From NCBI RefSeq assembly GCF_036013745.1, contig NZ_CP107880.1, positions 8,494,001 through 8,558,000 of the forward strand: DNA of 64,000 bases. Reading direction: 5' to 3'. The DNA comes from Streptomyces sp. NBC_00483. GTDB taxonomy: Bacteria > Actinomycetota > Actinomycetes > Streptomycetales > Streptomycetaceae. The notes beneath the pieces were generated by a model, which was given only the letters and a program-made list of their open reading frames with translations, had not been told where the DNA came from and did no database searches. Made by a program: the position numbers and the translations under genes. Shown in pieces: positions 1-64,000 of the stretch. Every line of letters begins with the position of its first letter. Position 1 is the stretch's first letter.

Positions 1-234
1 TCCACCCCGGCTCTGGCCGCCGACCCCGAGCCGGGCACCGGCACGGTCGTCCTGTCCGACGAGGCGTACGACAGCCTTGTCCGCGCCGATGAGGACGAGC
101 AGGAGCTGATCCTGACGAACCCGTCCTACCGCGAGGCATGGCTCTTCTGCCTCGGCTCCACGGAACCCAGCCACGTGGAACGGAACGCATGGGGCCAGGG
201 GTACGTGTGCATTCCGGACGGCGCGGTGCAGTAA
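1..234 (+). CDS. C-terminal part of a small secreted protein, unknown family
   Basis: The window opens inside this gene; 77 codons read in frame from base 1 to a TAA stop. The visible part begins STPALAADPEP, where ALA-A resembles the end of a Sec signal peptide, so perhaps only the signal peptide is cut off. The remainder is an acidic domain with two cysteines (in LFCLG and YVCIP) that could form a disulphide outside the cell. I do not recognise the family. The next gene lies about 120 nt downstream on the same strand. Secretion is inferred from this short motif only. Confidence 0.6.
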   Translation, partial: STPALAADPEPGTGTVVLSDEAYDSLVRADEDEQELILTNPSYREAWLFCLGSTEPSHVERNAWGQGYVCIPDGAVQ

Positions 235-351
235 CCGCGCCGTCCGGCTGACGGACACCGTGGAGGTTCCACCTCCGGCCGACCGATGTCCACCCGGAGG
301 TCCACCCATGGGTCCAGGTGGTCGAGGCCCTGCCGCAGCAGTCTTATGGGC

Positions 352-888
352 ATGACTACGACCGAGTGGATCACCGACATCGCTCTTCTCCTTGTCGTCT
401 TCCGGCAGCTGCGGGAGGGCCGACTGGACTGGCGGACCTTCCTCATCCCGCTGGGGATCGTGGCCTTCGTGGCCCACCAGTACCTCGAATCCGTACCGAC
501 CGGAGGCAACGACCTGGTGCTGATCGGCACCCTGGTGGCCACGGGCGCCGCACTCGGCATCGCCGGCGGCGTCTACACCAGGGTCCGGGTCTCCGGGGAG
601 CACGTCCTGATCAAGGCCGGCGCGGTCTCGGCGGCGCTCTGGGTGATCGGGATGGGCGCGCGCATGGGATTCCAGCTGTGGACCGAGCACGGCGGCGGCG
701 ACGACGTCGCCCGCTTCAGCATCACCCACCAGATCACCAGCGACCAGGCGTGGGTCGCCGCGTTCGTCCTCATGGCCCTCACCGAGGTCGTCACCCGGCT
801 GGCCACCATCTTCGTACGTGGCCGCATGGTGGCCGGGCGGCCGACGCCGGAGACGCGTCCTGCCCTGAGCGCCGATCGCAGCGCCTGA
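352..888 (+). CDS. DUF1453-like integral membrane protein
   Basis: A protein of about 178 residues starting MTTTEWITDIALLL. It has four to five hydrophobic segments and short polar loops, and matches the actinobacterial DUF1453 family as I remember it (MTTTEW start, RxxREGRLD loop, GARMGF segment). The function of that family is unknown. An in-frame start at 286 is possible, but that extension is Arg/Ser rich and does not look like protein, so I chose the ATG at 352. The gene ends 20 nt before the likely start of a sensor kinase, and the three genes that follow each other here are probably one transcript. It may belong with the two-component system. Confidence 0.75.
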   Translation: MTTTEWITDIALLLVVFRQLREGRLDWRTFLIPLGIVAFVAHQYLESVPTGGNDLVLIGTLVATGAALGIAGGVYTRVRVSGEHVLIKAGAVSAALWVIGMGARMGFQLWTEHGGGDDVARFSITHQITSDQAWVAAFVLMALTEVVTRLATIFVRGRMVAGRPTPETRPALSADRSA

Positions 889-908
889 TCGTGGGTTATC
901 GTCGCGCC

Positions 909-2111
909 GTGCCAGTACCTGAGAGCCGTCCGGACTCCGCGCCCGTCCCGGAGTCCGAGCACCCGGCGGTTCCCCGCAGAGATCCCAGGATGCACTGGGC
1001 CGTCACGCTCGTGGTCATCGCCAGCGGCTTCCTGACGGTCCGTCCCCTCGGCCTCAGCGGCCGGGGCCTCGCGGTCGCCGCGCTCCTCGTGCTGTGCTCG
1101 GTGGCGCTGCTGGTCCGTCATCTGCCCGAAGCCAGGTTCTCCCCGCGCGTCGTCCTCGTAGGGATGTCGTTGGGTGTCGTCGCGTCCGCCGCGTTGATCG
1201 GGGTCAGTCGCACCGGCTCCAGCTATCTGTTCGCCTACTTCCTCGTCGGCCACATCGGCTACCGCTTCCCGCTCAAGTGGTCCCTCCCGCTGGCCGCGTC
1301 CAGCAGTCTCCTGTGCGCCGCGGTGCTCTACTTCCACATCGGCCCGGGGCACCACCAGTTGGCGTGGGGCCTGGGACTCACCACGGGCCTTCCGGTGGTG
1401 GCGGGCATCCTCAGCCGGAGCAAGCAGCGCGCGCTGGAGGCGGTGATCGTCGCGGCCGAGTCCTCCGAGCGTGCCGCACAAGCCGAGGCCCGGACCGCCG
1501 TGCTGACCGAGCGCAGCCGGATCGCCCGAGACGTGCACGACGTGCTGGCGCACTCGCTGGCGGGGATCAACATGCAACTGGAGCTCGCCGACGCGCTGTT
1601 GGACACCGGCGACTTGGACAAGGTCCGCGAGGCGAACCACAAGGCGCACAGCATGGTCAAGGAGAGCCTCAAGCAGGCGCAGTGGACGGTGCACGCGCTG
1701 CGCGAGGACGCACTGCCGCTGGTCGAGACCCTGACCGCGATGCTGGAGTCGTCCGGCCACCGGGACGCGCTCACGGTCATCGGCCCCGTCCGGCCGCTCT
1801 CGGCACGCGGCACCCAGAATCTGCTGCGGATCGCGCAGGAGGCCCTGACCAACGCCGGGCGGCACGCCCCCGGCGGAACCGTCGCGGTGCGGCTGACGTT
1901 TGCGCAGGCGTCGACGACGCTGACGGTCCGCAACGGGGCGGCCACCCGTGAAGTGACCGCGGGACTCGGCAGCGGGATGGGACTGATCGGGATGCGCGAA
2001 CGGGTCGCTCTGCTGGATGGCACCCTTACAGCGGGACCGGTGCCGGAAGGACCGGACGCAGGTGGCTGGCAGGTGGAGGCAGTGATCCCGGATGAGAGTG
2101 ATCCCCGATGA
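909..2111 (+). CDS. NarL-type sensor histidine kinase
   Basis: About 400 residues. Residues 28-175 form a membrane domain with five or six hydrophobic segments. A coiled linker leads to a HisKA_3 dimerisation helix with the phosphoacceptor His210 in RDVHDVLAHSLAG. The ATPase domain follows, with an N-box (IAQEALTNAGRHA) and a G-box (GSGMGLIGMRERV). It should autophosphorylate and pass the phosphate to the regulator whose ATG overlaps its stop (ATGA). The GTG at 909 is a choice; GTG 891 would add six residues and neither has a clear ribosome-binding site. The membrane domain has no large external loop, so the signal may be membrane-borne. The target is unknown. Confidence 0.9.
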   Translation: MPVPESRPDSAPVPESEHPAVPRRDPRMHWAVTLVVIASGFLTVRPLGLSGRGLAVAALLVLCSVALLVRHLPEARFSPRVVLVGMSLGVVASAALIGVSRTGSSYLFAYFLVGHIGYRFPLKWSLPLAASSSLLCAAVLYFHIGPGHHQLAWGLGLTTGLPVVAGILSRSKQRALEAVIVAAESSERAAQAEARTAVLTERSRIARDVHDVLAHSLAGINMQLELADALLDTGDLDKVREANHKAHSMVKESLKQAQWTVHALREDALPLVETLTAMLESSGHRDALTVIGPVRPLSARGTQNLLRIAQEALTNAGRHAPGGTVAVRLTFAQASTTLTVRNGAATREVTAGLGSGMGLIGMRERVALLDGTLTAGPVPEGPDAGGWQVEAVIPDESDPR

Positions 2112-2773
2112 GTGAACAGGCCGATCAGCAGGGCCGGTTGAGAGTGATCGTCGCCGACGACCAGGCCGCCGTCCGTGAGCCTCTGGCCGCGGTCCTCGCC
2201 CTGTCCGAGGACATCGACGTGATCTTGGCCGCGGCCAACGGCACCGAGGTGCTGGCCGCGGTGGCGGCCGGGCCGGTCGACGTGGTGCTGATGGATCTGC
2301 GGATGCCTCGGATGGACGGCATCGAGGCCACCCGCAGGCTGAGCGAGGAACACCCCGGTGTGGCGGTGGTCGTGCTGACCACCTTCGCCGACGACGACTC
2401 CATCCTGGCCGCCCTGAGCGCCGGAGCCCGCGGGTACCTGACCAAGAACGCCGGGCGACAGGACATCCTCCGGGCGATCCGCGCGGCCGCCGCCGGCCAG
2501 TCCGTCCTCGACCGCGAGGTCCAGGACCGGCTCCTGGCCACGGTACGCACCACCGCACCGGCCGCCACCCAGTCGCTGCCCGCGGACCTCACCCCGCGCG
2601 AGCGCGAGGTCCTGACGCTCATCGGCCAGGGCCTGCCCAATCGCGCCATCGCCGAGAAGCTGTTCATCAGCGAGGCCACGGTCAAGACCCACATCAACAA
2701 CCTGTTCGCCAAGGCCGACATCCGCGACCGCGCCGACGCCGTCCGCCGCGCCATCGCCGCGGGCCTGGCCTGA
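2108..2773 (+). CDS. NarL/LuxR-family response regulator
   Basis: 221 residues. The receiver domain covers about residues 10-130 with the acidic pair D17-D18, the phosphoacceptor D63 in VVLMDLRMPRMDG and the conserved Lys in GYLTKNA. A C-terminal LuxR-type helix-turn-helix follows (LTPREREVLTLIGQGLPNRAIAEKL then SEATVKTHINNLF, about residues 155-215). Its start overlaps the kinase stop by four bases, so the two are translationally coupled and form a cognate pair. It should bind DNA as a dimer when phosphorylated. No target operator can be named from the sequence. Confidence 0.95.
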   Translation: MSEQADQQGRLRVIVADDQAAVREPLAAVLALSEDIDVILAAANGTEVLAAVAAGPVDVVLMDLRMPRMDGIEATRRLSEEHPGVAVVVLTTFADDDSILAALSAGARGYLTKNAGRQDILRAIRAAAAGQSVLDREVQDRLLATVRTTAPAATQSLPADLTPREREVLTLIGQGLPNRAIAEKLFISEATVKTHINNLFAKADIRDRADAVRRAIAAGLA

Positions 2774-3008
2774 CACGCCCGCCTCGGCGCGGCCGTCGCC
2801 GCCCAGCGCGCGTGCCAGCAGGTGCCCTCGTGTGTGTCCGGCGGCTGACCCCTCCCAACCCGGCGGCTGACTATTGAGCGACGAGTCACCAAATATCTTG
2901 CTTTCCGGCCAAATTGACGACGCCCTCTCGTCGCCCATTGCCTTCCGTCACGGCGGGACTACTTTCACCCGTGGAAGCACCATCCACGGTGAACGGAAGG
3001 GATTCCAC

Positions 3009-4214
3009 ATGTCCGGATTCGCAGTCCACCCCCTCGGTGCGACGCAAGCCCCCACGGAACCACGCGGCGGAATCCGCGTACCCGAGGCGACGTGGCAGCT
3101 CGACGGAGGCTGGGGCTGGGTGTACTTCGCCCAGGGACACGACGCCATCCAGCAGCCGATCATCCTCTCGGACGGCTTCCACCCGGGTGAGTCCGACCGC
3201 AACGCGCTCTACCTGGGGTTCAACGACCCGAACGGCTACCCGCTGATCAACGAGCTGAACCAGCGGGGCTACGACGTCATCATCCTCGGCTACCAGGACT
3301 GCACCGCCTCGATCTACGACAACGCCAGGACGGCGACCACCGCGATCATGCGGGCGAACGCCGAGAACCTCACCGACACGCCGCTGGTCGTCGGGGGCTT
3401 CAGCATGGGAGGGTTGATCCTGCGCTACGCGCTGCTGCGCCTCGAATTGATGAGGATGGACCACCGGGTCTCGGTCTACTTCTCCTTCGACACCCCGCAC
3501 TCGGGCGCCTGGATCCCGGTCAGCCTGCAGTCCTTCGCGTACTACATCCAGCCCCTGTACTCCGGGCTGGCCGACATGATCGACAGCCCCGCCGCCCGGC
3601 AGATGCTGTGGCGGCACAAGACGAGCCTGGCCGCGGACCCCGTCGAGCACCCGGACCGCACGGAATTCGTGGCGCAGTTGAAGCGGATGGGCGACTGGCC
3701 GATGCGCCCGATGAAGATCGGCCTGGCGAACGGCCGCGGCGACGGCCGGGGCAACGGCAACCCGGCCGGCAGCGCCGCGTTCAAAGTCACCGGCGGGCTG
3801 TACACCGGCACCGAGCTGTATCTGCAGCCCAGCGGAGATGCGGAAACCGTCGCCAAGCTCTGCAGGCTGCTCGGCTTCCCGGTCTACAAGCGCACTTCGG
3901 GCTACCCCGAGCTCGACAGCGCCGCGGGCGGCACCCTCGACTCGTTCGGTATCGCCGCCGAGACACTGAATGCCCTCGCCGGGCAGGCCGCCGAAGCGCC
4001 GTATCCGACCATCACCTTCGTGCCCAGTATCAGCGCCCTCGCCGTCGACGGCGCCGACATCGGCCAGCAGCAGGACCTCGATCTGAACATCGGCCAGCTC
4101 GACGCGGGCCGCTTCCCCTTCGACGTCTGCAAGACGTCGCCCGACAACACCGGCCACACCGAGATCACCCGCGATCTGTGCGCGTGGCTCGTCGACCAGC
4201 TCCCGGTCAAGTAG
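3009..4214 (+). CDS. alpha/beta-hydrolase, lipase or esterase-like
   Basis: 401 residues from the ATG at 3009, which is preceded by a purine-rich site (ACGGAAGGGA) about 6 nt upstream; longer in-frame starts at 2874 and 2965 give non-protein-like extensions. The nucleophile elbow is GFSMGG with Ser132, preceded by a beta strand PLVVG. An aspartate-rich region (FDTPHSGAWIP) and a late His (NTGHTEI) could complete a triad. I see no signal peptide, so the enzyme is probably cytoplasmic. The elbow and the overall plan resemble triacylglycerol-lipase/PGAP1-like proteins. The substrate cannot be deduced. It is monocistronic: about 240 nt follow the response regulator and about 400 nt precede the next gene. 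Confidence 0.75.
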   Translation: MSGFAVHPLGATQAPTEPRGGIRVPEATWQLDGGWGWVYFAQGHDAIQQPIILSDGFHPGESDRNALYLGFNDPNGYPLINELNQRGYDVIILGYQDCTASIYDNARTATTAIMRANAENLTDTPLVVGGFSMGGLILRYALLRLELMRMDHRVSVYFSFDTPHSGAWIPVSLQSFAYYIQPLYSGLADMIDSPAARQMLWRHKTSLAADPVEHPDRTEFVAQLKRMGDWPMRPMKIGLANGRGDGRGNGNPAGSAAFKVTGGLYTGTELYLQPSGDAETVAKLCRLLGFPVYKRTSGYPELDSAAGGTLDSFGIAAETLNALAGQAAEAPYPTITFVPSISALAVDGADIGQQQDLDLNIGQLDAGRFPFDVCKTSPDNTGHTEITRDLCAWLVDQLPVK

Positions 4215-4612
4215 CCAGCGCACAGTCTCCTCCCTGGTGCGGGCCCGCCTGCAGCTCGGTGCCGCGCCCCTTCGCCGTCAGCTGAAGGCGGGCCCAACTC
4301 ATCGCGAAGCCGCCCCTTCGGAAGGGCACTTGACTGCGCTGCGGCGGCCTCGCACCGACCGGCCCAGCCGGGTCCGCCCTGGTTCGACCGCTGTGCTGAG
4401 GCGACCGCGCCCCCGGACACCTGCCTGGCCGACGCCGAGGGGTGAGTCCCGACGGCGGTGCCCCGATCAGCGGAGGCGGCCTGCGCCGTGGTGGCCACCG
4501 GGAGCGCCATTCCTCGTGCTCAGCCAATCCCTGACGGAGCATTGACCATGCCGCGCTGTGCTGACAACGTTGTCCCGCCTGCTCGTCGGAGATCCAGTGC
4601 GGAGGTCCCACC
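4215..4612 (+). other. intergenic region before the GxGYxYP gene
   Basis: About 400 bp with no convincing gene on either strand; the short reading frames here are Arg/Pro rich and match nothing I know. The only clear element is the palindrome listed separately at 4562-4575. The stretch must hold the promoter of the downstream gene, but I could not pick a convincing -35/-10 pair. Confidence 0.6.
4562..4575. promoter_or_regulatory. LacI/GalR-type operator palindrome
   Basis: Perfect 12-bp palindrome GACAACGTTGTC with flanking T and C, centred on CG, 38 nt before the start codon at 4613. TGACAACGTTGTCA is a typical LacI-family operator layout. The regulator is unknown; the LacI protein encoded near 41.5 kb has different putative sites. 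Confidence 0.6.
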
Positions 4613-6235
4613 GTGTCACTGCCCCACCCCGGTCGGCGCAAGATGCTCGGCCTGCTCGCCGCCTCCGGTGCGGGTGCCGCCCTCGCCGGGGCGATGCCCG
4701 GTACCGCGTTGGCCGCGGCTCCGCCGGCGGGCGGCCTGTGGTGGCCGCGCGAGCGGATACTGCCCGGCTTCGCCGAACCACGCGCACTGGACGTCGCGGA
4801 CCTGACGACGGCGGACGCCGACGAACAACTGCTCTTCGCCACGCTGCAGGGCAACGTGAATCGCAGTCGGCCGCGGATCGCTCTGCTGCGCGAGTCCGAC
4901 GAGGGGGCGACCACCTGGCTGAAGACCGCTGGCCTGTCCTTCCGCACGGCCGGCGATCCGTGGTCGCTGCTGTCGAAGTACCACTCGGAGATCAGCGGCG
5001 TCATCGTCACCGACCCGGCCCAGCCCGCGACCGTCAACCTCGCCACCACGCTGGCCGGCCTGCGCAACGCCGTGGCCGCCTCCCCCGACCAGTTGCCCAA
5101 GCTGACCGCCGCGCCGTACAACCTGAAGGTCCTGGACGACCTGCGCGACCGGTTCACCGACGAACTGTCCGCCTACCGCTGGGCGGTGGACAACCTCTGG
5201 CCGCACGCCAGCCACCGCCTGCTGGTCGGGCTCGACCCCAGCGTCGGGGCCTATCTGCGCGACTACGCGGTCGCCACCCGGGCGTTGGTGCTGTGGATCC
5301 ACGCCGACCAGCCCGACTCCCGTGAGCTGGGCGCCCGGGTGATGTCCCAGATGCGGGCCGGCTCCCCCTACATGGGCTGGTTCCCCTCCGGTGTGGGCGG
5401 CGAGAGCGACGGCACCGAACTGACCTCGGAGCACGGCCTGGTGGTGCTGGCCAGCGACTGGTCACAGAACCTGACGGTCTTCGGCGGAGTGCGGGCGCCA
5501 CTGGCGAGAACTCAGGTGACGCTGCCGACGCCGCGACTTGGCAACCGTATCTACGTCACCTTCACCATGACGGAGGGCGACAACCTCCAGTACAACCAGC
5601 ACCGCATGCGGGTGCTGTGGGACGATCCGGCGCGCGGCGCGGTGCCGATCAACTGGTCCACCACCCCGGTGCTCGCCGACGCCGCGCCCACCTTCCTGTC
5701 CTACTACCAGCGCACCGCCACCCGGCATGACTACCTGATGGCCGGGCCTTCCGGCGCGGGCTACGCGTATCCGACGCCCTGGCCGGACGACACCTTCCGG
5801 GTCTTCACCAAGACCAGCGCCCGGTACATGCGCCGGACCGGGCTGGACAGCGCGGTGATCCTCAACCGCAAGTCCGGCTCGGACGTCCCGCTCACCGGTG
5901 CGAAGGCCCGCCAGTACCTCCACGACGTGCGTCCGCTCGGCCTGCTGGAGGAGTGGACCACCCGAACCGAGATCAGCGCCCTGGAGGGCAAAGTGCCGCT
6001 GTCCGTCAGCTACTTGACCGACTCCGTGGCGGACGCCCGGGACGCGATCGCGAAGGCATCCGCCGACTGGGACGGGACCAAGCCCCTGTTCCTGTCGATC
6101 GGCACCCTCGCCTGGAACCTGACCCCGGCGGACGTGGTCACGATCGCCGGCTCGCTCGACTCCCGCTACCAGGTGGTCCGCGGCGACCAGTACTTCCGGC
6201 TCGCCCGCAAGGCGCTGAACCTTCCTCCCGCCTGA
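4613..6235 (+). CDS. Tat-exported GxGYxYP-family putative glycoside hydrolase
   Basis: 540 residues from a GTG start. The N-terminus has a twin-arginine signal (GRRKMLGLLAASGAG, cleavage near ALAAA at about 35). The mature protein carries the family signature GAGYAYP (about residue 382) and other conserved pieces such as FTMTEGDNLQYNQHRM and INWSTTPVLAD. GxGYxYP proteins are known from gut and soil saccharolytic bacteria and are suspected glycoside hydrolases; no activity is assigned from sequence. The export signal, the LacI-type operator upstream and the adjoining cell-wall-polysaccharide island all fit a role in carbohydrate use. It appears monocistronic and ends about 145 nt from the convergent CE4 gene. 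Confidence 0.85.
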   Translation: MSLPHPGRRKMLGLLAASGAGAALAGAMPGTALAAAPPAGGLWWPRERILPGFAEPRALDVADLTTADADEQLLFATLQGNVNRSRPRIALLRESDEGATTWLKTAGLSFRTAGDPWSLLSKYHSEISGVIVTDPAQPATVNLATTLAGLRNAVAASPDQLPKLTAAPYNLKVLDDLRDRFTDELSAYRWAVDNLWPHASHRLLVGLDPSVGAYLRDYAVATRALVLWIHADQPDSRELGARVMSQMRAGSPYMGWFPSGVGGESDGTELTSEHGLVVLASDWSQNLTVFGGVRAPLARTQVTLPTPRLGNRIYVTFTMTEGDNLQYNQHRMRVLWDDPARGAVPINWSTTPVLADAAPTFLSYYQRTATRHDYLMAGPSGAGYAYPTPWPDDTFRVFTKTSARYMRRTGLDSAVILNRKSGSDVPLTGAKARQYLHDVRPLGLLEEWTTRTEISALEGKVPLSVSYLTDSVADARDAIAKASADWDGTKPLFLSIGTLAWNLTPADVVTIAGSLDSRYQVVRGDQYFRLARKALNLPPA

Positions 6236-6379
6236 CCGGCGAGGCCGGACAGCCCACCCGAGGCCGGGGCGGGCATCGACCGTGGAGCGGCGCCGCGGCC
6301 ACCCGCAGCGGCGCCTCCCCGCTGTCGGGGTGCTGCTCGTCGCTCGCGCGTCCGAAGGCCTGGCCGCGTCCGGGTGGTG

Positions 6380-7090
6380 TCAGCCGGTCGGCGCCACCGC
6401 GCGTCCGGTCTGCGGGGAGATCATGCCGGCGCACAGGCCCTTCGCCGCCAAGGTCTGCGCGATGCGCGGGATCGCGGCGCGCGTGTTGGCGGGCCAGTCG
6501 TGCATGAGGATGACCTGGCCATTCGTGAGCCGGGCCGCCGCCTGCACGATCGCATCGGCGCCGGCGCCGTTCCAGTCCTGCGAGTCGACATCCCAAATGA
6601 TCTCGGTCAGGCCGTACTTGGCCTCGACGGTCCGCACCGTCGCGTTGGTCTCGCCGTACGGAGGGCGGAACAGCCGCGGCGTGCCACCGCCCGCGTCGGC
6701 GATGGCCTGCTGGGTCCGGGAGAGCTCGGAGTCGATCTGCGCCTGGCCCAGCTGGGTCAGGTGGGGGTGGGTGTAGCTGTGGTTGCCGACCCACATGCCG
6801 GCGGCGACCTGTGTGCGTACCAGGGACGGATTGGCGGCGGCGTACTGCCCCTCGTTGAACATCGTGGCGCGCAGCCCGTTCTGCCGGAGCGTGTCGAGCA
6901 GCGCCGGCGTGCTGCTCGACGGGCCGTCGTCGAAGGTCAGGCCGACGTATCCGGTGCAGGTGGCGGCCTGCGCCGAGGCGCCGGTGTCGACGGTGAGGGT
7001 GCATGCGCCAAGTGCCGCGACGACGGCCAGTTTCACCATGAGGGAGGGGGACGACCGGTGGGGTCGCGTGGTTCCTGGTCGGGTTCTCAT
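6380..7090 (-). CDS. secreted CE4 polysaccharide deacetylase (acetylxylan esterase-like)
   Basis: 236 residues from the ATG at 7090, which has a GCAGGAG site 6 nt upstream. A signal peptide covers about residues 1-43 (hydrophobic VKLAVVAALGACTLTV, cleavage near AQA-A). The NodB domain has all CE4 motifs: TFDDGP with Asp54-Asp55, the metal-binding HSYTHPH, RPPYGETN, DVDSQDW and ILMHDW. It is very like the catalytic domain of the Streptomyces lividans acetylxylan esterase (AxeA/SlCE4, from memory), but there is no cellulose-binding module at the C-terminus. It should remove O-acetyl groups from xylan and help the GH10 xylanase nearby. Its promoter lies in the divergent region shared with GH9. 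Confidence 0.92.
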   Translation of the reverse strand: MRTRPGTTRPHRSSPSLMVKLAVVAALGACTLTVDTGASAQAATCTGYVGLTFDDGPSSSTPALLDTLRQNGLRATMFNEGQYAAANPSLVRTQVAAGMWVGNHSYTHPHLTQLGQAQIDSELSRTQQAIADAGGGTPRLFRPPYGETNATVRTVEAKYGLTEIIWDVDSQDWNGAGADAIVQAAARLTNGQVILMHDWPANTRAAIPRIAQTLAAKGLCAGMISPQTGRAVAPTG

Positions 7091-7624
7091 GCGGGTGCTC
7101 CTGCGGCCTGAGAGGGGGACAGGGACGGGGCGTGCCGACGTCGACAGGTTGGTGCCGGGCTCGTGGACTGTCAACTGTTTCGGCATGAAGAGCGAAACTT
7201 TTGATCCACGATGTCTCTCCGCTGTGCATCAACGTCCCTGAATACAGGCTTGTTTGGCGTGCAGGTCAAGGGTGGTGCGGGGGAGTGGTCGGATTGAGAC
7301 GGCATGGCGATGCGTTGCCCGGAAGCGGCGTCTGAAACTGTTTCGAACGCGGATTTTCCCGAGTCACGCCGACAACTCCCTTGCCCTGTGCATCAGTTGA
7401 CGACTGTTGTGCGCGTCGTTACTGTCCACCTCCCGTCCTCCGATCCATCGATCACTACGCGGGACATCGCCCATTGGGAGCGCTCCCAGATCCGGCGTCG
7501 CGCCCGGCCACGACAAGCATCGCCTGAGCATCCCCGCCATCGGCGCGGACCCCTGGCCACCCGGCGTTCCCGCTTCCCCCTGCCCAACTCCCTCTCCTGA
7601 TCAGCATCGACAGAGGAGCCGCTC
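7091..7624. promoter_or_regulatory. divergent CE4/GH9 control region
   Basis: This 534-bp gene-free stretch separates the CE4 deacetylase and GH9. It holds a HrdB-like promoter toward GH9 (TTGACG 7397-7402, 17-nt spacer, TACTGT 7420-7425), the CebR box listed below, and several GAAAC/GTTTC elements: AACTGTTTCG 7173-7182, GCGAAACTTTTG 7192-7203 and the palindrome GAAACTGTTTC 7334-7344. Repeats of the CGAAA-TTTCG kind are described upstream of Streptomyces xylan genes, so a xylan-responsive repressor is plausible for the deacetylase. That link is an inference. Confidence 0.55.
7475..7488. promoter_or_regulatory. CebR-type operator (GH9)
   Basis: Perfect 14-bp palindrome TGGGAGCGCTCCCA, identical to the cello-oligosaccharide repressor (CebR) box known from Streptomyces cellulase genes. 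It lies about 50 nt downstream of the predicted -10 and 136 nt before the GH9 start. Confidence 0.9.
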
Positions 7625-9481
7625 ATGCCCACCGTTGCTTCGTTACCCCGCCCCAGACGCCTCGCCGCCACGCTGCTGACGAGTTCCCTCCTCGTCGGCG
7701 GCCTCCTCACCACGCCCGCCGCGGCAACCGTCGTCTCCGGTGCGGCGGCGACCACGGCCGTACGCGTCAACCAGGTCGGCTATCTGCCGGACGGCCCCAA
7801 GCGCGCCACCGTGGTCACCACGGCGACGCAGCCGCTCACCTGGCAGTTGCGCGATGCGTCAGGGACGGCGGTCGCCTCCGGTGCGACCGTCCCGCGCGGG
7901 GCGGACACCCCCTCCGGGCAGTCCGTCCAAGTGGCCGACTTCTCCTCGTTCCAGGGGTCGGGATCGGGATACGTCCTGACGGTGGACGGCAGCAGCAGCG
8001 TGCCCTTCGACCTGCGCGCGAACCTGTACGACGGCCTGCGCTCCGACGCGATGGCGTTCTTCCACCACCAACGCAGCGGCATACCCATCGACGCCTCCCT
8101 GGTGGGTTCCGCCTATGCGCGCCCGGCCGGACACCTCGGTGTCGCGCCCAACAAGGGCGACACCTCCGTCCCGTGCCAGGCAGGCGTGTGCGACTACACC
8201 CAGGACGTCAGGGGCGGCTGGTACGACGCGGGCGACCACGGCAAGTACGTGGTGAACGGCGGCATTTCGACCTGGCTGATGGTCAACTCCTTCGAGCGGG
8301 CCAAGCGCGCGGGCAAGGACGCCGCGCTCGGCGACTCCTCCCTGAAGGTCCCCGAGCGCGGCAACGGCGTACCCGACGTACTGGACGAGGCGCGCTGGGA
8401 ACTGGACTTCCTGATGCGGATGCAGGTGCCCGAGGGCAAGCCGTACGCGGGCATGGCGTTCCACAAGATCCACGACGCGGCCTGGACCGGCATGCCGCTG
8501 CGCCCCGACCAGGACCCCCAGCCCCGTGAGCTGCACCGTCCCTCGACGGCGGCGACCCTCAACCTCGCGGCGGCCGCGGCGCAGTGCGCCCGGGTCTACC
8601 GGGCCTACGACCCTGCGTTCGCCGACCGTTGTCTGTCAGCAGCGCGGAAGGCCTGGACGGCGGCCCGCGCCAACCCGGCGCTGTACGCGCCGGATTCGGA
8701 CAGCACCGGCGGCGGCGCCTACGGTGACACCACGGTCAGCGACGAGTTCTACTGGGCGGCGGCCGAGCTGTACGCCACGACCGGCGAGAGCGGCTACCGG
8801 GACGCGGCCACCGACTCGTCCTGGCACACCTCCTCAACTGCCTTCTCCGCCTACGGATTCGGCTGGGCGGACACGGCCGCACTCGGTCGGCTCACCCTGG
8901 CCACCGTTCCCAATGGCCTGCCCGCAGCCGACCGGGACCGGATCCGGACCTCGGTCACGGCAGCCGCCGACGGTTACCTGTCGCGGATGGCCGCCCAGGG
9001 CTACGCGGTGCCCGTACCGGCGGACGGCTACTTCTGGGGCTCCAACGGCGAGGTCGCGAACGACGCGATCGTCCTCGCCGTCGCCGGAGAGTTGACCGGA
9101 AAGGAGCGCTACCGCACCGGCGCGCTGGAGACGATGGACTACCTCCTCGGCCGCAACGCCCTCGGCCAGTCCTACGTATCCGGCTACGGCGAGACGTCCT
9201 CGCAGAACCAGCATCACCGCTTCTGGGCCCACCAGTTGGACGCCTCGCTGCCCCATCCTCCGGCGGGGTCACTGGCGGGCGGGCCCAACAGCGGCCTCCA
9301 GGACCCGGTGGCGGAGGAGAAGCTGGCCGGCTGCGCGCCCGCCGCCTGCTACGTCGACGACATCGGCTCGTACTCCACCAACGAGGTGGCGGTCAACTGG
9401 AACGCCCCGCTGGCCTGGCTCGCCGCCTACGCCGCCGAGCGGACCTCCACCGGTGAACACCCACCGGTGCCTGCGCGGTGA
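7625..9481 (+). CDS. GH9 endoglucanase (lost its CBM2)
   Basis: 618 residues. A signal peptide (about 1-35) is followed by an Ig-like CelD_N domain (about 45-130) and a GH9 (alpha/alpha)6 catalytic domain (about 135-605). Key residues are visible: [10 protein letters not shown] with Asp201 and Asp204, the HHRFW segment near 540, and the acid Glu at about 587 in [11 protein letters not shown]. Secreted endoglucanase acting on beta-1,4-glucan. After the catalytic domain a linker begins ([14 protein letters not shown]) and stops at TGA; the +2 frame at the same place encodes the start of a CBM2 (see next entry). The enzyme should still be active but without its binding module. A GAGG Shine-Dalgarno site precedes the ATG. 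Confidence 0.93.
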
Positions 9482-9549
9482 CGTACAAGACCGACAGCGT
9501 GTGGAGCACCGGCTTCACCGCGACGGTCACCGCCAAGAACCGGGGCGCG
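9457..9549 (+). pseudogene. frameshifted, truncated CBM2 vestige of the GH9 gene
   Basis: In a frame different from GH9, the DNA encodes [11 protein letters not shown] followed by TDSVWSTGFTATVTAKNRG, which is the beginning of a family 2 carbohydrate-binding module (first Cys, YK, W, GFTATVT). Similarity ends after about 30 residues and the following sequence is not CBM-like. So a shift of reading frame in the linker (about 9446-9466) and a 3' deletion have removed the module. Confidence 0.75.
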
Positions 9550-9658
9550 CACGGCCGTGCGGCCTGGCCCGGGGCTTCACATGTTGGCGGAATGCCGACG
9601 GCCGAAACGACCGGTCCGTCGATTTTCGCCAGTCCACCCGCAAGTTTCGACACACCTC

Positions 9659-9700
9659 TTGACAGGTGCACCCCACTACAGCACTTTGGGAGCGCTCCCA
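9659..9700 (+). promoter_or_regulatory. GH10 promoter with overlapping CebR operator
   Basis: TTGACA at 9659-9664 is followed after 17 nt by CACTTT (9682-9687), and the perfect palindrome TGGGAGCGCTCCCA occupies 9687-9700, so a bound repressor would cover the start site. CGAAAC half-elements also occur at 9602-9607 and, inverted, at 9644-9649. The box suggests the GH10 gene and perhaps the cellulases behind it are induced by cellobiose. Confidence 0.75.
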
Positions 9701-9839
9701 CGACTTCAAGGCTTGCACCATCTCCCCACTAGAGTCGCGGGGGAGGGAACGGCGCGCCGTGACCGGCGGGACCCCGGTCACAGGGCTTCGGTGACGCCCC
9801 GAGCGTCCCCCCTCCCGCATTTCGGAGAGAGGAACCAGC

Positions 9840-11666
9840 ATGACGCTGGCGCCCATACCCCCCGCCCGAAGACGGGCCTCTCGGAGCATCGCCGCCCTGT
9901 TCGCCACCCTCGCCCTCGCGGCGGCCACGATCGGGCTCACGCCTTCGACGGCGTCCGCGGCCGAGCCGCCGACGCTGCATCAGCTCGCCGACGCCAAGGG
10001 CAGGTACTTCGGCTCGGCGACCGACAACGGGGAGCTGTCCGACGCCCCGTACACCCAGACCCTGGGTTCCCAGTTCGGGCCGATCACCCCCGGCAACTCC
10101 ATGAAGTGGGACAGCACCGAGCGCGCCCAGGGGCAGTTCAGCTTCACGGGCGGCGACCAGGTCGTGGACTTCGCCCGGGCGCACGGCCAGAGCGTGCGCG
10201 GTCACACCCTGGTGTGGCACAGCCAACTACCCGGCTGGGTAGGGCAGTTGCCCGCCGCGCAGGTGCGCCCCGCCATGGAGAACCACATCGCCAACGTCGC
10301 CGGCCACTACCGCGGCAAGGTGTTCGCCTGGGACGTCGTCAACGAGCCCTTCAACGAGGACGGCAGCTACCGCACCTCGCCGTTCTACAACGCCATGGGC
10401 AAGGACTTCATCGCCCACGCCCTGCGCGCCGCCCGGGCCGCCGACCCCGACGCCAAGCTGTACATCAACGACTACAACGTCGAGGGGCTCGGCGCGAAGA
10501 GCGACGCCCTCTACACCCTCGCCCGCGACCTGAAGGCGGCCGGCGTGCCGCTCGACGGCGTCGGGATGCAGGCGCACCTGGCGATCCAGTACGGCTTCCC
10601 GAACCAGATGCAGCAGAACATCCAGCGCTTCGCCGATCTCGGCCTCGACGTGGCCGTCACCGAGCTCGACGTGCGGATGCAGCTGCCGAAGGACACGGCG
10701 AAGGAGGCCACCCAGGCCGACTACTACCGCCGGGTCACCGAGGCCTGCCTGGCCGTCACCCGGTGCGTCGGGATCACGGTCTGGGACTACACCGACAAGT
10801 ACTCCTGGATCCCCGGCGTCTTCGACGGCGAGGGCTCGGCCCTCCCGTGGGACGGGAACCTGCAGCCCAAACCCGTCGTCATGGATGCGATCCGCAAGGC
10901 CCTCGGCGACACCGGCGCGGTCGACACCCAGGCCCCTAGCGTGCCGTCGGGGCTGCGGGTGACCGGCACCACCTCGGCCTCCGCCTCCCTGGCGTGGAAC
11001 GCCGCCACCGACGACACGGGCGTCACCGGGTACGACGTCTACCGCGGCGGCACGAAGGTGGGGACGGCCTCCGGTACGTCCTTCACCGACAGCGGGCTCG
11101 CCGCCTCCACCGCGTACGCCTACACGGTGCGGGCCCGCGACGCCGCCGGGAACGTCTCGGCGCAGTCCGCCGCCGTGAGCGCCACGACGCAGCCGGCGGG
11201 CACGGGCGGCGGCGCCCTGAAGGTCCAGTACAAGAACAACGACCAGTCCGCCGGCGACAACTCGATCAAGCCCGGGCTGCAGTTGGTCAACACCGGCGAC
11301 TCGGCCGTCGCTCTCTCCAAGGTGACCGTCCGCTACTACTTCAGTGGCGAGTCCGGTGCCACGACGTACAGCACCTGGTGCGACTGGGCGGTGCCCGGCT
11401 GCGGGACGCTCACGCACCGGGTCGTCGCGATGAGCAGCCCGAAGGCCGGCGCCGACCACTACCTGGAGCTGGGCTTCGCCGCTACGGCGGGCAGCCTCGC
11501 CCCTGGGGCCTCGAGCGGCGAGGCACAACTGCGGTTCAACAAGAGCGACTGGTCGAACTTCAGCGAGGCCGACGACTACAGCCGCGGTACGAACACCTCC
11601 TTCGCGGATGCGCCGAGGATCACCGTCCACCTCGACGGCCAGACGGTCTACGGCACCACCCCCTGA
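9840..11666 (+). CDS. secreted GH10 endo-beta-1,4-xylanase with FN3 and CBM3
   Basis: 608 residues. Signal peptide about 1-41 (ASAAEP), GH10 catalytic barrel about 42-358 with acid/base Glu169 in WDVVNEPF and nucleophile Glu275 in VTELDVR, an FN3 domain about 364-455 (TQAPSVPSGL to AVSATTQ), a short Gly linker and a CBM3 about 460-607. Cuts the xylan backbone outside the cell, while the CBM3 targets it to crystalline cellulose. A strong GGAGAGAGGAA site precedes the ATG. First gene after the CebR-controlled promoter; a terminator-like hairpin follows, so read-through to GH48 is probably partial. GH10 xylanases of this genus more often carry CBM2 or CBM13, so the FN3-CBM3 tail is notable. Confidence 0.95.
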   Translation: MTLAPIPPARRRASRSIAALFATLALAAATIGLTPSTASAAEPPTLHQLADAKGRYFGSATDNGELSDAPYTQTLGSQFGPITPGNSMKWDSTERAQGQFSFTGGDQVVDFARAHGQSVRGHTLVWHSQLPGWVGQLPAAQVRPAMENHIANVAGHYRGKVFAWDVVNEPFNEDGSYRTSPFYNAMGKDFIAHALRAARAADPDAKLYINDYNVEGLGAKSDALYTLARDLKAAGVPLDGVGMQAHLAIQYGFPNQMQQNIQRFADLGLDVAVTELDVRMQLPKDTAKEATQADYYRRVTEACLAVTRCVGITVWDYTDKYSWIPGVFDGEGSALPWDGNLQPKPVVMDAIRKALGDTGAVDTQAPSVPSGLRVTGTTSASASLAWNAATDDTGVTGYDVYRGGTKVGTASGTSFTDSGLAASTAYAYTVRARDAAGNVSAQSAAVSATTQPAGTGGGALKVQYKNNDQSAGDNSIKPGLQLVNTGDSAVALSKVTVRYYFSGESGATTYSTWCDWAVPGCGTLTHRVVAMSSPKAGADHYLELGFAATAGSLAPGASSGEAQLRFNKSDWSNFSEADDYSRGTNTSFADAPRITVHLDGQTVYGTTP

Positions 11667-11670
11667 ACCG

Positions 11671-11704
11671 CGGTCCGGGCGGTCGGCTCCGCCCGCCCGG
11701 ACCG
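11671..11704 (+). terminator. hairpin after GH10
   Basis: A 12-bp perfect stem CGGTCCGGGCGG / CCGCCCGGACCG with a 10-nt loop, starting 5 nt after the GH10 stop. There is no U-run, as is usual in Streptomyces. Confidence 0.7.
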
Positions 11705-11790
11705 TTCCAGCGTGCCGCCGTGCCGGGATGGGGAGCTGCCCCGGCACGGCACCACCACCACTCCCACCCGGACCCCCTCTTGGAGGACCT

Positions 11791-14625
11791 GTGTCCGCAC
11801 ACCCCGAGGTGCCCGAAAGATCCGAAAGATCCGCGTTACTCTCCCGGCGTTCCTTCGTCGGCGTGGCCGGCGGCGCGCTCGTAGCCCTCGGCGCCGGGCA
11901 GGCGTTCGCCCAGGCTGCCGGGGCCCCGGCCGGTTCCGCCGCACAGGCGGCGGCCGCCGCCGACGGCCCCTACACGGAGGCCTTCCTCACCCAGTACAAC
12001 AAGATCAAGAGCCCGGACAGCGGCTACTTCAGCCCGGACGGCATCCCGTACCACTGCGCCGAGACCCTGATCGTCGAGGCTCCCGACCACGGCCACCAGA
12101 CGACCTCCGAGGCGTTCAGCTTCTGGATCTGGCTGGAGGCGGCGTACGGCCGGGTCACCGGCGACTGGGCCCCGTTCAACAAGTCCTGGGAGGTCGCCGA
12201 GGCCTCGATCATCCCGCCGCACATCGACCAGCCCACCAACGACTCGTACACCCCCTCCAAGCCCGCCACCTACGCGCCCGAGCACCCGCAGGTCACCAGC
12301 TACCCGTCCGAGCTGACCTCCTCCGTCTCCGTCGGCTCCGACCCCATCGCCGCCGAACTCGCCTCCGCGTACGGGACGATGGACGTCTACGGCATGCACT
12401 GGCTGATGGACCTCGACAACGTCTACGGCTTCGGCAACAAGCCCGGCACCGGCGACGAGCTCGGCCCCGGCAAGATGGCGTCCTTCGTCAACAGCTACCA
12501 GCGCGGCGCGCAGGAGTCGGTCTGGGAGACCGTCCCGCAGCCCAGCACCGACCTCTTCAAGTACGGCGGCGCCAACGGCTACCTCGACCTCTTCGTCAAG
12601 GACGCCTCGTACGCGAAGCAGTGGAAGTACACCAACGCCCCCGACGCCGACGCGCGCGCCGTGCAGGCCGCGTACTGGGCGCTGACGTGGGCGACGGCGC
12701 AGGGCAAGGTGAGCCAGGTCTCCGCCTCCGTGGCCAAGGCCGCGAAGATGGGCGACTACCTGCGCTACTCGATGTTCGACAAGTACTTCAAGAAAATCGG
12801 CGACTGCACCAGCCCGACCGGCTGCCAGCCCGCCTCCGGCCGCGATGCCCAGCACTACCTGCTGTCCTGGTACTACGCGTGGGGCGGCTCCGCAGGCACC
12901 GGCGGCGGCTGGGCCTGGCGCATCGGCGACGGCATCGCCCACCAGGGCTACCAGAACCCCCTCGCCGCCTGGGCGCTGTCCACCATCCCCGCCCTCACCC
13001 CCAAGTCGCCGACGGCGAAGGGCGATTGGCAGAAGTCGCTCACCCGGCAGCTGGAGTTCCTGCGCTGGCTGCAGTCCTCCGAAGGCGGGCTCGCCGGCGG
13101 CTGCTCCAACAGCTGGGACGGCCAGTACGGCACCCCGCCGGCCGGCACACCGACCTTCTACGGCATGGCGTACGACTGGCAGCCCGTCTACCACGACCCG
13201 CCGAGCAACAACTGGTTCGGCTTCCAGGTGTGGTGCATGGAGCGCGTCGCCCAGTACTACTACGTCACCAACAACGCGACCGCGAAGGCCGTCCTCGACA
13301 AGTGGGTGGCGTGGGCCTCGAAGCAGACCACCGTCGGCTCCGACGGCAGTTACCGCTTCCCCTCCACGCTGGGCTGGACCGGCGCCCCCGACACCTGGAA
13401 CGCCACGAGCCCCGGCGCCAACACCGGCCTGCACGTGTCCGTCGTCGACTACAGCGACGACGTCGGCGTGGGTGCGGCGCTGGCCATGACGCTGATCTAC
13501 TACGCCGCGAAGTCCGGGGACGCCGACTCCGCCGGACTCGCCAAGTCCCTGCTCGACGCCATGGCCGAGCACGCCGACGCCAAGGGCATCGCCGTCCCCG
13601 AGACCCGCCGCGACTACGACCGCTTCGACGATCCGGTGTACTTCCCGGCGGGCTGGTCCGGCACCTCCCCGCAAGGCGTGAAGCTGGGCTCCGGCACGAC
13701 CTTCATCGGGATGCGGCCGTGGCTCAAGCAGGAGCCGGGCTGGTCGAAGGTGCAGACGTATCTCGACGGTGGCGCCCCGCCGGTCTTCACCTACCACCGC
13801 TTCTGGGCGCAGGCCGCGCTGGCGCTCTCCTTCGCCTCGTACGCCGAGCTCCTCGGCGACGAGGGCGGCCCCGGCGGCGGTGGCGACACCACCGCGCCGA
13901 CCGTCCCGACCGGCCTGACCGTGACGGCGACGACCGGCACCAGCGTGTCGCTGAGCTGGACGGCGTCCACCGACGACACGGGCGTCGCGGCGTACGACGT
14001 CTACCGCGACGGCACCCCGGTCGGCACCCCGACCGCGACCACCTACAGCGACACCGGGCTCTCCGCCGCCACCGCCTACCACTACCGGGTCGCCGCCCGC
14101 GACGCCGCGGGCAACGCCTCCGCACTGTCCGCCGAGGTCACCGGCACCACCAAGACGGGCGGCGGTACGGGCGGGGCCAAGGTCCAGTACAAGAGCACCG
14201 ACTCCAACGCCACCGACAACGCCCTGCGCATGTCCCTGAAGGTCGGCAACACCGGCGGCGGCGCGCTCAGCCTCTCCACGGTGACCGTCCGCTACTACTT
14301 CACCGGCGACGGCGGCCCGTCCACATACAGCACCTGGTGCGACTGGGCGATGCTCGGCGCCGCCAACATCACCCATCGCGTGGTCGCCCTGAGCAGCCCG
14401 AAGACCGGCGCGGACCACTACCTGGAGGTCGGCTTCAGCGCCGGCGCGGGCAGCGTCGCCGCGGGCGGCGACTCCGGCGAGATACAGCTGCGTGTGCACA
14501 AGAGCGACTGGTCGAACTTCAACGAGGCCGACGACTACAGCCGCGGTACGAACGCGGCCTTCGCGGACGCCTCGAAGATCACCGCGTACGTCGGCGGCGA
14601 GCTCGTCTGGGGGACGGCGCCGTGA
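11791..14625 (+). CDS. secreted GH48 exo-cellulase (cellobiohydrolase) with FN3 and CBM3
   Basis: 944 residues from the GTG at 11791, with GGAGG 4 nt upstream; an upstream extension in the same frame is Arg/Pro-rich and unlikely. The N-terminus looks Tat-dependent (SRRSFVGVAGGALVALGAG). The GH48 domain spans about 55-695 and contains hallmark segments (TSEAFSFWIWLEAAYGRV, YGMHWLMDLDNVYGFGN, GMAYDWQPVYHDPPSNNWFGFQVW). FN3 (about 699-788) and CBM3 (about 796-942) follow. GH48 enzymes work processively from reducing ends and are the key partner of GH6 enzymes. Its stop overlaps the GH12 start (GTGA), so the two genes are coupled. Confidence 0.95.
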   Translation: MSAHPEVPERSERSALLSRRSFVGVAGGALVALGAGQAFAQAAGAPAGSAAQAAAAADGPYTEAFLTQYNKIKSPDSGYFSPDGIPYHCAETLIVEAPDHGHQTTSEAFSFWIWLEAAYGRVTGDWAPFNKSWEVAEASIIPPHIDQPTNDSYTPSKPATYAPEHPQVTSYPSELTSSVSVGSDPIAAELASAYGTMDVYGMHWLMDLDNVYGFGNKPGTGDELGPGKMASFVNSYQRGAQESVWETVPQPSTDLFKYGGANGYLDLFVKDASYAKQWKYTNAPDADARAVQAAYWALTWATAQGKVSQVSASVAKAAKMGDYLRYSMFDKYFKKIGDCTSPTGCQPASGRDAQHYLLSWYYAWGGSAGTGGGWAWRIGDGIAHQGYQNPLAAWALSTIPALTPKSPTAKGDWQKSLTRQLEFLRWLQSSEGGLAGGCSNSWDGQYGTPPAGTPTFYGMAYDWQPVYHDPPSNNWFGFQVWCMERVAQYYYVTNNATAKAVLDKWVAWASKQTTVGSDGSYRFPSTLGWTGAPDTWNATSPGANTGLHVSVVDYSDDVGVGAALAMTLIYYAAKSGDADSAGLAKSLLDAMAEHADAKGIAVPETRRDYDRFDDPVYFPAGWSGTSPQGVKLGSGTTFIGMRPWLKQEPGWSKVQTYLDGGAPPVFTYHRFWAQAALALSFASYAELLGDEGGPGGGGDTTAPTVPTGLTVTATTGTSVSLSWTASTDDTGVAAYDVYRDGTPVGTPTATTYSDTGLSAATAYHYRVAARDAAGNASALSAEVTGTTKTGGGTGGAKVQYKSTDSNATDNALRMSLKVGNTGGGALSLSTVTVRYYFTGDGGPSTYSTWCDWAMLGAANITHRVVALSSPKTGADHYLEVGFSAGAGSVAAGGDSGEIQLRVHKSDWSNFNEADDYSRGTNAAFADASKITAYVGGELVWGTAP

Positions 14626-16154
14626 CGGGACGACACCCGCGTCGCGCCCTCGCCGCCACCGCCGCGGGCATCCTGCTCGCCGGGCTCGCGCTGTTCACCG
14701 GCGCGGTCCCGGCGGCGGCCGCGTCGGTCACCGACTGCACCCAGTGGGGCACCACCGAGACGCAGGGCGGCACGTACACGTACCAGCAGAACGAGTGGAA
14801 CTCCTCGGCCCGCCAGTGCGCGAGCGTGGACACCGCGACCGGCGCCTGGAAGCTGACCGAGGCGAACTTCTCGCTCACCACGGCGGGACCGCCCGCCACC
14901 TACCCGTCCAGCTACAAGGGCTGCCACTGGGGCGTGTGCACCGCGAACAGCGGCCTGCCGATCCGGGTCGGCGAACTGGGCAGCGCCCGCTCGACGTTCG
15001 ACACCACGCAGGTCGCCTCCGGCGCCTGGAACGCCTCGTACGACCTGTGGTTCAACTCCACGCCCACCACCGACGACCAGCCGGACGGCACCGAGGTGAT
15101 GATCTGGATCAACCACCGCGGCGGCGTCCAGCCCATCGGCTCCCGCACGGCCACGGTCACGGCGGACGGCAGGACCTGGGACGTGTGGACCGGGCCCGGC
15201 GCCTCCGGGTGGAAGGTCATCTCGTACGTGCTGCAGGGCGGCGCCACCGCGGTGACCGACCTCGACGTGAAGCGCCTCGTCGACGACGCCACCGCGCGCG
15301 GCCAGATCAACCCCGCGCACTACCTGATCGACGCGGAGGCCGGCTTCGAGATCTGGCAGGGCGGCCAGGGTCTCGGCGTGAACTCCTTCTCGTTCGAGGC
15401 CAGTAAGGGCTCGGGCGGCGGGGACACCACGCCGCCGACCGCGCCCCGCAACTTGCGGTCCACCGGGGCGAGTTCGTCGTCCGCCTCGCTGGCCTGGGAC
15501 CCCGCCACGGACGACGTCGGCGTCACGTCGTACGACGTCTACCGCGGCGGCACCCGCGTCGGTTCCACCGGCGGCACGACGTACACCGACACCGGGCTGA
15601 CGGCGTCCACCGCGTACAGCTACACCGTGCGCGCCCTGGACGCGGCCGGGAACGCCTCGCCACCCACCGGTCCGGTGAGCGTCACCACTGAGCCCGGCGG
15701 CGGGACCGGCACCGGCAATCTGAAGGTGCAGTACAAGACGAGCGATACGGGCCTGACGGACAACGCCATCGGGATGAACCTGAAGGTGGTCAACACCGGT
15801 AGTGGTGCGCAGAGTCTGAAGGACGTCGAGATCCGCTACTGGTTCGACGACTCGGCCTCCTCGTACACGACGTGGTGCGATTGGGCGCAGATCGGCTGCT
15901 CGAACCTGACCCACTCGGTGTCGACGAACGGCACGGCGACCGGGGCCAATCGCTACCTGAAGGTCAACGTCACCGGCGGCACGCTCGCCGCGGGCGCCTC
16001 GACCGGCGACATCCAGTTGCGGCTGCACCGGGCCGACTGGTCGAACCTCAACGAGGCCGACGACTACAGCCACGGCACCGCGAGTTCGTACACGGACGCC
16101 CCGAAGATCGGCGTCTACTCCGGCGGCCAACTCCTGTGGGGCACCGCGCCCTGA
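14622..16154 (+). CDS. secreted GH12 endoglucanase with FN3 and CBM3
   Basis: 510 residues from a GTG that overlaps the GH48 stop by four bases. Signal peptide about 1-34 (AAAASVTDC). The GH12 jelly roll (about 36-262) starts with DCTQWGTTETQGGTYTYQQN and shows the nucleophile Glu in TEVMIWINHRGG and the acid Glu in FEIWQGGQGLG. FN3 about 267-357 and CBM3 about 363-508 follow. Cuts internal beta-1,4-glucan bonds, possibly xyloglucan as well. The DNA for its CBM3 is almost identical to that in the GH6 gene (separate repeat entries), which points to recent duplication or gene conversion. Confidence 0.94.
   Translation: MTGRHPRRALAATAAGILLAGLALFTGAVPAAAASVTDCTQWGTTETQGGTYTYQQNEWNSSARQCASVDTATGAWKLTEANFSLTTAGPPATYPSSYKGCHWGVCTANSGLPIRVGELGSARSTFDTTQVASGAWNASYDLWFNSTPTTDDQPDGTEVMIWINHRGGVQPIGSRTATVTADGRTWDVWTGPGASGWKVISYVLQGGATAVTDLDVKRLVDDATARGQINPAHYLIDAEAGFEIWQGGQGLGVNSFSFEASKGSGGGDTTPPTAPRNLRSTGASSSSASLAWDPATDDVGVTSYDVYRGGTRVGSTGGTTYTDTGLTASTAYSYTVRALDAAGNASPPTGPVSVTTEPGGGTGTGNLKVQYKTSDTGLTDNAIGMNLKVVNTGSGAQSLKDVEIRYWFDDSASSYTTWCDWAQIGCSNLTHSVSTNGTATGANRYLKVNVTGGTLAAGASTGDIQLRLHRADWSNLNEADDYSHGTASSYTDAPKIGVYSGGQLLWGTAP
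15708..16147 (+). repeat. 440-bp CBM3 repeat, copy 1 (GH12)
   Basis: Same length as 17934-18373 and identical apart from three substitutions that I could find by reading the two side by side: agtGgt/agtAgt, tctGaag/tctCaag and gggCgcc/gggTgcc. The flanking linker and stop regions differ, so the unit is bounded by the module. Confidence 0.95.
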
Positions 16155-16168
16155 TCCACCCCCAGACA

Positions 16169-16209
16169 CCCGGTGGCGGGAATCCTTCCCGCTGCCTCCC
16201 GCCACCGGG
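16169..16209 (+). terminator. stem-loop between GH12 and GH6
   Basis: A 13-bp perfect stem CCCGGTGGCGGGA / TCCCGCCACCGGG with a 15-nt loop, 15 nt after the GH12 stop. It could be a terminator or an mRNA-stabilising loop between cotranscribed cellulase genes. Confidence 0.65.
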
Positions 16210-16253
16210 CCGTACCCCCGCACACCCTTATCCGAGAGGAACACCACACAACG

Positions 16254-18380
16254 ATGAACACCACCACGCACCTCAGACGCAAGAGCCGCTTCAGGAGGCT
16301 CGCGGCGCTGCTGCCTGCGCTCGCCATGGGAGCCGCGCTCAGCGTCGCGCTGCCTACCGCACCGGCCTCGGCGGCCGCGGCGGCCCGGGTCGACAACCCG
16401 TACGTGGGCGCCAAGCCGTACGTCAACCCGGACTGGTCCGCCAAGGCGAAGGCCGAGCCCGGCGGCTCCGTCATCGCCGACGAGCCCAGCTTCGTCTGGA
16501 TGGACCGGATCGCCGCGATCACCGGCACCTCCAACGGCCGTGGCCTGCGCGCCCACCTCGACCACGCGCTGACGCAGGGCGCCACGCTCTTCCAGGTCGT
16601 CATCTACGACCTGCCGGGCCGCGACTGCTCGGCGCTCGCCTCCAACGGCGAGCTGAAGGCGGAGGAGCTCGACCGGTACAAGTCGGAGTACATCGACCCG
16701 ATCGCGGCGATCCTCGCCGACCCGAAGTACGCGGCACTGCGGATCTCCGCGCTGATCGAGCCGGACTCGCTGCCCAACATGGTCACCAACGCGGGCAGCG
16801 CGGCCGGCGCCACGGACGCCTGCCGGCACGTGAAGGAAGTGGGGTCGTACGAGAAGGGCGTCGGCTACGCGCTGAACAAGCTCGGCGACATCCCCAACGT
16901 CTACAACTACATCGACGCGGGCCACCACGGCTGGCTCGGCTGGGACACCAACTTCGACCCGGCAGTCGACGAGTTCAAGAAGGCCGCCACCTCCGAGGGC
17001 GCGACGGTCGACGACGTCGCCGGCTTCATCGTCAACACCGCCAACTACGGTGCGCTGCACGAGCCGAACTTCAAGGTCACCGACTCGGTGAACGGCACCA
17101 CCGTGCGCCAGTCCAAGTGGGTCGACTGGAACTACTACGTCGACGAGCTGGGCTTCGCCCAGGCGCTGCGTGAGCGCCTGGTCAGCCGCGGCGGCTTCAA
17201 CTCCGGCCTCGGCATGCTCATCGACACCGCCCGCAACGGCTGGGGCGGCACCGCACGGCCCACCGGCCCCGGCCCGCAGACCTCCGCCGACGCCTACGTC
17301 GACGGCGGCAGGGTGGACCGCCGCATCCACACCGGCAACTGGTGCAACCAGCAGGGAGCCGGAGTCGGCGAACGCCCGCAGACCGCGCCCGAGCCGGGCA
17401 TCGACGCGTACGTGTGGGCCAAGCCCCCGGGCGAGTCGGACGGCAACAGCCAGCCCATCGACAACGACGAGGGCAAGGGCTTCGACCGGATGTGCGACCC
17501 GACCTACGAGGGCAACGCACGCAACGGCAACAATCCGACCGGCGCCATGGCCGACGCCCCGCTGGCCGGCCGCTGGTTCTCCGCACAGTTCCAGATGCTG
17601 CTGACCAACGCCTACCCGCCGCTGAACGGCGGCGGCGACCCGGGCCCCGACACCGAGGCGCCGAGCGTCCCGGCGGGGCTGAAGACGACGGGCGCCACCT
17701 CGTCGTCGGTGTCACTGTCCTGGACCGCTTCGACGGACAACGTGGGCGTCGCGTCGTACGACGTGTACCGCAACGGGACCCTCGTCGGCTCCACCGGCGG
17801 CACGACGTACACCGACAGCGCTCTGACCGCCTCCACCACCTACCAGTACAAGGTGCGGGCGCGGGACGCCGCCGGGAACGCCTCGGCCCAGTCCGCGCAG
17901 GTCGCCGGCACGACGACTTCGGGGGGTGGGTCGGGCACCGGCAATCTGAAGGTGCAGTACAAGACGAGCGATACGGGCCTGACGGACAACGCCATCGGGA
18001 TGAACCTGAAGGTGGTCAACACCGGTAGTAGTGCGCAGAGTCTCAAGGACGTCGAGATCCGCTACTGGTTCGACGACTCGGCCTCCTCGTACACGACGTG
18101 GTGCGATTGGGCGCAGATCGGCTGCTCGAACCTGACCCACTCGGTGTCGACGAACGGCACGGCGACCGGGGCCAATCGCTACCTGAAGGTCAACGTCACC
18201 GGCGGCACGCTCGCCGCGGGTGCCTCGACCGGCGACATCCAGTTGCGGCTGCACCGGGCCGACTGGTCGAACCTCAACGAGGCCGACGACTACAGCCACG
18301 GCACCGCGAGTTCGTACACGGACGCCCCGAAGATCGGCGTCTACTCCGGCGGCCAACTCCTGTGGGGCACCGCCCCGTAA
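16254..18380 (+). CDS. secreted GH6 cellobiohydrolase with FN3 and CBM3
   Basis: 708 residues from the ATG at 16254 (GAGAGGA site upstream). Signal peptide about 1-40 (PASAAAAA). The GH6 catalytic domain (about 42-455) has the two expected catalytic-aspartate regions, LPGRDCSALASNGE and ALIEPDSLPNM, and the closing segment DAYVWAKPPGESDG typical of exo-acting members. FN3 about 465-555 and CBM3 about 560-707 follow. Attacks cellulose from non-reducing ends and complements GH48. A stem-loop separates it from GH12; no CebR box lies directly upstream, so it is probably transcribed with GH48-GH12. The stop codon region marks the end of the cellulase island. Confidence 0.95.
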   Translation: MNTTTHLRRKSRFRRLAALLPALAMGAALSVALPTAPASAAAAARVDNPYVGAKPYVNPDWSAKAKAEPGGSVIADEPSFVWMDRIAAITGTSNGRGLRAHLDHALTQGATLFQVVIYDLPGRDCSALASNGELKAEELDRYKSEYIDPIAAILADPKYAALRISALIEPDSLPNMVTNAGSAAGATDACRHVKEVGSYEKGVGYALNKLGDIPNVYNYIDAGHHGWLGWDTNFDPAVDEFKKAATSEGATVDDVAGFIVNTANYGALHEPNFKVTDSVNGTTVRQSKWVDWNYYVDELGFAQALRERLVSRGGFNSGLGMLIDTARNGWGGTARPTGPGPQTSADAYVDGGRVDRRIHTGNWCNQQGAGVGERPQTAPEPGIDAYVWAKPPGESDGNSQPIDNDEGKGFDRMCDPTYEGNARNGNNPTGAMADAPLAGRWFSAQFQMLLTNAYPPLNGGGDPGPDTEAPSVPAGLKTTGATSSSVSLSWTASTDNVGVASYDVYRNGTLVGSTGGTTYTDSALTASTTYQYKVRARDAAGNASAQSAQVAGTTTSGGGSGTGNLKVQYKTSDTGLTDNAIGMNLKVVNTGSSAQSLKDVEIRYWFDDSASSYTTWCDWAQIGCSNLTHSVSTNGTATGANRYLKVNVTGGTLAAGASTGDIQLRLHRADWSNLNEADDYSHGTASSYTDAPKIGVYSGGQLLWGTAP
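17934..18373 (+). repeat. 440-bp CBM3 repeat, copy 2 (GH6)
   Basis: Partner of 15708-16147; see that entry. Only three mismatches in 440 bp were seen, far fewer than between these CBM3s and those of GH10 or GH48. Confidence 0.95.
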
Positions 18381-18584
18381 CTGAGTGTTTGACGCTGATT
18401 CACGGCGATAGATTGCGGTTTGATGGCCCGGCCAGATCGAGGCTGAGGGGCCGGTGAGGTGAGGGGCTGCGATGTGGCGGGAGAGGGCTGTTCCATTCCA
18501 GCACCTCCCGTCTCGTCCCACCTCGCCTCGTGTCCCTGGCCTTTACCCCTGGTCGGGCCGTTCGCCGCGCGGTACACCGGAAAC

Positions 18585-18764
18585 ATGACCCCGCGCGACG
18601 GGTATCCCGGCGAACTGTCCGACGAATGCCGGATGTTGATCGAACCGGACCTCACCGCCTGGCGGACCCGGCGCCGCCGCGACGCCCTGGACATCGGCCG
18701 CCCACCCGAACACGACCTGCGGCAGATCATGAACGCCATCCTGTACGTGGACCGCACCGACATC
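18585..18764 (+). pseudogene. IS5-type transposase N-terminal remnant
   Basis: About 60 codons reading GELSDECRMLIEPDL, then RPPEHDLRQIMNAILYVDRTDI, the typical start of IS5-group transposases of Streptomyces. The similarity stops abruptly at 18764, where another transposase remnant begins on the other strand. Confidence 0.75.
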
Positions 18765-18966
18765 AGGCTGGAGAGTGCGGCCGGCCAGAACCGGTCGGCG
18801 GGTTCGTAGTGGACCGGGCCGGTGATCTGACGCGGGAACACCGCATTCTCGTGGCGGAGGACAAGCAACTCGGCGTCCTTCGAGGTGTCGCGGCGTAGCA
18901 GCACCGCGGGGCGGACAGCAGCTTGCGGGCCACCTTGTACAGCATCGAGAGGATCACGGCGGACAT
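18764..18966 (-). pseudogene. integrase-type transposase N-terminal remnant
   Basis: On the minus strand SMLYKVARKLLSA followed, after a frame change near 18900, by DTSKDAELLVLRHENAVFPR and then YEPADRFWPAALSSL. This is the N-terminal pattern of rve-type (IS3/IS481-like) transposases, SKDxELLVLRHxxAVLRRQ. It is frameshifted and has no catalytic part. It abuts the IS5 remnant at 18764. Confidence 0.65.
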
Positions 18967-19054
18967 GGTCCCAGCCGGGGCCGCTCTACCATTCCACCTG
19001 CGGCGATGACTTTGCGAGCCCCACAGGTGTGGAGTTCCGGGGCCGGAACCGGTG

Positions 19055-19510
19055 TCATGCCTTCCGAGCTACGTCAGCCACCTGGTCGAGCAGTCCTCGC
19101 AGCTGTGCCGCCTCCTTCCGGTCCAGCCCGTCGGTGATCTGCCGCTCGATGTCGGCGATCACCCTGTCTGCCGCGCGCAGCACGTCCCGCCCGGCATCGG
19201 TGAGGTGCAACTCCTGTACGTGGCGGTGGCGGGGGTGTTCGCGTCGCTCCAGCAATCCGCGGCCCTCCAAGCGGGTCACCAGTGAGGCGACGGCCTGGGG
19301 GGTGACGTTGAGCCGGCGGGCCAGCTCGGCGCCGGTCAGTCCGGGTTCGGAGTGCACCGATATCAGGAGCATGTAGTGCGAGGCAGCCAGGCCCAGCGGG
19401 CGCAACCGCTGTTCCTTGAGTGTCTGGACAGCCAGTTCCGCGCGGCGCAACGCCCAGGTAATCCGGTCGAGGGCGTTCGGCCCGACGGGGTCCTCATCGT
19501 GTCGTGTCAC
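19055..19510 (-). CDS. MarR-family transcriptional regulator
   Basis: 151 residues from a GTG at 19510. A winged-helix core (LTGAELARRLNVTPQAVASLVTRLEGRGLLERREHPRHRHVQELHLTDAGR, about residues 57-107) lies between two helical dimerisation regions. It is divergent from an SDR gene 72 bp away, and a 7+7-bp palindrome lies directly in front of its own start. MarR proteins usually repress such a divergent partner and themselves and let go on binding a phenolic or other small ligand. The SDR would then be the regulated enzyme. Confidence 0.88.
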   Translation of the reverse strand: MTRHDEDPVGPNALDRITWALRRAELAVQTLKEQRLRPLGLAASHYMLLISVHSEPGLTGAELARRLNVTPQAVASLVTRLEGRGLLERREHPRHRHVQELHLTDAGRDVLRAADRVIADIERQITDGLDRKEAAQLRGLLDQVADVARKA

Positions 19511-19517
19511 TCGACAA

Positions 19518-19566
19518 GGCTATGACACTTCATAGCCATCAAGCGTTTGACATTGGTTCAACGCTT
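19518..19566. promoter_or_regulatory. MarR/SDR intergenic operators
   Basis: Two inverted repeats fill the 72-bp gap between the divergent genes: GGCTATG-N6-CATAGCC (19518-19537) and AAGCGTT-N12-AACGCTT (19541-19566). The first has the size and spacing of a MarR operator and would cover the regulator's own start region. Confidence 0.65.
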
Positions 19567-19582
19567 GAGGATGGCGGCTTGC

Positions 19583-20383
19583 ATGACTCGTACCCTTGCT
19601 CTGATCACTGGCGCTTCCTCCGGGATCGGTGCCGCTTACGCCCGGCTCCTGGCGGACGACCACGACCTCGTCCTGGTGGCGCGACGAGGGGACCGCCTCG
19701 CCGACCTCGCCGAGGAACTGCGCGCCTGTGGGGCGGCCGTCGAGGTGCTGCCCGCCGACCTTGCGTCCCACGACGGCATCGCCGTTGTCACCGACCGGCT
19801 GGCCACCGGGGACGTGGGCATGCTGATCAGCAATGCCGGCGCCGGCGGCTACGCACCGCTCACCGAAGTCGAGCCGGCCGACATCGAGGCGCTGCTCACC
19901 CTCAACGCCGTGGCCCCCATCCGGTTGGTCCGCGCCGCGCTTCCCGGAATGCTCGCGGCGGGCGAGGGCTCGATCATCACCGTCGCCTCGCTGCTCGCTT
20001 TCAGCGCGGGCCTCACGGACCCGCGGGCGCCCCGGCGCACCCTGTACGTCGCCGCGAAGGCCGCCACCTTGGGATTTACCCGCACCCTCGCCACCGAGAT
20101 CGCAGACACCCCGGTCCGCGTCCAGGTTGTGTGTCCGGGTGTCGTGGCGACGGAATGGAACAGCGGCGCAGGCCACAACATCCCCTGGGCGATGACGCCT
20201 GAGGACGTCGCGTCGGCCAGCTTGACCGGCCTACGCCTGGGTGAGACCGTCTGCGCGCCTGGTCTGGAGGGGCAGGACTCCGCCCTGGCGGAGCTGCTCG
20301 CCGCGGAGGCCGCTTTCGTCACGGGCGGCAACCAGTCCGCTCTCGCCGCCCGCTACGCGCAAGCGGTCGCTGATCGCCTTTGA
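19583..20383 (+). CDS. short-chain dehydrogenase/reductase
   Basis: 266 residues from the ATG at 19583; ATG 19571 would add four residues. Classical SDR: TGASSGIG cofactor motif near the N-terminus, VARR after beta 2 suggesting NADP(H), NAG, a Ser in ITVASLLAFS and the catalytic YVAAK. The acyl-modifying relatives of this subgroup act on various carbonyl substrates, and the substrate here is unknown. Divergently transcribed from the MarR gene, which probably controls it. Downstream lies decayed DNA. Confidence 0.88.
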   Translation: MTRTLALITGASSGIGAAYARLLADDHDLVLVARRGDRLADLAEELRACGAAVEVLPADLASHDGIAVVTDRLATGDVGMLISNAGAGGYAPLTEVEPADIEALLTLNAVAPIRLVRAALPGMLAAGEGSIITVASLLAFSAGLTDPRAPRRTLYVAAKAATLGFTRTLATEIADTPVRVQVVCPGVVATEWNSGAGHNIPWAMTPEDVASASLTGLRLGETVCAPGLEGQDSALAELLAAEAAFVTGGNQSALAARYAQAVADRL

Positions 20384-20692
20384 CGGTCATTCCGAGGTCA
20401 GGTTAATAGGCGCTGACTGCAGACCGCGAACATCGTGAGCAGGTCCTTCGGGAGAGGGGTGTGGCGCGAGGTCTTGAGGATCTTGGCGCGCGCCAAGTCC
20501 GTGCGCAGTCACGCCGTGTCCACATTGATGCCCGCGGTCCATACCGAGCCGGACACGGCCGACCACGACGCGATGACCCGGCTCGACACGGCCGCTCAGC
20601 ACTTTTCCTCCGGCCCGGGTGCCGCTGCCGAAGGCGCCTGAACGGGCTCGAACGCGGCCGGGTCGAGCAGCACCATCGCGTCGTGCTCGGGG
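20384..20692 (+). other. degraded stretch, no gene recognised
   Basis: About 310 bp with only short reading frames of low quality on both strands. It leads into the MFS remnant and is probably part of the same decayed locus. Confidence 0.5.
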
Positions 20693-21163
20693 GTGCCTGG
20701 CTCGGCGATCGGCGCTCTCCTGTACGTCCACGACCGGGCGGAGCAGCGCAACCGCGGCGGCGCGTACCTCTCCGTGGGCCTGGCCATGGTCGGCATGTTC
20801 GGCCAGTTCCTGTTCCTGACCTACTTCCTGCAACTGAACCTGGGCTACTCGCCGGTGGTCACCGGCATCGCCTTCCTGCCGCTGGTCGTCTGCCTGGTCA
20901 TCGGCTCCACACAGTTCAGCACCCGTCTGGTCAACCGCGTCCCGGCACGGTGGCTGATGGGCCCCGGCTTCCTGCTCGCCGCCATCGGCATGCTGCTCCT
21001 GATCCGACCGATGGTCGACAGCTCCTACGCCGCCCACGTCCTGCCCGCCGAGATCCTGATCGGCATGGGCACGGCCACCATGCCCGGCATGAACCTGGCC
21101 ACCGCCCGGATCCGCCCGCAGACCGCGGGTGTGGCCTGGCTCCGCCGACGGCGAGGTCACTGA
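20693..21163 (+). pseudogene. DHA2-type MFS transporter remnant
   Basis: An open stretch of about 156 codons carrying four to five transmembrane helices from the C-terminal half of an EmrB/QacA-type (14-TM) drug exporter: ALLYVHDRAEQRNRGGAYLS, FLTYFLQLNLGYSPVVTGIAFLP, LIGMGTATMPGMNLAT. There is no N-terminal half and no proper end; it breaks off at AGVAWLRRRRGH where homologues continue AGVAS with two more helices. It is not a functional gene. Confidence 0.75.
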
Positions 21164-21228
21164 TGAGCAGACCGAGGGCCTCGTCACCGCGGGCTCCTGA
21201 CACACCATGAAGTCGATGAGGTGGTGTC

Positions 21229-21909
21229 TCACTGCACCGAGGCGGCCGGGGACGGGGCCAGCAGGCTACGGCCGGCCGTCAGGGCGAGGTGGGCGGTGAA
21301 GGTGTCCTGGTCCACCGCCTCGGTGGCGAAGTCCGCGCCGTGGGCGGTGCGGACGACGCATGCGGAGAAGATCGTGGCGAAGCACTGGCGTGCGGCCGTC
21401 TCCGGATCGGGGTGGGTGATCTCGTCGCGGACGCCGAGCAGAAGCGCGGTGAAGGTATCGGCGAGGGTGTGGACGTGGGACCGGCCGCGGCGCAGTACTT
21501 CGGGGTGGGCGCCGGACAGCAGGAGAACGGGCTTGAGGAAGGCCGCGTGTCGCCTGAAGAGATCCGTCAGTTGAGCGACGGCAGCGGTGATCAACTCGTC
21601 CGCGGGCATGCCCCGCCAGCGGTCCGGGTTACGGAAGGGCTGCTGGTCGGCGACGATGCGGGCGATGCCGTGCTCGTAGACGGCGAGGAAGAGCGCGTCC
21701 TTGTTGGTGGTGCGGTCGTACAGCGCCCGGGGAGCGACCTGCGCCTTTTCGCAGAGGGCCGCGATGGTGAACGCCTCGTAGCCGCCCTCCTCGACGAGTG
21801 AGACACCTGCGTCCAGGATGCGGGCCCACGCGCGGCGGGTGCGCTCCTGGCGCGGCTCGCGGATCTCCAGGTCGTCGGTGCGCCGTTCGGTGGTGGACAT
21901 GCGGGCCAT
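21229..21909 (-). CDS. TetR-family regulator
   Basis: 226 residues from the ATG at 21909, which has a CAGGAG site 6 nt upstream; a longer frame reaches 22047 but lacks such a site and would run into the divergent gene's promoter. The HTH is ARILDAGVSLVEEGGYEAFTIAALCEKAQVAPRALYDRTTNKDALFLAVY (about residues 26-75). The C-terminal ligand domain is helical. Divergent from an FAD monooxygenase 151 bp away, which is the likely regulated gene, with a flavonoid- or antibiotic-like ligand as one possibility. Confidence 0.88.
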   Translation of the reverse strand: MARMSTTERRTDDLEIREPRQERTRRAWARILDAGVSLVEEGGYEAFTIAALCEKAQVAPRALYDRTTNKDALFLAVYEHGIARIVADQQPFRNPDRWRGMPADELITAAVAQLTDLFRRHAAFLKPVLLLSGAHPEVLRRGRSHVHTLADTFTALLLGVRDEITHPDPETAARQCFATIFSACVVRTAHGADFATEAVDQDTFTAHLALTAGRSLLAPSPAASVQ

Positions 21910-21972
21910 TCTCGCTCCTGCTCCCGTACTGCCGAACTCACGGCCTCCTGGCGGAAAACCTGCCCGTACCCA

Positions 21973-22003
21973 TTGACACATGGCCCGGTCCGGCCGATCT
22001 AAT
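21973..22003 (+). promoter_or_regulatory. promoter of the FAD monooxygenase
   Basis: TTGACA (21973-21978) and TCTAAT (21998-22003) separated by 19 nt, in the TetR/monooxygenase intergenic region. The spacer is slightly long, so this is a moderate prediction. Confidence 0.4.
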
Positions 22004-22060
22004 GTCCCCGGAACAGAAACCGTATCGCGCACTACGCTTTTGGTCATCGGGAGACGCTAT

Positions 22061-23311
22061 ATGCCGCACACCCCTTCCGCCGCAGGCCGACCGGGCCGGG
22101 TCGCCGTTGTCGGCGCCGGGCCCGCCGGTATGGCCGCCGCACTCTCCGCCCACCAGGCGGGCCATGAGGTCACGCTCTTCGAGCGGCACGCCCAGACCCG
22201 GCCGGCCGGCAACATCCTGAATCTGTGGCCCGCGCCCATCAAAGCCCTCGGCCTGCTCGGCGTGGACATCGAGGACCTCGGAGCCCCCTGTCAGAGCGAG
22301 TTCCGCAATGTGCGCGGCAAGCGGCGGGTACGGGTCCGGCTGCCCGAACATGTGGTGCGTGACTATGGGGGCGGCTTCATCGGTCTGCTCCGCCCCGACC
22401 TGTACGAGCGGCTGCTGGCCGCGCTCCCGCCGGGCGTGCTGCGCACCGGCCACACGGTGGAGAAAGTCGAGCAGGACGACCAAACGGCCCGGCTGTACAT
22501 GGACGACGGAACCGTGCACGAGGCCGACGTCCTGATCGGTGCCGACGGGATCAACTCCCTTGTCCGCCGCACCCTTTGGGGCGACTCGCCCATCCGGCCG
22601 CACCATCTGCAGCTCTACGGGGGCTACACCCTCGCCGATACCGTCTCCGCGCCCAAGGGGCTGTGCGTGCTGACCCACAGCCCCACCGTTCAGGGCGCCT
22701 GGACCGCCATCCGCAGCAAGGGCCGTGACGGCTTCCAGTGGTGGGTGCTCAGCGCCCACGACATCGACCGCCCGGTGCCGGACGATCTGCACGGCGCCGC
22801 CGCCCGCCTCGCCCGCGGCTTCCCCGACCCGCTGCCGCAGCTCATCGCCGCCACCGACCCCGCCCATGTGCAGAGCTGGCCGCTGCGGGACCGTAAGCCG
22901 CTGAAGCAGTGGTCGAAGGGCCGGGTCACTCTGATCGGCGATGCCGCCCACCCCACCTCCCCGTACGCCGCCTACGGAGCCGGGATGGCGACCGAGGACG
23001 GCTACTTCCTCGGCCGGCGCCTCGCGGGTGTCGACCTCACCGATGGGGCGGCCGTACGCCGGGCTCTCGACGCCTTCGAGGCGCCGCGCAAGCCGCACAC
23101 CGCCCGGCAGTCGCAGACGGCTTGGGCGCTCGGCAAGGTGTTCCACCACGCGCCGGCTCTGCTACGTCCGCTGCGCGACGCCGTCCTCGACCACACGCCG
23201 CTGCTCCAGAAGGTCGTCGGGGAGGGAACGCCGGGGGAGATCCTCAAGCAGTTGGAGGAGATCGAACGGACCGAGCGGGCCTTCACCGCCGCACGGGGTG
23301 ACGCACGCTGA
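22061..23311 (+). CDS. FAD-dependent monooxygenase (aromatic hydroxylase type)
   Basis: 416 residues from the ATG at 22061 (GGGAGA upstream). The N-terminal Rossmann motif VVGAGPAGMAAALSAHQAGHEVTLFER binds FAD. The mid-protein motif VLIGADGINSLVR (DG motif) binds both FAD and NAD(P)H. The GD motif GDAAHPTSPYAAYGAGMATEDGYFL closes the flavin site. This is the group A flavoprotein hydroxylase layout (PHBH fold), which inserts one oxygen atom into an aromatic or otherwise activated substrate. It has no fused extra domain. The divergent TetR gene is probably its regulator; the substrate is not evident. It ends 16 nt from the end of the convergent ROK gene. Confidence 0.9.
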   Translation: MPHTPSAAGRPGRVAVVGAGPAGMAAALSAHQAGHEVTLFERHAQTRPAGNILNLWPAPIKALGLLGVDIEDLGAPCQSEFRNVRGKRRVRVRLPEHVVRDYGGGFIGLLRPDLYERLLAALPPGVLRTGHTVEKVEQDDQTARLYMDDGTVHEADVLIGADGINSLVRRTLWGDSPIRPHHLQLYGGYTLADTVSAPKGLCVLTHSPTVQGAWTAIRSKGRDGFQWWVLSAHDIDRPVPDDLHGAAARLARGFPDPLPQLIAATDPAHVQSWPLRDRKPLKQWSKGRVTLIGDAAHPTSPYAAYGAGMATEDGYFLGRRLAGVDLTDGAAVRRALDAFEAPRKPHTARQSQTAWALGKVFHHAPALLRPLRDAVLDHTPLLQKVVGEGTPGEILKQLEEIERTERAFTAARGDAR

Positions 23312-23327
23312 ACTCCGCGCGGACAGC

Positions 23328-24656
23328 TCAGGTGAGTTCGGCCGAGAGCCGTTGAAGGGTGGTGGCGTGGCCGAGGGGGGTGCCGCTCTCCACCCAGTGG
23401 GTGAGCGGTCCCGTGGCGAAGAGCCCCGAAGCGGCGAGGAGGCCGGCGCCGGTGACACCTTCGAGATGGTCGAGGGACGCGGCGCGCACGGTCAGGCCGG
23501 CGGTGACGAGTCGGATGCACCGCGCGCGCACCGTCGACGAGACGAGGTCGACGAACCGGGGGCCGGTGCGCAGCACGCCGCCGCCCAGGACGAGGACTCC
23601 GGGGTTGCAGAAGTTGACCAGGTTGGCGATGACGTCGGCGACCAGATGGGACCGCTTGTCGATCATCTCCAGGGCCAGCGCGTCGCCGGTGACCGCGGCC
23701 GCGCCGATCTCGCCGAGGGTCAGCCGGCCTGTCCGCTCCAGCGTCTTGGTGAGGTAGGGGCTCTCCGTCACCCGGCGGTGGGACTCCTCGAGCATGGACC
23801 AGCCGCTCGCGACGGCTTCCAGGCAGCCGGTCTGCCCGCACCGGCAGACTGCTGACGGGTCGTCGGTGACGTGCGTGTGGCCGATGTCGCCGGCCGCTCC
23901 GCGGTCTCCTCGCAGCAGGCGGCCGCCGTTGACCAGGCCCGCTCCGATGCCCGTGCCGACCTTGATGAACAGCATGTCGCGGCCGTCGCGCGGGGTTCCG
24001 CACGTCCACTCGCCCAGGGCCATCAGGTTCACGTCGTTGTCGACCCAGACCGGCGCGTCGTAGTGCTCGCGCAACCAGGACCGGACACTGAAGCCGTCCC
24101 AGCCGGGCATGATCGGCGGCGCCACCAGGCGGCCGGTGGCGAACTCCACCGGTCCCGGCACCCCGATCCCGATGGCCCACGGCCTGCCGAGCCCGGTCTT
24201 GAGGGCCAGGGCGGAGAACGCCGACTGCACGCGCTCCATCGTGGGCCGGGGTCCGACCTCGACGTCCCAGTCCTCGTGGTGCGAGGCGATGACGGCGCCG
24301 GAGAGGTCCATGATCGCGACGGTGAACTCGGATGCGCCCATGACCGCGGCGTAGAGGTGTCCCGCTCCGGCCCGGAAGCGCAGGGTCCGTGCCTGCCGGC
24401 CACCGGACGACGCGGCCAGCTCACCGTCCTCGACGAGGCCCAGTGCGAGGGCCTGGTCGACGCGCTGGGTGACGACCTTGCGGCTGAGACCGGTGGCGGT
24501 GACCAGCTCGGGCCGGGTCGTCGCGCGGCCGGAGCGGACGAGGTTGACGACGATCGCGAGGGGCGCCGCTTCGAGCGGCGGCAGGGTGGCGGCAGGGGAG
24601 AACGGCATCGGCTGTCCCGGTGGCGGAGCGCTGCCGATCGGGACCGGGCGGTCCAT
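23328..24656 (-). CDS. ROK-family transcriptional regulator
   Basis: 442 residues. An N-terminal winged helix (about 35-85, TTRPELVTATGLSRKVVTQRVDQALALGLV) precedes a ROK sugar-kinase-like domain (about 100-430). The ROK parts include GIGVPGPV, WVDNDVNLMALGEW, KVGTGIGAGLV, DIGHTHV and the zinc motif CRCGQTGCLEAVASG. The kinase ATP site looks intact, but members with a winged helix act as repressors. It lies 125 nt downstream of the deglycosidase alpha gene on the same strand and could be the last gene of that operon or have its own promoter. It most likely senses a glycoside or sugar for the cluster 24.8-29.3 kb. Confidence 0.88.
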   Translation of the reverse strand: MDRPVPIGSAPPPGQPMPFSPAATLPPLEAAPLAIVVNLVRSGRATTRPELVTATGLSRKVVTQRVDQALALGLVEDGELAASSGGRQARTLRFRAGAGHLYAAVMGASEFTVAIMDLSGAVIASHHEDWDVEVGPRPTMERVQSAFSALALKTGLGRPWAIGIGVPGPVEFATGRLVAPPIMPGWDGFSVRSWLREHYDAPVWVDNDVNLMALGEWTCGTPRDGRDMLFIKVGTGIGAGLVNGGRLLRGDRGAAGDIGHTHVTDDPSAVCRCGQTGCLEAVASGWSMLEESHRRVTESPYLTKTLERTGRLTLGEIGAAAVTGDALALEMIDKRSHLVADVIANLVNFCNPGVLVLGGGVLRTGPRFVDLVSSTVRARCIRLVTAGLTVRAASLDHLEGVTGAGLLAASGLFATGPLTHWVESGTPLGHATTLQRLSAELT

Positions 24657-24781
24657 GTCTTCCCCGTTCGTCGTTCCGCGTTCGCCGTCAGGGCGGTTGC
24701 CTTTGACGCGATGTTACGACAGCGCCGATGCGCCCCGAGGGCGGTGTCGCGGTGGCACCGCCGGCGGGGAGTCGACTGGTG

Positions 24782-25705
24782 TCAGTGCTCTCTGGCCTCG
24801 CGCTCCAGCTTCCGCAGCAGCGCGTGCTGGCGGCGGACCTGTTCGAGCGAGCGGTAGGGGATCCGGTCGCCTTCGTACTCGCTGGAGAGGTAGCCGGTGT
24901 AGCCGTGCTCGACGAGTGTCGTGACGATCTCCTGCCACGGGATGTGCGGATCGGTGAGGTCTTCGGTGATGTCGAAGAACTTCGCCTGGACGAAGGCGAC
25001 ATACGGCAGCACCGCCACCAGATCCGCCATCGGGACGGCCAAGGGGCGGCGCCATCCGGCCTCTTGGGCCTCCTCGTCGAGCCCGGCGTGATGTGCGTCG
25101 GTCGCGGCGCGCTGGAAGACGCCGGTGTCGATGAGCAGCCGGAAGTGGTCGGTCCCGGTGCGCTCGATGAACGCGAGGTAGTCGTCGACGACTTCGTGCT
25201 TGATGGGGGTGGGCGCGTGGATCTCGGGGCAGATGACGATGCCGAGTTCGGCCGCGCGGTCCAGTACGCGCTCGATGACCGCCTCCCAGATGGGGTGCGG
25301 CTTGAGGTCCATCGAGATCACGCCGATCTTGGGGCGCAGGGTGGTGAAGCCGAGGGCTGAGGCCAGTTCCAGATCCCGGCGGAGGATGGTGACACCCTCG
25401 TCGACCGTCAGGTCGCGGTGCTGCCACATGCGTGAGTCGATCCAGGACCCGTAGTTGGTGGGGGTGAGACTGTGGCGCTCCAGGCCGGTGTGCCAGTCGT
25501 CGATCCACCGGGTGCTCGGCGTGGGGTAGCCGCTGATGTTGCCCTCGCCGAGAATTTCGATGCCACTCGCGCCGAGGTCGGCGATCTCGGCCATGGCGTC
25601 GTCGAGGGTGAGCAGGGTGTTGATGTCTCCGGTGTAGCTGTAGAGGGAGACGCCGTACTTCAAGGTGTCGTGTCCGCTGTTGAGGGTGTCGTGTCCGCGC
25701 GTCAC
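24782..25705 (-). CDS. putative C-glycoside deglycosidase alpha subunit (xylose-isomerase-like TIM barrel)
   Basis: 307 residues from a GTG overlapping the stop of the beta-subunit gene (GTGA). Xylose-isomerase/AP-endonuclease-like TIM barrel with a likely divalent-metal site: Glu161 and His163 in CPEIHAP, Asp193 in LLIDTG, Gln240/Lys242 in FVQAKFFDI and Glu276 in YLSSEYEGD. In the Car/Dgp-type enzymes a protein of this family forms a complex with a small beta protein and eliminates the aglycone from 3-keto-C-glycosides. Neighbouring genes supply exactly that partner and an oxidase, which is the main reason for the call. The N-terminus contains a short duplication (GHDTLNS GHDTLKY); homologues seem to begin at KYGVSLYSYTGD, so a TTG start at codon 15 is an alternative. 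Otherwise it would be a generic sugar-phosphate isomerase/epimerase. Confidence 0.8.
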   Translation of the reverse strand: MTRGHDTLNSGHDTLKYGVSLYSYTGDINTLLTLDDAMAEIADLGASGIEILGEGNISGYPTPSTRWIDDWHTGLERHSLTPTNYGSWIDSRMWQHRDLTVDEGVTILRRDLELASALGFTTLRPKIGVISMDLKPHPIWEAVIERVLDRAAELGIVICPEIHAPTPIKHEVVDDYLAFIERTGTDHFRLLIDTGVFQRAATDAHHAGLDEEAQEAGWRRPLAVPMADLVAVLPYVAFVQAKFFDITEDLTDPHIPWQEIVTTLVEHGYTGYLSSEYEGDRIPYRSLEQVRRQHALLRKLEREAREH

Positions 25706-26100
25706 AGGAGCGTGACCTTTCGCTCGGCGTGGAAGACCGAGGGTTGGAACTCGGCCGGGATGTACGGGGCTTGGAGGGCGATGTCGACCTCGAGGAGGTG
25801 CACGCCCGCGGGCAGGCCGCCGAGGTGGGGGACGGTGATGGTGGCCGGCTCGTCGAGCTGCCAGCGGACATCGGTCGAGGTGCGCAGTTCGGCGCAGGTG
25901 AACTCGCGGCCCTGCAGCGTCCACCGTGGTGTCTCGCGGTCCCAGCGCAGGTCGCCGACCTGTACGGAGACACCTTCGATGAGGCTGCCCCACAGTCCTC
26001 GGTAGTTGGGCATCCGCAGGCGGAACTGGAAGCCGATGGTCTCCCCGTCGGCGTCGACGTTGCGTACGCCGCGGTTCTGGATGATGTCCCGGTCGAGCAT
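25702..26100 (-). CDS. putative C-glycoside deglycosidase beta subunit (DUF6379-like)
   Basis: 132 residues starting MLDRDIIQNRGVRNVDADGE, with a GGAGG site 5 nt before the ATG. It is an all-beta protein with segments QFRLRMPNYRGLWGSLIEGVSV, TCAELRTSTDVRWQLDEPATITVP and LPAGVHLLEVDIALQAPYIP. This pattern is what I remember for the DUF6379 / C-glycoside deglycosidase beta-subunit family. Its stop overlaps the alpha gene start, a fit for two subunits made in equal amounts. It has no enzymatic motif of its own and probably completes the active site of the TIM-barrel partner. Confidence 0.78.
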   Translation of the reverse strand: MLDRDIIQNRGVRNVDADGETIGFQFRLRMPNYRGLWGSLIEGVSVQVGDLRWDRETPRWTLQGREFTCAELRTSTDVRWQLDEPATITVPHLGGLPAGVHLLEVDIALQAPYIPAEFQPSVFHAERKVTLL

Positions 26101-26148
26101 GAAGCCTCCGGTGGTACGGATCGGGCAGGGGCGGTGAGGGCGGTGAGG

Positions 26149-27696
26149 TCAGCTTTCGGCGGCAGCGATGCTGCGCGCGCCACCGACGGCCAGGGCGACC
26201 GAGGTCAGGGTCGGGTTGCAGGCTGTGGCGGTGGGGATGACGCCGTTGCCGGCGACGAACAGGCCGCGTACGCACCAGACTTGGCTGCTCGGGTCGCAGA
26301 CCGAGGTGCCGTCGTCGGTGGCGCCCATCCGGACGGTGCCCTGGTAGTGCAGGGAGGCGCCGGGCGGGAAGAGGAGGGGCGGGGTGTCGTCGAGGGGCTC
26401 GCCGAGGGCGGCGGCCGCGTGCAGGATCTCGGTCCGGGCACCGTCGATGGCCCCGTGGTCCGCCTCGGTGAGCCGGTAGTGGATGTCCATCGCCGGCATC
26501 CCGTAGCCGTCCAACTCGTCGTCCCGGAAGGCGATCCGGTCCTCGGCGTGCAGATCCTTGGCGCAGAACCAGCCGAGCCCGACGACGGAGCCGGGTGCCA
26601 GGTCGTCGTCGGCCAGGGGTACCGGTGAGGCGTCCAGCTGCATGACCTGGCCGTGGTACGGGTGGGTGTCGGTGAAGGGCACCCAGGCCACGCCGCTGCT
26701 GGCCGTGACACCCACGTCGTCGTCCGGGGTGGGAGGGAGATCCGGCAGGTCCCGCATGCGCACGGCGTACACGAGCTGCGGCTGGTCGTTGAGGTAGCGC
26801 CCGAGGGCGGTTGGGCGGATGCCGGACGCGTACAGCAGTTGCGGGGTGCGCAGGCTGTCGCCGGCCACCACGACGTAGCGGGCCGCGACCTGGTGTTCGG
26901 TGCCCGTACGCCGGTCACGGACCCGCACGCCGCGCACGGCTTGCCCGTCCTGCCCGTCCTTGGCCAGTAGCACCTGGGTCACCAGTGCTTCCGCGTGCAG
27001 CGAGAAGTTGGGGTTGGTCCGGGTGGCGTCACCGAACACCATGTCCGCGCCACACCAGAGGAGTTGGCCGTCCGGTGTGCGACGCACGGCCATCGGCATC
27101 GGCTGGATCTGCCGGTCCCCGGCGCGGTCGTGGTCGAGGGCCACCGAAAGGCGCTTGCGGACCTCGTCGGCGAACGGCGCGTCGGCCAGCACGTCGGCGG
27201 AGACAGCGAGCAGCCGCTCGGCCTCGCCCAGCCAGTCGGTCAACTCCGGTAGAAAATCGATGACTTCGCTGTCTCCGGGGCGCGGACACGCTCCGGTCCA
27301 GTGCGCGCCCATACCGCCGACGTTGCTCGACATCGCTGCGGCGGGCAGTCCGTCCGCGGAGGCACGCTGCCGTGACTTCTCCAGCAGGAAGGTCCCCGGA
27401 CGCTGCAGTGTCGGCTGGTCACTGGCGTAGTCGTCCATGGTGTCGGTCGACACGGCCTCGGCGATCGGGCGGGGCCCCTCGGAGGCACGCTGGGCGCGGG
27501 CCCGCTGCTCGGGATCGGCGATGTTCTTCACGTGCGTACCCGGCGGGTCGCTGATCAGCGGACCGGCCTCGAAGACGGCGAGTCTCAGCTGCGGCGCGAG
27601 TTCGCTCAGGGCGCGGGCGTAGGCGGCTCCGGCCGGGCCACTGCCGACGATCGCGACATCGACCTCGTCGGGGAATCCACTGGCAGAACGGGGCAT
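26149..27696 (-). CDS. GMC-type FAD oxidoreductase, putative glycoside 3-oxidase
   Basis: 515 residues from the ATG at 27696, which has AGAGGAGG 5 nt upstream; the in-frame ATG at 27720 lies before that site and is less likely. N-terminal FAD motif VAIVGSGPAGAAYARAL, then SSNVGGMGAHWTGACPRP (flavin contact), and a C-terminal GMC substrate domain with His in ASLHYQGTVRMG and Asn in TACNPTLTSVALAVGG as the catalytic pair. No signal peptide. It resembles pyranose oxidases and CarA-type glycoside oxidases, which oxidise the sugar C3 hydroxyl. Located 48 nt upstream of the beta and alpha subunit genes on the same strand. It would make the 3-keto substrate those proteins need. Confidence 0.85.
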   Translation of the reverse strand: MPRSASGFPDEVDVAIVGSGPAGAAYARALSELAPQLRLAVFEAGPLISDPPGTHVKNIADPEQRARAQRASEGPRPIAEAVSTDTMDDYASDQPTLQRPGTFLLEKSRQRASADGLPAAAMSSNVGGMGAHWTGACPRPGDSEVIDFLPELTDWLGEAERLLAVSADVLADAPFADEVRKRLSVALDHDRAGDRQIQPMPMAVRRTPDGQLLWCGADMVFGDATRTNPNFSLHAEALVTQVLLAKDGQDGQAVRGVRVRDRRTGTEHQVAARYVVVAGDSLRTPQLLYASGIRPTALGRYLNDQPQLVYAVRMRDLPDLPPTPDDDVGVTASSGVAWVPFTDTHPYHGQVMQLDASPVPLADDDLAPGSVVGLGWFCAKDLHAEDRIAFRDDELDGYGMPAMDIHYRLTEADHGAIDGARTEILHAAAALGEPLDDTPPLLFPPGASLHYQGTVRMGATDDGTSVCDPSSQVWCVRGLFVAGNGVIPTATACNPTLTSVALAVGGARSIAAAES

Positions 27697-27905
27697 CCGG
27701 GCCTCCTCTGTCTGACGCATTCACAGGCGCTCAACTTAAGTGCCTATGGGACCTAAGGCAAGAGTGATCACGTGATGGCCCGCGAAGTGTCGGTTGAAGT
27801 GCTGCGCCCGAGCGGTTCTGTCCGAAGCGTTGACTTAGGTCCGCGAGGCACACAAGATGCGCTGCAAGCCATCCAGGCAATGACGCTGAGGTGAAGGACT
27901 CGATG
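27697..27905. promoter_or_regulatory. divergent control region of the glycoside cluster
   Basis: A 9-bp perfect inverted repeat is placed on both sides of the region: GGACCTAAG at 27749-27757 and CTTAGGTCC at 27834-27842. The palindrome ATCACGTGAT (27767-27776) lies between them, and ACTTAAGT at 27734-27741 is a further variant. TTGACT (27830-27835) overlaps the second arm and could be the -35 of the transporter gene. One regulator could bind both arms and control both directions. Confidence 0.6.
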
Positions 27906-29348
27906 ATGAGCACCAGGCAGCCCAGAACGCCCGGCAGGGACTCCGTTCAACCGGACCCCGCCCGAGACGATGGCGTAGCCGGTGTGCCGCTCGGCGCGGC
28001 GGACGACCCGCGCGCGGTGCGCCGCAGTGAACGGGCAGCCTTCGCCCTCGGGGACGTGGCGTCCAACCTGACGTGGACCACGATCTCCAGCTACCTGCTC
28101 TTCTTCTACACCGACGTCGCCGGAATCGTGGCGGGGGCCGCCGGCACGCTGATGCTGATCGCGCGGCTGCTCGACGCCTTCTTCGATCCGGCGGTCGGCC
28201 TGGTCGTCGACCGTACGACCTCGCGGTGGGGGCGCGCCCGGCCCTACCTTCTGTTCGGTGCGCCGCTGCTCGGCGCGCTGACCCTGCTGACGTTCCTCAC
28301 GCCGGGCGGCGGCGGTACAGCCGCGATCGTCTACGCGTACGTCACGTTCGTGCTCGTCGGGCTGGCGTACTCGCTGGTCAACGTCCCGTATGGGGCGCTC
28401 ATGGCCATGGCCACGCGGGACTCCGGGACGCGGATGCAGCTGGCGGGGATGCGCTCGTTCGGTGTCGGCATCGGCCTGATCGTGGTCTCCACCGCGACGC
28501 AGCCGCTGATCGGTCTGTTCGGTGGCTCGTCGACCTCACGGTCAGGGTTCGCCTGGACCATGGCGCTGTACGCCGCGATCGGCATGATCCTCTTCTGGGC
28601 CGTGTTCGGCCTCGTCAAGGAGCGGGTCCCGGCCGCTCCGATCGCCGAGGAGGGGGCCGGAATCCGGGTCTCCATCAAGGCGCTGGCACGCAACCGGCCC
28701 TGGATGACGGTCTTTTCGTTCTCGATCCTGTCGTTCGCGCGGCTCGGCATCATCACCGGTGGCGCCGTCTACTTCGCTCTCCACGTCCTGCACAAGCCGT
28801 CGGCCGTCCCGGTCATCCTGCTCGCGTTCTCGCTGTCCGCGGTGCTCGGGTCCCTGGTCACCGCGAAAACCCTGCGGCTGCTGGGGCAGCGCCGGGGCAT
28901 CCTGCTGGGCCTCATGGGGTGCATCGTCCTCAGCGGTCTGCTGTTCTTCCTGCGCGACAACCTCATCGCGTTCACCGTGGTGTTCTTCGTCGCCAACCTC
29001 GTCGGAGGCCTGGGTTTCGTCGCCGGCCCCGCGCTGGTGGCCGACACGGCGGAGTGGCACGAGTGGCGCAGCCGGCGCCGCGACGAGGGGCTGCTGTTCG
29101 CCGGCTACAGCATGAGCACGAAGATCGGCGCCGCCCTCGGGTCGGCCTGTCTCGCCTGGGGGCTGTCGGGCATCAACTACCGCCCCGGCGCTGTCACTTC
29201 CGACGTGAGCGACGGCATCGCCCTGCTGTTCATCGGCCTGCCCATCCTCGTCGCGGCGCTCCAGGCCGCGGTGATCGCCACGTACTCGCTGGAAGCGAAA
29301 CTGCCCGGCGTCAAGGCGGACAACCTCCGCCTCCGCGAGGGGCGTTAG
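27906..29348 (+). CDS. GPH/MelB-type glycoside:cation symporter
   Basis: 480 residues; starts at 27891 (GTG), 27903 and 27906 are in frame, and the AAGGA site at 27894-27898 fits the ATG at 27906 best. About 12 transmembrane segments with the GPH-family signatures near the first loops: SYLLFFYTDVAGI, ARLLDAFFDPAVGLVVDRTTSRWGRARPYLLFG and later ADTAEWHEWRSRRRDEGLLFAGYSMSTKIG. Related proteins import melibiose, lactose, glucuronides or plant glycosides with Na+ or H+. The position opposite the oxidase/deglycosidase genes makes it the likely importer of the glycoside they cleave. Confidence 0.9.
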   Translation: MSTRQPRTPGRDSVQPDPARDDGVAGVPLGAADDPRAVRRSERAAFALGDVASNLTWTTISSYLLFFYTDVAGIVAGAAGTLMLIARLLDAFFDPAVGLVVDRTTSRWGRARPYLLFGAPLLGALTLLTFLTPGGGGTAAIVYAYVTFVLVGLAYSLVNVPYGALMAMATRDSGTRMQLAGMRSFGVGIGLIVVSTATQPLIGLFGGSSTSRSGFAWTMALYAAIGMILFWAVFGLVKERVPAAPIAEEGAGIRVSIKALARNRPWMTVFSFSILSFARLGIITGGAVYFALHVLHKPSAVPVILLAFSLSAVLGSLVTAKTLRLLGQRRGILLGLMGCIVLSGLLFFLRDNLIAFTVVFFVANLVGGLGFVAGPALVADTAEWHEWRSRRRDEGLLFAGYSMSTKIGAALGSACLAWGLSGINYRPGAVTSDVSDGIALLFIGLPILVAALQAAVIATYSLEAKLPGVKADNLRLREGR

Positions 29349-29451
29349 TCGGCGTGTGACATGTCGAACTCGCCGTGCCGCTAACGCAGTTGGTCAACGT
29401 AGAGATTGACGGCGTCCACACAGCTGTTCAACACCAACGTGCTCTGGTTGT

Positions 29452-29811
29452 TCAGTGGTCGGAATAGCTGAAGTCGCCCACGGTCCAGGCTTTGACGTCT
29501 TCAATCGCGACGCGGTACATGCCGCCGGTTTCCGGGATCCCCACCGTGCCCTGCAGGATCCGGGCGACGTGGAAGTGCAGATGCGTGGGCGGTCCGTTCT
29601 TCTCCGCGGCGGTATCGAAGATGACGGAGAACTCTCCCAGGTCGGTGGAGTCCGTCAGGACCTCCGCGACACGCTGGCGCCACACTTTTTCGGGGGCCAG
29701 CCGACCGGTGATGACAGCGCCACCGGTCACGACGGTCAGGGACATCTGATTGCTCTGCCCGGTCTCCACCAGGGCGGCCATGGCAACGAGCAGCTCATCA
29801 TGCTTCGACAT
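29452..29811 (-). CDS. conserved small protein of unknown function
   Basis: 119 residues from ATG 29811. The central part is beta-rich: MSLTVVTGGAVITGRLAPEKVWRQRVAEVL, then HLHFHVARILQGTVGIPETGGMYRVAIEDVKAWTVGDFSYS. The plan (short N-terminal helix, VxG-VISG hairpin, late WRxxIxDVxAWxxG-like strand) reminds me of the gas-vesicle accessory protein GvpU fold, but no gas-vesicle genes are visible in this window, so I leave the function open. It ends 100 nt from the convergent transporter. Confidence 0.6.
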   Translation of the reverse strand: MSKHDELLVAMAALVETGQSNQMSLTVVTGGAVITGRLAPEKVWRQRVAEVLTDSTDLGEFSVIFDTAAEKNGPPTHLHFHVARILQGTVGIPETGGMYRVAIEDVKAWTVGDFSYSDH

Positions 29812-30800
29812 GGGCGAGATTGTATTCGCCGACGCTCGGGCTGCTGCAACGTTGGTGCTACCGGGCGAGACGCGCGCTCACGGTCTTGCCGCCTGAGGCC
29901 GGGCGGGTGACCGCGGTGGTTGCGGGCGAGGCGGTTGACCACCTTGCGCCCCGGAAGGCGGCCCGAAAACCAGGCGATGAACGCCTCGCTCCCACCCGCC
30001 GCCATCGGTCGAGGTCGATTGCCTCACTGGCGAACATCCAGAAATCTATGTCGGCCGGAGTAGACATTGGGTGGTGGTGTGGTTATGGTTTCTCTCGTAG
30101 CCGAGATCGAGCAAGCCCGGCAGGGATGAACTGCCGGGGAAGCAGTACCCGCAGTTGCAGTTCGCAGGACGGTGCGGTGGTGGAGTTTCGAAGCCAGGTT
30201 TGTTGCAGGACGGCGACGGGACTGACGACCGGACCGGGTGGCCCGCAGTGATCAGGGGCCACCGTGAGCAGTACCGCAGTAGCAGTACCGGCAAGTGCAG
30301 TACCCAGCAGTGCAGTTGAGTGAGCAGCACCTCGGTGAAGGCGTCGGCTGCGGACGCGCGCACTGGGAAGTTCGACAGTGGGGTTCTAAGCCGGAGCAGA
30401 TGCAGGACGGGCGACGGGGCTGGCTGTCGAAGAGTGGCGCTACCGCAGGCCACTGAGCAGTACGCATCACCAGCAGTATCAGCAGTAAGCAGGAGAGCAG
30501 TACCGGCAGTTGGTAAGTGTTTGATCCCAGAGGGAAGAAACGGAGGAGCCGAGCGCCATCAGGATCGCCCGGGTGGATGTCTTGAGCCCGGGTACCGCAG
30601 GACATCGATAGTGAGGTGGTCTCCGGTCAAGCAACCGCGATCCCCGCATCCCCGACATCTTCCAGGTCGGGTCGGCGGACACAGAGGGCCGGTGCAGTAT
30701 CAGGGCCGGCAGATGGTGTAGCAGTTCCTTCGGGGCCCGGGTGCCGTTCGGCACCCGGGCCCCTCGACGCGTTCCACACAGAGAACACAGAGAGGTGCAA
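29812..30800 (+). promoter_or_regulatory. long untranslated leader with GCAGT repeats before the MerR-like gene
   Basis: About 990 bp with no convincing gene. From 30142 to 30510 the plus strand carries 15 GCAGT copies, often as AGCAGTACC (30141, 30267, 30281, 30496), where about 0.4 would be expected by chance; two more are at 30693 and 30721. Two longer units resemble each other about 190 nt apart: 30176-30222 and 30370-30420 share the pattern GTGG-GTT-GAAGCC-GG, GCAGGACGG, CGACGGG. The leader ends with the hairpin listed next. It looks like a structured or repeat-recognised RNA controlling the downstream gene; no family name can be given. Confidence 0.55.
30733..30764 (+). terminator. attenuator-like hairpin in the leader
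   Basis: 15-bp perfect inverted repeat GGGGCCCGGGTGCCG / CGGCACCCGGGCCCC with a 2-nt turn, ending 36 nt before the start codon at 30801. It is very stable and placed where a conditional terminator or a translation block would act. Confidence 0.7.
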
Positions 30801-31136
30801 GTGACAGCAGACGATTCGTTCGGCCGTCTCGACGACGACGACTACCCCGCCTACACCATGGGCCGGGCCACCGAGATACTCGGCACCACCCAGGGCTTCC
30901 TCCGCGCCATCGGCGAAGCCCGCCTCATCACCCCGCTGCGCTCCGAGGGCGGCCACCGCCGCTACTCCCGCTACCAGCTGCGCATCGCCGCCCGCGCCCG
31001 GGAACTCGTCGACCAGGGCACCCCCATCGAAGCCGCCTGCCGCATCATCATCCTCGAAGACCAACTCGAAGAGGCCCAGCGCATCAACGCCGAATACCGC
31101 GCCGCAGGATCAGGCGACCAGATGGCCGGGACTTGA
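30801..31136 (+). CDS. MerR-like helix-turn-helix protein
   Basis: 111 residues from the GTG at 30801 with GAGAGGTG 4 nt upstream. An acidic N-terminal tail (DDSFGRLDDDDYPAYT) leads to a MerR-type winged helix (about 20-75: TMGRATEILGTTQGFLRAIGEARLITPLRSEGGHRRYSRYQLRIAARARELV) and then a helical C-terminal piece (EDQLEEAQRINAEYRA). There is no ligand domain, so control is probably through its own leader. Streptomyces genomes have several such short MerR-like proteins near cold-shock genes, as here. It is convergent with the conserved protein at 31316-31624. Confidence 0.85.
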   Translation: MTADDSFGRLDDDDYPAYTMGRATEILGTTQGFLRAIGEARLITPLRSEGGHRRYSRYQLRIAARARELVDQGTPIEAACRIIILEDQLEEAQRINAEYRAAGSGDQMAGT

Positions 31137-31315
31137 GAGGACCGGAACCTGCAACTCTCTGCGGGAGCTTCGCGGTTACGGCCCCCGCATGTTGCTTGGA
31201 CGCGCCGCCGGGGTGCGGTGTCCCAGGGACATCGCCTGTAGAGGCTGTCGTCCGCCGGGAGTGTCCGACGCTGTGCCAGTCCAGGCACATGACAGGCTCG
31301 CGCCTGCCCCGCCGA

Positions 31316-31624
31316 TCAGGCGGGCGCGGGGGCGCCCAGCATGACGGAAGCCCGCTGGAGCGGACTGATGCCGGGCGCGGGCGCGGCCGCGGGCAGAGTC
31401 CGGCAGGTGAAGCCGAGCCGGGCCATGGCGCGGAGGACTTCGCCCGCGCTGAAGTCCCGGCGGTCCTGGCGGGTGATGACCTGGCCGACCTGTTTGGCGG
31501 GGTAGTGGCGGCGCCCGATGATCACGGACTCACCGGTGACCGGCTCGGGCTTGATGCCCTTCATCGTTTCCAGCACCCCGCTCTTGGTCAGGTCGAACGG
31601 GAAGCGGGCGATGACACAGCGCAT
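31316..31624 (-). CDS. small conserved protein of the DEAD-box helicase operon
   Basis: 102 residues, MRCVIARFPFDLTKSGVLETMKGIKPEPVTGESVIIGRR at the start. It is commonly found directly behind a Streptomyces DEAD-box helicase and CBS protein, in the same order as here, as far as I remember. No catalytic motif; the middle part (YPAKQVGQVITRQDRRDFSAGEVLRAMARLGFTC) is well ordered. Probably made together with the helicase under cold or other RNA-folding stress. Short gap (39 nt) to the CBS gene. Confidence 0.8.
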   Translation of the reverse strand: MRCVIARFPFDLTKSGVLETMKGIKPEPVTGESVIIGRRHYPAKQVGQVITRQDRRDFSAGEVLRAMARLGFTCRTLPAAAPAPGISPLQRASVMLGAPAPA

Positions 31625-31663
31625 GAGACCTCACAAGAAGAAGGGCAATCGTGGGGAGCTGGT

Positions 31664-31963
31664 TCAGCGGGCTAGAGCGAGGGCGAGGCCGCCGTCGCCG
31701 AGGTCGCGCAGGCGGATCCGATCCGTGTACGCGGAGCCGTCACGGACAGCCGTGAGCTTGGCCCGGGTGACCAGACCGGTGCGTCGGCCGTCCTGGTCGC
31801 AGACGAGCAGGTGCCCGACGCGGGCGCCGGCCATCACGGACAGGGCGACCTCGACCGTCATGTCGTCCCAGACCCGCGGCCCGGCTTCGTCAACGGTGTC
31901 GCCCAAGGTCGCGCGCACGGGGCCGCCGCTCATCGGGCGGGACTGCATCTGTACCAGCGTCAA
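31664..31963 (-). CDS. CBS-domain protein, TTG start
   Basis: 99 residues if translation begins at the TTG at 31963, which has a perfect GGAGG 6 nt upstream; ATG codons at 31948 and 31933 lack a site at the right distance. A CBS motif is visible (DMTVEVALSVMAGARVGHLLVCDQDGRRTGLVTRAKLTAV). A single CBS unit normally pairs by dimerisation and binds adenosine nucleotides. The gene lies 53 nt behind the DEAD-box helicase and should be in its operon. Its molecular role is unknown. Confidence 0.78.
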   Translation of the reverse strand: MTLVQMQSRPMSGGPVRATLGDTVDEAGPRVWDDMTVEVALSVMAGARVGHLLVCDQDGRRTGLVTRAKLTAVRDGSAYTDRIRLRDLGDGGLALALAR

Positions 31964-32016
31964 AAGGTGCCTCCGGCAAAGGTTGGCCAGTGTTCTGATC
32001 ACGAAGGTCTCTGGGC

Positions 32017-33498
32017 TCAGGCGGCCGCGTCGGCAGCAGCCCGCTGCGGCGCGGAGGTGCGTCGTGCCGCGGAAGCGGGGCGGCGACGGCCGCGGGAGGC
32101 GGTGCCGCGCTTGGGGCGTTCGGTGACCGGCGCGGTGATGACGACCGGGATGCCCGAGGGGGCCTGGGCTCCGGTGATGCGGTGCAGTTCCTGCTCGCCG
32201 GAGCGGACCTGGGTGATCTGGGGGCGGATCCCGGCGTCAGACATGAGGCGGATCATGCCGCGGCGCTGATTGGGGGTGACCAGGGTGACGACGCTGCCGG
32301 ACTCACCGGCACGGGCGGTGCGGCCGCCGCGGTGCAGGTAGTCCTTGTGGTCGGTCGGCGGATCGACGTTGACGACGAGGTCGAGGTTGTCGACGTGGAT
32401 GCCGCGGGCGGCGACGTTGGTGGCCACGAGCACGGTGACGTGCCCGGTCTTGAACTGCGTCAGGGTGCGGGTGCGCTGGGGCTGGGACTTGCCGCCGTGC
32501 AGCGCGGCGGCCCGTACACCGCTGTTGAGCAGGTCCTGGGTCAGCCGGTCGACGGCGTGCTTGGTGTCCAGGAACATGATCACGCGGCCGTCGCGGGCGG
32601 CGATCTCGGTGGTGGCCGTGTGCTTGTCGGCGCCGTGGACGTGCAGCACGTGGTGCTCCATCGTCGTGACCGCACCGGCCGAGGGGTCCACCGAGTGGAC
32701 GACCGGGTCCGTCAGGTAGCGGCGCACCAGCAGGTCCACGTTGCGGTCCAGCGTCGCGGAGAACAGCATGCGCTGCCCCTCGGGGCGCACCTGGTCCAGG
32801 AGTGCGGTGACCTGCGGCATGAATCCCATGTCGGCCATCTGGTCTGCCTCGTCCAACACCGTGATGCCCACCTGGTTCAGGCGGCAGTCGCCACGGTCGA
32901 TGAGGTCCTTGAGCCGGCCCGGGGTCGCCACGACGACCTCGGCCCCACCGCGCAGCGCGCTGGCCTGCCTGCCGATCGACATGCCGCCCACGACCGTGGT
33001 CAGGCGAAGCCTGACAGCGCGGGCGTACGGAGTGAGTGCGTCGGTCACCTGCTGGGCGAGCTCGCGGGTGGGGACCAGGATCAGCCCCAGCGGCTGGCGG
33101 GGCTCGGCGCGCTGCCCGGCGGTCCGGGAGAGCAGGGCGAGGCCGAAGGCGAGGGTCTTGCCGGAGCCGGTGCGCCCGCGGCCGAGGACGTCACGGCCCG
33201 CGAGGGAGTTCGGCAGCGTCGCGCCCTGGATCGGGAAGGGGGCGGCCACACCCTGCCTGCCGAGTTCGGCCAGCAGCGGCGCGGGCATGCCGAGTTCGGC
33301 GAAGCCGTCGACGGCGGGCAGAGCCGGGGTGATCGTCTTGGGGAGCGCGAACTCACCCTGCACGGCGGCGGGCCGACGGCCGTAGCCACCGGACCGGGCC
33401 GGCCCACCGGACCTGCTCCGGTTTCCGGCACCGGAATTGGCACCGCCACCGCCGTTACGGGTGCGGGCGAATCGGTCGTTTGTACGTGTGCGGTTCAT
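32017..33498 (-). CDS. DEAD-box ATP-dependent RNA helicase
   Basis: 493 residues. All main motifs are present in order: Q-motif region (PFPIQGATLP), I GRTGSGKT, Ia PTRELAQQ, Ib TPGRL, II DEAD, III SAT, IV-V (VIMFLDTKHAVDRL, VLVATNVAARGIHVDNLD) and VI HRGGRTARAG. N- and C-terminal tails are Arg/Gly rich (GRRPAAV, RRRPASAARR) and should help RNA binding. Unwinds structured RNA, typically in ribosome assembly or cold adaptation. Lies downstream of a cold-shock gene and upstream of CBS and 102-residue proteins on one strand. AAGGAAGG precedes the ATG. Confidence 0.95.
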   Translation of the reverse strand: MNRTRTNDRFARTRNGGGGANSGAGNRSRSGGPARSGGYGRRPAAVQGEFALPKTITPALPAVDGFAELGMPAPLLAELGRQGVAAPFPIQGATLPNSLAGRDVLGRGRTGSGKTLAFGLALLSRTAGQRAEPRQPLGLILVPTRELAQQVTDALTPYARAVRLRLTTVVGGMSIGRQASALRGGAEVVVATPGRLKDLIDRGDCRLNQVGITVLDEADQMADMGFMPQVTALLDQVRPEGQRMLFSATLDRNVDLLVRRYLTDPVVHSVDPSAGAVTTMEHHVLHVHGADKHTATTEIAARDGRVIMFLDTKHAVDRLTQDLLNSGVRAAALHGGKSQPQRTRTLTQFKTGHVTVLVATNVAARGIHVDNLDLVVNVDPPTDHKDYLHRGGRTARAGESGSVVTLVTPNQRRGMIRLMSDAGIRPQITQVRSGEQELHRITGAQAPSGIPVVITAPVTERPKRGTASRGRRRPASAARRTSAPQRAAADAAA

Positions 33499-33740
33499 GC
33501 GGAACCTTCCTTGATGCGGTGCATATCAAGGAATTCTTCCGGCGATGAACGGCGCGGAGAATCACGAGAAATGGACCGACGGTAAAAGCGAAAGCGGATC
33601 TGGCCGGCTGGTAATCCATGCGGGCGCAGGCGCTGAAAACGAGTGACGCGAAGAGAAAATCTCACCCGGAGCGTCGACTGCAGATATGGACGGATGTTAT
33701 CCGAATCGCCCGCAGGTCGAATCACTGCGGGAAATGCCTG

Positions 33741-33780
33741 TAGCTGGGGCCCGCACCCCGAAGGATGCGGGCCCCAGCTA
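33741..33780 (-). terminator. terminator hairpin after the cold-shock gene
   Basis: 15-bp perfect stem TAGCTGGGGCCCGCA / TGCGGGCCCCAGCTA with a 10-nt loop, 18 nt past the cspA-like stop. It separates the cold-shock gene from the helicase, whose transcript then starts in the remaining ~240 nt. Confidence 0.85.
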
Positions 33781-33797
33781 CAAAGTACGCGTCAGCG

Positions 33798-34001
33798 TCA
33801 GGCGGGAACGATGTTCTCGGCCGTCGGGCCCTTCTGGCCCTGCGCGATGTCGAAGTTCACCTTCTGGCCTTCGAGCAGCTCGCGGAAGCCCTGGCCGGCG
33901 ATGTTCGAGTAGTGGGCGAACACGTCAGCGCCGCCACCCTCCTGCTCGATGAAGCCGAAACCCTTTTCCGCGTTGAACCACTTCACGGTGCCAGTAGTCA
34001 T
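33798..34001 (-). CDS. cold-shock protein (CspA family)
   Basis: 67 residues, [39 protein letters not shown], with the two RNA-binding motifs KGFGFI and DVFAHY intact. Single OB-fold nucleic-acid chaperone that keeps mRNA unfolded in the cold. The ATG at 34001 has an AAAGGAGA site 5 nt upstream. A leader with a hairpin (next entry) lies in front and a strong terminator behind, so it is a separate transcript beside the helicase operon. Several homologues usually occur in one Streptomyces genome, so I give no symbol. Confidence 0.95.
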
Positions 34002-34097
34002 GTCAATCTCCTTTGGGGCAGTACAACGGATATCCGCACTGCGCGGACACCGTGTCGCCGCGATGATTACCCCGCCCGGAAATGACCGGTAATACAA

Positions 34098-34133
34098 AAG
34101 TGCCCCCACCGCAGTATGCGGCCAGGAGCACTT
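34098..34133 (-). promoter_or_regulatory. hairpin in the cold-shock gene leader
   Basis: AAGTGC...GCACTT arms (34098-34103 / 34128-34133) around CCGCA-GTA-TGCGG (34109-34121), about 100 nt before the start codon on the minus strand. Cold-shock mRNAs often carry regulatory 5' structures; whether this one folds differently with temperature is unknown. Confidence 0.45.
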
Positions 34134-34599
34134 GAAGTTTTCGGGAACCACAACTGCAACTGAGACGACAGTAGCACGCCATAGCGGCCCGCGGGTACGA
34201 ACTAATCCCGCTCTACTCATTGCGCTAAAAACTCTCCCTGCCCGGATCGTTAAACCCTCACTTCGCGAACACAGACATTGGTTTGCCGAGCGCAGCGATT
34301 CGGAAGAGTGCCGGATGCCTGTTGCCGGGTTAACCGGTTTTGCCGCCACGCCAGGGTCAATGGCGTCTGGCGGCTACCGCCTCCACGCATCGACGCGGTC
34401 GTGCGCTCCCGGCGTGAGGACGGTCGGGTGTGCGTACGAGCCGGCCATGGCGCAGATCCGGGCCCCCGGCCGGTCGGCAGGCCGTGGACGGAGGCTCACT
34501 AGACGATGCGCGCCATCATGGTCGGGGTGGCGTGCGCCGCATCCGTGCCCGGTTTGTTACCGGCGGCTCCCCGTCCTATGGGGTGGCAAAAGGGGCGCC

Positions 34600-34881
34600 G
34601 ACACCGGTCCGTCACCGGTCGACCGGCGGAAGACGGGTAGCAAGCACCACTTGATCTGTGACGGCCGCGGCACCCCGCTCAAAGTCATCAGCACCGCCGC
34701 GACCGTCAACGACATCACCCAGACCCTCGCGCTCGTCGACGGCATCCCGCCCGTCGCAGGACGTCCAGGCCGGCCAAGGAGACGCCCGGACGCCCTACTC
34801 GGTGACAAGGGCTACGAGTCGAACCCGAACCGGGCCGCACTTCGCAAGCGGAAGTTCCTGCCGGTCATCTCCCGAAAAGGC
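34600..34881 (+). pseudogene. IS5-type transposase C-terminal remnant
   Basis: Reads GPSPVDRRKTGSKHHLICDG, then GTPLKVISTAATVNDITQTLALVDGI and RPRRRPDALLGDKGYESNPNRAALRKR, the catalytic-domain middle of IS5/IS427-like transposases. The N-terminal half is missing and it breaks off before the final catalytic Glu region. Non-functional. Confidence 0.8.
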
Positions 34882-34963
34882 TGCCTGCAGTCTCATCTGC
34901 CGGCGCCGACTCAAGAAGACCCAACCATGACCGTATTGCGGGCCCGGACTCGACCCGTGGGAT

Positions 34964-35377
34964 CTACGGGTCGGTGGCCTTGGCGAGCACCAGAGTCGGC
35001 GGCCCATCCGGATCGGGCTGGATCTCCACCTCCGGCTGGCTTCTCACGTAGAGCTGGAGGTCGCCGATCTTGCCGAGGCCACCGTTCTTGGTTTCCAGGT
35101 AGACGAAGTCGCTGGACTCCTCGTTGGCAACGAACTCCCATTCGCCACTGAAGTCGAGGGGGTCGGTACCTCCACTCCCCGTGGCTTCGTTTGCCGAGAT
35201 GTCCGTGGCGGTGAACGTCTTGTCAGGGTTGAGGAGGACCTTGCCGCCAGTTTTGTCGTTGAGGTACACGCCGGGCAGCTCGTCGGGGTCGACCTGGGCC
35301 GCGCACCCTGAGATGAGTACCGCAGAGGCGGTCAACGCGGCGACGAGCCACCGCCCGCCCATCCCCCTGATGATCAC
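34964..35377 (-). CDS. putative lipoprotein
   Basis: 137 residues from a GTG at 35377 (ATG 35362 is an alternative start that leaves the same mature protein). The signal peptide ends in the lipobox LISGC (Cys at about 25), so the protein should be lipid-anchored on the outer face of the membrane. The mature part has a pattern of short beta strands (GVYLNDKTGGKVLLNPDKTFTATDIS, FSGEWEFVANEESSDFVYL, IGDLQLYVRSQPEVEI) like small lipocalin/META-type proteins with unknown role. It stands alone between a transposase remnant and a gene-poor stretch. Confidence 0.78.
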   Translation of the reverse strand: MIIRGMGGRWLVAALTASAVLISGCAAQVDPDELPGVYLNDKTGGKVLLNPDKTFTATDISANEATGSGGTDPLDFSGEWEFVANEESSDFVYLETKNGGLGKIGDLQLYVRSQPEVEIQPDPDGPPTLVLAKATDP

Positions 35378-35791
35378 GGACTCAGCATAACGGCATCACG
35401 AACAGCCGAACCGTCCCACTGGGCACACCGAACCAGGACACCTCAACAAGATCGTGTTCCGAGCTCCATGGGGCCATGCGAAATTTTGACCCCAGTTCCG
35501 AATTTGGGTGGGTGGTGTGCGGCCTTTTGGTGGTGGCCGTTGGGGGCTGCGGTGCCCCCGTTACCGAGCGGGGGCACCGGGACCCGGGGCTGACGCTTCG
35601 TCAAGCCCGTCGTCCGGTCAACATCCGTACGGGAGCCCACTCGTGATGCTCGATCGCGCCCAACTCGAGCGCCGGCGCCACTCCGTGCGCACCGCACCGC
35701 ACCCCACTGACACCCTGCCGTCGGCAACGGTGACATCGCCATGACGGCCGACCTGTCGGGTTTGCAGACCTTCCTCGACCCCCGCCCGCCG
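35378..35791. other. gene-free stretch with a terminator hairpin
   Basis: About 410 bp without a convincing gene. A 10-bp perfect stem GGTGCCCCCG / CGGGGGCACC with an 8-nt loop (35551-35578) probably ends transcription of the sugar operon arriving from the right. Short overlapping reading frames around 35640-35880 on the plus strand match nothing I know. Confidence 0.55.
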
Positions 35792-36934
35792 CTACCCCGG
35801 CACGGCAGTCGTCCCGCTCAGTGCGGACCGCGGCGAGCCCCACTCCCGCAGTCGCGCCCCGACCCGGTCGTCCCGTTCATCGCGTACCGCCTCCTCGTAG
35901 GCCTTGGCCAGTACGTCGTCGATCAGGACACGCCGCCCCGCGCGGGCCGACTCGACCGCTGCCTCGACCATCGCGAGGCTGAGGATGTTCTCGTGGACCT
36001 CGCCCATCGGCACCGTGCCGGTGCGCAGGGCCGCCGTGAACACCTCGAGGGCGCCCGCGATGCCGTCAGGGGTGCGGACCGGGTCCAGAGGCGGGGCGGC
36101 CGGCGGGTCGGTCGTCGGGGGCGTCTCGCCGTCCCATAGGACTGTTCCCTTTTCGCCGGAGAGCCGCCAGCGGCCGTTCCAGGACGTCTCGTCGCCGCCC
36201 TGGCACCAGCTGCCGTGGTACGTGTAGCGCACGCCGCCGGCGAATTCGAAGACAGCGCTCGCCGCCGCGTCGCCCGCGTACCAGCTCCAGGGCGGGTTGT
36301 ACGACTCGCAGTAGACCGCCACCGGTTCCGCGCCGATCAGGAAGCGGGCCGTGTCGAAGGGGTGGACCGCCATGTCCACCAGGAGCGGGTACGCCATGGC
36401 GTCGCGGAAACCGCCGAAGCGGGGCGCTCGGTAGAACTCCGTGGTCACGCCGCCGAGTTGGCCGAGGCGTTCCGTCACCTCCGACCGTAGTGCGAACACC
36501 TGTGGGTTCCAGCGCCGCGACTGGCTGACCATGAACAGCTCGCCGGTCACCTCCGCGGCCGCCGCGAGGGAGAGCGCGGACGCGACCGTGGGGGCCACCG
36601 GCTTCTCGCCGAGGACGGGAAGCCCGGCCGCGAGCGCGGCGGTCGTGACCGGGTGATGGGCCGCGGGGACGGTGACGTTCACGATCGCCTGCGCACCGGT
36701 CTCCACCGCGAGTCGCACCGCGTCCGCGCCGACCGGCAGGTCCCGGCGTCCCGTCTCGCGCGCCGCGTCCCGCGCCGCCTCCAGGTCGAGGTCGACGATG
36801 CCGACGAGCGCGGCCGTCGGCGAAGCGGCTAGCGCCCGGAGCCACGCGCGTCCCATCCCGCCGGCGCCGACCAGGAGCACGCGCAGCGGATCCTCGGGGC
36901 CGTTCGCGATGATCCGGTGGCTCATGTGGCTCAT
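35792..36934 (-). CDS. Gfo/Idh/MocA-family oxidoreductase
   Basis: 380 residues from an ATG that overlaps the ThuA-like gene's stop (ATGA). Rossmann motif [20 protein letters not shown] near residue 20, the characteristic EKPVA around residue 111, and a C-terminal beta-sheet domain with the [13 protein letters not shown] helix that usually holds the catalytic His. Such enzymes oxidise or reduce sugars and inositols with NAD(P), including 3-keto sugar chemistry. Last gene of the LacI-controlled ABC operon, so it should act on the imported sugar or its first product. Confidence 0.9.
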
Positions 36935-37728
36935 GACAGCGGCCCCTGGTACGAGCCGCCCTTGAAGAACTCGCCGGTGTCGTAGCGGAGCAGCTCCGGG
37001 TACGCCCGCTCCACCGGGCGGTCCGTGCGCGCCCATTGCACGCCGTTCGCGATGACCTTGCGGACGTGCTTGTGGTGGTACGTCGGGAAGTCCTGGTCGC
37101 CGGGGCGGAAGTAGAAGATCTTGCCGTGGCCGCGCCGGAAGGTGCAGCCGCTGCGGAAGACCTCGCCACCGCTGAACGACGACACGAAGACCAGCTCGTC
37201 GGGGGCCGGGATGTCGAAGTACTCGCCGTACATCTCGTCCTCGGGAATCTCGATGGGGTGCGGCACCCCTTGCGCGATCGGGTGCGTCGGGTCGACGGTC
37301 CAGATCAGCTCGCGGTCGTGCTCGCTGCGCCAGCGCAGGGTGCAGCTGGTGCCCATCAGCTTGGTGAAGATCTTCGACCAGTGCCCGGAGTGCAGCACGA
37401 TCAGCCCCATGCCGGACAGAACGTGCCGGTGCACCCGCTCGACGACCGCGTCGCTGACGTCACCATGTGCGGCGTGCCCCCACCAGGTCAGCACGTCGGT
37501 GGCGGCGAGGACCTCCTCGGTGAGGCCGTGCTCGGGCTCGTCCAGGGTGGCGGTGCGCACGGTGCAGCCGTCGCCGAGGTTCTCGCGGATGCCGTCGGCG
37601 ATGGTGGCGTGCATGCCGTCCGGGTAGATCTTCGCGACGTGCTCCTCGGTCTGCTCGTGGCGGTTCTCGCCCCAGACGGTCACACGGATCGGGGCGTTGT
37701 CCTGAGAAGAAGACTGGGATGGAGACAT
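36931..37728 (-). CDS. ThuA-like protein
   Basis: 265 residues from the ATG at 37728 (AAAGGTGA site upstream; a GTG at 37740 is possible). ThuA domain, a class I glutamine-amidotransferase-like fold without the Cys nucleophile: [52 protein letters not shown], and a late [19 protein letters not shown]. ThuA proteins are tied to trehalose/disaccharide use in rhizobia through 3-keto sugar intermediates, but the biochemistry is unsettled. It lies between the permease and the Gfo/Idh gene, the usual company of this family. Confidence 0.88.
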
Positions 37729-37776
37729 GTGGTGAATCACCTTTCTGGTGGGGGTGGTTGGAGCCCTGGCGCCGGG

Positions 37777-38616
37777 CTACTTGACCGATCCGCCGGCCAC
37801 GCCCGCGGCCACGTACCGCTGCGCCGCGACCAGCAGCAGCACCGCAGGAATGCACGCGAGCGTCGCCGTCGCCATGACCGCGCTCCAGTCGTTCACGTGC
37901 GCGCCGAGGTACTGATAGAGGCCGAGCGTCACTGGGCGGACCGTCTTGGTGGTCGTCAGCGTGAGCGCGAACAGGAAGTCGCTCCAGGCGAACAGGAACG
38001 TGAACAGGCCTGCCGTGATCAGCGCGTTGCGGCTCATCGGGACGACGATCGAGAAGAAGGCACGCGTGTGCCCGGCCCCGTCCACTCGCGCCGCCTCGAC
38101 GAGCGACGGTGGGATGGCGCGCATGAACGCCAGCATGATCAGGATCGCGAACGGCACGCCGTGCGAGGCGTCCGCGACGATCAGGCCGCCGACCGAGTTG
38201 AGAAGGCCGAGCTGGTTGTACGCGCTGTAGAGGGCGTTGGCGATGACGATGCCCGGGATCATCTGGCTGATGAGGATGCCGAGCAGGACCGGGCCCGCCC
38301 AGCGCAGCTTGAAGTGCGAGAGCACATACGCGGCCGGCGTCGCGATGAGCAGGCTGACCGCGACGCTGCCCAGGGCCACGGTCAGGCTGGTGATCAGGTT
38401 CTGGCCCTGGTCGCGGACGGCGGCCGCGTAGCCGCCGAAGTCGAAGGTGCTGGGGAACCAGTCGGTGGCGGTGGCCGCACTGCCGGGCTGGAAGGAGACA
38501 TTCACCATCCAGTACACCGGGAACAGCATGAACACCATGAGCACGAGGCCGATCGCGGTGTTGCCCCAGGCCCGGCCGGCGTCGCCGCGGGCGGGGGAGT
38601 GTGTCGATGACGCCAT
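37777..38616 (-). CDS. carbohydrate ABC transporter permease (MalG type)
   Basis: 279 residues from the ATG at 38616. Six transmembrane segments and the EAA loop that contacts the ATPase (SLVEAARVDGAGHTRAFFSIVVPMSRNAL). The C-terminus AAGVAGGSVK is typical for the MalG-like half. The operon has no ATPase gene, so a shared MsiK-type ATPase encoded elsewhere probably energises it, as is usual in Streptomyces. It starts 8 nt after the stop of the MalF-like gene. Confidence 0.92.
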   Translation of the reverse strand: MASSTHSPARGDAGRAWGNTAIGLVLMVFMLFPVYWMVNVSFQPGSAATATDWFPSTFDFGGYAAAVRDQGQNLITSLTVALGSVAVSLLIATPAAYVLSHFKLRWAGPVLLGILISQMIPGIVIANALYSAYNQLGLLNSVGGLIVADASHGVPFAILIMLAFMRAIPPSLVEAARVDGAGHTRAFFSIVVPMSRNALITAGLFTFLFAWSDFLFALTLTTTKTVRPVTLGLYQYLGAHVNDWSAVMATATLACIPAVLLLVAAQRYVAAGVAGGSVK

Positions 38617-38624
38617 GGCGGACC

Positions 38625-39599
38625 TCACTCGTCGACGGCACGCCGGTTGGCGCGCAGGTAGAGGACGGCGAAGACGAGGGACATCACGATGAGCACATTG
38701 CTCAGCGCGGCGCCCTGCCCGAAGTCGAAGGTCTGGAAGGAGAGTTGGTAGGACTGGGTGGCCAGCGTCTGGGTGGCGTTGGCAGGGCCGCCGCCGGTGA
38801 GACCGAGGATGATGTCGAGCACCTTGAGCGTGTAGACGATGCCGAGGACGAGGACGACGCTCACCACCGGGCGAAGCAGGGGCCATGTCACATGGCGGAA
38901 GGCGCGCCAACCGGTGGCTCCGTCGAGGGCCGCCGCTTCGTACAGCTCCTCGGGGATGTCCTGGAGCCCGCCGTACAGGATCGTCGCGTTGAAGGGGATG
39001 CCGATCCAGATGTTGACGCCGATGACGGCGACCAGGGCGAGGGATGTCGTGGACAGCCAGCCCGGGTGCCCTTCGGTGAGGTGGAGGGCGGCGAGGAATT
39101 GGTTGAGCGCGCCGTGGTCCTGGTCGAGGATCCAGCGCCACACCGCGCCGGAGACGATCAGCGGGATCAGCCACGGCAGCAGGAGCAGCGAGCGGAAGAG
39201 TCCGCTGAGCGGGAAGCGGCGCCGGAAGAAGACGGCGATGGCGAGGCCGATGACGAACTGCCCGAGCAGCGAACCCGCCGTGAACAGCAGCGTGTTGAGC
39301 AGCGCCTGGGTGAACACGGACGAGCCGAGCACGGCCGCGTAGTTGTCCAGGCCCACCCAGGGCGCCTCGCCGGTGTAGTACGTCTTCGTCGTGTAGTGCT
39401 GGAACCCCATGACGAGGTTGCGCACCACCGGATAGCCGAAGAACGCGAGCAGGTAGACGACGGCGGGGCCGAGGGCGAGGACCTGGAAGAGGCGGCTGCG
39501 GCCCGCCGACGTCTGCCACCAGCGGGGGCGCGGCGGGGCGCTGCCGGACCGCGCCGTGGATGCCGCGGGCCCTTCGGCGGTCAGCGTCGCGTCAGTCAT
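38625..39599 (-). CDS. carbohydrate ABC transporter permease (MalF type)
   Basis: 324 residues. A long polar N-terminus and about six transmembrane segments with the EAA loop (ELYEAAALDGATGWRAFRHVTWPLLRPVVSVV). Overlaps the end of the binding-protein gene by eight bases, so translation is coupled. Forms the membrane channel together with the MalG-like protein. Confidence 0.92.
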   Translation of the reverse strand: MTDATLTAEGPAASTARSGSAPPRPRWWQTSAGRSRLFQVLALGPAVVYLLAFFGYPVVRNLVMGFQHYTTKTYYTGEAPWVGLDNYAAVLGSSVFTQALLNTLLFTAGSLLGQFVIGLAIAVFFRRRFPLSGLFRSLLLLPWLIPLIVSGAVWRWILDQDHGALNQFLAALHLTEGHPGWLSTTSLALVAVIGVNIWIGIPFNATILYGGLQDIPEELYEAAALDGATGWRAFRHVTWPLLRPVVSVVLVLGIVYTLKVLDIILGLTGGGPANATQTLATQSYQLSFQTFDFGQGAALSNVLIVMSLVFAVLYLRANRRAVDE

Positions 39600-40860
39600 T
39601 CTGGGCCTGCCTCACTGCCTGCGTCGGCGTGGCGCCGCCGGTGAGCGCGGTCTGCAGGGCGGTGTAGATACGGGTGGCGGCCTTCGGCCAGGCGGGGCCG
39701 AGCAGTGCGGTGCGGGCACGGGCGGCGCGCACCTGTTCCACGAAGGCACGGAGCCGGGGGTCGTCGGCGGCGAGCCGCTCGGCGAGGTCGGTGCGCGCGG
39801 GTACGAGATCGCGCAAGCGGCCCAGCTTCAGCTGCACACGCTCGGAGTTCATGCAGGCCACGAACCGGGCAGCCTTCTTCTGTGTGCGCCGGTCGCCGGT
39901 CTGCGGCAGCGTGAACGTCTCGCCGCCCAGCGGCGCCACGGACGTCTTCTTCCCCTCGGGCACGGGGATCTTGGCCAAGCCGAATTCGAGGCCCTTCTTC
40001 TTGTGCGCCTCGTCGAGCAACGGCAGCTGCCACGGGCCGTTGACCATCATCGCGAGGTTGCCGTTCTTGAACTGGTCGTTCACGTCTGCCTGCGACCAGT
40101 TCACGACCGATTTGGGCGCCGATCCGTCGGCGACGAGGTCGCGCCACAGACCCACGGCCTGCGCGGTGGCTGGGGTGGCGAGGTTGCGTTCGGTGCCGCC
40201 GTTGGACCACATGAACGGCAGGAACTGCCAGGCGCCCTCATAGGTGGCGACGGCGGAGAAGCCCACCCCGTACGTGTCCGATCCGGTCAACTCCTTTGCG
40301 GTGTGCTTGAGTTCGCTCCACGTTCCGGGCGGCTCGACTCCGGCCTCCTTCAGCAGCTTCTTGTTGTAGAAGAGCGCGAGGGTATTGGCCGCCGGCTGCA
40401 GCCCGTAGACCTTTCCGCGGTACGTCGACGACGCGACGACACCGCGCGCGTACCCCTTCGTACTCAGGCCGAAGTCGGCGATGGGCGCCAGCGCGCCGAC
40501 GGAGGCGATCTGCTGCAGATCCGGGTTGTCGAGCATCAGGACGTCGGGCAGCGTGCGGGACGCGGCCTGCTGCAGTACACGCGGCATATAGCCCGCGCCG
40601 GCCACCGATTCGCGGTCGATACGGATCCCGAGGCGCCGGCCGCAGGCGGCGTACAGCCGCTGGTAGATCTTGGTGTCGGGTTGGTTGGTGTAGTAGTCGA
40701 GCACCCGCAGGCTGACGACGCGCCCCGAGGAGTCCACCCCGGGCTCGACGCCGTTGCCGCAGGCGGTGAGGGCGAGGGCGGCGGGCAGCAGGGTGCAGCC
40801 GATCAGCCGCCTTCGCCGCCTGCGTATCGTGCGCGCGGGTATATCTCGCCATTGAGACAT
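39592..40860 (-). CDS. sugar-binding lipoprotein of an ABC transporter
   Basis: 422 residues. Arg-rich start, then a lipoprotein signal with lipobox ALTAC (Cys at about 34). The mature part is a family 1 extracellular solute-binding protein (LRVLDYYTN, YGLQPAANTLALFYNKKLLKEAG, TWSELKHTAKEL, FKNGNLAMMVNGPWQL). Captures an oligosaccharide outside the membrane for the two permeases. GGGAGGAA precedes the ATG. First gene of the operon behind the perfect operator palindrome 40887-40900. Confidence 0.92.
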   Translation of the reverse strand: MSQWRDIPARTIRRRRRRLIGCTLLPAALALTACGNGVEPGVDSSGRVVSLRVLDYYTNQPDTKIYQRLYAACGRRLGIRIDRESVAGAGYMPRVLQQAASRTLPDVLMLDNPDLQQIASVGALAPIADFGLSTKGYARGVVASSTYRGKVYGLQPAANTLALFYNKKLLKEAGVEPPGTWSELKHTAKELTGSDTYGVGFSAVATYEGAWQFLPFMWSNGGTERNLATPATAQAVGLWRDLVADGSAPKSVVNWSQADVNDQFKNGNLAMMVNGPWQLPLLDEAHKKKGLEFGLAKIPVPEGKKTSVAPLGGETFTLPQTGDRRTQKKAARFVACMNSERVQLKLGRLRDLVPARTDLAERLAADDPRLRAFVEQVRAARARTALLGPAWPKAATRIYTALQTALTGGATPTQAVRQAQND

Positions 40861-40886
40861 GCGCTTCCTCCCGGTCGATGGTCCGG

Positions 40887-40900
40887 TCGATACGTATCGA
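40887..40900. promoter_or_regulatory. LacI-family operator before the sugar operon
   Basis: Perfect 14-bp palindrome TCGATACGTATCGA with central CG, 26 nt upstream of the binding-protein start and just behind the LacI gene. It matches the two sites found upstream of the LacI gene itself. Confidence 0.8.
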
Positions 40901-40945
40901 TGACGCGCTGCGTGGTGCGGGCGCCGGCCACGGGGCGGGCGTGGA

Positions 40946-42124
40946 TCAGGGGGACGAGGACGTGACCGTGGGGCCTGGGGTGGGCGACGTGCCAGGGGTG
41001 TTGGTGTCGGGGACGGGCGACGTGACCGTGGTGTTGGTGTGCGGGACGGCCGTCGTGACGGTGGTGTCCGGGGCGGTCGACGTGACCGTCGTGACGGTGG
41101 TGTTGATGTCCGGGACGGTCGTCGTGGCCCGCCTGGTCAGCCGCGGTGCCACCAGCTCGACCGTGGACGAGGCCCCCGCACCCTCCTGGTCCAGGAGGCG
41201 GAACAGCAGGTCCATGGCACGGCGGGAGACCTCACGCGGCTCCGTGGAGACATTGCTCGGTTCCGAGGGCTCGGCGACGGCCCGCTCGTCGGTGCACAGC
41301 GCCACGACGGCGGCGTCCTCTCCGGGCACCCTGCCGAGCGCGCGCAGCGCCGCGAGCACGTGCGGCAGCGCGCGGTGCCCGGCGACGACGAACCCCACCG
41401 GCCCCTCCGCGTCCGCGAGTTGGCGTCGCACCTCCTCCGTCACCGGACCGTGCTCGGGCTCCAGCGGGCTGACCGAGCGGAAGCCGAGGCCCGCCACCGC
41501 GGCGGCCCGCTCGGCCCCGCGCGCGAACCGCGCCACATAGTTGAGGCCGCGTGCCACCTCCGACTCGGCGTGCCCGAGCAGGACGACCCTGCGCAGCCCG
41601 CAGGCGGCCAGCTCCTCCACGGCGAGCCGCCCCGCCATGCTGAAGTCCAGGTCCACGCAGTGCAGTTCGGACGGCACGTCGGGCACACCGATCGTCACCA
41701 CGGGCACCGGGAGCGCGGCGGCGACCGGGATCCGCTCGTCGTCCGCCTCGATCCCCATCAGGACGACGGCGTCGCACAGCGCGCGCCCGGCGAGCCGGCG
41801 CAGCCCCTCGGCCCCCTCGTCGGCGGTGACCAGGAGCACATCGTGGTCCCGCTCACGGGCGCAGGTGGTGATCGTGTCGAGGAACGGGATCAGCCCCGCA
41901 GGATCGCCCGCGGTCCCGAAGGGCACCACCAGACCGATCACCCGCGTCCGCCTGCTCACCAGCGCCCGCGCCCCGGCATGCGGCTGGAAGCCCAGCTCCC
42001 GGATGGCGTCCTCGACCCGCCGCCGGGTGTCGGCGGAGACCGGGCGCCGGCTGTTGAGTACGTACGAGACGGTGCTCTGCGCGACTCCGGCGAGCCGCGC
42101 GACGTCCTTGCTGGTGGCCGACAT
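40946..42124 (-). CDS. LacI-family regulator with a Thr/Pro-repeat tail
   Basis: 392 residues. N-terminal LacI HTH (SKDVARLAGVAQSTVSYVLNSRRPVS, hinge PHAGARALVSRRT) and a periplasmic-binding-protein-like ligand domain to about residue 333. Residues about 335-392 form an unusual low-complexity tail rich in Thr, Val and Pro with repeats of the type PDTNTTVTS. In DNA this is a set of imperfect repeats, with GACGTGACCGT recurring at 40969, 41019 and 41079. The tail is not part of the normal fold. The gene lies directly upstream of the sugar operon and three matching operators flank it, so it should repress that operon and itself and release on sugar binding. Confidence 0.9.
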   Translation of the reverse strand: MSATSKDVARLAGVAQSTVSYVLNSRRPVSADTRRRVEDAIRELGFQPHAGARALVSRRTRVIGLVVPFGTAGDPAGLIPFLDTITTCARERDHDVLLVTADEGAEGLRRLAGRALCDAVVLMGIEADDERIPVAAALPVPVVTIGVPDVPSELHCVDLDFSMAGRLAVEELAACGLRRVVLLGHAESEVARGLNYVARFARGAERAAAVAGLGFRSVSPLEPEHGPVTEEVRRQLADAEGPVGFVVAGHRALPHVLAALRALGRVPGEDAAVVALCTDERAVAEPSEPSNVSTEPREVSRRAMDLLFRLLDQEGAGASSTVELVAPRLTRRATTTVPDINTTVTTVTSTAPDTTVTTAVPHTNTTVTSPVPDTNTPGTSPTPGPTVTSSSP

Positions 42125-42205
42125 CGTCCTGCCTCACCTGCCTCATCCGCGTCGCGGGCCGGAGGTACGCACGCCTCTCCTGCACGGTGCGCACGTCGCT
42201 ACCCA

Positions 42206-42260
42206 TCAATACGTACGTCGACACACGCGATGCATGCCGCGACACGTCGATGCGTATCGA
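42206..42260. promoter_or_regulatory. two LacI operators before the regulator gene
   Basis: TCGATGCGTATCGA (42247-42260) differs by one base from the perfect operator at 40887, and TCAATACGTACGTCGA (42206-42221) is a looser copy. Both lie 80-140 nt before the LacI start, which suggests autorepression. Confidence 0.65.
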
Positions 42261-42493
42261 TGGCGTGTGTCCGGGACGCTAAAGGGGGCTTGCGACGGGC
42301 GTCAATCCCCTTGCAGCAAGCGGTGGTTGATGCCGACAGGGGCAGCACGGCGCTGCTGTTGCCGATAACGCCGTCCGCGCAGGTCATGTGGGACGGTGGT
42401 ATTCGTGAGGGTGCGTCCAGAAGCTCGCGCCGGCAGGTCTGCATCGTCTCGAAGAAGTCGCAGGCCGGCAGGCCATTGGTCTGACTGCGCAGA

Positions 42494-42640
42494 AAGTCGG
42501 CCCAGGTGCTGGAGCAGCCCGGCGAACAGTAGTCGGTCGCCCGGCGTGAATGCCGGCGTGTCGACCTGGCGTTGCAAGACCGCGAGTTGGTGCCGCAGCA
42601 CCAGGACCTCGATGTCCTTGTCGCGGTCGCCGTCCACCGC
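42494..42640 (-). pseudogene. integrase-type transposase remnant
   Basis: Minus-strand DGDRDKDIEVLVLRHQLAVL followed by QRQVDTPAFTPGDRLLFAGLLQHL, the same N-terminal transposase pattern as at 18764-18966 (DKDIEVLVLRHQLAVL). No catalytic part follows. Confidence 0.7.
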
Positions 42641-42733
42641 GTCCTGGAACAGCGCAGTCGTCGGCGACGTGACCTCCCATGACTGTGATCGACGATCAGG
42701 GTCTTCACCTGCGCGGATGATGTGTCGGGCACC

Positions 42734-42838
42734 CGCAGAGTTGGTGCGGTACTTCCATGCGATGGCATCGAGCGTGCCGCGGTGATCGGCCCAGCGCCGT
42801 CGCCGGACCGGATCGGCCGGCATGAGCGGCTCGTTCCG
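42734..42838 (-). pseudogene. IS5-type transposase N-terminal remnant
   Basis: Minus-strand MPADPVRRRRWADHRGTLDA then IAWKYRTNSA, matching the start of IS5-group transposases (RGRRWADHRxTLEAIAWKYRTGSPWRDLP). It is fused by deletion to unrelated DNA at about 42734. Confidence 0.65.
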
Positions 42839-42925
42839 GTGATTTTCCCCATTTTTCAGGCGTAAGCGGTGGTGTTCGGGAATCCTGCCGAGGTACCTCT
42901 GAAAACCACCGTAAGGAGCCCCTCA

Positions 42926-43399
42926 GTGCGCCGCCCACCCCGGAAAGCCTTCGCTGCCCTCATCGCCGCAGCCGCCCTCGCCCTCCCCCTCCTCACCCCC
43001 GCACCCGCCTCGGCTGCCACCGCCACCAGCCGCTTCGCGAACTACCGCTACGGTGACTGCCTGCGCGAGACCGACGAAACCGGCCTCAAGGGCGACCGCT
43101 GCACCACCGGACGCGGCAGCCTCCTGTGGCAGTGGAACGGCCGCCTCAACACCAGCACGACTCTTAAGAACAACTACTGGGGCCGCTGCCTCGACAGCAA
43201 TGACCGCGGTGACGTCTACCCCCTGCGCTGTAACGGCGGCTCGTACCAGAAGTGGCGCACCGTCCAGCCCGCCGCCCGCAGCGCCATCATGCTCCAAAGC
43301 GTCGGCACGGGCCGCTGCCTCTACCAGCAGGACAACGGCCTCTACCGCACTGCCCGCTGCGACCGGGGCGCCCAGAACCAGCGCTTCACCATCGGCTGA
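42926..43399 (+). CDS. secreted ricin-type beta-trefoil protein
   Basis: 157 residues from the GTG at 42926 (AAGGAG 7 nt upstream; an ATG at 42869 lacks a site). Signal peptide about 1-30 (LLTPAPASAATA). The mature part has three repeats typical of the ricin B/R-type lectin fold: YGDCLRE with LLWQWNG, WGRCLDSN with YQKWRTV, and TGRCLYQ with NQRFTI. Six Cys could pair. No catalytic domain, so it is a free-standing carbohydrate-binding or inhibitor-like extracellular protein. It lies between transposase scraps with no partner gene. Confidence 0.82.
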   Translation: MRRPPRKAFAALIAAAALALPLLTPAPASAATATSRFANYRYGDCLRETDETGLKGDRCTTGRGSLLWQWNGRLNTSTTLKNNYWGRCLDSNDRGDVYPLRCNGGSYQKWRTVQPAARSAIMLQSVGTGRCLYQQDNGLYRTARCDRGAQNQRFTIG

Positions 43400-43719
43400 A
43401 CGGATCTCTCGACCGCTTCAAGATGCCGCTGTGCGAGCGGGTGATGTCGGCGTGCCGGACCTGGACGGCGCGGAGTCGGGCGTGCACCGTGTGCGGCAAA
43501 CCGACCACCGTGGGGAGACCCGTGAGCCGTGCCACCTCTGAAGCCTCGGACACGTTCGACTGGGCCGCACTCCGTGGCCGCCGGGTCGTCCTCGACGACG
43601 GCTGGATGAGCGAGGAGGACCGGCCCGGCCGCACTACTCGTCACCAGGGAGCAGTCAGCGACATCAAGACCAGTGACGCCGGCGCCGTGCTGTCCTCCGC
43701 AGCGTTCTCTTCCGGATGC
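43400..43719. other. gene-free stretch beside IS256 remnant
   Basis: About 320 bp with no gene I can support; the open frames on both strands look like noise. Probably deleted mobile-element DNA. Confidence 0.5.
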
Positions 43720-43994
43720 CGGCCGGTTGGTAACCTGGCCGTCCCTGACCTTCACGTTCACGCAGTCGACGAAGACCATCGAGTAGACCGCGTCCAGGTC
43801 GACTTGGACACCTCGGTGCCGTACACCTCGGCCAGATGCGCGGAGATCTCGCCATGGCTGAGGCCCTTCGCGGACAGCGACAGCACCGTCTCGTCGACTC
43901 CACCGAACCGCTTCCGCCGCTTCTTGCCCACGGCCTCGGAAGCATCCGTGGCTGCCTTGCCGGCCTCGGTACCACTCCTCACATCAGTCATCAA
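43720..43994 (-). pseudogene. IS256-type transposase remnant
   Basis: Minus strand: KKRRKRFGGVDETVLSLSAK then GLSHGEISAHLAEVYGTEVSKSTW, and after a frame change MVFVDCVNVKVRDGQVTNRP. These are neighbouring parts of IS256-family transposases (VLSLxARGLTTGEIxAHLAEVYGAEVS, YPVVFIDCINVKIRDGQVANRP). Start and end are missing. Confidence 0.85.
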
Positions 43995-44014
43995 CTGTCG
44001 CTCTCTGCACGCGA

Positions 44015-44140
44015 GTTACACCACTCGCCGTACAGACCCTCCTCGCCGGCGTCGTCCCCACCACGCTGCCGATCCTGATGCTGTACGCGTTCGGCCGTCG
44101 GCAGTTGCTCGACGGCCTCACGGCAGGGTTCGGCAAGTAA
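44015..44140 (+). pseudogene. C-terminal scrap of a sugar ABC permease
   Basis: About 40 codons ending VQTLLAGVVPTTLPILMLYA followed by FGRRQLLDGLTAGFGK and a TAA stop. This is the last helix and tail of a MalG-type carbohydrate permease (AG-x-LxxLPxLxxYxxxQRxLxxGLTAGAxK). The rest of the gene is gone, and it directly adjoins the IS256 remnant, which suggests an insertion and deletion. Confidence 0.75.
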
Positions 44141-44164
44141 CCGGCTGGCGGTGGCCGGGAATTC

Positions 44165-45472
44165 CTATTCCTCGACCTGCTCCGGATCGATCGGAATCTC
44201 GCGTGCCGTGTTCTCGGCGCGCTCCTCGGCGCTCAACTCCCGCGCCATGGTCCCGCAGCAGCGGTTGAACTGGTTCTGCCAGTCCGTCTTGAACATGTCG
44301 TAGCTGGACTGGCCGACCAGCTTCAGGTCCGACTCGTCGTTGTGCCAGACGCCGTTGCTCGTCCAGTTCGAGGAGCCGACGAACACGAGTCTCGAGTTGG
44401 TCGCACCCGCGTAACCGCCGCTGACCATCATGTACTTGTCGTGCGTGTAGTGCAGAGCGTTGCCGTTCGCGTCGGTGCCGCGGCTGGTGTCGTGCACGGT
44501 GATATTGGGCCGGTCCTTCAGGTAGTTCTGCACGCTGCCGTCAACCTGGCCGGCGGTGAAGAGTATCTGTATCTTCACGCCGGTCTTTGCCAGGCTCACC
44601 AACTTCTTCGGCAGCTCCAGATAGTTCCGGTCGCCCGGCTGCCCGTGAGAGGTCCACTCGAACATGGCGATGTTGATCGTGGCCGGCGCCTTGATGTTGT
44701 TCAGGAAGTCGACCCAGGTGTCGCTTTTGGAGCGCGCCTTGGGCCACTGGTAGGAGGGCGGGGACAGTGTCGTCCTGGCGGCCTCACCGCTGGTGGAGTT
44801 GTAGTAGTCGGGCACCAACGGGCCCGGGCCGCCCAGCGCCCCCTTGGCCATGGCTGTGAAGTAGCGGACGTAGGAGTTGTACAGGTCGACGTTGCCCTTG
44901 ACGGTGGCGCCACTGTTCCACGCGGTTCTGGCCTGGGCGGAGGTGGGGTTGGCGCTGCTGACGGTCACAGTCCTGTTCGCGTCGCTCCCGCCGCTGAGCA
45001 TGTAGTACTTCGCGTGCAGGGCGGAGCCGGAGTAGTGGGTCAGGCAGCCGCCAGGGCACAGCGCGGCGAAGCTGGAGGCTTGCGGGTCGTTGCCCAGCTC
45101 GGTGACCATCGACTGCCAGATCGCATTGTCGCTGTGAGAGTCCATCAGCGCCTTGACGATGACGCCACGTTGGTGTGCAGCGATCAGGGCGTTGGCGAAG
45201 TCCGGGCCCGGCTGGGTGCTGCCGATCGAGTACATGGCGACGCGTATGGTCTGCCCGCAACTGGCGCTGTTGATCGATTCGATGATCGGGCCCATGACGT
45301 TCATCTGGGCGTCGGCGTCCTCCGGGTCGCTGAAGCTCGGGCCCGGTCTTGAGGTGAACGTCCGGGAGTCGCAACTGAGTGGCGGCTTGGCCTTCTTGAC
45401 CGCCGCGTGCGCCGTTGTGGGCGTCAGCGCGGTGACGGCCAGCGCGGTGATCAACGTGAGCGTGCGCTTCAT
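44165..45472 (-). CDS. secreted phospholipase D-like protein
   Basis: 435 residues from the ATG at 45472. Signal peptide about 1-24 (TALTPTTAHAA). Two PLD-like halves, each with an HxK motif: HAKYYMLSGGSDANRTVTVSSANPT and HDKYMMVSGGYAGATNSRLVFVGSSNWT, the second with the usual GSSNWT strand. Such pairs form one active site that cuts phosphodiester bonds through a phospho-His intermediate; the substrate could be phospholipid, nucleic acid or another diester. C-terminal end is acidic (ELSAEERAENTAREIPIDPEQVEE). It is probably monocistronic. Confidence 0.88.
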   Translation of the reverse strand: MKRTLTLITALAVTALTPTTAHAAVKKAKPPLSCDSRTFTSRPGPSFSDPEDADAQMNVMGPIIESINSASCGQTIRVAMYSIGSTQPGPDFANALIAAHQRGVIVKALMDSHSDNAIWQSMVTELGNDPQASSFAALCPGGCLTHYSGSALHAKYYMLSGGSDANRTVTVSSANPTSAQARTAWNSGATVKGNVDLYNSYVRYFTAMAKGALGGPGPLVPDYYNSTSGEAARTTLSPPSYQWPKARSKSDTWVDFLNNIKAPATINIAMFEWTSHGQPGDRNYLELPKKLVSLAKTGVKIQILFTAGQVDGSVQNYLKDRPNITVHDTSRGTDANGNALHYTHDKYMMVSGGYAGATNSRLVFVGSSNWTSNGVWHNDESDLKLVGQSSYDMFKTDWQNQFNRCCGTMARELSAEERAENTAREIPIDPEQVEE

Positions 45473-45649
45473 GGACGGGCCTTTCACTGGGGTTGTTGAC
45501 GATGACGAGACGGGTGTTGCTGTGCTGATCGCCCCATGAGTGGTCGCCGAGGTGGGCCTGGTGGACGACGTCGCAGTACGGGCCTGTCCGGCAGTTCGGT
45601 GTGACGGGATCACCCGTCATCCGTCGGATGAACTACTCATGGCTTCGGA

Positions 45650-46051
45650 TCAGTTGGCGGCGTTCGCCCCGAACATCGGGTAGCCGTGGCAGGTGATGTC
45701 GCTCGCGGCGAGGGCGGCGCCCCAGCGGTCGTGAGAGGAGGCCGCGGAGTCGGCGATGGCGGTGCCACCGGGCAGGCGGCAGGCCGAGCCCTGAAGGATC
45801 GCGACGGTGCCGCCGTCGAGGTCGGTACCGACCTTCTCGGTGTTCTGGCTGATGGAGGTGCGCTTGGCCGACGTGATGCGGTTCGCCGACTCGTACAGGG
45901 CGACGAAGTCCCCGGCGTTCTTCGGCCTGGACGCAGTGGTGTTGCCGGCGGAGAACGCGACGTCGCCGGTCAGGGGCGCCGCCGAGGCGTTCGCCGTGGC
46001 GACGCGGATGCGCGTCGGAGGCGGGGTGGTAGGGCGTATGTGCGTGGCCAT
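45650..46051 (-). CDS. small protein of unknown function
   Basis: 133 residues from the ATG at 46051, with CAGGAG 9 nt upstream. Starts MATHIRPTTPPPTRIRVATA and ends DITCHGYPMFGANAAN. No signal peptide or membrane segment; two Cys. The clean start, ribosome-binding site and sensible composition argue that it is a real gene. I do not recognise the family. It lies about 180 nt upstream of the secreted PLD gene on the same strand, but I have no other link. Confidence 0.6.
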   Translation of the reverse strand: MATHIRPTTPPPTRIRVATANASAAPLTGDVAFSAGNTTASRPKNAGDFVALYESANRITSAKRTSISQNTEKVGTDLDGGTVAILQGSACRLPGGTAIADSAASSHDRWGAALAASDITCHGYPMFGANAAN

Positions 46052-46367
46052 GCGTTGAGCTCCTGCAGGGGACAGCGGCGTCCGGCGGACATCCCGCTTC
46101 GATGAGGTGTTGGACCGTTGGCGTTTGCCCGAATTTGTTCCAGGCGTGACCCACAGTTCGGCACACAGGAGACTCACGAAGGCGTCCGAGGGTTGCACGA
46201 GAAAGCAGGGAAGCGGCCGCGACGCTGCGCAAGTTGAGCCAGAGTGCGCGCCAGTGGGCCGGGGCGTTCGGTGGGCTGCTGGTGCGCGAACCAGTCGCGG
46301 GTGTCGGGTTGAGTGTCGTACTCGGACAGGTGGAGAGCTTGCCCGCGGAGGAGGAACTGGGGTTCGT
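46052..46367. other. gene-free stretch
   Basis: About 315 bp between the small unknown protein and an IS110 scrap; it should contain the promoter of the small gene. I see nothing else in it. Confidence 0.5.
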
Positions 46368-46505
46368 GGCGGGGCGCGGTTGGTAGAGGGCGCTGTCGCG
46401 GAGCATCGCGAAGAGCACGTCGACGCGGCGGCGGGTGAGGCGGCGGCCACCACCAAGGTTCCTTCGCCGGGCTTCCACCTGTAGCGATGCCTCAACGCGC
46501 TTTAC
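46368..46505 (-). pseudogene. IS110-type transposase C-terminal scrap
   Basis: Minus-strand RNLGGGRRLTRRRVDVLFAM then LRDSALYQPRP resembles the end of IS110-group transposases (ARRRVNVLHAMLRDGTxYxP). Only about 45 codons remain and no catalytic part is present. Confidence 0.6.
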
Positions 46506-46541
46506 AGCATTGCCGTTGGAGTCCTCCATGCCTTACCTTCC

Positions 46542-46564
46542 TCTCAGATATAAGACATCAGAGA
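46542..46564. promoter_or_regulatory. GntR/FCD-type operator
   Basis: Inverted repeat TCTCAGAT-N7-ATCAGAGA (one mismatch) ending 13 nt before the transporter start. Placement in front of an operon that ends with an FCD regulator gene suggests it is that regulator's site. Confidence 0.55.
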
Positions 46565-46577
46565 AGTTGGGGGAGTC

Positions 46578-47900
46578 GTGGAACGCATCGTCATGCGGAA
46601 GGTGATGTGGAGGATCGTGCCCCTCCTCGCCGTCTGCTACCTGGTCTCGTTCGTCGACAAGACCAACATCGGCGTCGCCCAGCTGGGCATGCAGGAGGGT
46701 CTCGGACTGTCGGACGCGGCGTTCGGGTTCGGCGCGGGCATCTTCTTCATCGGTTACTTCCTCTGTGAGGTACCCAGCAACCTGGCTCTCGTCCGCTTCG
46801 GTGCGCGGCGCTGGATCGCCCGCATCATGCTCACCTGGGGCGTCATCGTCGTGCTGACGGCGCTGGTGCAGGACGTGATGTCCTTCAACGCGCTGCGCTT
46901 CCTGCTCGGTGCCGCGGAGGCGGGGTTCTACCCGGGAGCGTTGTTCTATCTTTCGCAGTGGGTCCCGGCCGCACACCGCGGGAAGGTCATCGGCTTGTTC
47001 CTGCTGGCCAACCCGGTCTCGACCGTGGTCGGTGCGCCACTGATGGGCATCCTGCTGGACATGCACGGCTTCCTCGGTGTCGAGGGCTGGCAGTGGGTGT
47101 TCGTCATCACCGGACTGCCCGCCCTGGTGTTGGCCGTCGTGGTCTTTTTCGCACTGCCGGACTCGCCGCAGTCGGCGAAGTGGCTCACCGCGCAGGAACG
47201 CGCCTGGCTCGTGGGGGCATTGAACGCCGAGCGGGCGGCCGCGCCGGCCTCGCACGGCAGTGGCTGGCGGGCGCTGCTCGACCGGCGCGTGCTGTTCCTG
47301 TGCCTGTGGTTCGCGGCGTTCCCCACGGCGGCGTACGGACTCCGGCTGTGGCTGCCGACGCTGATCGCCGAGCTCGACGTCTCGGCCACCGTCAACGGAC
47401 TCCTCAACGCCGTACCGTTCCTCTTCGCCGCGATCGCGCTGTACTTCTGGCCACGCATTGCCGCTCGTACGGGGCGCAGCTACCGGCAGATCGCCGGCTG
47501 CACACTCGTGGGCGCCGCCGGCCTCGCCGGTGCCGCGCTGAGCGAAAACGCCGTGGTGGAACTCGCGTTCATCAGTCTGGCGGCGGTCGGTATGTTCGCC
47601 GGGCAGCCGATCTTCTGGAGTCTTCCCTCCCGTCTGCTGGTGGGAGCGCAGGCCGCGGCAGGTCTCGCGCTGATCAACTCGGTCGGAAATCTCGGTGGTT
47701 TCGTCGGGCCGTACGCCGTCGGTGCCATCAAGGGCGCAACCGGTTCGCTCTCCGCGTCGATGCTCTTCCTGGCGGGGGTCATGGTGTTCGCCGCCGTCAT
47801 GGCGGGCATCGCCCGCACCGTCTTCGGGTCCCCGCCGACCGTCCCGGCGCCCGCCCCCGACGTCTCCGCAACCCCTGCACGTAACGCCCAGGAGTCCTGA
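46578..47900 (+). CDS. MFS transporter, anion:cation symporter type
   Basis: 440 residues from a GTG. Twelve transmembrane helices; the first loops carry the ACS-family pattern YLVSFVDKTNIGVAQLGMQEGLGLSDAAFGFGAGIFFIGYFLCEVPSNLALVRFGARRW. These carriers import organic anions such as glucarate, phthalate or tartrate with protons. The sulfatase gene follows without a gap, so the imported anion is probably a sulfate ester. A GntR-type palindrome precedes the operon. Confidence 0.9.
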   Translation: MERIVMRKVMWRIVPLLAVCYLVSFVDKTNIGVAQLGMQEGLGLSDAAFGFGAGIFFIGYFLCEVPSNLALVRFGARRWIARIMLTWGVIVVLTALVQDVMSFNALRFLLGAAEAGFYPGALFYLSQWVPAAHRGKVIGLFLLANPVSTVVGAPLMGILLDMHGFLGVEGWQWVFVITGLPALVLAVVVFFALPDSPQSAKWLTAQERAWLVGALNAERAAAPASHGSGWRALLDRRVLFLCLWFAAFPTAAYGLRLWLPTLIAELDVSATVNGLLNAVPFLFAAIALYFWPRIAARTGRSYRQIAGCTLVGAAGLAGAALSENAVVELAFISLAAVGMFAGQPIFWSLPSRLLVGAQAAAGLALINSVGNLGGFVGPYAVGAIKGATGSLSASMLFLAGVMVFAAVMAGIARTVFGSPPTVPAPAPDVSATPARNAQES

Positions 47901-49334
47901 ATGCCTGCCCGTCCCAACGTTCTGCTCATCACCGTCGACCACTGGTTCGGCCGGCTCCTGGGATGTGCCGGTCACCCCGTGATCCAGACGCCCACCCTCG
48001 ACTCACTAGCCGCGGCCGGGACCCGCTACACCCGCGCCTACAGTGAATCCCCGGTGTGCGTGCCGGCCCGGCGCTCCATCATGACCGGAACCACGCCCCG
48101 CACCCACGGCGACCGGATCTTCCAGCAGGACCTTCCGATGCCCGAACTGCCCACGCTGGCGCAGACGTTCCGGGACAACGGCTATCAGGCGTACGCGGTG
48201 GGCAAGCTGCACGTCTTCCCGCAGCGCAGCCGCATCGGCTTCGACGATGTCTGGCTGAGCGAGGAGGGTCGCTCGCAGTGGGGTGTGGCCGACGACTACG
48301 AACGGTTCCTCGCCGCCAACGGACACGCCGGGCTGAGCTACGCCCACGGCATGAGCAACAACCAGTACACGTACCGTCCTTGGCACCTGCCCGAGACGAT
48401 GCACGTCACCCACTGGGCCGCTCGGACGATGGCCGAGACCATCGTGCGCCGCGATCCCACCAAGCCGGCCTTCTGGTACCTGTCGTTCACCGCGCCGCAC
48501 CCGCCGCTGACACCACCGGCGGCCTACCTGGACATGTACGCCGGACAGGAGATGGACGAACCGATCGTCGGCGACTGGGTCGTCCAGGGTGAGACGGCGC
48601 CGCCGCAGCTCCAGCGGCGCCGGCACGCCGACAGCCCGGTCGGAATGCGGGAGGCCGAGGAGCTGGCGGCCAAGCGTGCCTTCTACGCCCAGTGCACCTA
48701 TGTCGACCACCAACTGCGGTTCGTCATCGGTACGTTGCGTGAGCAGGGGCTGCTCGACGACACCGTCATCATGTTCACCTCGGACCACGGCGACATGCTC
48801 GGCGATCACGATCTGTGGGCCAAGCGCGTCTTCTACGAGAAGTCCGCGAACGTCCCCATGCTCCTCGTCGGCGACACCACCTCCGGGCGTGTGCCGACGG
48901 GTGAGGTCGACGACCGACTCGTGGGCCTCCAGGACGTCATGCCGACGCTGCTCGGCCTCGCCGGGATCGAGGTGCCGGACGAGGTCGAGGGTGTGTCGAT
49001 GGTCGAGGACACCCGCACGTTCCTGCATGGCGAGTACGGGGAGGGGGCGGAGGCCACGCGCATGGCCCACGACGGCCGTCACAAGCTCGTCTACTACCCC
49101 ATGGGCAACGTCGTACAGCTCTTCGACGTCCCCGCGGACCCCTGGGACGAGCACGACCTGGCGGGCGTACCGGAGTTGGCGCCGGTTCGCGAACGGCTGC
49201 TCCGGAAGATCGCGGACGAGGCATACGGCACGGACCTGGAATGGATCACCGACGGGCTTCCGGCAGGGCTCCAGGCCCAGGCGCAGCGCCTCCCGGTCGA
49301 CCGCGGGCTGTCCCAGCAGCGCGGACTACACTGA
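47901..49334 (+). CDS. type I (formylglycine) sulfatase, probably cytoplasmic
   Basis: 477 residues; the ATG follows the transporter stop directly and has AGGAG upstream. Metal-binding start NVLLITVDHWFG, the sulfatase signature with the modifiable Cys53 in SPVCVPARRSIMTG (CxPxR), APHPPL and FTSDHGDMLGDH are all visible. Cys53 must be turned into formylglycine by an FGE. No signal peptide, so it works on a substrate brought in by the MFS carrier. The family also includes choline sulfatases and phosphonate hydrolases, so the exact ester is open. It overlaps in function with the neighbouring FGE scrap (50135-50272), which cannot be active itself. Confidence 0.92.
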   Translation: MPARPNVLLITVDHWFGRLLGCAGHPVIQTPTLDSLAAAGTRYTRAYSESPVCVPARRSIMTGTTPRTHGDRIFQQDLPMPELPTLAQTFRDNGYQAYAVGKLHVFPQRSRIGFDDVWLSEEGRSQWGVADDYERFLAANGHAGLSYAHGMSNNQYTYRPWHLPETMHVTHWAARTMAETIVRRDPTKPAFWYLSFTAPHPPLTPPAAYLDMYAGQEMDEPIVGDWVVQGETAPPQLQRRRHADSPVGMREAEELAAKRAFYAQCTYVDHQLRFVIGTLREQGLLDDTVIMFTSDHGDMLGDHDLWAKRVFYEKSANVPMLLVGDTTSGRVPTGEVDDRLVGLQDVMPTLLGLAGIEVPDEVEGVSMVEDTRTFLHGEYGEGAEATRMAHDGRHKLVYYPMGNVVQLFDVPADPWDEHDLAGVPELAPVRERLLRKIADEAYGTDLEWITDGLPAGLQAQAQRLPVDRGLSQQRGLH

Positions 49335-49339
49335 CCGTC

Positions 49340-50119
49340 ATGGGGACCTCAATCACGATCGGCGCGCTGCCCGGCGAGAAGTCCGGCACGCTCACGAACC
49401 GTGTCGAGGAAATGCTGCTGTCCGCCGTCGTCTCCGGTCGCTTCGAGGCCGACACCCGGCTGCCCCAGGAGGGCGAGCTCGCCGAGGAGCTGGGTGTCAG
49501 CCGCCTGACCCTGCGCGAGGCGTTGCGGTCGCTGCAGCGGATGGGTGTGCTGCGTGTCGAGCGGGGGCGTGGGACGTTCGTCAACGCCCGCGCCCGCTGG
49601 TCCCATCTGGACCCGACCGTGCTCGCGGCGATGATCGACGCGGGGCAGGGTACTGAGCTGTATCGCAGCCTCACCGAACTGCGCCGGATGGTCGAGACGG
49701 GCCTCGTCGGCCTGGCTGCCGAGCGCCGTGACGATGAGCACCTCGTCGGCCTCGAAGCGGCCGTGGAGCGCATGCAGCAAGCCTGTGACACGCACGACGT
49801 GCAGGAGTTTGCCGCCGCCGACATGGACTTCCACGGCATACTGCTGGACGCCGCGGACAACCCTTTGGTCCTGGGTATCTACGAGTTGATGAACGGCGCG
49901 CTGCGACGGGTCAGGGAGCAGACGACCCGCCGTACCATCGGCGACGCGTCCGCGGTCGTCATGCACCGAGGCATCTTCGACGCCGTCGCGGCCGGTGACG
50001 CCGCCGCCGCCGTGGCGGCGATGAACCGTCACTTCGACAACACCGACCGGTACGTGTCGGAGGTCATCGAGCTGATGACCTCCGGGGCGCGGAAGGACGA
50101 GGACGCCACGTCGGCGTGA
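49340..50119 (+). CDS. GntR/FCD-family regulator
   Basis: 259 residues from the ATG at 49340, five bases after the sulfatase stop. N-terminal GntR winged helix (about 20-85: RVEEMLLSAVVSGRFEADTRLPQEGELAEELGVSRLTLREALRSLQRMGVLRVERGRGTFV) and an FCD all-helical domain with metal-binding residues (DMDFHGILLDAADN, MHRGIFDAVAAGD with His, MNRHFDNTDRYV). FCD regulators sense organic acids. As the last gene of the transporter-sulfatase operon it is probably the operon's own repressor. Confidence 0.92.
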   Translation: MGTSITIGALPGEKSGTLTNRVEEMLLSAVVSGRFEADTRLPQEGELAEELGVSRLTLREALRSLQRMGVLRVERGRGTFVNARARWSHLDPTVLAAMIDAGQGTELYRSLTELRRMVETGLVGLAAERRDDEHLVGLEAAVERMQQACDTHDVQEFAAADMDFHGILLDAADNPLVLGIYELMNGALRRVREQTTRRTIGDASAVVMHRGIFDAVAAGDAAAAVAAMNRHFDNTDRYVSEVIELMTSGARKDEDATSA

Positions 50120-50134
50120 CGGCGCGGGAGCCGG

Positions 50135-50272
50135 TCAGCTGATCGAAGCCGCGCGGCGGACACCGAGGTTGCCGGCCGAACTGTCCGGGGTGTTCGAGGT
50201 GCGAGCGGCGACCCGGTACCGGTTGCAGTACGAGTAGTGGCACAGGTAGGAGCCGCCGCACCGGTCCTCCGT
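50135..50272 (-). pseudogene. C-terminal remnant of a formylglycine-generating enzyme
   Basis: Minus-strand [20 protein letters not shown] followed by [19 protein letters not shown] is the C-terminal catalytic core of FGE/SUMF1, including both cysteines that do the chemistry (SYLCHxSYC). The rest of the ~300-residue enzyme is gone; upstream it runs into an unrelated dehydrogenase fragment at about 50272. The conserved GFRC near the end is GVRR here, a further sign of decay. Confidence 0.85.
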
Positions 50273-50615
50273 GGTCGGCCGCCCGGCCAAGCTGCCCCAC
50301 GCGCCCGCCGCCAAAGCGGTCGTTGCCGCCGACCTCTCCGAGGAGGCGATCGGCGGCAGGGCCGACGTGCTCATCGACACCGTCGGCGGCACGGTGCTGC
50401 GCGACGCGCTGGCCCTGGTGCGCCCGCGGGACCGGGCCGCGCTCGTCGGCTACATCGCAGGCCGCGAACTCGCCGTGGATCTCGCCGACTTCTTCCTCGC
50501 CGACGTGTCGCTGCTGCCGGTCAACATGATCAGCCGCGGTAGGAAGGCCGCCCCGGAGGTCCTGCGACTTCTCCCGGCCCTGTCGTACGGCGAGCTGTCG
50601 CTGTCCGGTTCCACC
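50271..50615 (+). pseudogene. zinc-free MDR dehydrogenase (quinone reductase-like) fragment
   Basis: Plus-strand [40 protein letters not shown] and NMISRGRKAAPEVLRLLPAL match the C-terminal third of medium-chain NADPH:quinone reductase-like enzymes. There is no catalytic N-terminus or end; both sides are cut. Non-functional. Confidence 0.75.
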
Positions 50616-50620
50616 CCTCG

Positions 50621-51664
50621 TCATCGAGTGTCGTGGCTCGGCGACAGGATGTCGTGGGCCCGGTGTCCCAGTACGAAGTCGTCGTCGCGGTCGATCCATT
50701 GGCGGCGCAGGACGGACAGGGCGATCAAGGTGTTGAGGCCGTTGAGGCCGGGGAGCGCGCCGAGGTCGTCCGTGACGAACCTCGACAAGTGGTCCTCGTC
50801 GGCGAAGACCCCGTGGTGGAGGATCGAGGCCGGTCCGGCGGTCATGACCGTGAACCGCCCGCAGGAGTGCTCGCCGAGTGTGGTCAGCACGGTGGGGACG
50901 TGCCGCGGCTGGACGTCCAGGGTGAACAGCGCGGTGATCGGGAACCCGAGGACGGCCGGTTCGATCTCCACCCGAGGGCGGACGGCCCCCGATTCCAGGA
51001 GTGACTGGATCGTCCGGTAGGCGGTGGACCGGCTGACGTCGAGTTCGCGGGCGACCTGTGCCGCGGAGATCCGGCTGTCCTCGACCAACAGCTGGAGCGT
51101 GCGGAACTCGACCTCGTTGAGAGGTCCGACGCTGGTGGGGGCCGCATCGGGAAGGGCGTCGGCCTGTCCGCGCAGTTCCTCGGTCTGCCGGTCGGTGAGC
51201 CGGTCGAGCCGCCAGGTGAACGCCTCGCGGGCGGAGCGCAGTACGAGGTGCGACTGGATGGACGCGATGCCGGGGATCTCGGGCAGCGTCCGGGTCAGCA
51301 GGCGCCGCTGGTCCGTGCCCGGCAGCGGATAGAGGGTGCAGTAGATGTCCGAGTCGCCGGTGGTGGTGATGAGCGACTGGGCCTGCGGCACCTTCTGGAT
51401 GGCGGCTGCGACGTCGCCCGTGGCGCCGGGCCGGCACTTGATCCACACCACATAGGGATTGCCGGTGGTGAGGAGCGACCAGTGCACGGTGCTGATGAAA
51501 CGCAGGAGCCCCAGCTGCTGCAGCCGCTGGATGCGCCGCCCCGCCGTGCTGGCCGAGGTGCCCAGGATCTCGGCGACGGTGTTCAGCGGCGCCCGGGGCG
51601 CGATCTGCAGCGCTGCCACCAGATCAAGGTCGGCGTCGTCGAGGCCGTGCTCCATCTCTTGCAT
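50621..51664 (-). CDS. tandem Lrp/AsnC-family regulator
   Basis: 347 residues, twice the normal size. Two AsnC units follow each other: HTH about 8-50 (LDLVAALQIAPRAPLNTVAEILGTSASTAGRRIQRLQQLG) with its ligand-binding RAM domain about 65-150, and a second HTH about 185-225 (FRTLQLLVEDSRISAAQVARELDVSRSTAYRTIQSLLESG) with a second RAM domain to about 325. Divergent from the AbgT transporter, with a 26-bp operator in the 115-bp gap. Such double proteins in Streptomyces respond to amino acids or peptides, so a folate breakdown product or dipeptide is a reasonable ligand guess. Confidence 0.9.
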   Translation of the reverse strand: MQEMEHGLDDADLDLVAALQIAPRAPLNTVAEILGTSASTAGRRIQRLQQLGLLRFISTVHWSLLTTGNPYVVWIKCRPGATGDVAAAIQKVPQAQSLITTTGDSDIYCTLYPLPGTDQRRLLTRTLPEIPGIASIQSHLVLRSAREAFTWRLDRLTDRQTEELRGQADALPDAAPTSVGPLNEVEFRTLQLLVEDSRISAAQVARELDVSRSTAYRTIQSLLESGAVRPRVEIEPAVLGFPITALFTLDVQPRHVPTVLTTLGEHSCGRFTVMTAGPASILHHGVFADEDHLSRFVTDDLGALPGLNGLNTLIALSVLRRQWIDRDDDFVLGHRAHDILSPSHDTR

Positions 51665-51689
51665 GCGAGAAGCGTACAGGGAGCGATTC

Positions 51690-51739
51690 TGTCATTCACT
51701 GGACAGTGATTGACACAAACACGCATCACGCTGTCTTAT
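51690..51739 (+). promoter_or_regulatory. Lrp operator and AbgT promoter
   Basis: Inverted repeat with 12-bp arms TGTCATTCACTG (51690-51701) and CAGTGATTGACA (51704-51715), one mismatch and a 2-bp centre. It overlaps TTGACA (51710-51715), which pairs with TCTTAT (51734-51739) after 18 nt. So a bound Lrp-type protein would cover the -35 box. The predicted -10 covers the ATG at 51738, which therefore cannot be the translation start. Confidence 0.8.
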
Positions 51740-51779
51740 GGCGAGCCATAACGCCACGGAACAGCAGCGGGAGGGCCTC

Positions 51780-53327
51780 ATGGCCGAAGTGAAGGAACAA
51801 CGGCAGCCGCCGGCCTCGGTGGTCCTGCGTGCGCTGGACTTCGTGGACCGGGCAGGGAACAAACTGCCCCACCCGTTCTGGCTCTTCCTGATCCTGAGCG
51901 GTCTGATCGTCCTGGCGAGCTGGCTGCTCGCCGCGCTCGGCGTCTCGGTGGTCTCGCCCGCCGACGGCTCGGTCATCGCCGTCAAGAGCATCGTGTCCGA
52001 CGCGGGCGTGAAGATGGTCCTCGGCGATGCGATCACGAACTTCGTCGACTTCCCGCCGCTGGGTCTGATCGTGGTGGTCATGCTCGGCGTCGCGATCGCG
52101 GACGGCACCGGCCTGCTCCCCGCACTGATGCGTGCCGCGCTCGCCCGGGTCCCGGCCAAGATGGTGACCTTCGCCGTGGCCTACACCAGCATGTTCTCCC
52201 ACGTGGCCGGAGACGCCGCGTTCGTGGTGATGATCCCGCTCGGCATGATCGCGTTCCGCGCGGTGGGCCGCAGCCCGATCATCGGTGCCGTCGTCTCCTA
52301 CGTCGCGGTGGGCGGCGCGAGCAGCGTCAGCCCGGTCATCGAGGGCTCGGACGCGATCTTCGCGGGTCTGACCACCTCGGCGGCGCACACCATCGACCCG
52401 TCCTACGCGGTCACTCCGGTCTCGAACTGGTTCTTCTCCGTGGCGTCCACGCTGCTGCTCGCGATCACCATCACGATCGTCACCGAAGCCGTCGTCGTGC
52501 GCCGGGTCGCCGCGATGAACGCCGTCGAGCTGGAGCTGACCGACGTCGAAGAGCTGCCCGACATGACCCTGTCCGCCGAGGAGCGCAAGGGCGTGCGCCG
52601 GGCGATCACCGCCGGAGCGCTGTACGTGGCCGCGGTGGTCCTCGCGATGCTGCCCGCGGGTTCCCCGCTGCGCGGGGAGGGCGGTTCCGTCGTGGCATCG
52701 CCGCTGTTCGACAACATAGCCGTGATCCTGATGGTGTTCTTCATGCTCATCGGCATCGTGTACGGACTGACGGTGCGCACCATCACCGCCGCGCAGGACA
52801 TCCCGGAGCTGATGGGCCGAGGGTTGCGCGAACTGGTCCCGGTCCTGGTGCTCTTCTTCGTGGTCGCGCAGTTCCTCGGCTACTTCAAGTGGAGCAACAT
52901 CGGCCAGGTCATCGCGATCTCCGGGGCCGATGTGCTCGACTCGCTCGGCGCGCAGCCCGTGGTGATCTTCATCGGCGCGGTGCTCCTGATCAGCCTGCTC
53001 AACCTGTTCCTCACCAGCGGTTCGGCGATGTGGTCGCTGGTCGCCCCGATCCTGGTGCCGATGCTGATGCTGCTGCACATCCGGCCGGAGACCAGCCAGG
53101 CGCTGTTCCGGATCGCGGACGCGCCCACCAACAGCCTCAGTCCGATGAGCCCGTACTTCGTCATCGCGCTCGGATTCATCCGCCGCTACCGGCCCTCCGC
53201 GGGCATCGGCACGCTGATGTCCCTGGTGCTGCCCCTCGCGGTGGTCAACCTCGTCGTATGGGTGGTGCTGTTCCTCGCCTGGTACACCCTGGGCATCCCG
53301 CTCGGCCCGGGCGTCCCCGTCCGCTAG
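51780..53327 (+). CDS. AbgT-family transporter
   Basis: 515 residues from the ATG at 51780, which has GGGAGGG upstream; the in-frame ATG at 51738 lies in the predicted -10 box. About 13 hydrophobic segments. AbgT hallmarks are present: NKLPHPFWLFLILSGLIVL near the start, SMFSHVAGDAAFVVMIPLGM, NLFLTSGSAMWSLVAPILVPM and ADAPTNSLSPMSPYFVIALGF. Family members carry p-aminobenzoyl-glutamate in or sulfonamide drugs out. The M20 peptidase gene downstream suggests import and cleavage of an acyl-amino-acid such as p-aminobenzoyl-glutamate. Confidence 0.92.
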   Translation: MAEVKEQRQPPASVVLRALDFVDRAGNKLPHPFWLFLILSGLIVLASWLLAALGVSVVSPADGSVIAVKSIVSDAGVKMVLGDAITNFVDFPPLGLIVVVMLGVAIADGTGLLPALMRAALARVPAKMVTFAVAYTSMFSHVAGDAAFVVMIPLGMIAFRAVGRSPIIGAVVSYVAVGGASSVSPVIEGSDAIFAGLTTSAAHTIDPSYAVTPVSNWFFSVASTLLLAITITIVTEAVVVRRVAAMNAVELELTDVEELPDMTLSAEERKGVRRAITAGALYVAAVVLAMLPAGSPLRGEGGSVVASPLFDNIAVILMVFFMLIGIVYGLTVRTITAAQDIPELMGRGLRELVPVLVLFFVVAQFLGYFKWSNIGQVIAISGADVLDSLGAQPVVIFIGAVLLISLLNLFLTSGSAMWSLVAPILVPMLMLLHIRPETSQALFRIADAPTNSLSPMSPYFVIALGFIRRYRPSAGIGTLMSLVLPLAVVNLVVWVVLFLAWYTLGIPLGPGVPVR

Positions 53328-53372
53328 TCCCGCCTCAACTCCCGTACTCCACCCACAGATTGGCGCACCCTC

Positions 53373-54527
53373 ATGTCCGCGAAGCCGCTCTCCACCTGGT
53401 TCCGCACCCACCTCGACGACCTGCTCGCCGACCTGTCGATGCTCGTCGGCCTCGAGTCGCCCAGCACCGAAAAGGCGCTCCTCGACACCACCGCCGACGC
53501 GCTCACCGCCTGGCTGCACGAGCGGCTCGGCCCGCCGGCCGAATGGGTCCGCCGCGAGCAGCCGGAGCGCGGTGACATCCTGGAGGCGACCTACCCCGGC
53601 ACCTCGGGGGAGCGGGTGCTCCTGGTCTGCCACTACGACACGGTGTGGCCGGCGGGCACTCTCGCCGAATGGCCCTTCAGCGTGGAGAACGGCGTCGCCA
53701 GGGGCCCGGGCATCTACGACATGAAGGCAGGGATCGTCACGGGCGTCTGGGCGCTGCGTGCCCTGCGTGCCCTGGACCTGCCCCACCCGACGGTGACCTT
53801 CCAGCTCACCGGCGACGAGGAGACGGGCAGCGTGGCCTCGCGCGAACACATCGAGAACGCGGCCCGCGCGAGCGCGGCGGCCCTCGTCCTCGAGCCCGGT
53901 ATCGGCTGGGACGTCAAGGCCGGACGCAAGGGTTGCGGCATCTTCGACGTCACCACCACCGGCATCGAGTCGCATGCGGGCAACGACCCGGCCGGCGGCG
54001 CCAGCGCGATCCACGCCATGGCGGAGCTGGTCACCCAGCTCGCCGCGGCGCAGAACCCCGAGGCAGGCACCACGATCAACGTCGGCGCCATCCAGGGCGG
54101 CACCGTCCGTAACGTCGTCGCGGGCCGTGCGCACTGCCTCGTCGACGTCCGCATCACGCAGCAGGACGAGGCCGACCGCGTCGACGCGGTGTTCGCCGCG
54201 CTCCGCGCCACCGACCCGCGCGTCGACGTGAAGGTCGGCGGCGGGTGGAGCCGCCCGCCGATGCGTCCGACGCCGGCGAGCAAGGAGCTGTTCGACCTGG
54301 CCGACGAGGTCGCCGGTGAGCTGCGCGGTCCCCTGGAGCCGATCAGCGTCGGTGGCGGCAGCGACGCCAACTTCATCTCCGCGCTCGGCATCCCGGTCCT
54401 CGACGGGCTCGGCTGCAGCGGCGCCGGCCCGCACGCCCGGCACGAGCACGTGATCGTCGACGACATCCCCGACCGGGTCGCGCTCGTCGCCGGTCTCCTG
54501 CACCGGATGGCCACCAAGGCTGCCTGA
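53373..54527 (+). CDS. M20-family metallopeptidase (carboxypeptidase G2-like)
   Basis: 384 residues, 45 nt behind the AbgT gene. Two-zinc M20 site visible: CHYDTV, GPGIYDMKAG with the bridging Asp, GDEETGS with the catalytic Glu pair, LEPG, and the last His in GPHARHEHV. Dimerisation domain about 185-290. The closest known type is carboxypeptidase G2, which removes Glu from folates and p-aminobenzoyl-glutamate, and the AbgT partner makes such a substrate likely. No signal peptide, so it is cytoplasmic. Confidence 0.92.
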   Translation: MSAKPLSTWFRTHLDDLLADLSMLVGLESPSTEKALLDTTADALTAWLHERLGPPAEWVRREQPERGDILEATYPGTSGERVLLVCHYDTVWPAGTLAEWPFSVENGVARGPGIYDMKAGIVTGVWALRALRALDLPHPTVTFQLTGDEETGSVASREHIENAARASAAALVLEPGIGWDVKAGRKGCGIFDVTTTGIESHAGNDPAGGASAIHAMAELVTQLAAAQNPEAGTTINVGAIQGGTVRNVVAGRAHCLVDVRITQQDEADRVDAVFAALRATDPRVDVKVGGGWSRPPMRPTPASKELFDLADEVAGELRGPLEPISVGGGSDANFISALGIPVLDGLGCSGAGPHARHEHVIVDDIPDRVALVAGLLHRMATKAA

Positions 54528-54539
54528 ACACCCCCTGGT

Positions 54540-55266
54540 TCAGGCGCCGGTCAGGTCCAGGAGGACCTTGGGGGCGACGGGCCGGTCGTGGGCGAGGTCG
54601 CGTCCGCCTGTACGGTGGCGGTGGCCCCGGAGGCGGCGGCGATGCGCAGGGGCGGGTCGAGTAGGTGGCTGACGACGATCTCCGCCGCGCCCTCGTGTGT
54701 GCAGTACGGCGGTGACCAGGCAGCCGATGGGGCCCGCTCCGGTGACCAGGACCCGCTTGCCCCTGACGTCGCCCGTGCGGTGCACGGCGTGCAGGGCGAC
54801 TGGCAGTGGCTCACCCAACACCTCACTTGTCAGGGCGAGTTGGGGCGACAGGGGGCGGATCTGCGACGCTGGCACAGTGACGATCTGAGCGCAGCTGCTC
54901 TGGACGTGCGGGGTGTGGGCGGCTCTGGCGAGGTAGCGGGCGTGGGCGCAGATGTTGCGGCGCCCCGCCACGCAGCCCGGGCACCGGTCGCAGGGGGCGG
55001 GCTGGACGGCCCCCGGCGTCCCGACGGCAGGTCCGTCGCTCTCGGGGCCGGGGGCATGCACATGGCCGACGATCTCGTGCCCGAGCACCATCGGTTCCTG
55101 GAGGGCGAAGTCGCCGACCCGGCCACGGTGGTACTAGAGCAGATCCGATCCGCAGATCCCACCGAGGGCAACCGCGACGGTGACGTCGCCGGGCGTGGGG
55201 CCGGGGCCCGGGGGAGTGGTCCTCGACCCGGAGACCTCCGGTCGCGTGGACGACGCAGGCTTGCAT
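54540..55266 (-). pseudogene. frameshifted, truncated MDR dehydrogenase (L-idonate 5-dehydrogenase-like)
   Basis: Starts at ATG 55266 (MQACVVHATGGLRVED), then changes frame more than once: MVLGHEIVGHVHAPGPES and CDRCPGCVAGRRNICAHARY (structural-zinc cysteines) read in one frame, the NAD-binding GKRVLVTGAGPIGCLVTAVL in the same, and the following part in another. It ends at about 54540 without the last ~90 residues. The closest family is sorbitol/idonate dehydrogenases. Non-functional. Confidence 0.8.
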
Positions 55267-55309
55267 GGTGCTGGAGGTTCCCTCCAGTGAATGGCCCGGC
55301 CCGCACAGG

Positions 55310-55588
55310 GTGTTGAGGTTCGAAATGCTGGGCCCGGTACGGGTGTTGGGTGCGGACGGGCAGGAGGTGCCGCTGGGCCCGCCGCAGCAGCGGGCCGTCC
55401 TGGCCGTCCTGCTCCTGCAGGAAGGGTGCTCGATCTCGTACGACGCTCTGGTCGACGCCGTCTGGGGCAGTCAACCGCCGCGCCACGTAGGAAATGTGGT
55501 GCAGAAGTACGTCTCCGGGTTGCGTCGCTTCCTCGGCGACGCGGTCGACCTGACCTGTGCGGGCGGCGGATTGCGACTGACCGCGTGA
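55310..55588 (+). pseudogene. truncated SARP/AfsR-type regulator
   Basis: About 92 residues: RFEMLGPVRVLGADGQEVPL, PPQQRAVLAVLLLQEGCSIS and YDALVDAVWGSQPPRHVGNVV are the N-terminal OmpR-like DNA-binding domain of SARP/BTAD regulators, ending at GGGLRLTA where the BTAD domain should begin. A stop codon follows at once. Whether this stump is still made and binds DNA is unknown; I treat it as a remnant. Confidence 0.7.
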
Positions 55589-55689
55589 TCCCCCTTGTCC
55601 GCGCGGCCGGTTACCGGCCCCGCCCAGCTCAACAGAGGGTGAATGGTGTGCGGATTCAAGGGGTTGTGGATGTTGCTGTGCGCCCGCAG

Positions 55690-56170
55690 TCAACCGATCG
55701 CGTTCTTCAGTATCTGTAGCCCCGTATCAATGAGGGTCATGACAGCGGTGATATCCGCACAGCGCCTGGCGATACGACGCAGGGACGTGCGGGCCTCCTC
55801 GCGCCCCTCTTCGTCGGAGACATCCGTGGCAGCAGCCTCGTCCAGTTCGTGCACGGCCGCGTCGTACTCGGGGATGCTGTCGCGATGTTCGGCCAGCCCA
55901 GCCCGGATTCCCGCTATCACGGCGCCCCACTGCTCCTGCGTCGGAGGACCGGCGGAACCGATGTTGGTGTTGGCCGGAGGCGGGAGCCGGCATGGTCTGC
56001 GACGTCTTCATCCGCACCCTGGAGGTGTCCGGTCGATGCCTGGCCTCGCGCAGGCGCTCGCGACGGTCGTTGCCGACTTGTGCAGCAGACTCCTCATCTG
56101 GGGCGAGCGCCATCCTCGCATTGCGCTCCGCCAGTCGGAGCTCCACTACGGCACCTGCTGTCGCCGCCAA
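55690..56170 (-). pseudogene. frameshifted hypothetical gene
   Basis: A minus-strand protein begins MAATAGAVVELRLAERNARM at 56170. Around 55975 the coherent reading moves by one base into NTNIGSAGPPTQEQWGAVIA and GIRAGLAEHRDSIPEYDAAVH, ending at 55690 with ITAVMTLIDTGLQILKNAIG. The helical second half resembles DUF5955-like small proteins, with low confidence. The shift could also be a sequencing error, so the gene may be intact. Confidence 0.45.
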
Positions 56171-56324
56171 GCGCTGCTACAAGCGGCACCCCAGCGCGGC
56201 GACCCCGAACCGCTTACCTGCACACAGGTCACCCCGCCCCGCGATGTCACTGTCATCGGTTCCGGTGGCGGCGGTCGGCAGGGCCGGCGAGAGTCGGTCC
56301 TGCCGTTGTGTGTCGCGGGTCGGG

Positions 56325-57542
56325 TCAGCGGGTGACCATGAGCTTGCGTACGCCGTAGTTGGTGCCGGTGAAGTCCATGGGGACCTCATCCAGCGGGGTG
56401 GCGAGCCGCAGGTTGGGGAAGCGGGCGAAGAGTTTGGGCAGGACGGTCCTGAGTTCGGCGCGGGCGACGTTCTGGCCGAGGCAGGCGTGGACGCCGTAGC
56501 CGAAGCCCATGTGGCGGGCCATCTTGCGGTTGATGTCGAGGGTGTCGGGGTCCTGGAAGGCGCGGGGGTCGCGGTTGGCGGCGTTCATCGCGACGACGAC
56601 CAGATCGCCCTTCTTGATCTGGGCGCCGCCCAGTTCCAGGTCCTCCTTGGCCACTCGGCCGAGGCCGAACTGGACGATGGTGAGGTACCGCATGAGTTCC
56701 TCGATCGCGGTCCCGATCTTCTCCGGGTGTTCGACCAGTTCGGTGCGCTGCTGGTCGTGGGTGAGCAGGGTGAGTGCGGACAGGCCCATCATGGCGGACG
56801 TGGTGTCGTGGCCGGCGAACAGCAACAGGACGCCGAGGCCGATGAGTTGGCGCTCGGACAGGATCGCGTCCTCGCCCTCGGCCTTGTCGATCAGTTCGGC
56901 GAGGATGCCGTCGGTGGCGCCGGTGCGGCGCTTGTCGGCCACCAGGTCGGTGATGTAGCCGATGAGCCAGTGGGCGCCCTTGTCGCGTTCCTCCCGGCTC
57001 TTGGCCATGTCCATCATGTCCACGGTGGCCTCGTGGAAGCTGTCGCGGTCCGCGTAGGGGACACCGAGCAGCTCGCAGATGACCAGGCACGGGATGGGCA
57101 GGGCCATGGCCTCGACGAAGTCGAAGGTCTCGGGCCCTGCCTCGATGGCGTCCAGGTGCTCGTCGACGATCTTGTCGAGGTAGGGCTGGAGCTTGTTCTG
57201 CACGGACTTCGGGGTGAAGCGGCCGGTGAGCAGCCGCCGGTAGGCGCCGTGTTCGGGCTCGTCCATCATCACGAAGCCCGCGTCGAACGGCGCCTCGTCC
57301 TCAGGTGACTCGGCGGCCTCACCCTCGGGGGTGTCGTGGCGCGGGCGCCGTGCGCTCAGCCTCGGGTCGCTGAAGACCTGGCTGCCCTCCTCGAAGCGGG
57401 TGACCAGCCAGCCGTTCGTACCGTTGGGGAAGCGCACTTTGGTGATGGGCTGTTCCTCGCGCAGCCGGTCGTACTCGGCGGGCGGGTCGAGGGGGTTGTG
57501 GGGGTCGCGGGCGACGGGCTGGTTGGTGAGGCTCTCGGTCAT
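56325..57542 (-). CDS. cytochrome P450
   Basis: 405 residues from the ATG at 57542, which overlaps the upstream fusion gene's stop. Typical class I P450: helix I LLLFAGHDTTSAMMG, EELMRYL (ExxR) and the heme-thiolate loop MGFGYGVHACLGQNVARAEL with the axial Cys. Inserts oxygen into an organic substrate, taking electrons from the ferredoxin and reductase encoded in the same operon. The substrate is unknown; the partner fusion enzyme suggests further oxidation of the hydroxylated product. Confidence 0.96.
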   Translation of the reverse strand: MTESLTNQPVARDPHNPLDPPAEYDRLREEQPITKVRFPNGTNGWLVTRFEEGSQVFSDPRLSARRPRHDTPEGEAAESPEDEAPFDAGFVMMDEPEHGAYRRLLTGRFTPKSVQNKLQPYLDKIVDEHLDAIEAGPETFDFVEAMALPIPCLVICELLGVPYADRDSFHEATVDMMDMAKSREERDKGAHWLIGYITDLVADKRRTGATDGILAELIDKAEGEDAILSERQLIGLGVLLLFAGHDTTSAMMGLSALTLLTHDQQRTELVEHPEKIGTAIEELMRYLTIVQFGLGRVAKEDLELGGAQIKKGDLVVVAMNAANRDPRAFQDPDTLDINRKMARHMGFGYGVHACLGQNVARAELRTVLPKLFARFPNLRLATPLDEVPMDFTGTNYGVRKLMVTR

Positions 57543-58786
57543 GCGTGCTCCTGTGCGGTGTGCGCGTCGATGGCGGCGGTGATGCCGGTGTGTGTGGCGG
57601 TGGCCTTGCACCAGCCGGTGTAGGCGGCGAGGTGGAGGGCGGCCTCGCGCAGCTCGTCGGGCGTCAACTCGCCATTGATGAGGCCCCCGTTGGCGATGAT
57701 CTGGATGAGCTGCGACTGGCCGACAGTGGCGGCGACACCGAGCGTGAGGAGCCGGCGATCGCGCACGGACAGGCCTTCGCGGGACCACACTTGGGCGAAG
57801 AGATAGTCGATGGTCTGGTCGGTGAACGGGTCGCTGAATCCGTCGACGGCCTTACTGAAGCCGGGGCCGTAGACCTGGTCCATCATCTGCAGGCCGCGCT
57901 GATGCAGAGCGTCGCCTTCCGGACCGGCAGTGGGCGAGGAGGACTCGTCCGCCAGGTCGAGGGTGTCCCTGGCCCGGGTGCGGATGACCTCGACGAGCGG
58001 GGTGGCCACGCCGAGGGTGTCTCCCAGCTCGCGGGCGGCGGCGAGGTCCTTGGACATGAGGGGTTCGACCTTGCGGCCGATGGCCTCGGGCAGCGTCCCG
58101 TCGGGGCCCTGCATGCGCAGCAGTTGCAGCAGGGTGTGTCCCTCGGGGTCGGCGGTGTCGATGACCTCGGCGAGCCGGGCGGGGTCCACGCCCGCGGCGC
58201 GGGCGAGTCCGGCGGCCTCGGCGACGGTGCGCCAGCTGCCGTAGGTGACGACATTGCGGGCGATCTTGGTGGCCATGCCGGCGCCGAGCGGCCCGCAGTG
58301 CACGACCTTCTTGGCCCAGTCGTCCAGGACGGGCAGCGCGGTGTCGACGGTGGCCTGATCGCCGCCGAGGATCGCCACCATGCCGTTCTCCGCGGCCTTG
58401 TCGCCGGGGGTGACCCCGCAGTCGAGGAAGGCCACGCCGTGTCGGGCGCAGAGGGTGCCCAGCTCATGGACCACCGGCAGCGCGACAGTGGCCAGCAGGA
58501 CGATGGTCAGGCCCGGGTGCGCGGCCGACAGGAGACCCTCATCACCGGCGATCACCGCACGTGCCTGCTCGGCATCGACAACGGCCACCATCACCACGTC
58601 ACTTGCCTTCGCCACCTCGGCAGGGGAGGCGAGTGGGTCGGGGACACCGGCCAGTTCGGCCGAGGCGTCGGGGCGGACGTCGTGGACCGCCGGTACGCGC
58701 CCCCTGCGGGCCATGCTGACGGCGACACCGCCACCGATCATGCCCAGGCCGACCACCCCGGCCCGCAGTTCCTGACTGTCCGTCAT
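57539..58786 (-). CDS. NAD-binding dehydrogenase (beta-hydroxyacid type) fused to a carboxymuconolactone decarboxylase domain
   Basis: 415 residues. The first about 290 form a 3-hydroxyisobutyrate/6-phosphogluconate-dehydrogenase-like enzyme: Rossmann GVVGLGMIGGGVAVSMARRG, DCGVTPGD, and the catalytic Lys in CGPLGAGMATKIARNVV. The last about 115 form a carboxymuconolactone-decarboxylase-like all-helical domain (DRRLLTLGVAATVGQSQLIQIIANGGLINGELTPDELREAALHLAAYTGWCKATATH) without a CxxC pair. The fusion is open throughout and overlaps its neighbours by four bases on both sides, so it is no assembly error. It probably oxidises a hydroxy acid made from the P450 product and may decarboxylate or otherwise open it. 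Confidence 0.88.
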   Translation of the reverse strand: MTDSQELRAGVVGLGMIGGGVAVSMARRGRVPAVHDVRPDASAELAGVPDPLASPAEVAKASDVVMVAVVDAEQARAVIAGDEGLLSAAHPGLTIVLLATVALPVVHELGTLCARHGVAFLDCGVTPGDKAAENGMVAILGGDQATVDTALPVLDDWAKKVVHCGPLGAGMATKIARNVVTYGSWRTVAEAAGLARAAGVDPARLAEVIDTADPEGHTLLQLLRMQGPDGTLPEAIGRKVEPLMSKDLAAARELGDTLGVATPLVEVIRTRARDTLDLADESSSPTAGPEGDALHQRGLQMMDQVYGPGFSKAVDGFSDPFTDQTIDYLFAQVWSREGLSVRDRRLLTLGVAATVGQSQLIQIIANGGLINGELTPDELREAALHLAAYTGWCKATATHTGITAAIDAHTAQEHA

Positions 58787-59982
58787 GCGGCGCTCCTCGC
58801 TGGGAATTCGGCGGCCTCGGCCACTTGGGGCCGGTAACCGCGCAGGGCCCGCATCATGTTGATGCCGACCGCGGCACAGACCCGGCCGCCCTTGCCGTAG
58901 AGCGCGACAAGCCTGCGCTCGTCGTGGCTGCCCTCGACGATCCGCACCTCGTCGGCGCCCCGGGTGCGGCCGTAGATCTGGATCTTGAGGTCGTACTGGT
59001 CCGACCAGACGTACGGGACCGTCTCGAACGGCTTCGCGTGCTCCGGCCCGGCCAGGATGTTGCGTGCCACGGCCAGGCCCTGCTCGGCGGCGTTCGTACG
59101 GTGCTCGATGCGCACGGGCTCGCCGGTGTGCGGGTGCGGCCAGGCGGCGACGTCCCCGGCGGCCCAGGCGTCGCTGCCGGCGTGGAGCGTGGCGTCGCAC
59201 ACCACGCCGTTGGAGACAGGGACACCGCTGTCGGCGAGCCACTCCGTGTTGGGCTGGGCGCCGATGCCGACCAGGACCGCGTCCGCGGCGACGGTACGGC
59301 CGTCGAGGAGACGGACACCCGTGGCGCGGCCGTCCGCGGTGAGGACCCCGTCGACCCGCACCCCCGACATGACGCGTACGCCGTGCTCGGTGTGGACCGC
59401 GCGGAGCATCGCACCGAGGCCGTCGCCGAGCGCGTCGCCCATGGGCTGGGCGGTGTCGGTGACCAGGGTGACCTCGCAGCCGAGACCGCGGGCCACTGCT
59501 GCGGCTTCGGCGCCGACGAACCCGCCGCCGACCACCAACAGGTGCGGTCTCGCGGCCAGTTGGTCGCGCAGGGTCAGCGCGTCCTCCAGGGTGCGCAGGA
59601 CGTGGACGCCCTCGACGCCTTCCGTGCCGGGCAGGCGGCGGGCGCGTGTGCCGGTGGCCACCACGAGGGCGTCGTAGCCGACCCGGCCGCCGTCGGCGAG
59701 GGTGACCTCGCGGGTGTCGGTGTCCAGGCCCACGGCGGGCGAGCCCAGACGCAGATCCAGGTCGAGGGCCCCGATGGCGTCGGCGTCCCGCAGCCGAAGC
59801 CGGTCGGCCTCCCATGCGCCGGACAGCACCTGCTTGGACAACGGCGGTCGGTCGTACGGGAGATGCTCCTCCTCGCCGATGAGGGACAGGCGCCCGGTGT
59901 AGCCCTCGCGCCGCAGGCCTTCCACGACGCTCAGGCCGGCGGCCGAGGTGCCGACGACGGCGATCCGGGAGGGAAGGCTCAT
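58783..59982 (-). CDS. NAD(P)H:ferredoxin reductase (rubredoxin-reductase type)
   Basis: 399 residues from ATG 59982. FAD motif IAVVGTSAAGLSVVEGLRREGYTG, NAD motif LLVVGGGFVGAEAAAVARGLGCEVTLV, ATGTRARRLPG, and the second FAD motif SDAWAAGDVAAWPHP. This is the putidaredoxin-reductase-like family that passes electrons from NAD(P)H to a small ferredoxin. The start overlaps the ferredoxin stop and its stop overlaps the fusion gene start. Confidence 0.93.
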   Translation of the reverse strand: MSLPSRIAVVGTSAAGLSVVEGLRREGYTGRLSLIGEEEHLPYDRPPLSKQVLSGAWEADRLRLRDADAIGALDLDLRLGSPAVGLDTDTREVTLADGGRVGYDALVVATGTRARRLPGTEGVEGVHVLRTLEDALTLRDQLAARPHLLVVGGGFVGAEAAAVARGLGCEVTLVTDTAQPMGDALGDGLGAMLRAVHTEHGVRVMSGVRVDGVLTADGRATGVRLLDGRTVAADAVLVGIGAQPNTEWLADSGVPVSNGVVCDATLHAGSDAWAAGDVAAWPHPHTGEPVRIEHRTNAAEQGLAVARNILAGPEHAKPFETVPYVWSDQYDLKIQIYGRTRGADEVRIVEGSHDERRLVALYGKGGRVCAAVGINMMRALRGYRPQVAEAAEFPARSAA

Positions 59983-60173
59983 CGCTCGACCTGGATGACG
60001 GCCGCGGGGCAGGCCGCGGCGGCCTGCTGTACGTACTCGAACTGCTCGGCGGGCGGGTTGGCGTCGAGCAGGACCACGACGCCGTCCTCGTCGCGCTGGT
60101 CGAAGACTTCGGGGGCCGCGAGTACGCACTGGCCTGCGCCGCAGCACTTGTCGAAATCGATGGAGATCTGCAT
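59979..60173 (-). CDS. 3Fe-4S ferredoxin
   Basis: 64 residues from the ATG at 60173 (AGAGGTGG site 5 nt upstream). Cluster ligands CCGAGQC and the late Cys in AAAACPAAVI, with no fourth Cys at the usual place, as in 3Fe-4S ferredoxins that serve P450s. First gene of the P450 operon and its direct electron donor. Confidence 0.93.
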   Translation of the reverse strand: MQISIDFDKCCGAGQCVLAAPEVFDQRDEDGVVVLLDANPPAEQFEYVQQAAAACPAAVIQVER

Positions 60174-60235
60174 GGGTCCACCTCTGTCCGGCCCCGCGAG
60201 GGGGTGACGCGAGTCAGGCACCAAGGAATGGTTGC

Positions 60236-60253
60236 CCTAGTAACCTAACTAAG
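60236..60253. promoter_or_regulatory. TetR-type operator before the P450 operon
   Basis: CCTAGT-N6-ACTAAG, 6-bp arms with one mismatch and AT-rich compared with its surroundings, 63 nt before the ferredoxin start. It lies between the TetR gene end and the operon and is the best candidate site for that regulator. Confidence 0.45.
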
Positions 60254-60435
60254 TTCAGCGCCGGACTGTACTCCGCGAAAATCGGCACGGCAACCTGCCC
60301 GTGCGGTGTGCCCGCCGTGCGGATTTGACGCGTGGTGAAGGGTGTTGGCGCACGCGGGACGAAGGTGTGGCGTGCATGACAATTACGTGGGGAGGGGCGC
60401 GTCGAGGCGAGGGGGCCGGGAGGGCTTCTGGTCTC

Positions 60436-61176
60436 CTACTGCCCGTCCTTGAGGGGCGAGCCCGACAAGATGCTCTGGATCCGGCGCGAGGCATCAGTTT
60501 CACCACTCACCGTGGCGAAGGGCGGATTGGCCCCAGGAGTGCTCGCCACGAGTGAGTCGACCAGGCCGTCTGACAGGAGCAGCGTCAAGCTCTCCGACGC
60601 CTCGTCGTGGAACAAGCTGTGGTGCAGGGCGACCGTCCCGTGCAGTCCGGCCCACAGGGTCTGCGCCGCCTGGGCGACCGGCATGGAGAGCGCGTAGCCG
60701 GCATCCTGGCACTGGGCGAAGCCGCCACGGAGGCTGGCCGAGACATGACGGGCAGGGTGGGCGCTGATCCTCGAAGCCTCCACCTTCGGCTGATGGACCT
60801 CGAACATCAACCGATAGTGGCCAGGGTTGCGCATCGCGAACCGGCAGTAGGCGCGACCCTGGGCGTGCAGCCGCCGGCGGGCATCCCCGTCGGTATCGGA
60901 CTCGGCGGCCGCCATCTGCGCCACCAGCTCGCCGTACTTGTCGGCCAGGGCCGCCCACACCAGCTCGGTCTTGTCGGTGAAGTGCAGGTAGATGCTCGGG
61001 GCCGAGATCCCTACCTCTTTGGCGACCGCACGCATCGTCAGCTTGTCGGCGCCGCCCCACTCGGCGAGCAGGTGCTGGACCCCGGCCAGGATCTCCCGCC
61101 GCAGTTGCTCCCCCTGCCCGCGTCGACTGCGCACGCGCGTGGGTTCCGCCCCGCTACCTGTCGGCTCCGACGCCAT
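60436..61176 (-). CDS. TetR-family regulator of the P450 operon (putative)
   Basis: 246 residues from the ATG at 61176 (AAGGGG site upstream; an in-frame start at 61317 is unlikely). HTH about 20-70 (RREILAGVQHLLAEWGGADKLTMRAVAKEVGISAPSIYLHFTDKTELVWAAL) followed by a TetR_C-like ligand domain. It stands directly upstream of the ferredoxin-P450 genes on the same strand with a 260-nt gap that holds a palindrome, so it probably represses them until the P450 substrate arrives. Confidence 0.9.
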   Translation of the reverse strand: MASEPTGSGAEPTRVRSRRGQGEQLRREILAGVQHLLAEWGGADKLTMRAVAKEVGISAPSIYLHFTDKTELVWAALADKYGELVAQMAAAESDTDGDARRRLHAQGRAYCRFAMRNPGHYRLMFEVHQPKVEASRISAHPARHVSASLRGGFAQCQDAGYALSMPVAQAAQTLWAGLHGTVALHHSLFHDEASESLTLLLSDGLVDSLVASTPGANPPFATVSGETDASRRIQSILSGSPLKDGQ

Positions 61177-61643
61177 GATCTGCCCCTTCTCTCCGTCCCA
61201 GCCTAACCGGGTGTTGGGGGCGGAGGAGCGGGTCAGGTCGGCGCCTGGTCGGGTGCGGCGGGTCCGCGGATGTGGCCCGGGTCGATCGGCGTGCGGTTTG
61301 CTGGTGTCGCGTACCACCAGCCTCGGGCGGACGACCTCCTGCGGAGGGGAACAGGGGCGTCTTGGGTCCCTGCCTCATTCTCGTTGTCTGGGGGAGTGTT
61401 CGCCGATTCTGCCTTGGGGGCGGGCGCCTGTGCGGTTGCGTGCGTAGGGCGGTCGTTCGTGAGGGACGTGTGCGATGTCGTCGAAGGTGGATCTTGACGT
61501 GGCTCATCGGGTGTGCGAAGTGGCGGCCGGTGGCTCACTGCCGGCGGGTTCATCGGTGGTTGAGGTCCGGGCACGGGGTGTGCGGGTGGTGCTGTCGGTC
61601 CGGTTGAACACGGCGCGCGGGTTCGGCGGCGCCTCCACCGTCC
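61177..61643. other. gene-free stretch
   Basis: About 470 bp. A 61-codon plus-strand frame from 61475 (MSSKVDLDVAHRVCEVAAGG) has coherent composition, but I do not recognise it and cannot support it as a gene. The TetR promoter should lie at the left end. Confidence 0.45.
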
Positions 61644-62555
61644 TTACGCCGTGTCCTTGAAGTAATGGCCGTCCTCGATGTCTGCGATCAGCCCGGGGTG
61701 CGCGGGAACCCAGCCGAAGCGTTCTCGGGTCAGCGCGCTGGACGTCGGGTTGTCGAGCGACACCAGTGGGGCGAGAGGGCCGAAGTGGCCGCTCGCTTCC
61801 TCGGCCGTCAGACTCACCGCCGGAAGCTTCAACTGGCGGCCGATGGACCCGGCGATGTCCCGGAACCGCACACCCTCCTCCGCGACCGCGTGCACCGGAG
61901 TGCCGGGCGGGGCGGATTCCACGGCCAGCCGGAACAGGACCGCGGCATCCCGCCGGTGCACCGACGACCAGCGGTTCGCGCCCTCGCCGACAAAGGCCGA
62001 GACACCCTTCGCGCGAGCGATACCGATCAGCATCGAGACGAACCCGCGCGCGTCCCCCCGACCGTGCACGGTCGGCGCCAGCCGTACCGACGACGAGCGC
62101 ACCCCGCGCCCGCCCAGGGCTAGAACGTACGTCTCAACCGGGAGCCGCAGGCCGGTGACGGCATTGGGAACAGCCGGGGTCTCCTCGATCAGCACCTGTC
62201 CCGGCGTGCGGCCGATAACCCCCGAGGTGACCACGAAGGGCTTGCCGGTCTGCTCCAACTCCGAACCGATCGCCTCCACAGCATTCAGCTCGACCCGCGC
62301 ACGAGCGGCAGAGTCGGTGGTCTCGGAGATGTGCTGGTTGGCGGCGAAGACCACACCGTCCGCCTTCGCCGCGCCGGCGCGCAAGCTGTCCAGGTCCCCG
62401 AGGTCACCACGGTGCACCGCGATGCCTGCCCTGGCCAGAGTCGCGGCTGAGGCATCGGAACGGGCGAGACCCACGACCTCGTGGCCGGCTTGCAGCAACT
62501 CACTCACGATGGCCGATCCGACGTACCCGGTTGCCCCTGCGACGAAAATACGCAC
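61644..62555 (-). CDS. extended SDR (NAD-dependent epimerase/dehydratase-like)
   Basis: 303 residues. Rossmann motif IFVAGATGYVGSAIVSELLQAG at the start, LARSD after beta 2, DLGDLDSL, and the substrate half with SVHRRDAAVLFRLAVE. The usual YxxxK is displaced; PVETYVLAL is the nearest match, so the catalytic chemistry is uncertain and an NmrA-like sensor or reductase role is possible. Divergent from a LysR gene 143 bp away and probably controlled by it. Confidence 0.85.
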   Translation of the reverse strand: MRIFVAGATGYVGSAIVSELLQAGHEVVGLARSDASAATLARAGIAVHRGDLGDLDSLRAGAAKADGVVFAANQHISETTDSAARARVELNAVEAIGSELEQTGKPFVVTSGVIGRTPGQVLIEETPAVPNAVTGLRLPVETYVLALGGRGVRSSSVRLAPTVHGRGDARGFVSMLIGIARAKGVSAFVGEGANRWSSVHRRDAAVLFRLAVESAPPGTPVHAVAEEGVRFRDIAGSIGRQLKLPAVSLTAEEASGHFGPLAPLVSLDNPTSSALTRERFGWVPAHPGLIADIEDGHYFKDTA

Positions 62556-62664
62556 GATGAGAATCCCCCGATGATTTCAAGTGGCCCGCCGCACGGCGCC
62601 GGGTTCGTACCTTGACGGTAGAAGCGGCAGGAGCACGGCGTCCAAGACCTGTTCCGCACCACGC

Positions 62665-62681
62665 GATACGGATCAGGTATC
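62665..62681. promoter_or_regulatory. LysR-type operator
   Basis: GATAC-N7-GTATC inverted repeat in the gap between the divergent SDR and LysR genes, the spacing expected of LysR sites. It lies just before the LysR start, fitting autoregulation. Confidence 0.5.
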
Positions 62682-62698
62682 ACGATTACGATGCAGGA

Positions 62699-63610
62699 GT
62701 GCCCACAGCCCACGTACCCCCGGTCGACTTCGACCTTCGCCTGGTGCGGTACTTCACAGTCGTGGCCGAGCACGGCAACTTCCGCCGCGCAGCGGCCGAA
62801 CTGCGGCTGGCGCAACCGTCGTTGAGTCGCCAGATCCAGAGCCTCGAAAAGCGGTTGGGCGTCCGCCTGCTCGACCGCACCACCAGGGGCTGCCGCCTCA
62901 CCGCGGCCGGACAGGAGTTCCTGCCCCAGGCGGAAGCACTTCTGCGCTCCGCGGAACTGGCCGCGACGACGACCCGCGCCGCAGCGGCATCCGGCGCCGT
63001 CACCATCGGGTACGTGGGCGGACTCATCATCACCCCCGCAGTACGCGAACTGCGCAGCCGCCACCCTCACGCCCAGGTCACCACGCTGCACCTGGACTGG
63101 AGCGATGTCCACACGGCCCTGCTCGACCACCGCGTGGACGCGGTCATCGCCCGAGAGCCGTTCCCGACCGACCGGCTGCGGGTGACGCCCCTGTATCAGG
63201 AGCCCCGGGTGCTCCTGATGCCGACAACGCACCGCCTCGCGGGCAGGGAGTCGGTCACCCTCGACGACTTCGCCGACGAACCCCTCATCCGCTACCCGGA
63301 CCCCGCCTACGACGCCTTCTGGCGCCTCGACCCCCGACCGGACGGACGCCCGGCACCCGACGGCCCGCTGGTCGCGGCGCACGCGGACAAACTCGAATCC
63401 ATCGCCGGCGGCCAGGCCATCGCCCTGGCACCGGCCGCCGACGGGAACAGCACGCCCAGGAACGATCTGACGACCGTTCCCGTCCAAGGAATCGAACCGT
63501 GCGACGTGGTGATCGCCACCCGCACCCGCGAGCGCAACCGCCTGGTGCCGGCCTTCCTCGAAACAGCCCGATCGCATCTCACCGGTCGCGACATACCCCG
63601 AAGGGCGTAG
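62699..63610 (+). CDS. LysR-family regulator
   Basis: 303 residues from the GTG at 62699; the CAGGAG site touches this codon, so the true start is not certain. LysR HTH about 10-70 (LRLVRYFTVVAEHGNFRRAAAELRLAQPSLSRQIQSLEKRLGVRLLDR), hinge, then a substrate-binding domain (AVTIGYVGGLIITPAVRELRSRHPHAQVTTLHL). Its divergent neighbour is the extended SDR, the likely target. Confidence 0.9.
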   Translation: MPTAHVPPVDFDLRLVRYFTVVAEHGNFRRAAAELRLAQPSLSRQIQSLEKRLGVRLLDRTTRGCRLTAAGQEFLPQAEALLRSAELAATTTRAAAASGAVTIGYVGGLIITPAVRELRSRHPHAQVTTLHLDWSDVHTALLDHRVDAVIAREPFPTDRLRVTPLYQEPRVLLMPTTHRLAGRESVTLDDFADEPLIRYPDPAYDAFWRLDPRPDGRPAPDGPLVAAHADKLESIAGGQAIALAPAADGNSTPRNDLTTVPVQGIEPCDVVIATRTRERNRLVPAFLETARSHLTGRDIPRRA

Positions 63611-64000
63611 CTCCTTTCAAGGGGCGGCCCTACCTGCGTGAACTGCGGCTTGGCGCGTGACCGGGTGATCGAGCCGGGTCCCCAGGAGGGCATCGCCGCG
63701 ATCCTTGGCTTCCAGGCAGTCGATCTTGGCCCGGCCCCCAGCGTGACTTGCCGGTTTCGAAACGATCTATGCGGTGCTCGGCCCGGCCGGTCAGGCAAAT
63801 GCCCAGCTCAGCCTGTCCCTTGAAGGAGCTGCACCCATCGATGGTTGTCTCGCCGGCACCGGATTCAGCCTTACCCACCACCCGACAACACCCCGAAAAG
63901 GTCAATAACCGCGGGCCTCACGGCCCGAGCGGCAACAGGGACAGGGGATGACAAGGGACAGGGGATGACAGTGGTCCGGGGAGAGGACCGAGCCAGGCAG
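63611..64000. other. gene-free end of the window
   Basis: About 390 bp without a convincing gene; a few short frames on both strands match nothing I know. It contains the 17-bp tandem repeat listed next and a small GGGCC-TCAC-GGCCC hairpin (63914-63926). Confidence 0.5.
63937..63970 (+). repeat. 17-bp perfect tandem repeat, two copies
   Basis: AGGGACAGGGGATGACA occurs twice in direct succession (63937-63953 and 63954-63970). Confidence 0.95.

Follow-up and report, generated by a model that had tools for sequence, protein, structure and literature searches.

The window analysed here is a 64,000-nucleotide stretch (bases 8,494,001-8,558,000) of the single 10.24-Mb contig of Streptomyces sp. 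NBC_00483, a soil bacterium, and it holds a small gene cluster with a regulator of its own. The likeliest role of this cluster, judged from its genes, is to take up sugar conjugates of plants, oxidise the sugar moiety, and cleave it off. C-glycosides resist ordinary hydrolysis. An earlier reading of the sequence alone (the sequence-only reading) had placed five genes in this cluster, and all five are found where it put them, as open frames with the family matches that it named. The features, in window coordinates, are as follows.

21980-23311, plus strand: FAD-dependent aromatic-type monooxygenase, possible aglycone hydroxylase, peripheral, link to the cluster uncertain
23328-24656, minus strand: ROK-family regulator, probable local repressor (open frame and PF00480)
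24677-24781, no strand: alpha-ROK junction; loci L006 and L007 have a 2.3-kb Gfo/hydratase-like block, missing in the window
24782-25705, minus strand: predicted CGD alpha subunit, xylose-isomerase-like TIM barrel with a Gln-type metal site (GTG start)
25702-26100, minus strand: predicted CGD beta subunit, PF19906, 132 aa (profile match)
26149-27696, minus strand: predicted FAD GMC glycoside 3-oxidase, PsG3Ox/CarA-like (open frame extendable to 27720)
27735-27757, no strand: operator candidate O1, a 23-bp palindrome before the oxidase gene
27834-27856, no strand: operator candidate O2, a 23-bp palindrome before the transporter gene
27906-29348, plus strand: predicted GPH:cation symporter (MFS_2), divergent from the oxidase operon (start possible at 27891)

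Gene content, family membership, residues, synteny, and motif were established directly in the analysis. By family matches, the locus has the 3-oxidase, two-subunit metal-dependent eliminase, GPH symporter, and ROK regulator expected of the C-glycoside catabolic cluster that had been proposed. The 132-residue protein on which that proposal hung falls in the CGD beta family by profile search (126.5 bits against PF19906, cut-off 27.6; E 5.2e-37), and its gene overlaps that of alpha by four bases, GTGA at 25702-25705, as had been noted. The 13 best fold matches of alpha are all CGDs, with an E value of 3.3e-100 to a solved deglycosidase. These two E values, together with a gene order that recurs in other genera, put the cluster far above chance. 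The beta protein is the sole PF19906 match in the 10.24-Mb genome; its Tyr33 takes the position of Tyr39 in the beta subunit of PuCGE and is invariant in 79 of 79 copies.

The oxidase has a GMC fold, an AHW motif, a segment aligning with insertion-1, and a substrate loop, ASPVPLADD, that matches the motifs of PMC10646112. It is nearest to PsG3Ox and MtCarA and is a predicted C3 glycoside oxidase. An aminoglycoside oxidase was considered, given that the molecule name of 7dve is 6'''-hydroxyparomomycin C oxidase, and was set aside: 7dve is MtCarA, 7qf8 scores higher, and the gene sits in a CGD context. The transporter scores 328.4 bits against TIGR00792 (cut-off 231.35). Similarly, the ROK protein scores 165.4 bits against PF00480 (cut-off 22.9); for a candidate N-terminal winged helix, MarR_2 gives 14.6 bits, below the cut-off of 27, and the NagC and Mlc models can be aligned to residues 45-408, each with a score under its cut-off.

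As for the surroundings, the cellulose/xylan island that had been described in the same window is real, with GH9, GH10-CBM3, GH48-CBM3, and GH6-CBM3 at 7.6-18.4 kb. The neighbouring FAD monooxygenase was rejected as a cluster gene because homologues occur without alpha and the link is thus not exclusive. It is present in four of the 15 nearest loci (L006, L009, L013, and L017), and a survey of 383 other genomes of the genus found homologues of 66-73% in 12, with the three other alpha-positive genomes not among these.

The metal site of alpha is where the locus departs from the best-known enzymes. Glu161, Asp193, and Glu276 sit where the sequence-only reading had put them; it lacked Gln240, Lys242, and the catalytic His163. 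Position alignment gives the site as Glu161, Asp193, Gln240, Lys242, and Glu276, and pairs His163, invariant in 81 of 81 alphas (the window and the best 80 of 312 loci), with His143 of PuCGE. According to an excerpt of PMC8563793, AgCGD2 binds Mn2+ through Glu147, Asp179, His269, Lys271, and Glu305, and in PuCGD and MiCGD the alanine mutants of these metal ligands, the His included, were dramatically less active. This metal-ligand His of the characterised CGDs corresponds to Gln240 in the window alpha, which accordingly does not have the site of one His, two Glu, one Asp, and one Lys that marks the His-type CGDs. We therefore file it with the Gln-type branch of Microbacterium testaceum 8qrz, outside the His-type subgroup. 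The comparison with the Car and Dgp systems that had been drawn obscures this difference of branch, as those systems are His-type.

The Gln is a fixed feature: it occupies the ligand position in 120 of 120 homologues among the matches listed (58 split-length and 62 fused-length) and in all 81 alphas. The same 80 loci contain 47 paralogous alphas, defined as tblastn matches of <45% identity within the fetched loci, of which 44 have His and three Gln (L033, L036, and L042). Across all 128 sequences, Glu161, His163, Asp193, Lys242, Glu276, and Glu278 are invariant. Since 8qrz has Gln here too, a deposited structure already exists for the Gln type. In the literature searched we found no published assay of any Gln-type enzyme and no paper on the M. 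testaceum structures 8qrz and 8un2. Because the ligand is Gln in the window and His in PuCGD and MiCGD, activity should not be transferred from those enzymes.

The cluster is patchily distributed. Four of 392 genomes of the genus gave an alpha match. Besides this genome they are G263 and G084, which look fused by open frame and spacing, and one with a partial match, so that the split type is certain in one of the 392. Across the class, the beta family was matched in five of 394 genomes, this one again included. Among the 120 of 1345 protein matches listed, S. fractus comes first at 89%, followed by Actinoplanes, Agromyces, Amycolatopsis, and Microbacterium at 74-81%; the other named Streptomyces among these are fused-length and 62-64% identical. 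The alphas of S. sclerotialus (L006) and S. fumigatiscleroticus (L007) are also 89% identical. This patchiness suggests transfer between genera.

Relatives' loci were fetched with their flanks (best 80 of 312), the nearest 15 being L006-L020. Alpha and beta are separate in 14 of these 15, and L020 has no beta match beside alpha; the other 65 comprise 60 fused loci, one split (L083), three with alpha before beta (L074, L081, and L085), and one without a beta on its contig (L048). The divergent transporter and oxidase-beta-alpha order recurs in seven of the nearest 15, with ROK beside the transporter in five and after alpha, as in the window, in two Streptomyces. Beta is the single PF19906 match in nine of the 15 genomes of L006-L020. 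In an alpha tree of 59 rows, for which the 81 alphas had been thinned by 24, the actinobacterial split rows form one group among the fused (SH-aLRT 91). The outgroup, two of the eight paralogues (of 47) that passed a 250-480 length filter, sits on very long branches (6.3 and 7.9 changes per column), which leaves the root, and with it the direction of fission or fusion, unsure.

The gap between transporter and oxidase contains two copies of a palindrome, CTTNNGTNCNNNNNGNACNNAAG, one at 27735-27757 and the other at 27834-27856, each matching at 12 of 12 positions. No other perfect match exists in the 10.2-Mb genome, where about 0.2 perfect matches would be expected by our own estimate from base composition. 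Relaxed searches do not rise above background: five sites genome-wide with at most one mismatch (the two perfect and three more) against nine for a reversed control, and two sites within the window with at most two mismatches against a shuffle mean of 1.28.

The motif was drawn from loci outside the 65 more distant ones. Eight of the nearest 15 loci (L006-L009, L013, and L017-L019) have sites of at least 10/12 in the corresponding intergenic region, which is transporter/oxidase except in L018 and L019, where it is ROK/oxidase; none was found there in the other seven (L010-L012, L014-L016, and L020). The 65 further loci, which served as an unused set, hold 28 such sites; for a sample of every fifth of these loci the total was five, which does not exceed the totals from five base shuffles (4-10). 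Thirteen of the 28 fall within 400 bp of a ROK match, a zone of 1.3% of bases, the loci being related and so not independent. By eye, and with the spacing checked, the spacer from TTGCCT to TAAGTT on the oxidase side and that from TTGACT to CAAGAT on the transporter side are each 17 bp long and filled by a palindrome; a strict sigma-70 scan of the intergenic stretch returned no promoter. The two palindromes are probably ROK operators, and a ROK repressor acting locally by occlusion is the likeliest reading. We found no paper linking ROK regulators with C-glycoside clusters in the literature searched. Please note that such a predicted operator offers a direct and cheap handle on the true inducer, and hence on the natural substrate.

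The cluster had also been called complete, which must be withdrawn. The full route has four steps, oxidation, elimination, hydration, and reduction, as described in an excerpt of PMC13273386, and genes for a hydratase and a reductase are missing between alpha and ROK. In the two nearest Streptomyces loci fetched, those of S. sclerotialus and S. fumigatiscleroticus, hydratase-like and Gfo-type genes follow alpha. Outside the transporter/oxidase gap, the window aligns with L006 from the transporter to the alpha end (base 24781) and again from 24677; the intervening 2.3 kb of L006 (5376-7696, and likewise in L007) holds genes for two proteins, one a Gfo/Idh/MocA oxidoreductase and the other of the AP_endonuc_2 family. 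The latter matches 8ro4, "2-hydroxy-3-keto-glucal hydratase," at E 2.6e-41 and is closer to 2zds (SCO6571 of S. coelicolor; E 3.7e-154). A terminator in the alpha-ROK gap was considered and rejected, the RNA fold being unconvincing (z -1.6).

Among the nearest 15 loci, a Gfo gene follows alpha in five and a hydratase-like gene in three. The pair occupies the same position in Agromyces L013, whose hydratase gene groups with those of L006 and L007, as does that of the fused-type L023. By their Gfo genes, L006 and L007 fall in with fused-type Streptomyces clusters (SH-aLRT 99) and not with the split clade. Given this grouping and the pair-less sister locus L008, a simple deletion from the window is not established, gain by the L006/L007 species and loss here being equally possible.

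Hydration and reduction may fall to homologues acting in trans from other parts of the genome. A hydratase homologue (66%) lies at 7,697,678-7,698,670. The Gfo gene next to it is more distant (38%) and intact, the stop reported in it being simply the end of the gene; a second Gfo (52%) lies at 1,487,280. Of 101 genomes of the genus that were sampled, this one included, 71 have a hydratase homologue at E <= 1e-60; S. sclerotialus and S. fumigatiscleroticus have two copies each. No palindrome within one mismatch was found at the genome's own hydratase and reductase homologues, which leaves joint regulation unsupported.

Taken together, the best explanation, to which we give a probability of roughly 0.7, is a cluster for glycoside import, C3 oxidation, and beta-elimination by alpha/beta under ROK repression, with hydration and reduction in trans. 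Activities, substrate, cell location, complex formation, and repression are all predicted in the scheme that follows. The GPH symporter would import the glycoside, and the FAD oxidase would oxidise the sugar at C3 in the cytoplasm, producing H2O2. The alpha/beta complex would then bind the 3-keto-glycoside through a divalent metal on Glu161, Asp193, Gln240, Lys242, and Glu276; His163 would take the C2 proton, Tyr33 of beta would stabilise the phenolate aglycone, and the C-C (or C-O) bond would break by beta-elimination to give 2-hydroxy-3-keto-glucal. Hydration and reduction might follow through the unlinked hydratase-like gene and its adjoining Gfo, and ROK would repress both divergent promoters through the two palindromes until a sugar or glycoside binds.

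Because PuCGE also cleaves a 3-keto-O-glucoside, as an excerpt of PMC10628242 reports, C-glycosides alone cannot be inferred as the substrate. A generalist pathway, acting mainly on 3-keto-O-glucosides of plant phenolics with C-glucosides as a side activity, is unlikely. In its favour, plant glycosides are mostly O-linked (same excerpt), and PuCGE turns over 3-keto-phlorizin (O) at 1.25 U/mg against 0.64 U/mg for 3-keto-nothofagin (C), according to the excerpt of PMC13273386. It fits poorly with a beta subunit, the part tied to C-C cleavage, that keeps Tyr33 in every copy, given that the O-eliminase AtOGE is described in the PMC10628242 excerpt without such a subunit, and with CarA-type oxidases, whose O-glycoside rate is much lower than their C-glycoside rate (PMC10646112).

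That the Gln-type alpha/beta is a different eliminase, for another sugar or with another metal or chemistry, and performs no C-C cleavage in the host, we regard as improbable. The fixed Gln240, set against His in nearly all paralogues, would suit it, and the many Micrococcales loci in which a fused Gln type stands beside His-type paralogues suggest a different job. Against this, no variation was seen at any other catalytic or metal position checked, the Gln-type M. testaceum protein was deposited as a C-glucosyl deglycosidase, and a single CGD beta gene is all that this genome and nine of the 15 genomes of L006-L020 possess. Finally, the homologues' generic annotation "sugar phosphate isomerase/epimerase" and the Pfam match of alpha, AP_endonuc_2, might suggest an operon of the sugar-phosphate isomerase or inositol type to which the oxidase is unrelated; given the beta subunit and the fold ranking, we reject this as very improbable.

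Returning to the C-glycoside pathway that we prefer, the cluster is well supported as an instance of known machinery, with three notable points: the Gln-type metal site, the split subunits, and the last two steps, which would fall to unlinked genes. More tentatively, and less probably than not, Gln-type CGDs could be a distinct functional class. The fixed exchange of a ligand essential in the His type would tune the metal (an all-oxygen plus Lys site, perhaps for Mg2+ or Ca2+) and the substrate range, giving soil actinobacteria without a His-type copy one enzyme for C- and O-glucosides; the ROK/23-bp-operator module would move between genera as a unit, and core sugar-catabolic enzymes would do the last two steps. 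His-type paralogues cloud the Microbacterium and Arthrobacter loci. This genome is free of them by beta-family search, and its single alpha/beta pair, with no other CGD, makes the Gln-type role testable here without such paralogues.

Among known systems, DfgAB/EuCGD, DgpBC/PuCGD, CarBC/MiCGD, AgCGD2, and the D. aerius CGD share with the window a TIM-barrel alpha, a PF19906-type beta, the Glu, Asp, Lys, and Glu metal residues, and the catalytic His; they differ in having His (His269 in AgCGD2, and in the DfgA, D. aerius, and DgpC alignments) where the window has Gln240, and the DgpC and AgCarB2 chains are longer than the window alpha (337 and 354 residues). In the excerpt of PMC8563793, the soil enzymes that have been characterised (MiCGD, AgCGD1, AgCGD2, and MtCGD) form heterodimers of alpha and beta. 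The M. testaceum C-glucosyl deglycosidase (PDB 8qrz and 8un2) is one fused beta-alpha chain of 435 residues, whereas the window has two genes with a 4-base overlap. PsG3Ox and MtCarA (PDB 7qf8 and 7dve) have the same substrate loop, AHW motif, and insertion-1-aligned segment as the window oxidase, the motif context being GAHW in the window and AAHW in PsG3Ox. The window oxidase is 61% identical to the P. siccitolerans gene over the best segment; that gene lies near four CGD-type genes (PMC10646112), whereas the window oxidase accompanies one alpha/beta pair. For the third step, the SCO6571-type gene (2zds) and the 8ro4 hydratase mark the likely family, whose member in this genome (66%) is 0.8 Mb from the cluster, while the clustered copy of S. 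sclerotialus is missing in the window.

Next to the ROK regulator gene of the C-glycoside deglycosidase (CGD) cluster lie two further genes:

21229-22047 (-), TetR regulator, near the ROK gene and accompanied by the monooxygenase below
21980-23311 (+), FAD_binding_3 monooxygenase, adjoining the ROK gene

Paenarthrobacter (L009), Agromyces (L013), and Microbacterium (L017) carry homologues of this monooxygenase (56-60%) in their CGD loci, all of which are among the 15 related loci nearest to ours. Within the genus, however, homologues (66-73%) also turn up in 12 of 383 other genomes, and none of these 12 has a match to the TIM-barrel alpha subunit. A possible role for the enzyme is that of an aglycone hydroxylase.

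For alpha itself, the predicted model is of low confidence at residues 1-11 and an in-frame TTG falls at residue 15; therefore, the real start may lie downstream of the assigned one. The N-terminus (25661-25705, -) also holds a near-duplicate GHDTL stretch (GHDTLNSGHDTL).

Among the 47 paralogous alphas (tblastn matches of <45% identity in related loci), Gln replaces His at the metal position in three, two from Geodermatophilus (L033 2716 and L036 2719) and one from Goekera (L042 2693), where the exchange is possibly an independent event.

Gene arrangement varies as well. In three Novosphingobium loci (L074, L081, and L085) alpha comes first and beta second, the opposite of the other loci with adjoining alpha and beta. 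In Amycolatopsis tucumanensis (L020, 8693-9810), no beta match was found next to alpha; the alpha match there directly adjoins the end of the oxidase match.

Elsewhere in the window, the following were recorded:

4613-6235, GxGYxYP putative glycoside hydrolase
7625-18380 (+), cellulose/xylan island (GH9, GH10-CBM3, GH48-CBM3, GH6-CBM3)
34132-35151, frame matching DDE_Tnp_1 transposase, 4.8 kb from the CGD transporter gene
35792-42124, Gfo/Idh/MocA gene, sugar ABC transporter parts, and LacI regulator
51738-54527, AbgT-type transporter with M20 peptidase alongside

The Gfo of 35792-42124 is absent from the 12 genome matches to the cluster-type Gfo obtained by whole-genome search. The AbgT-type transporter and M20 peptidase pair resembles genes for p-aminobenzoyl-glutamate use.
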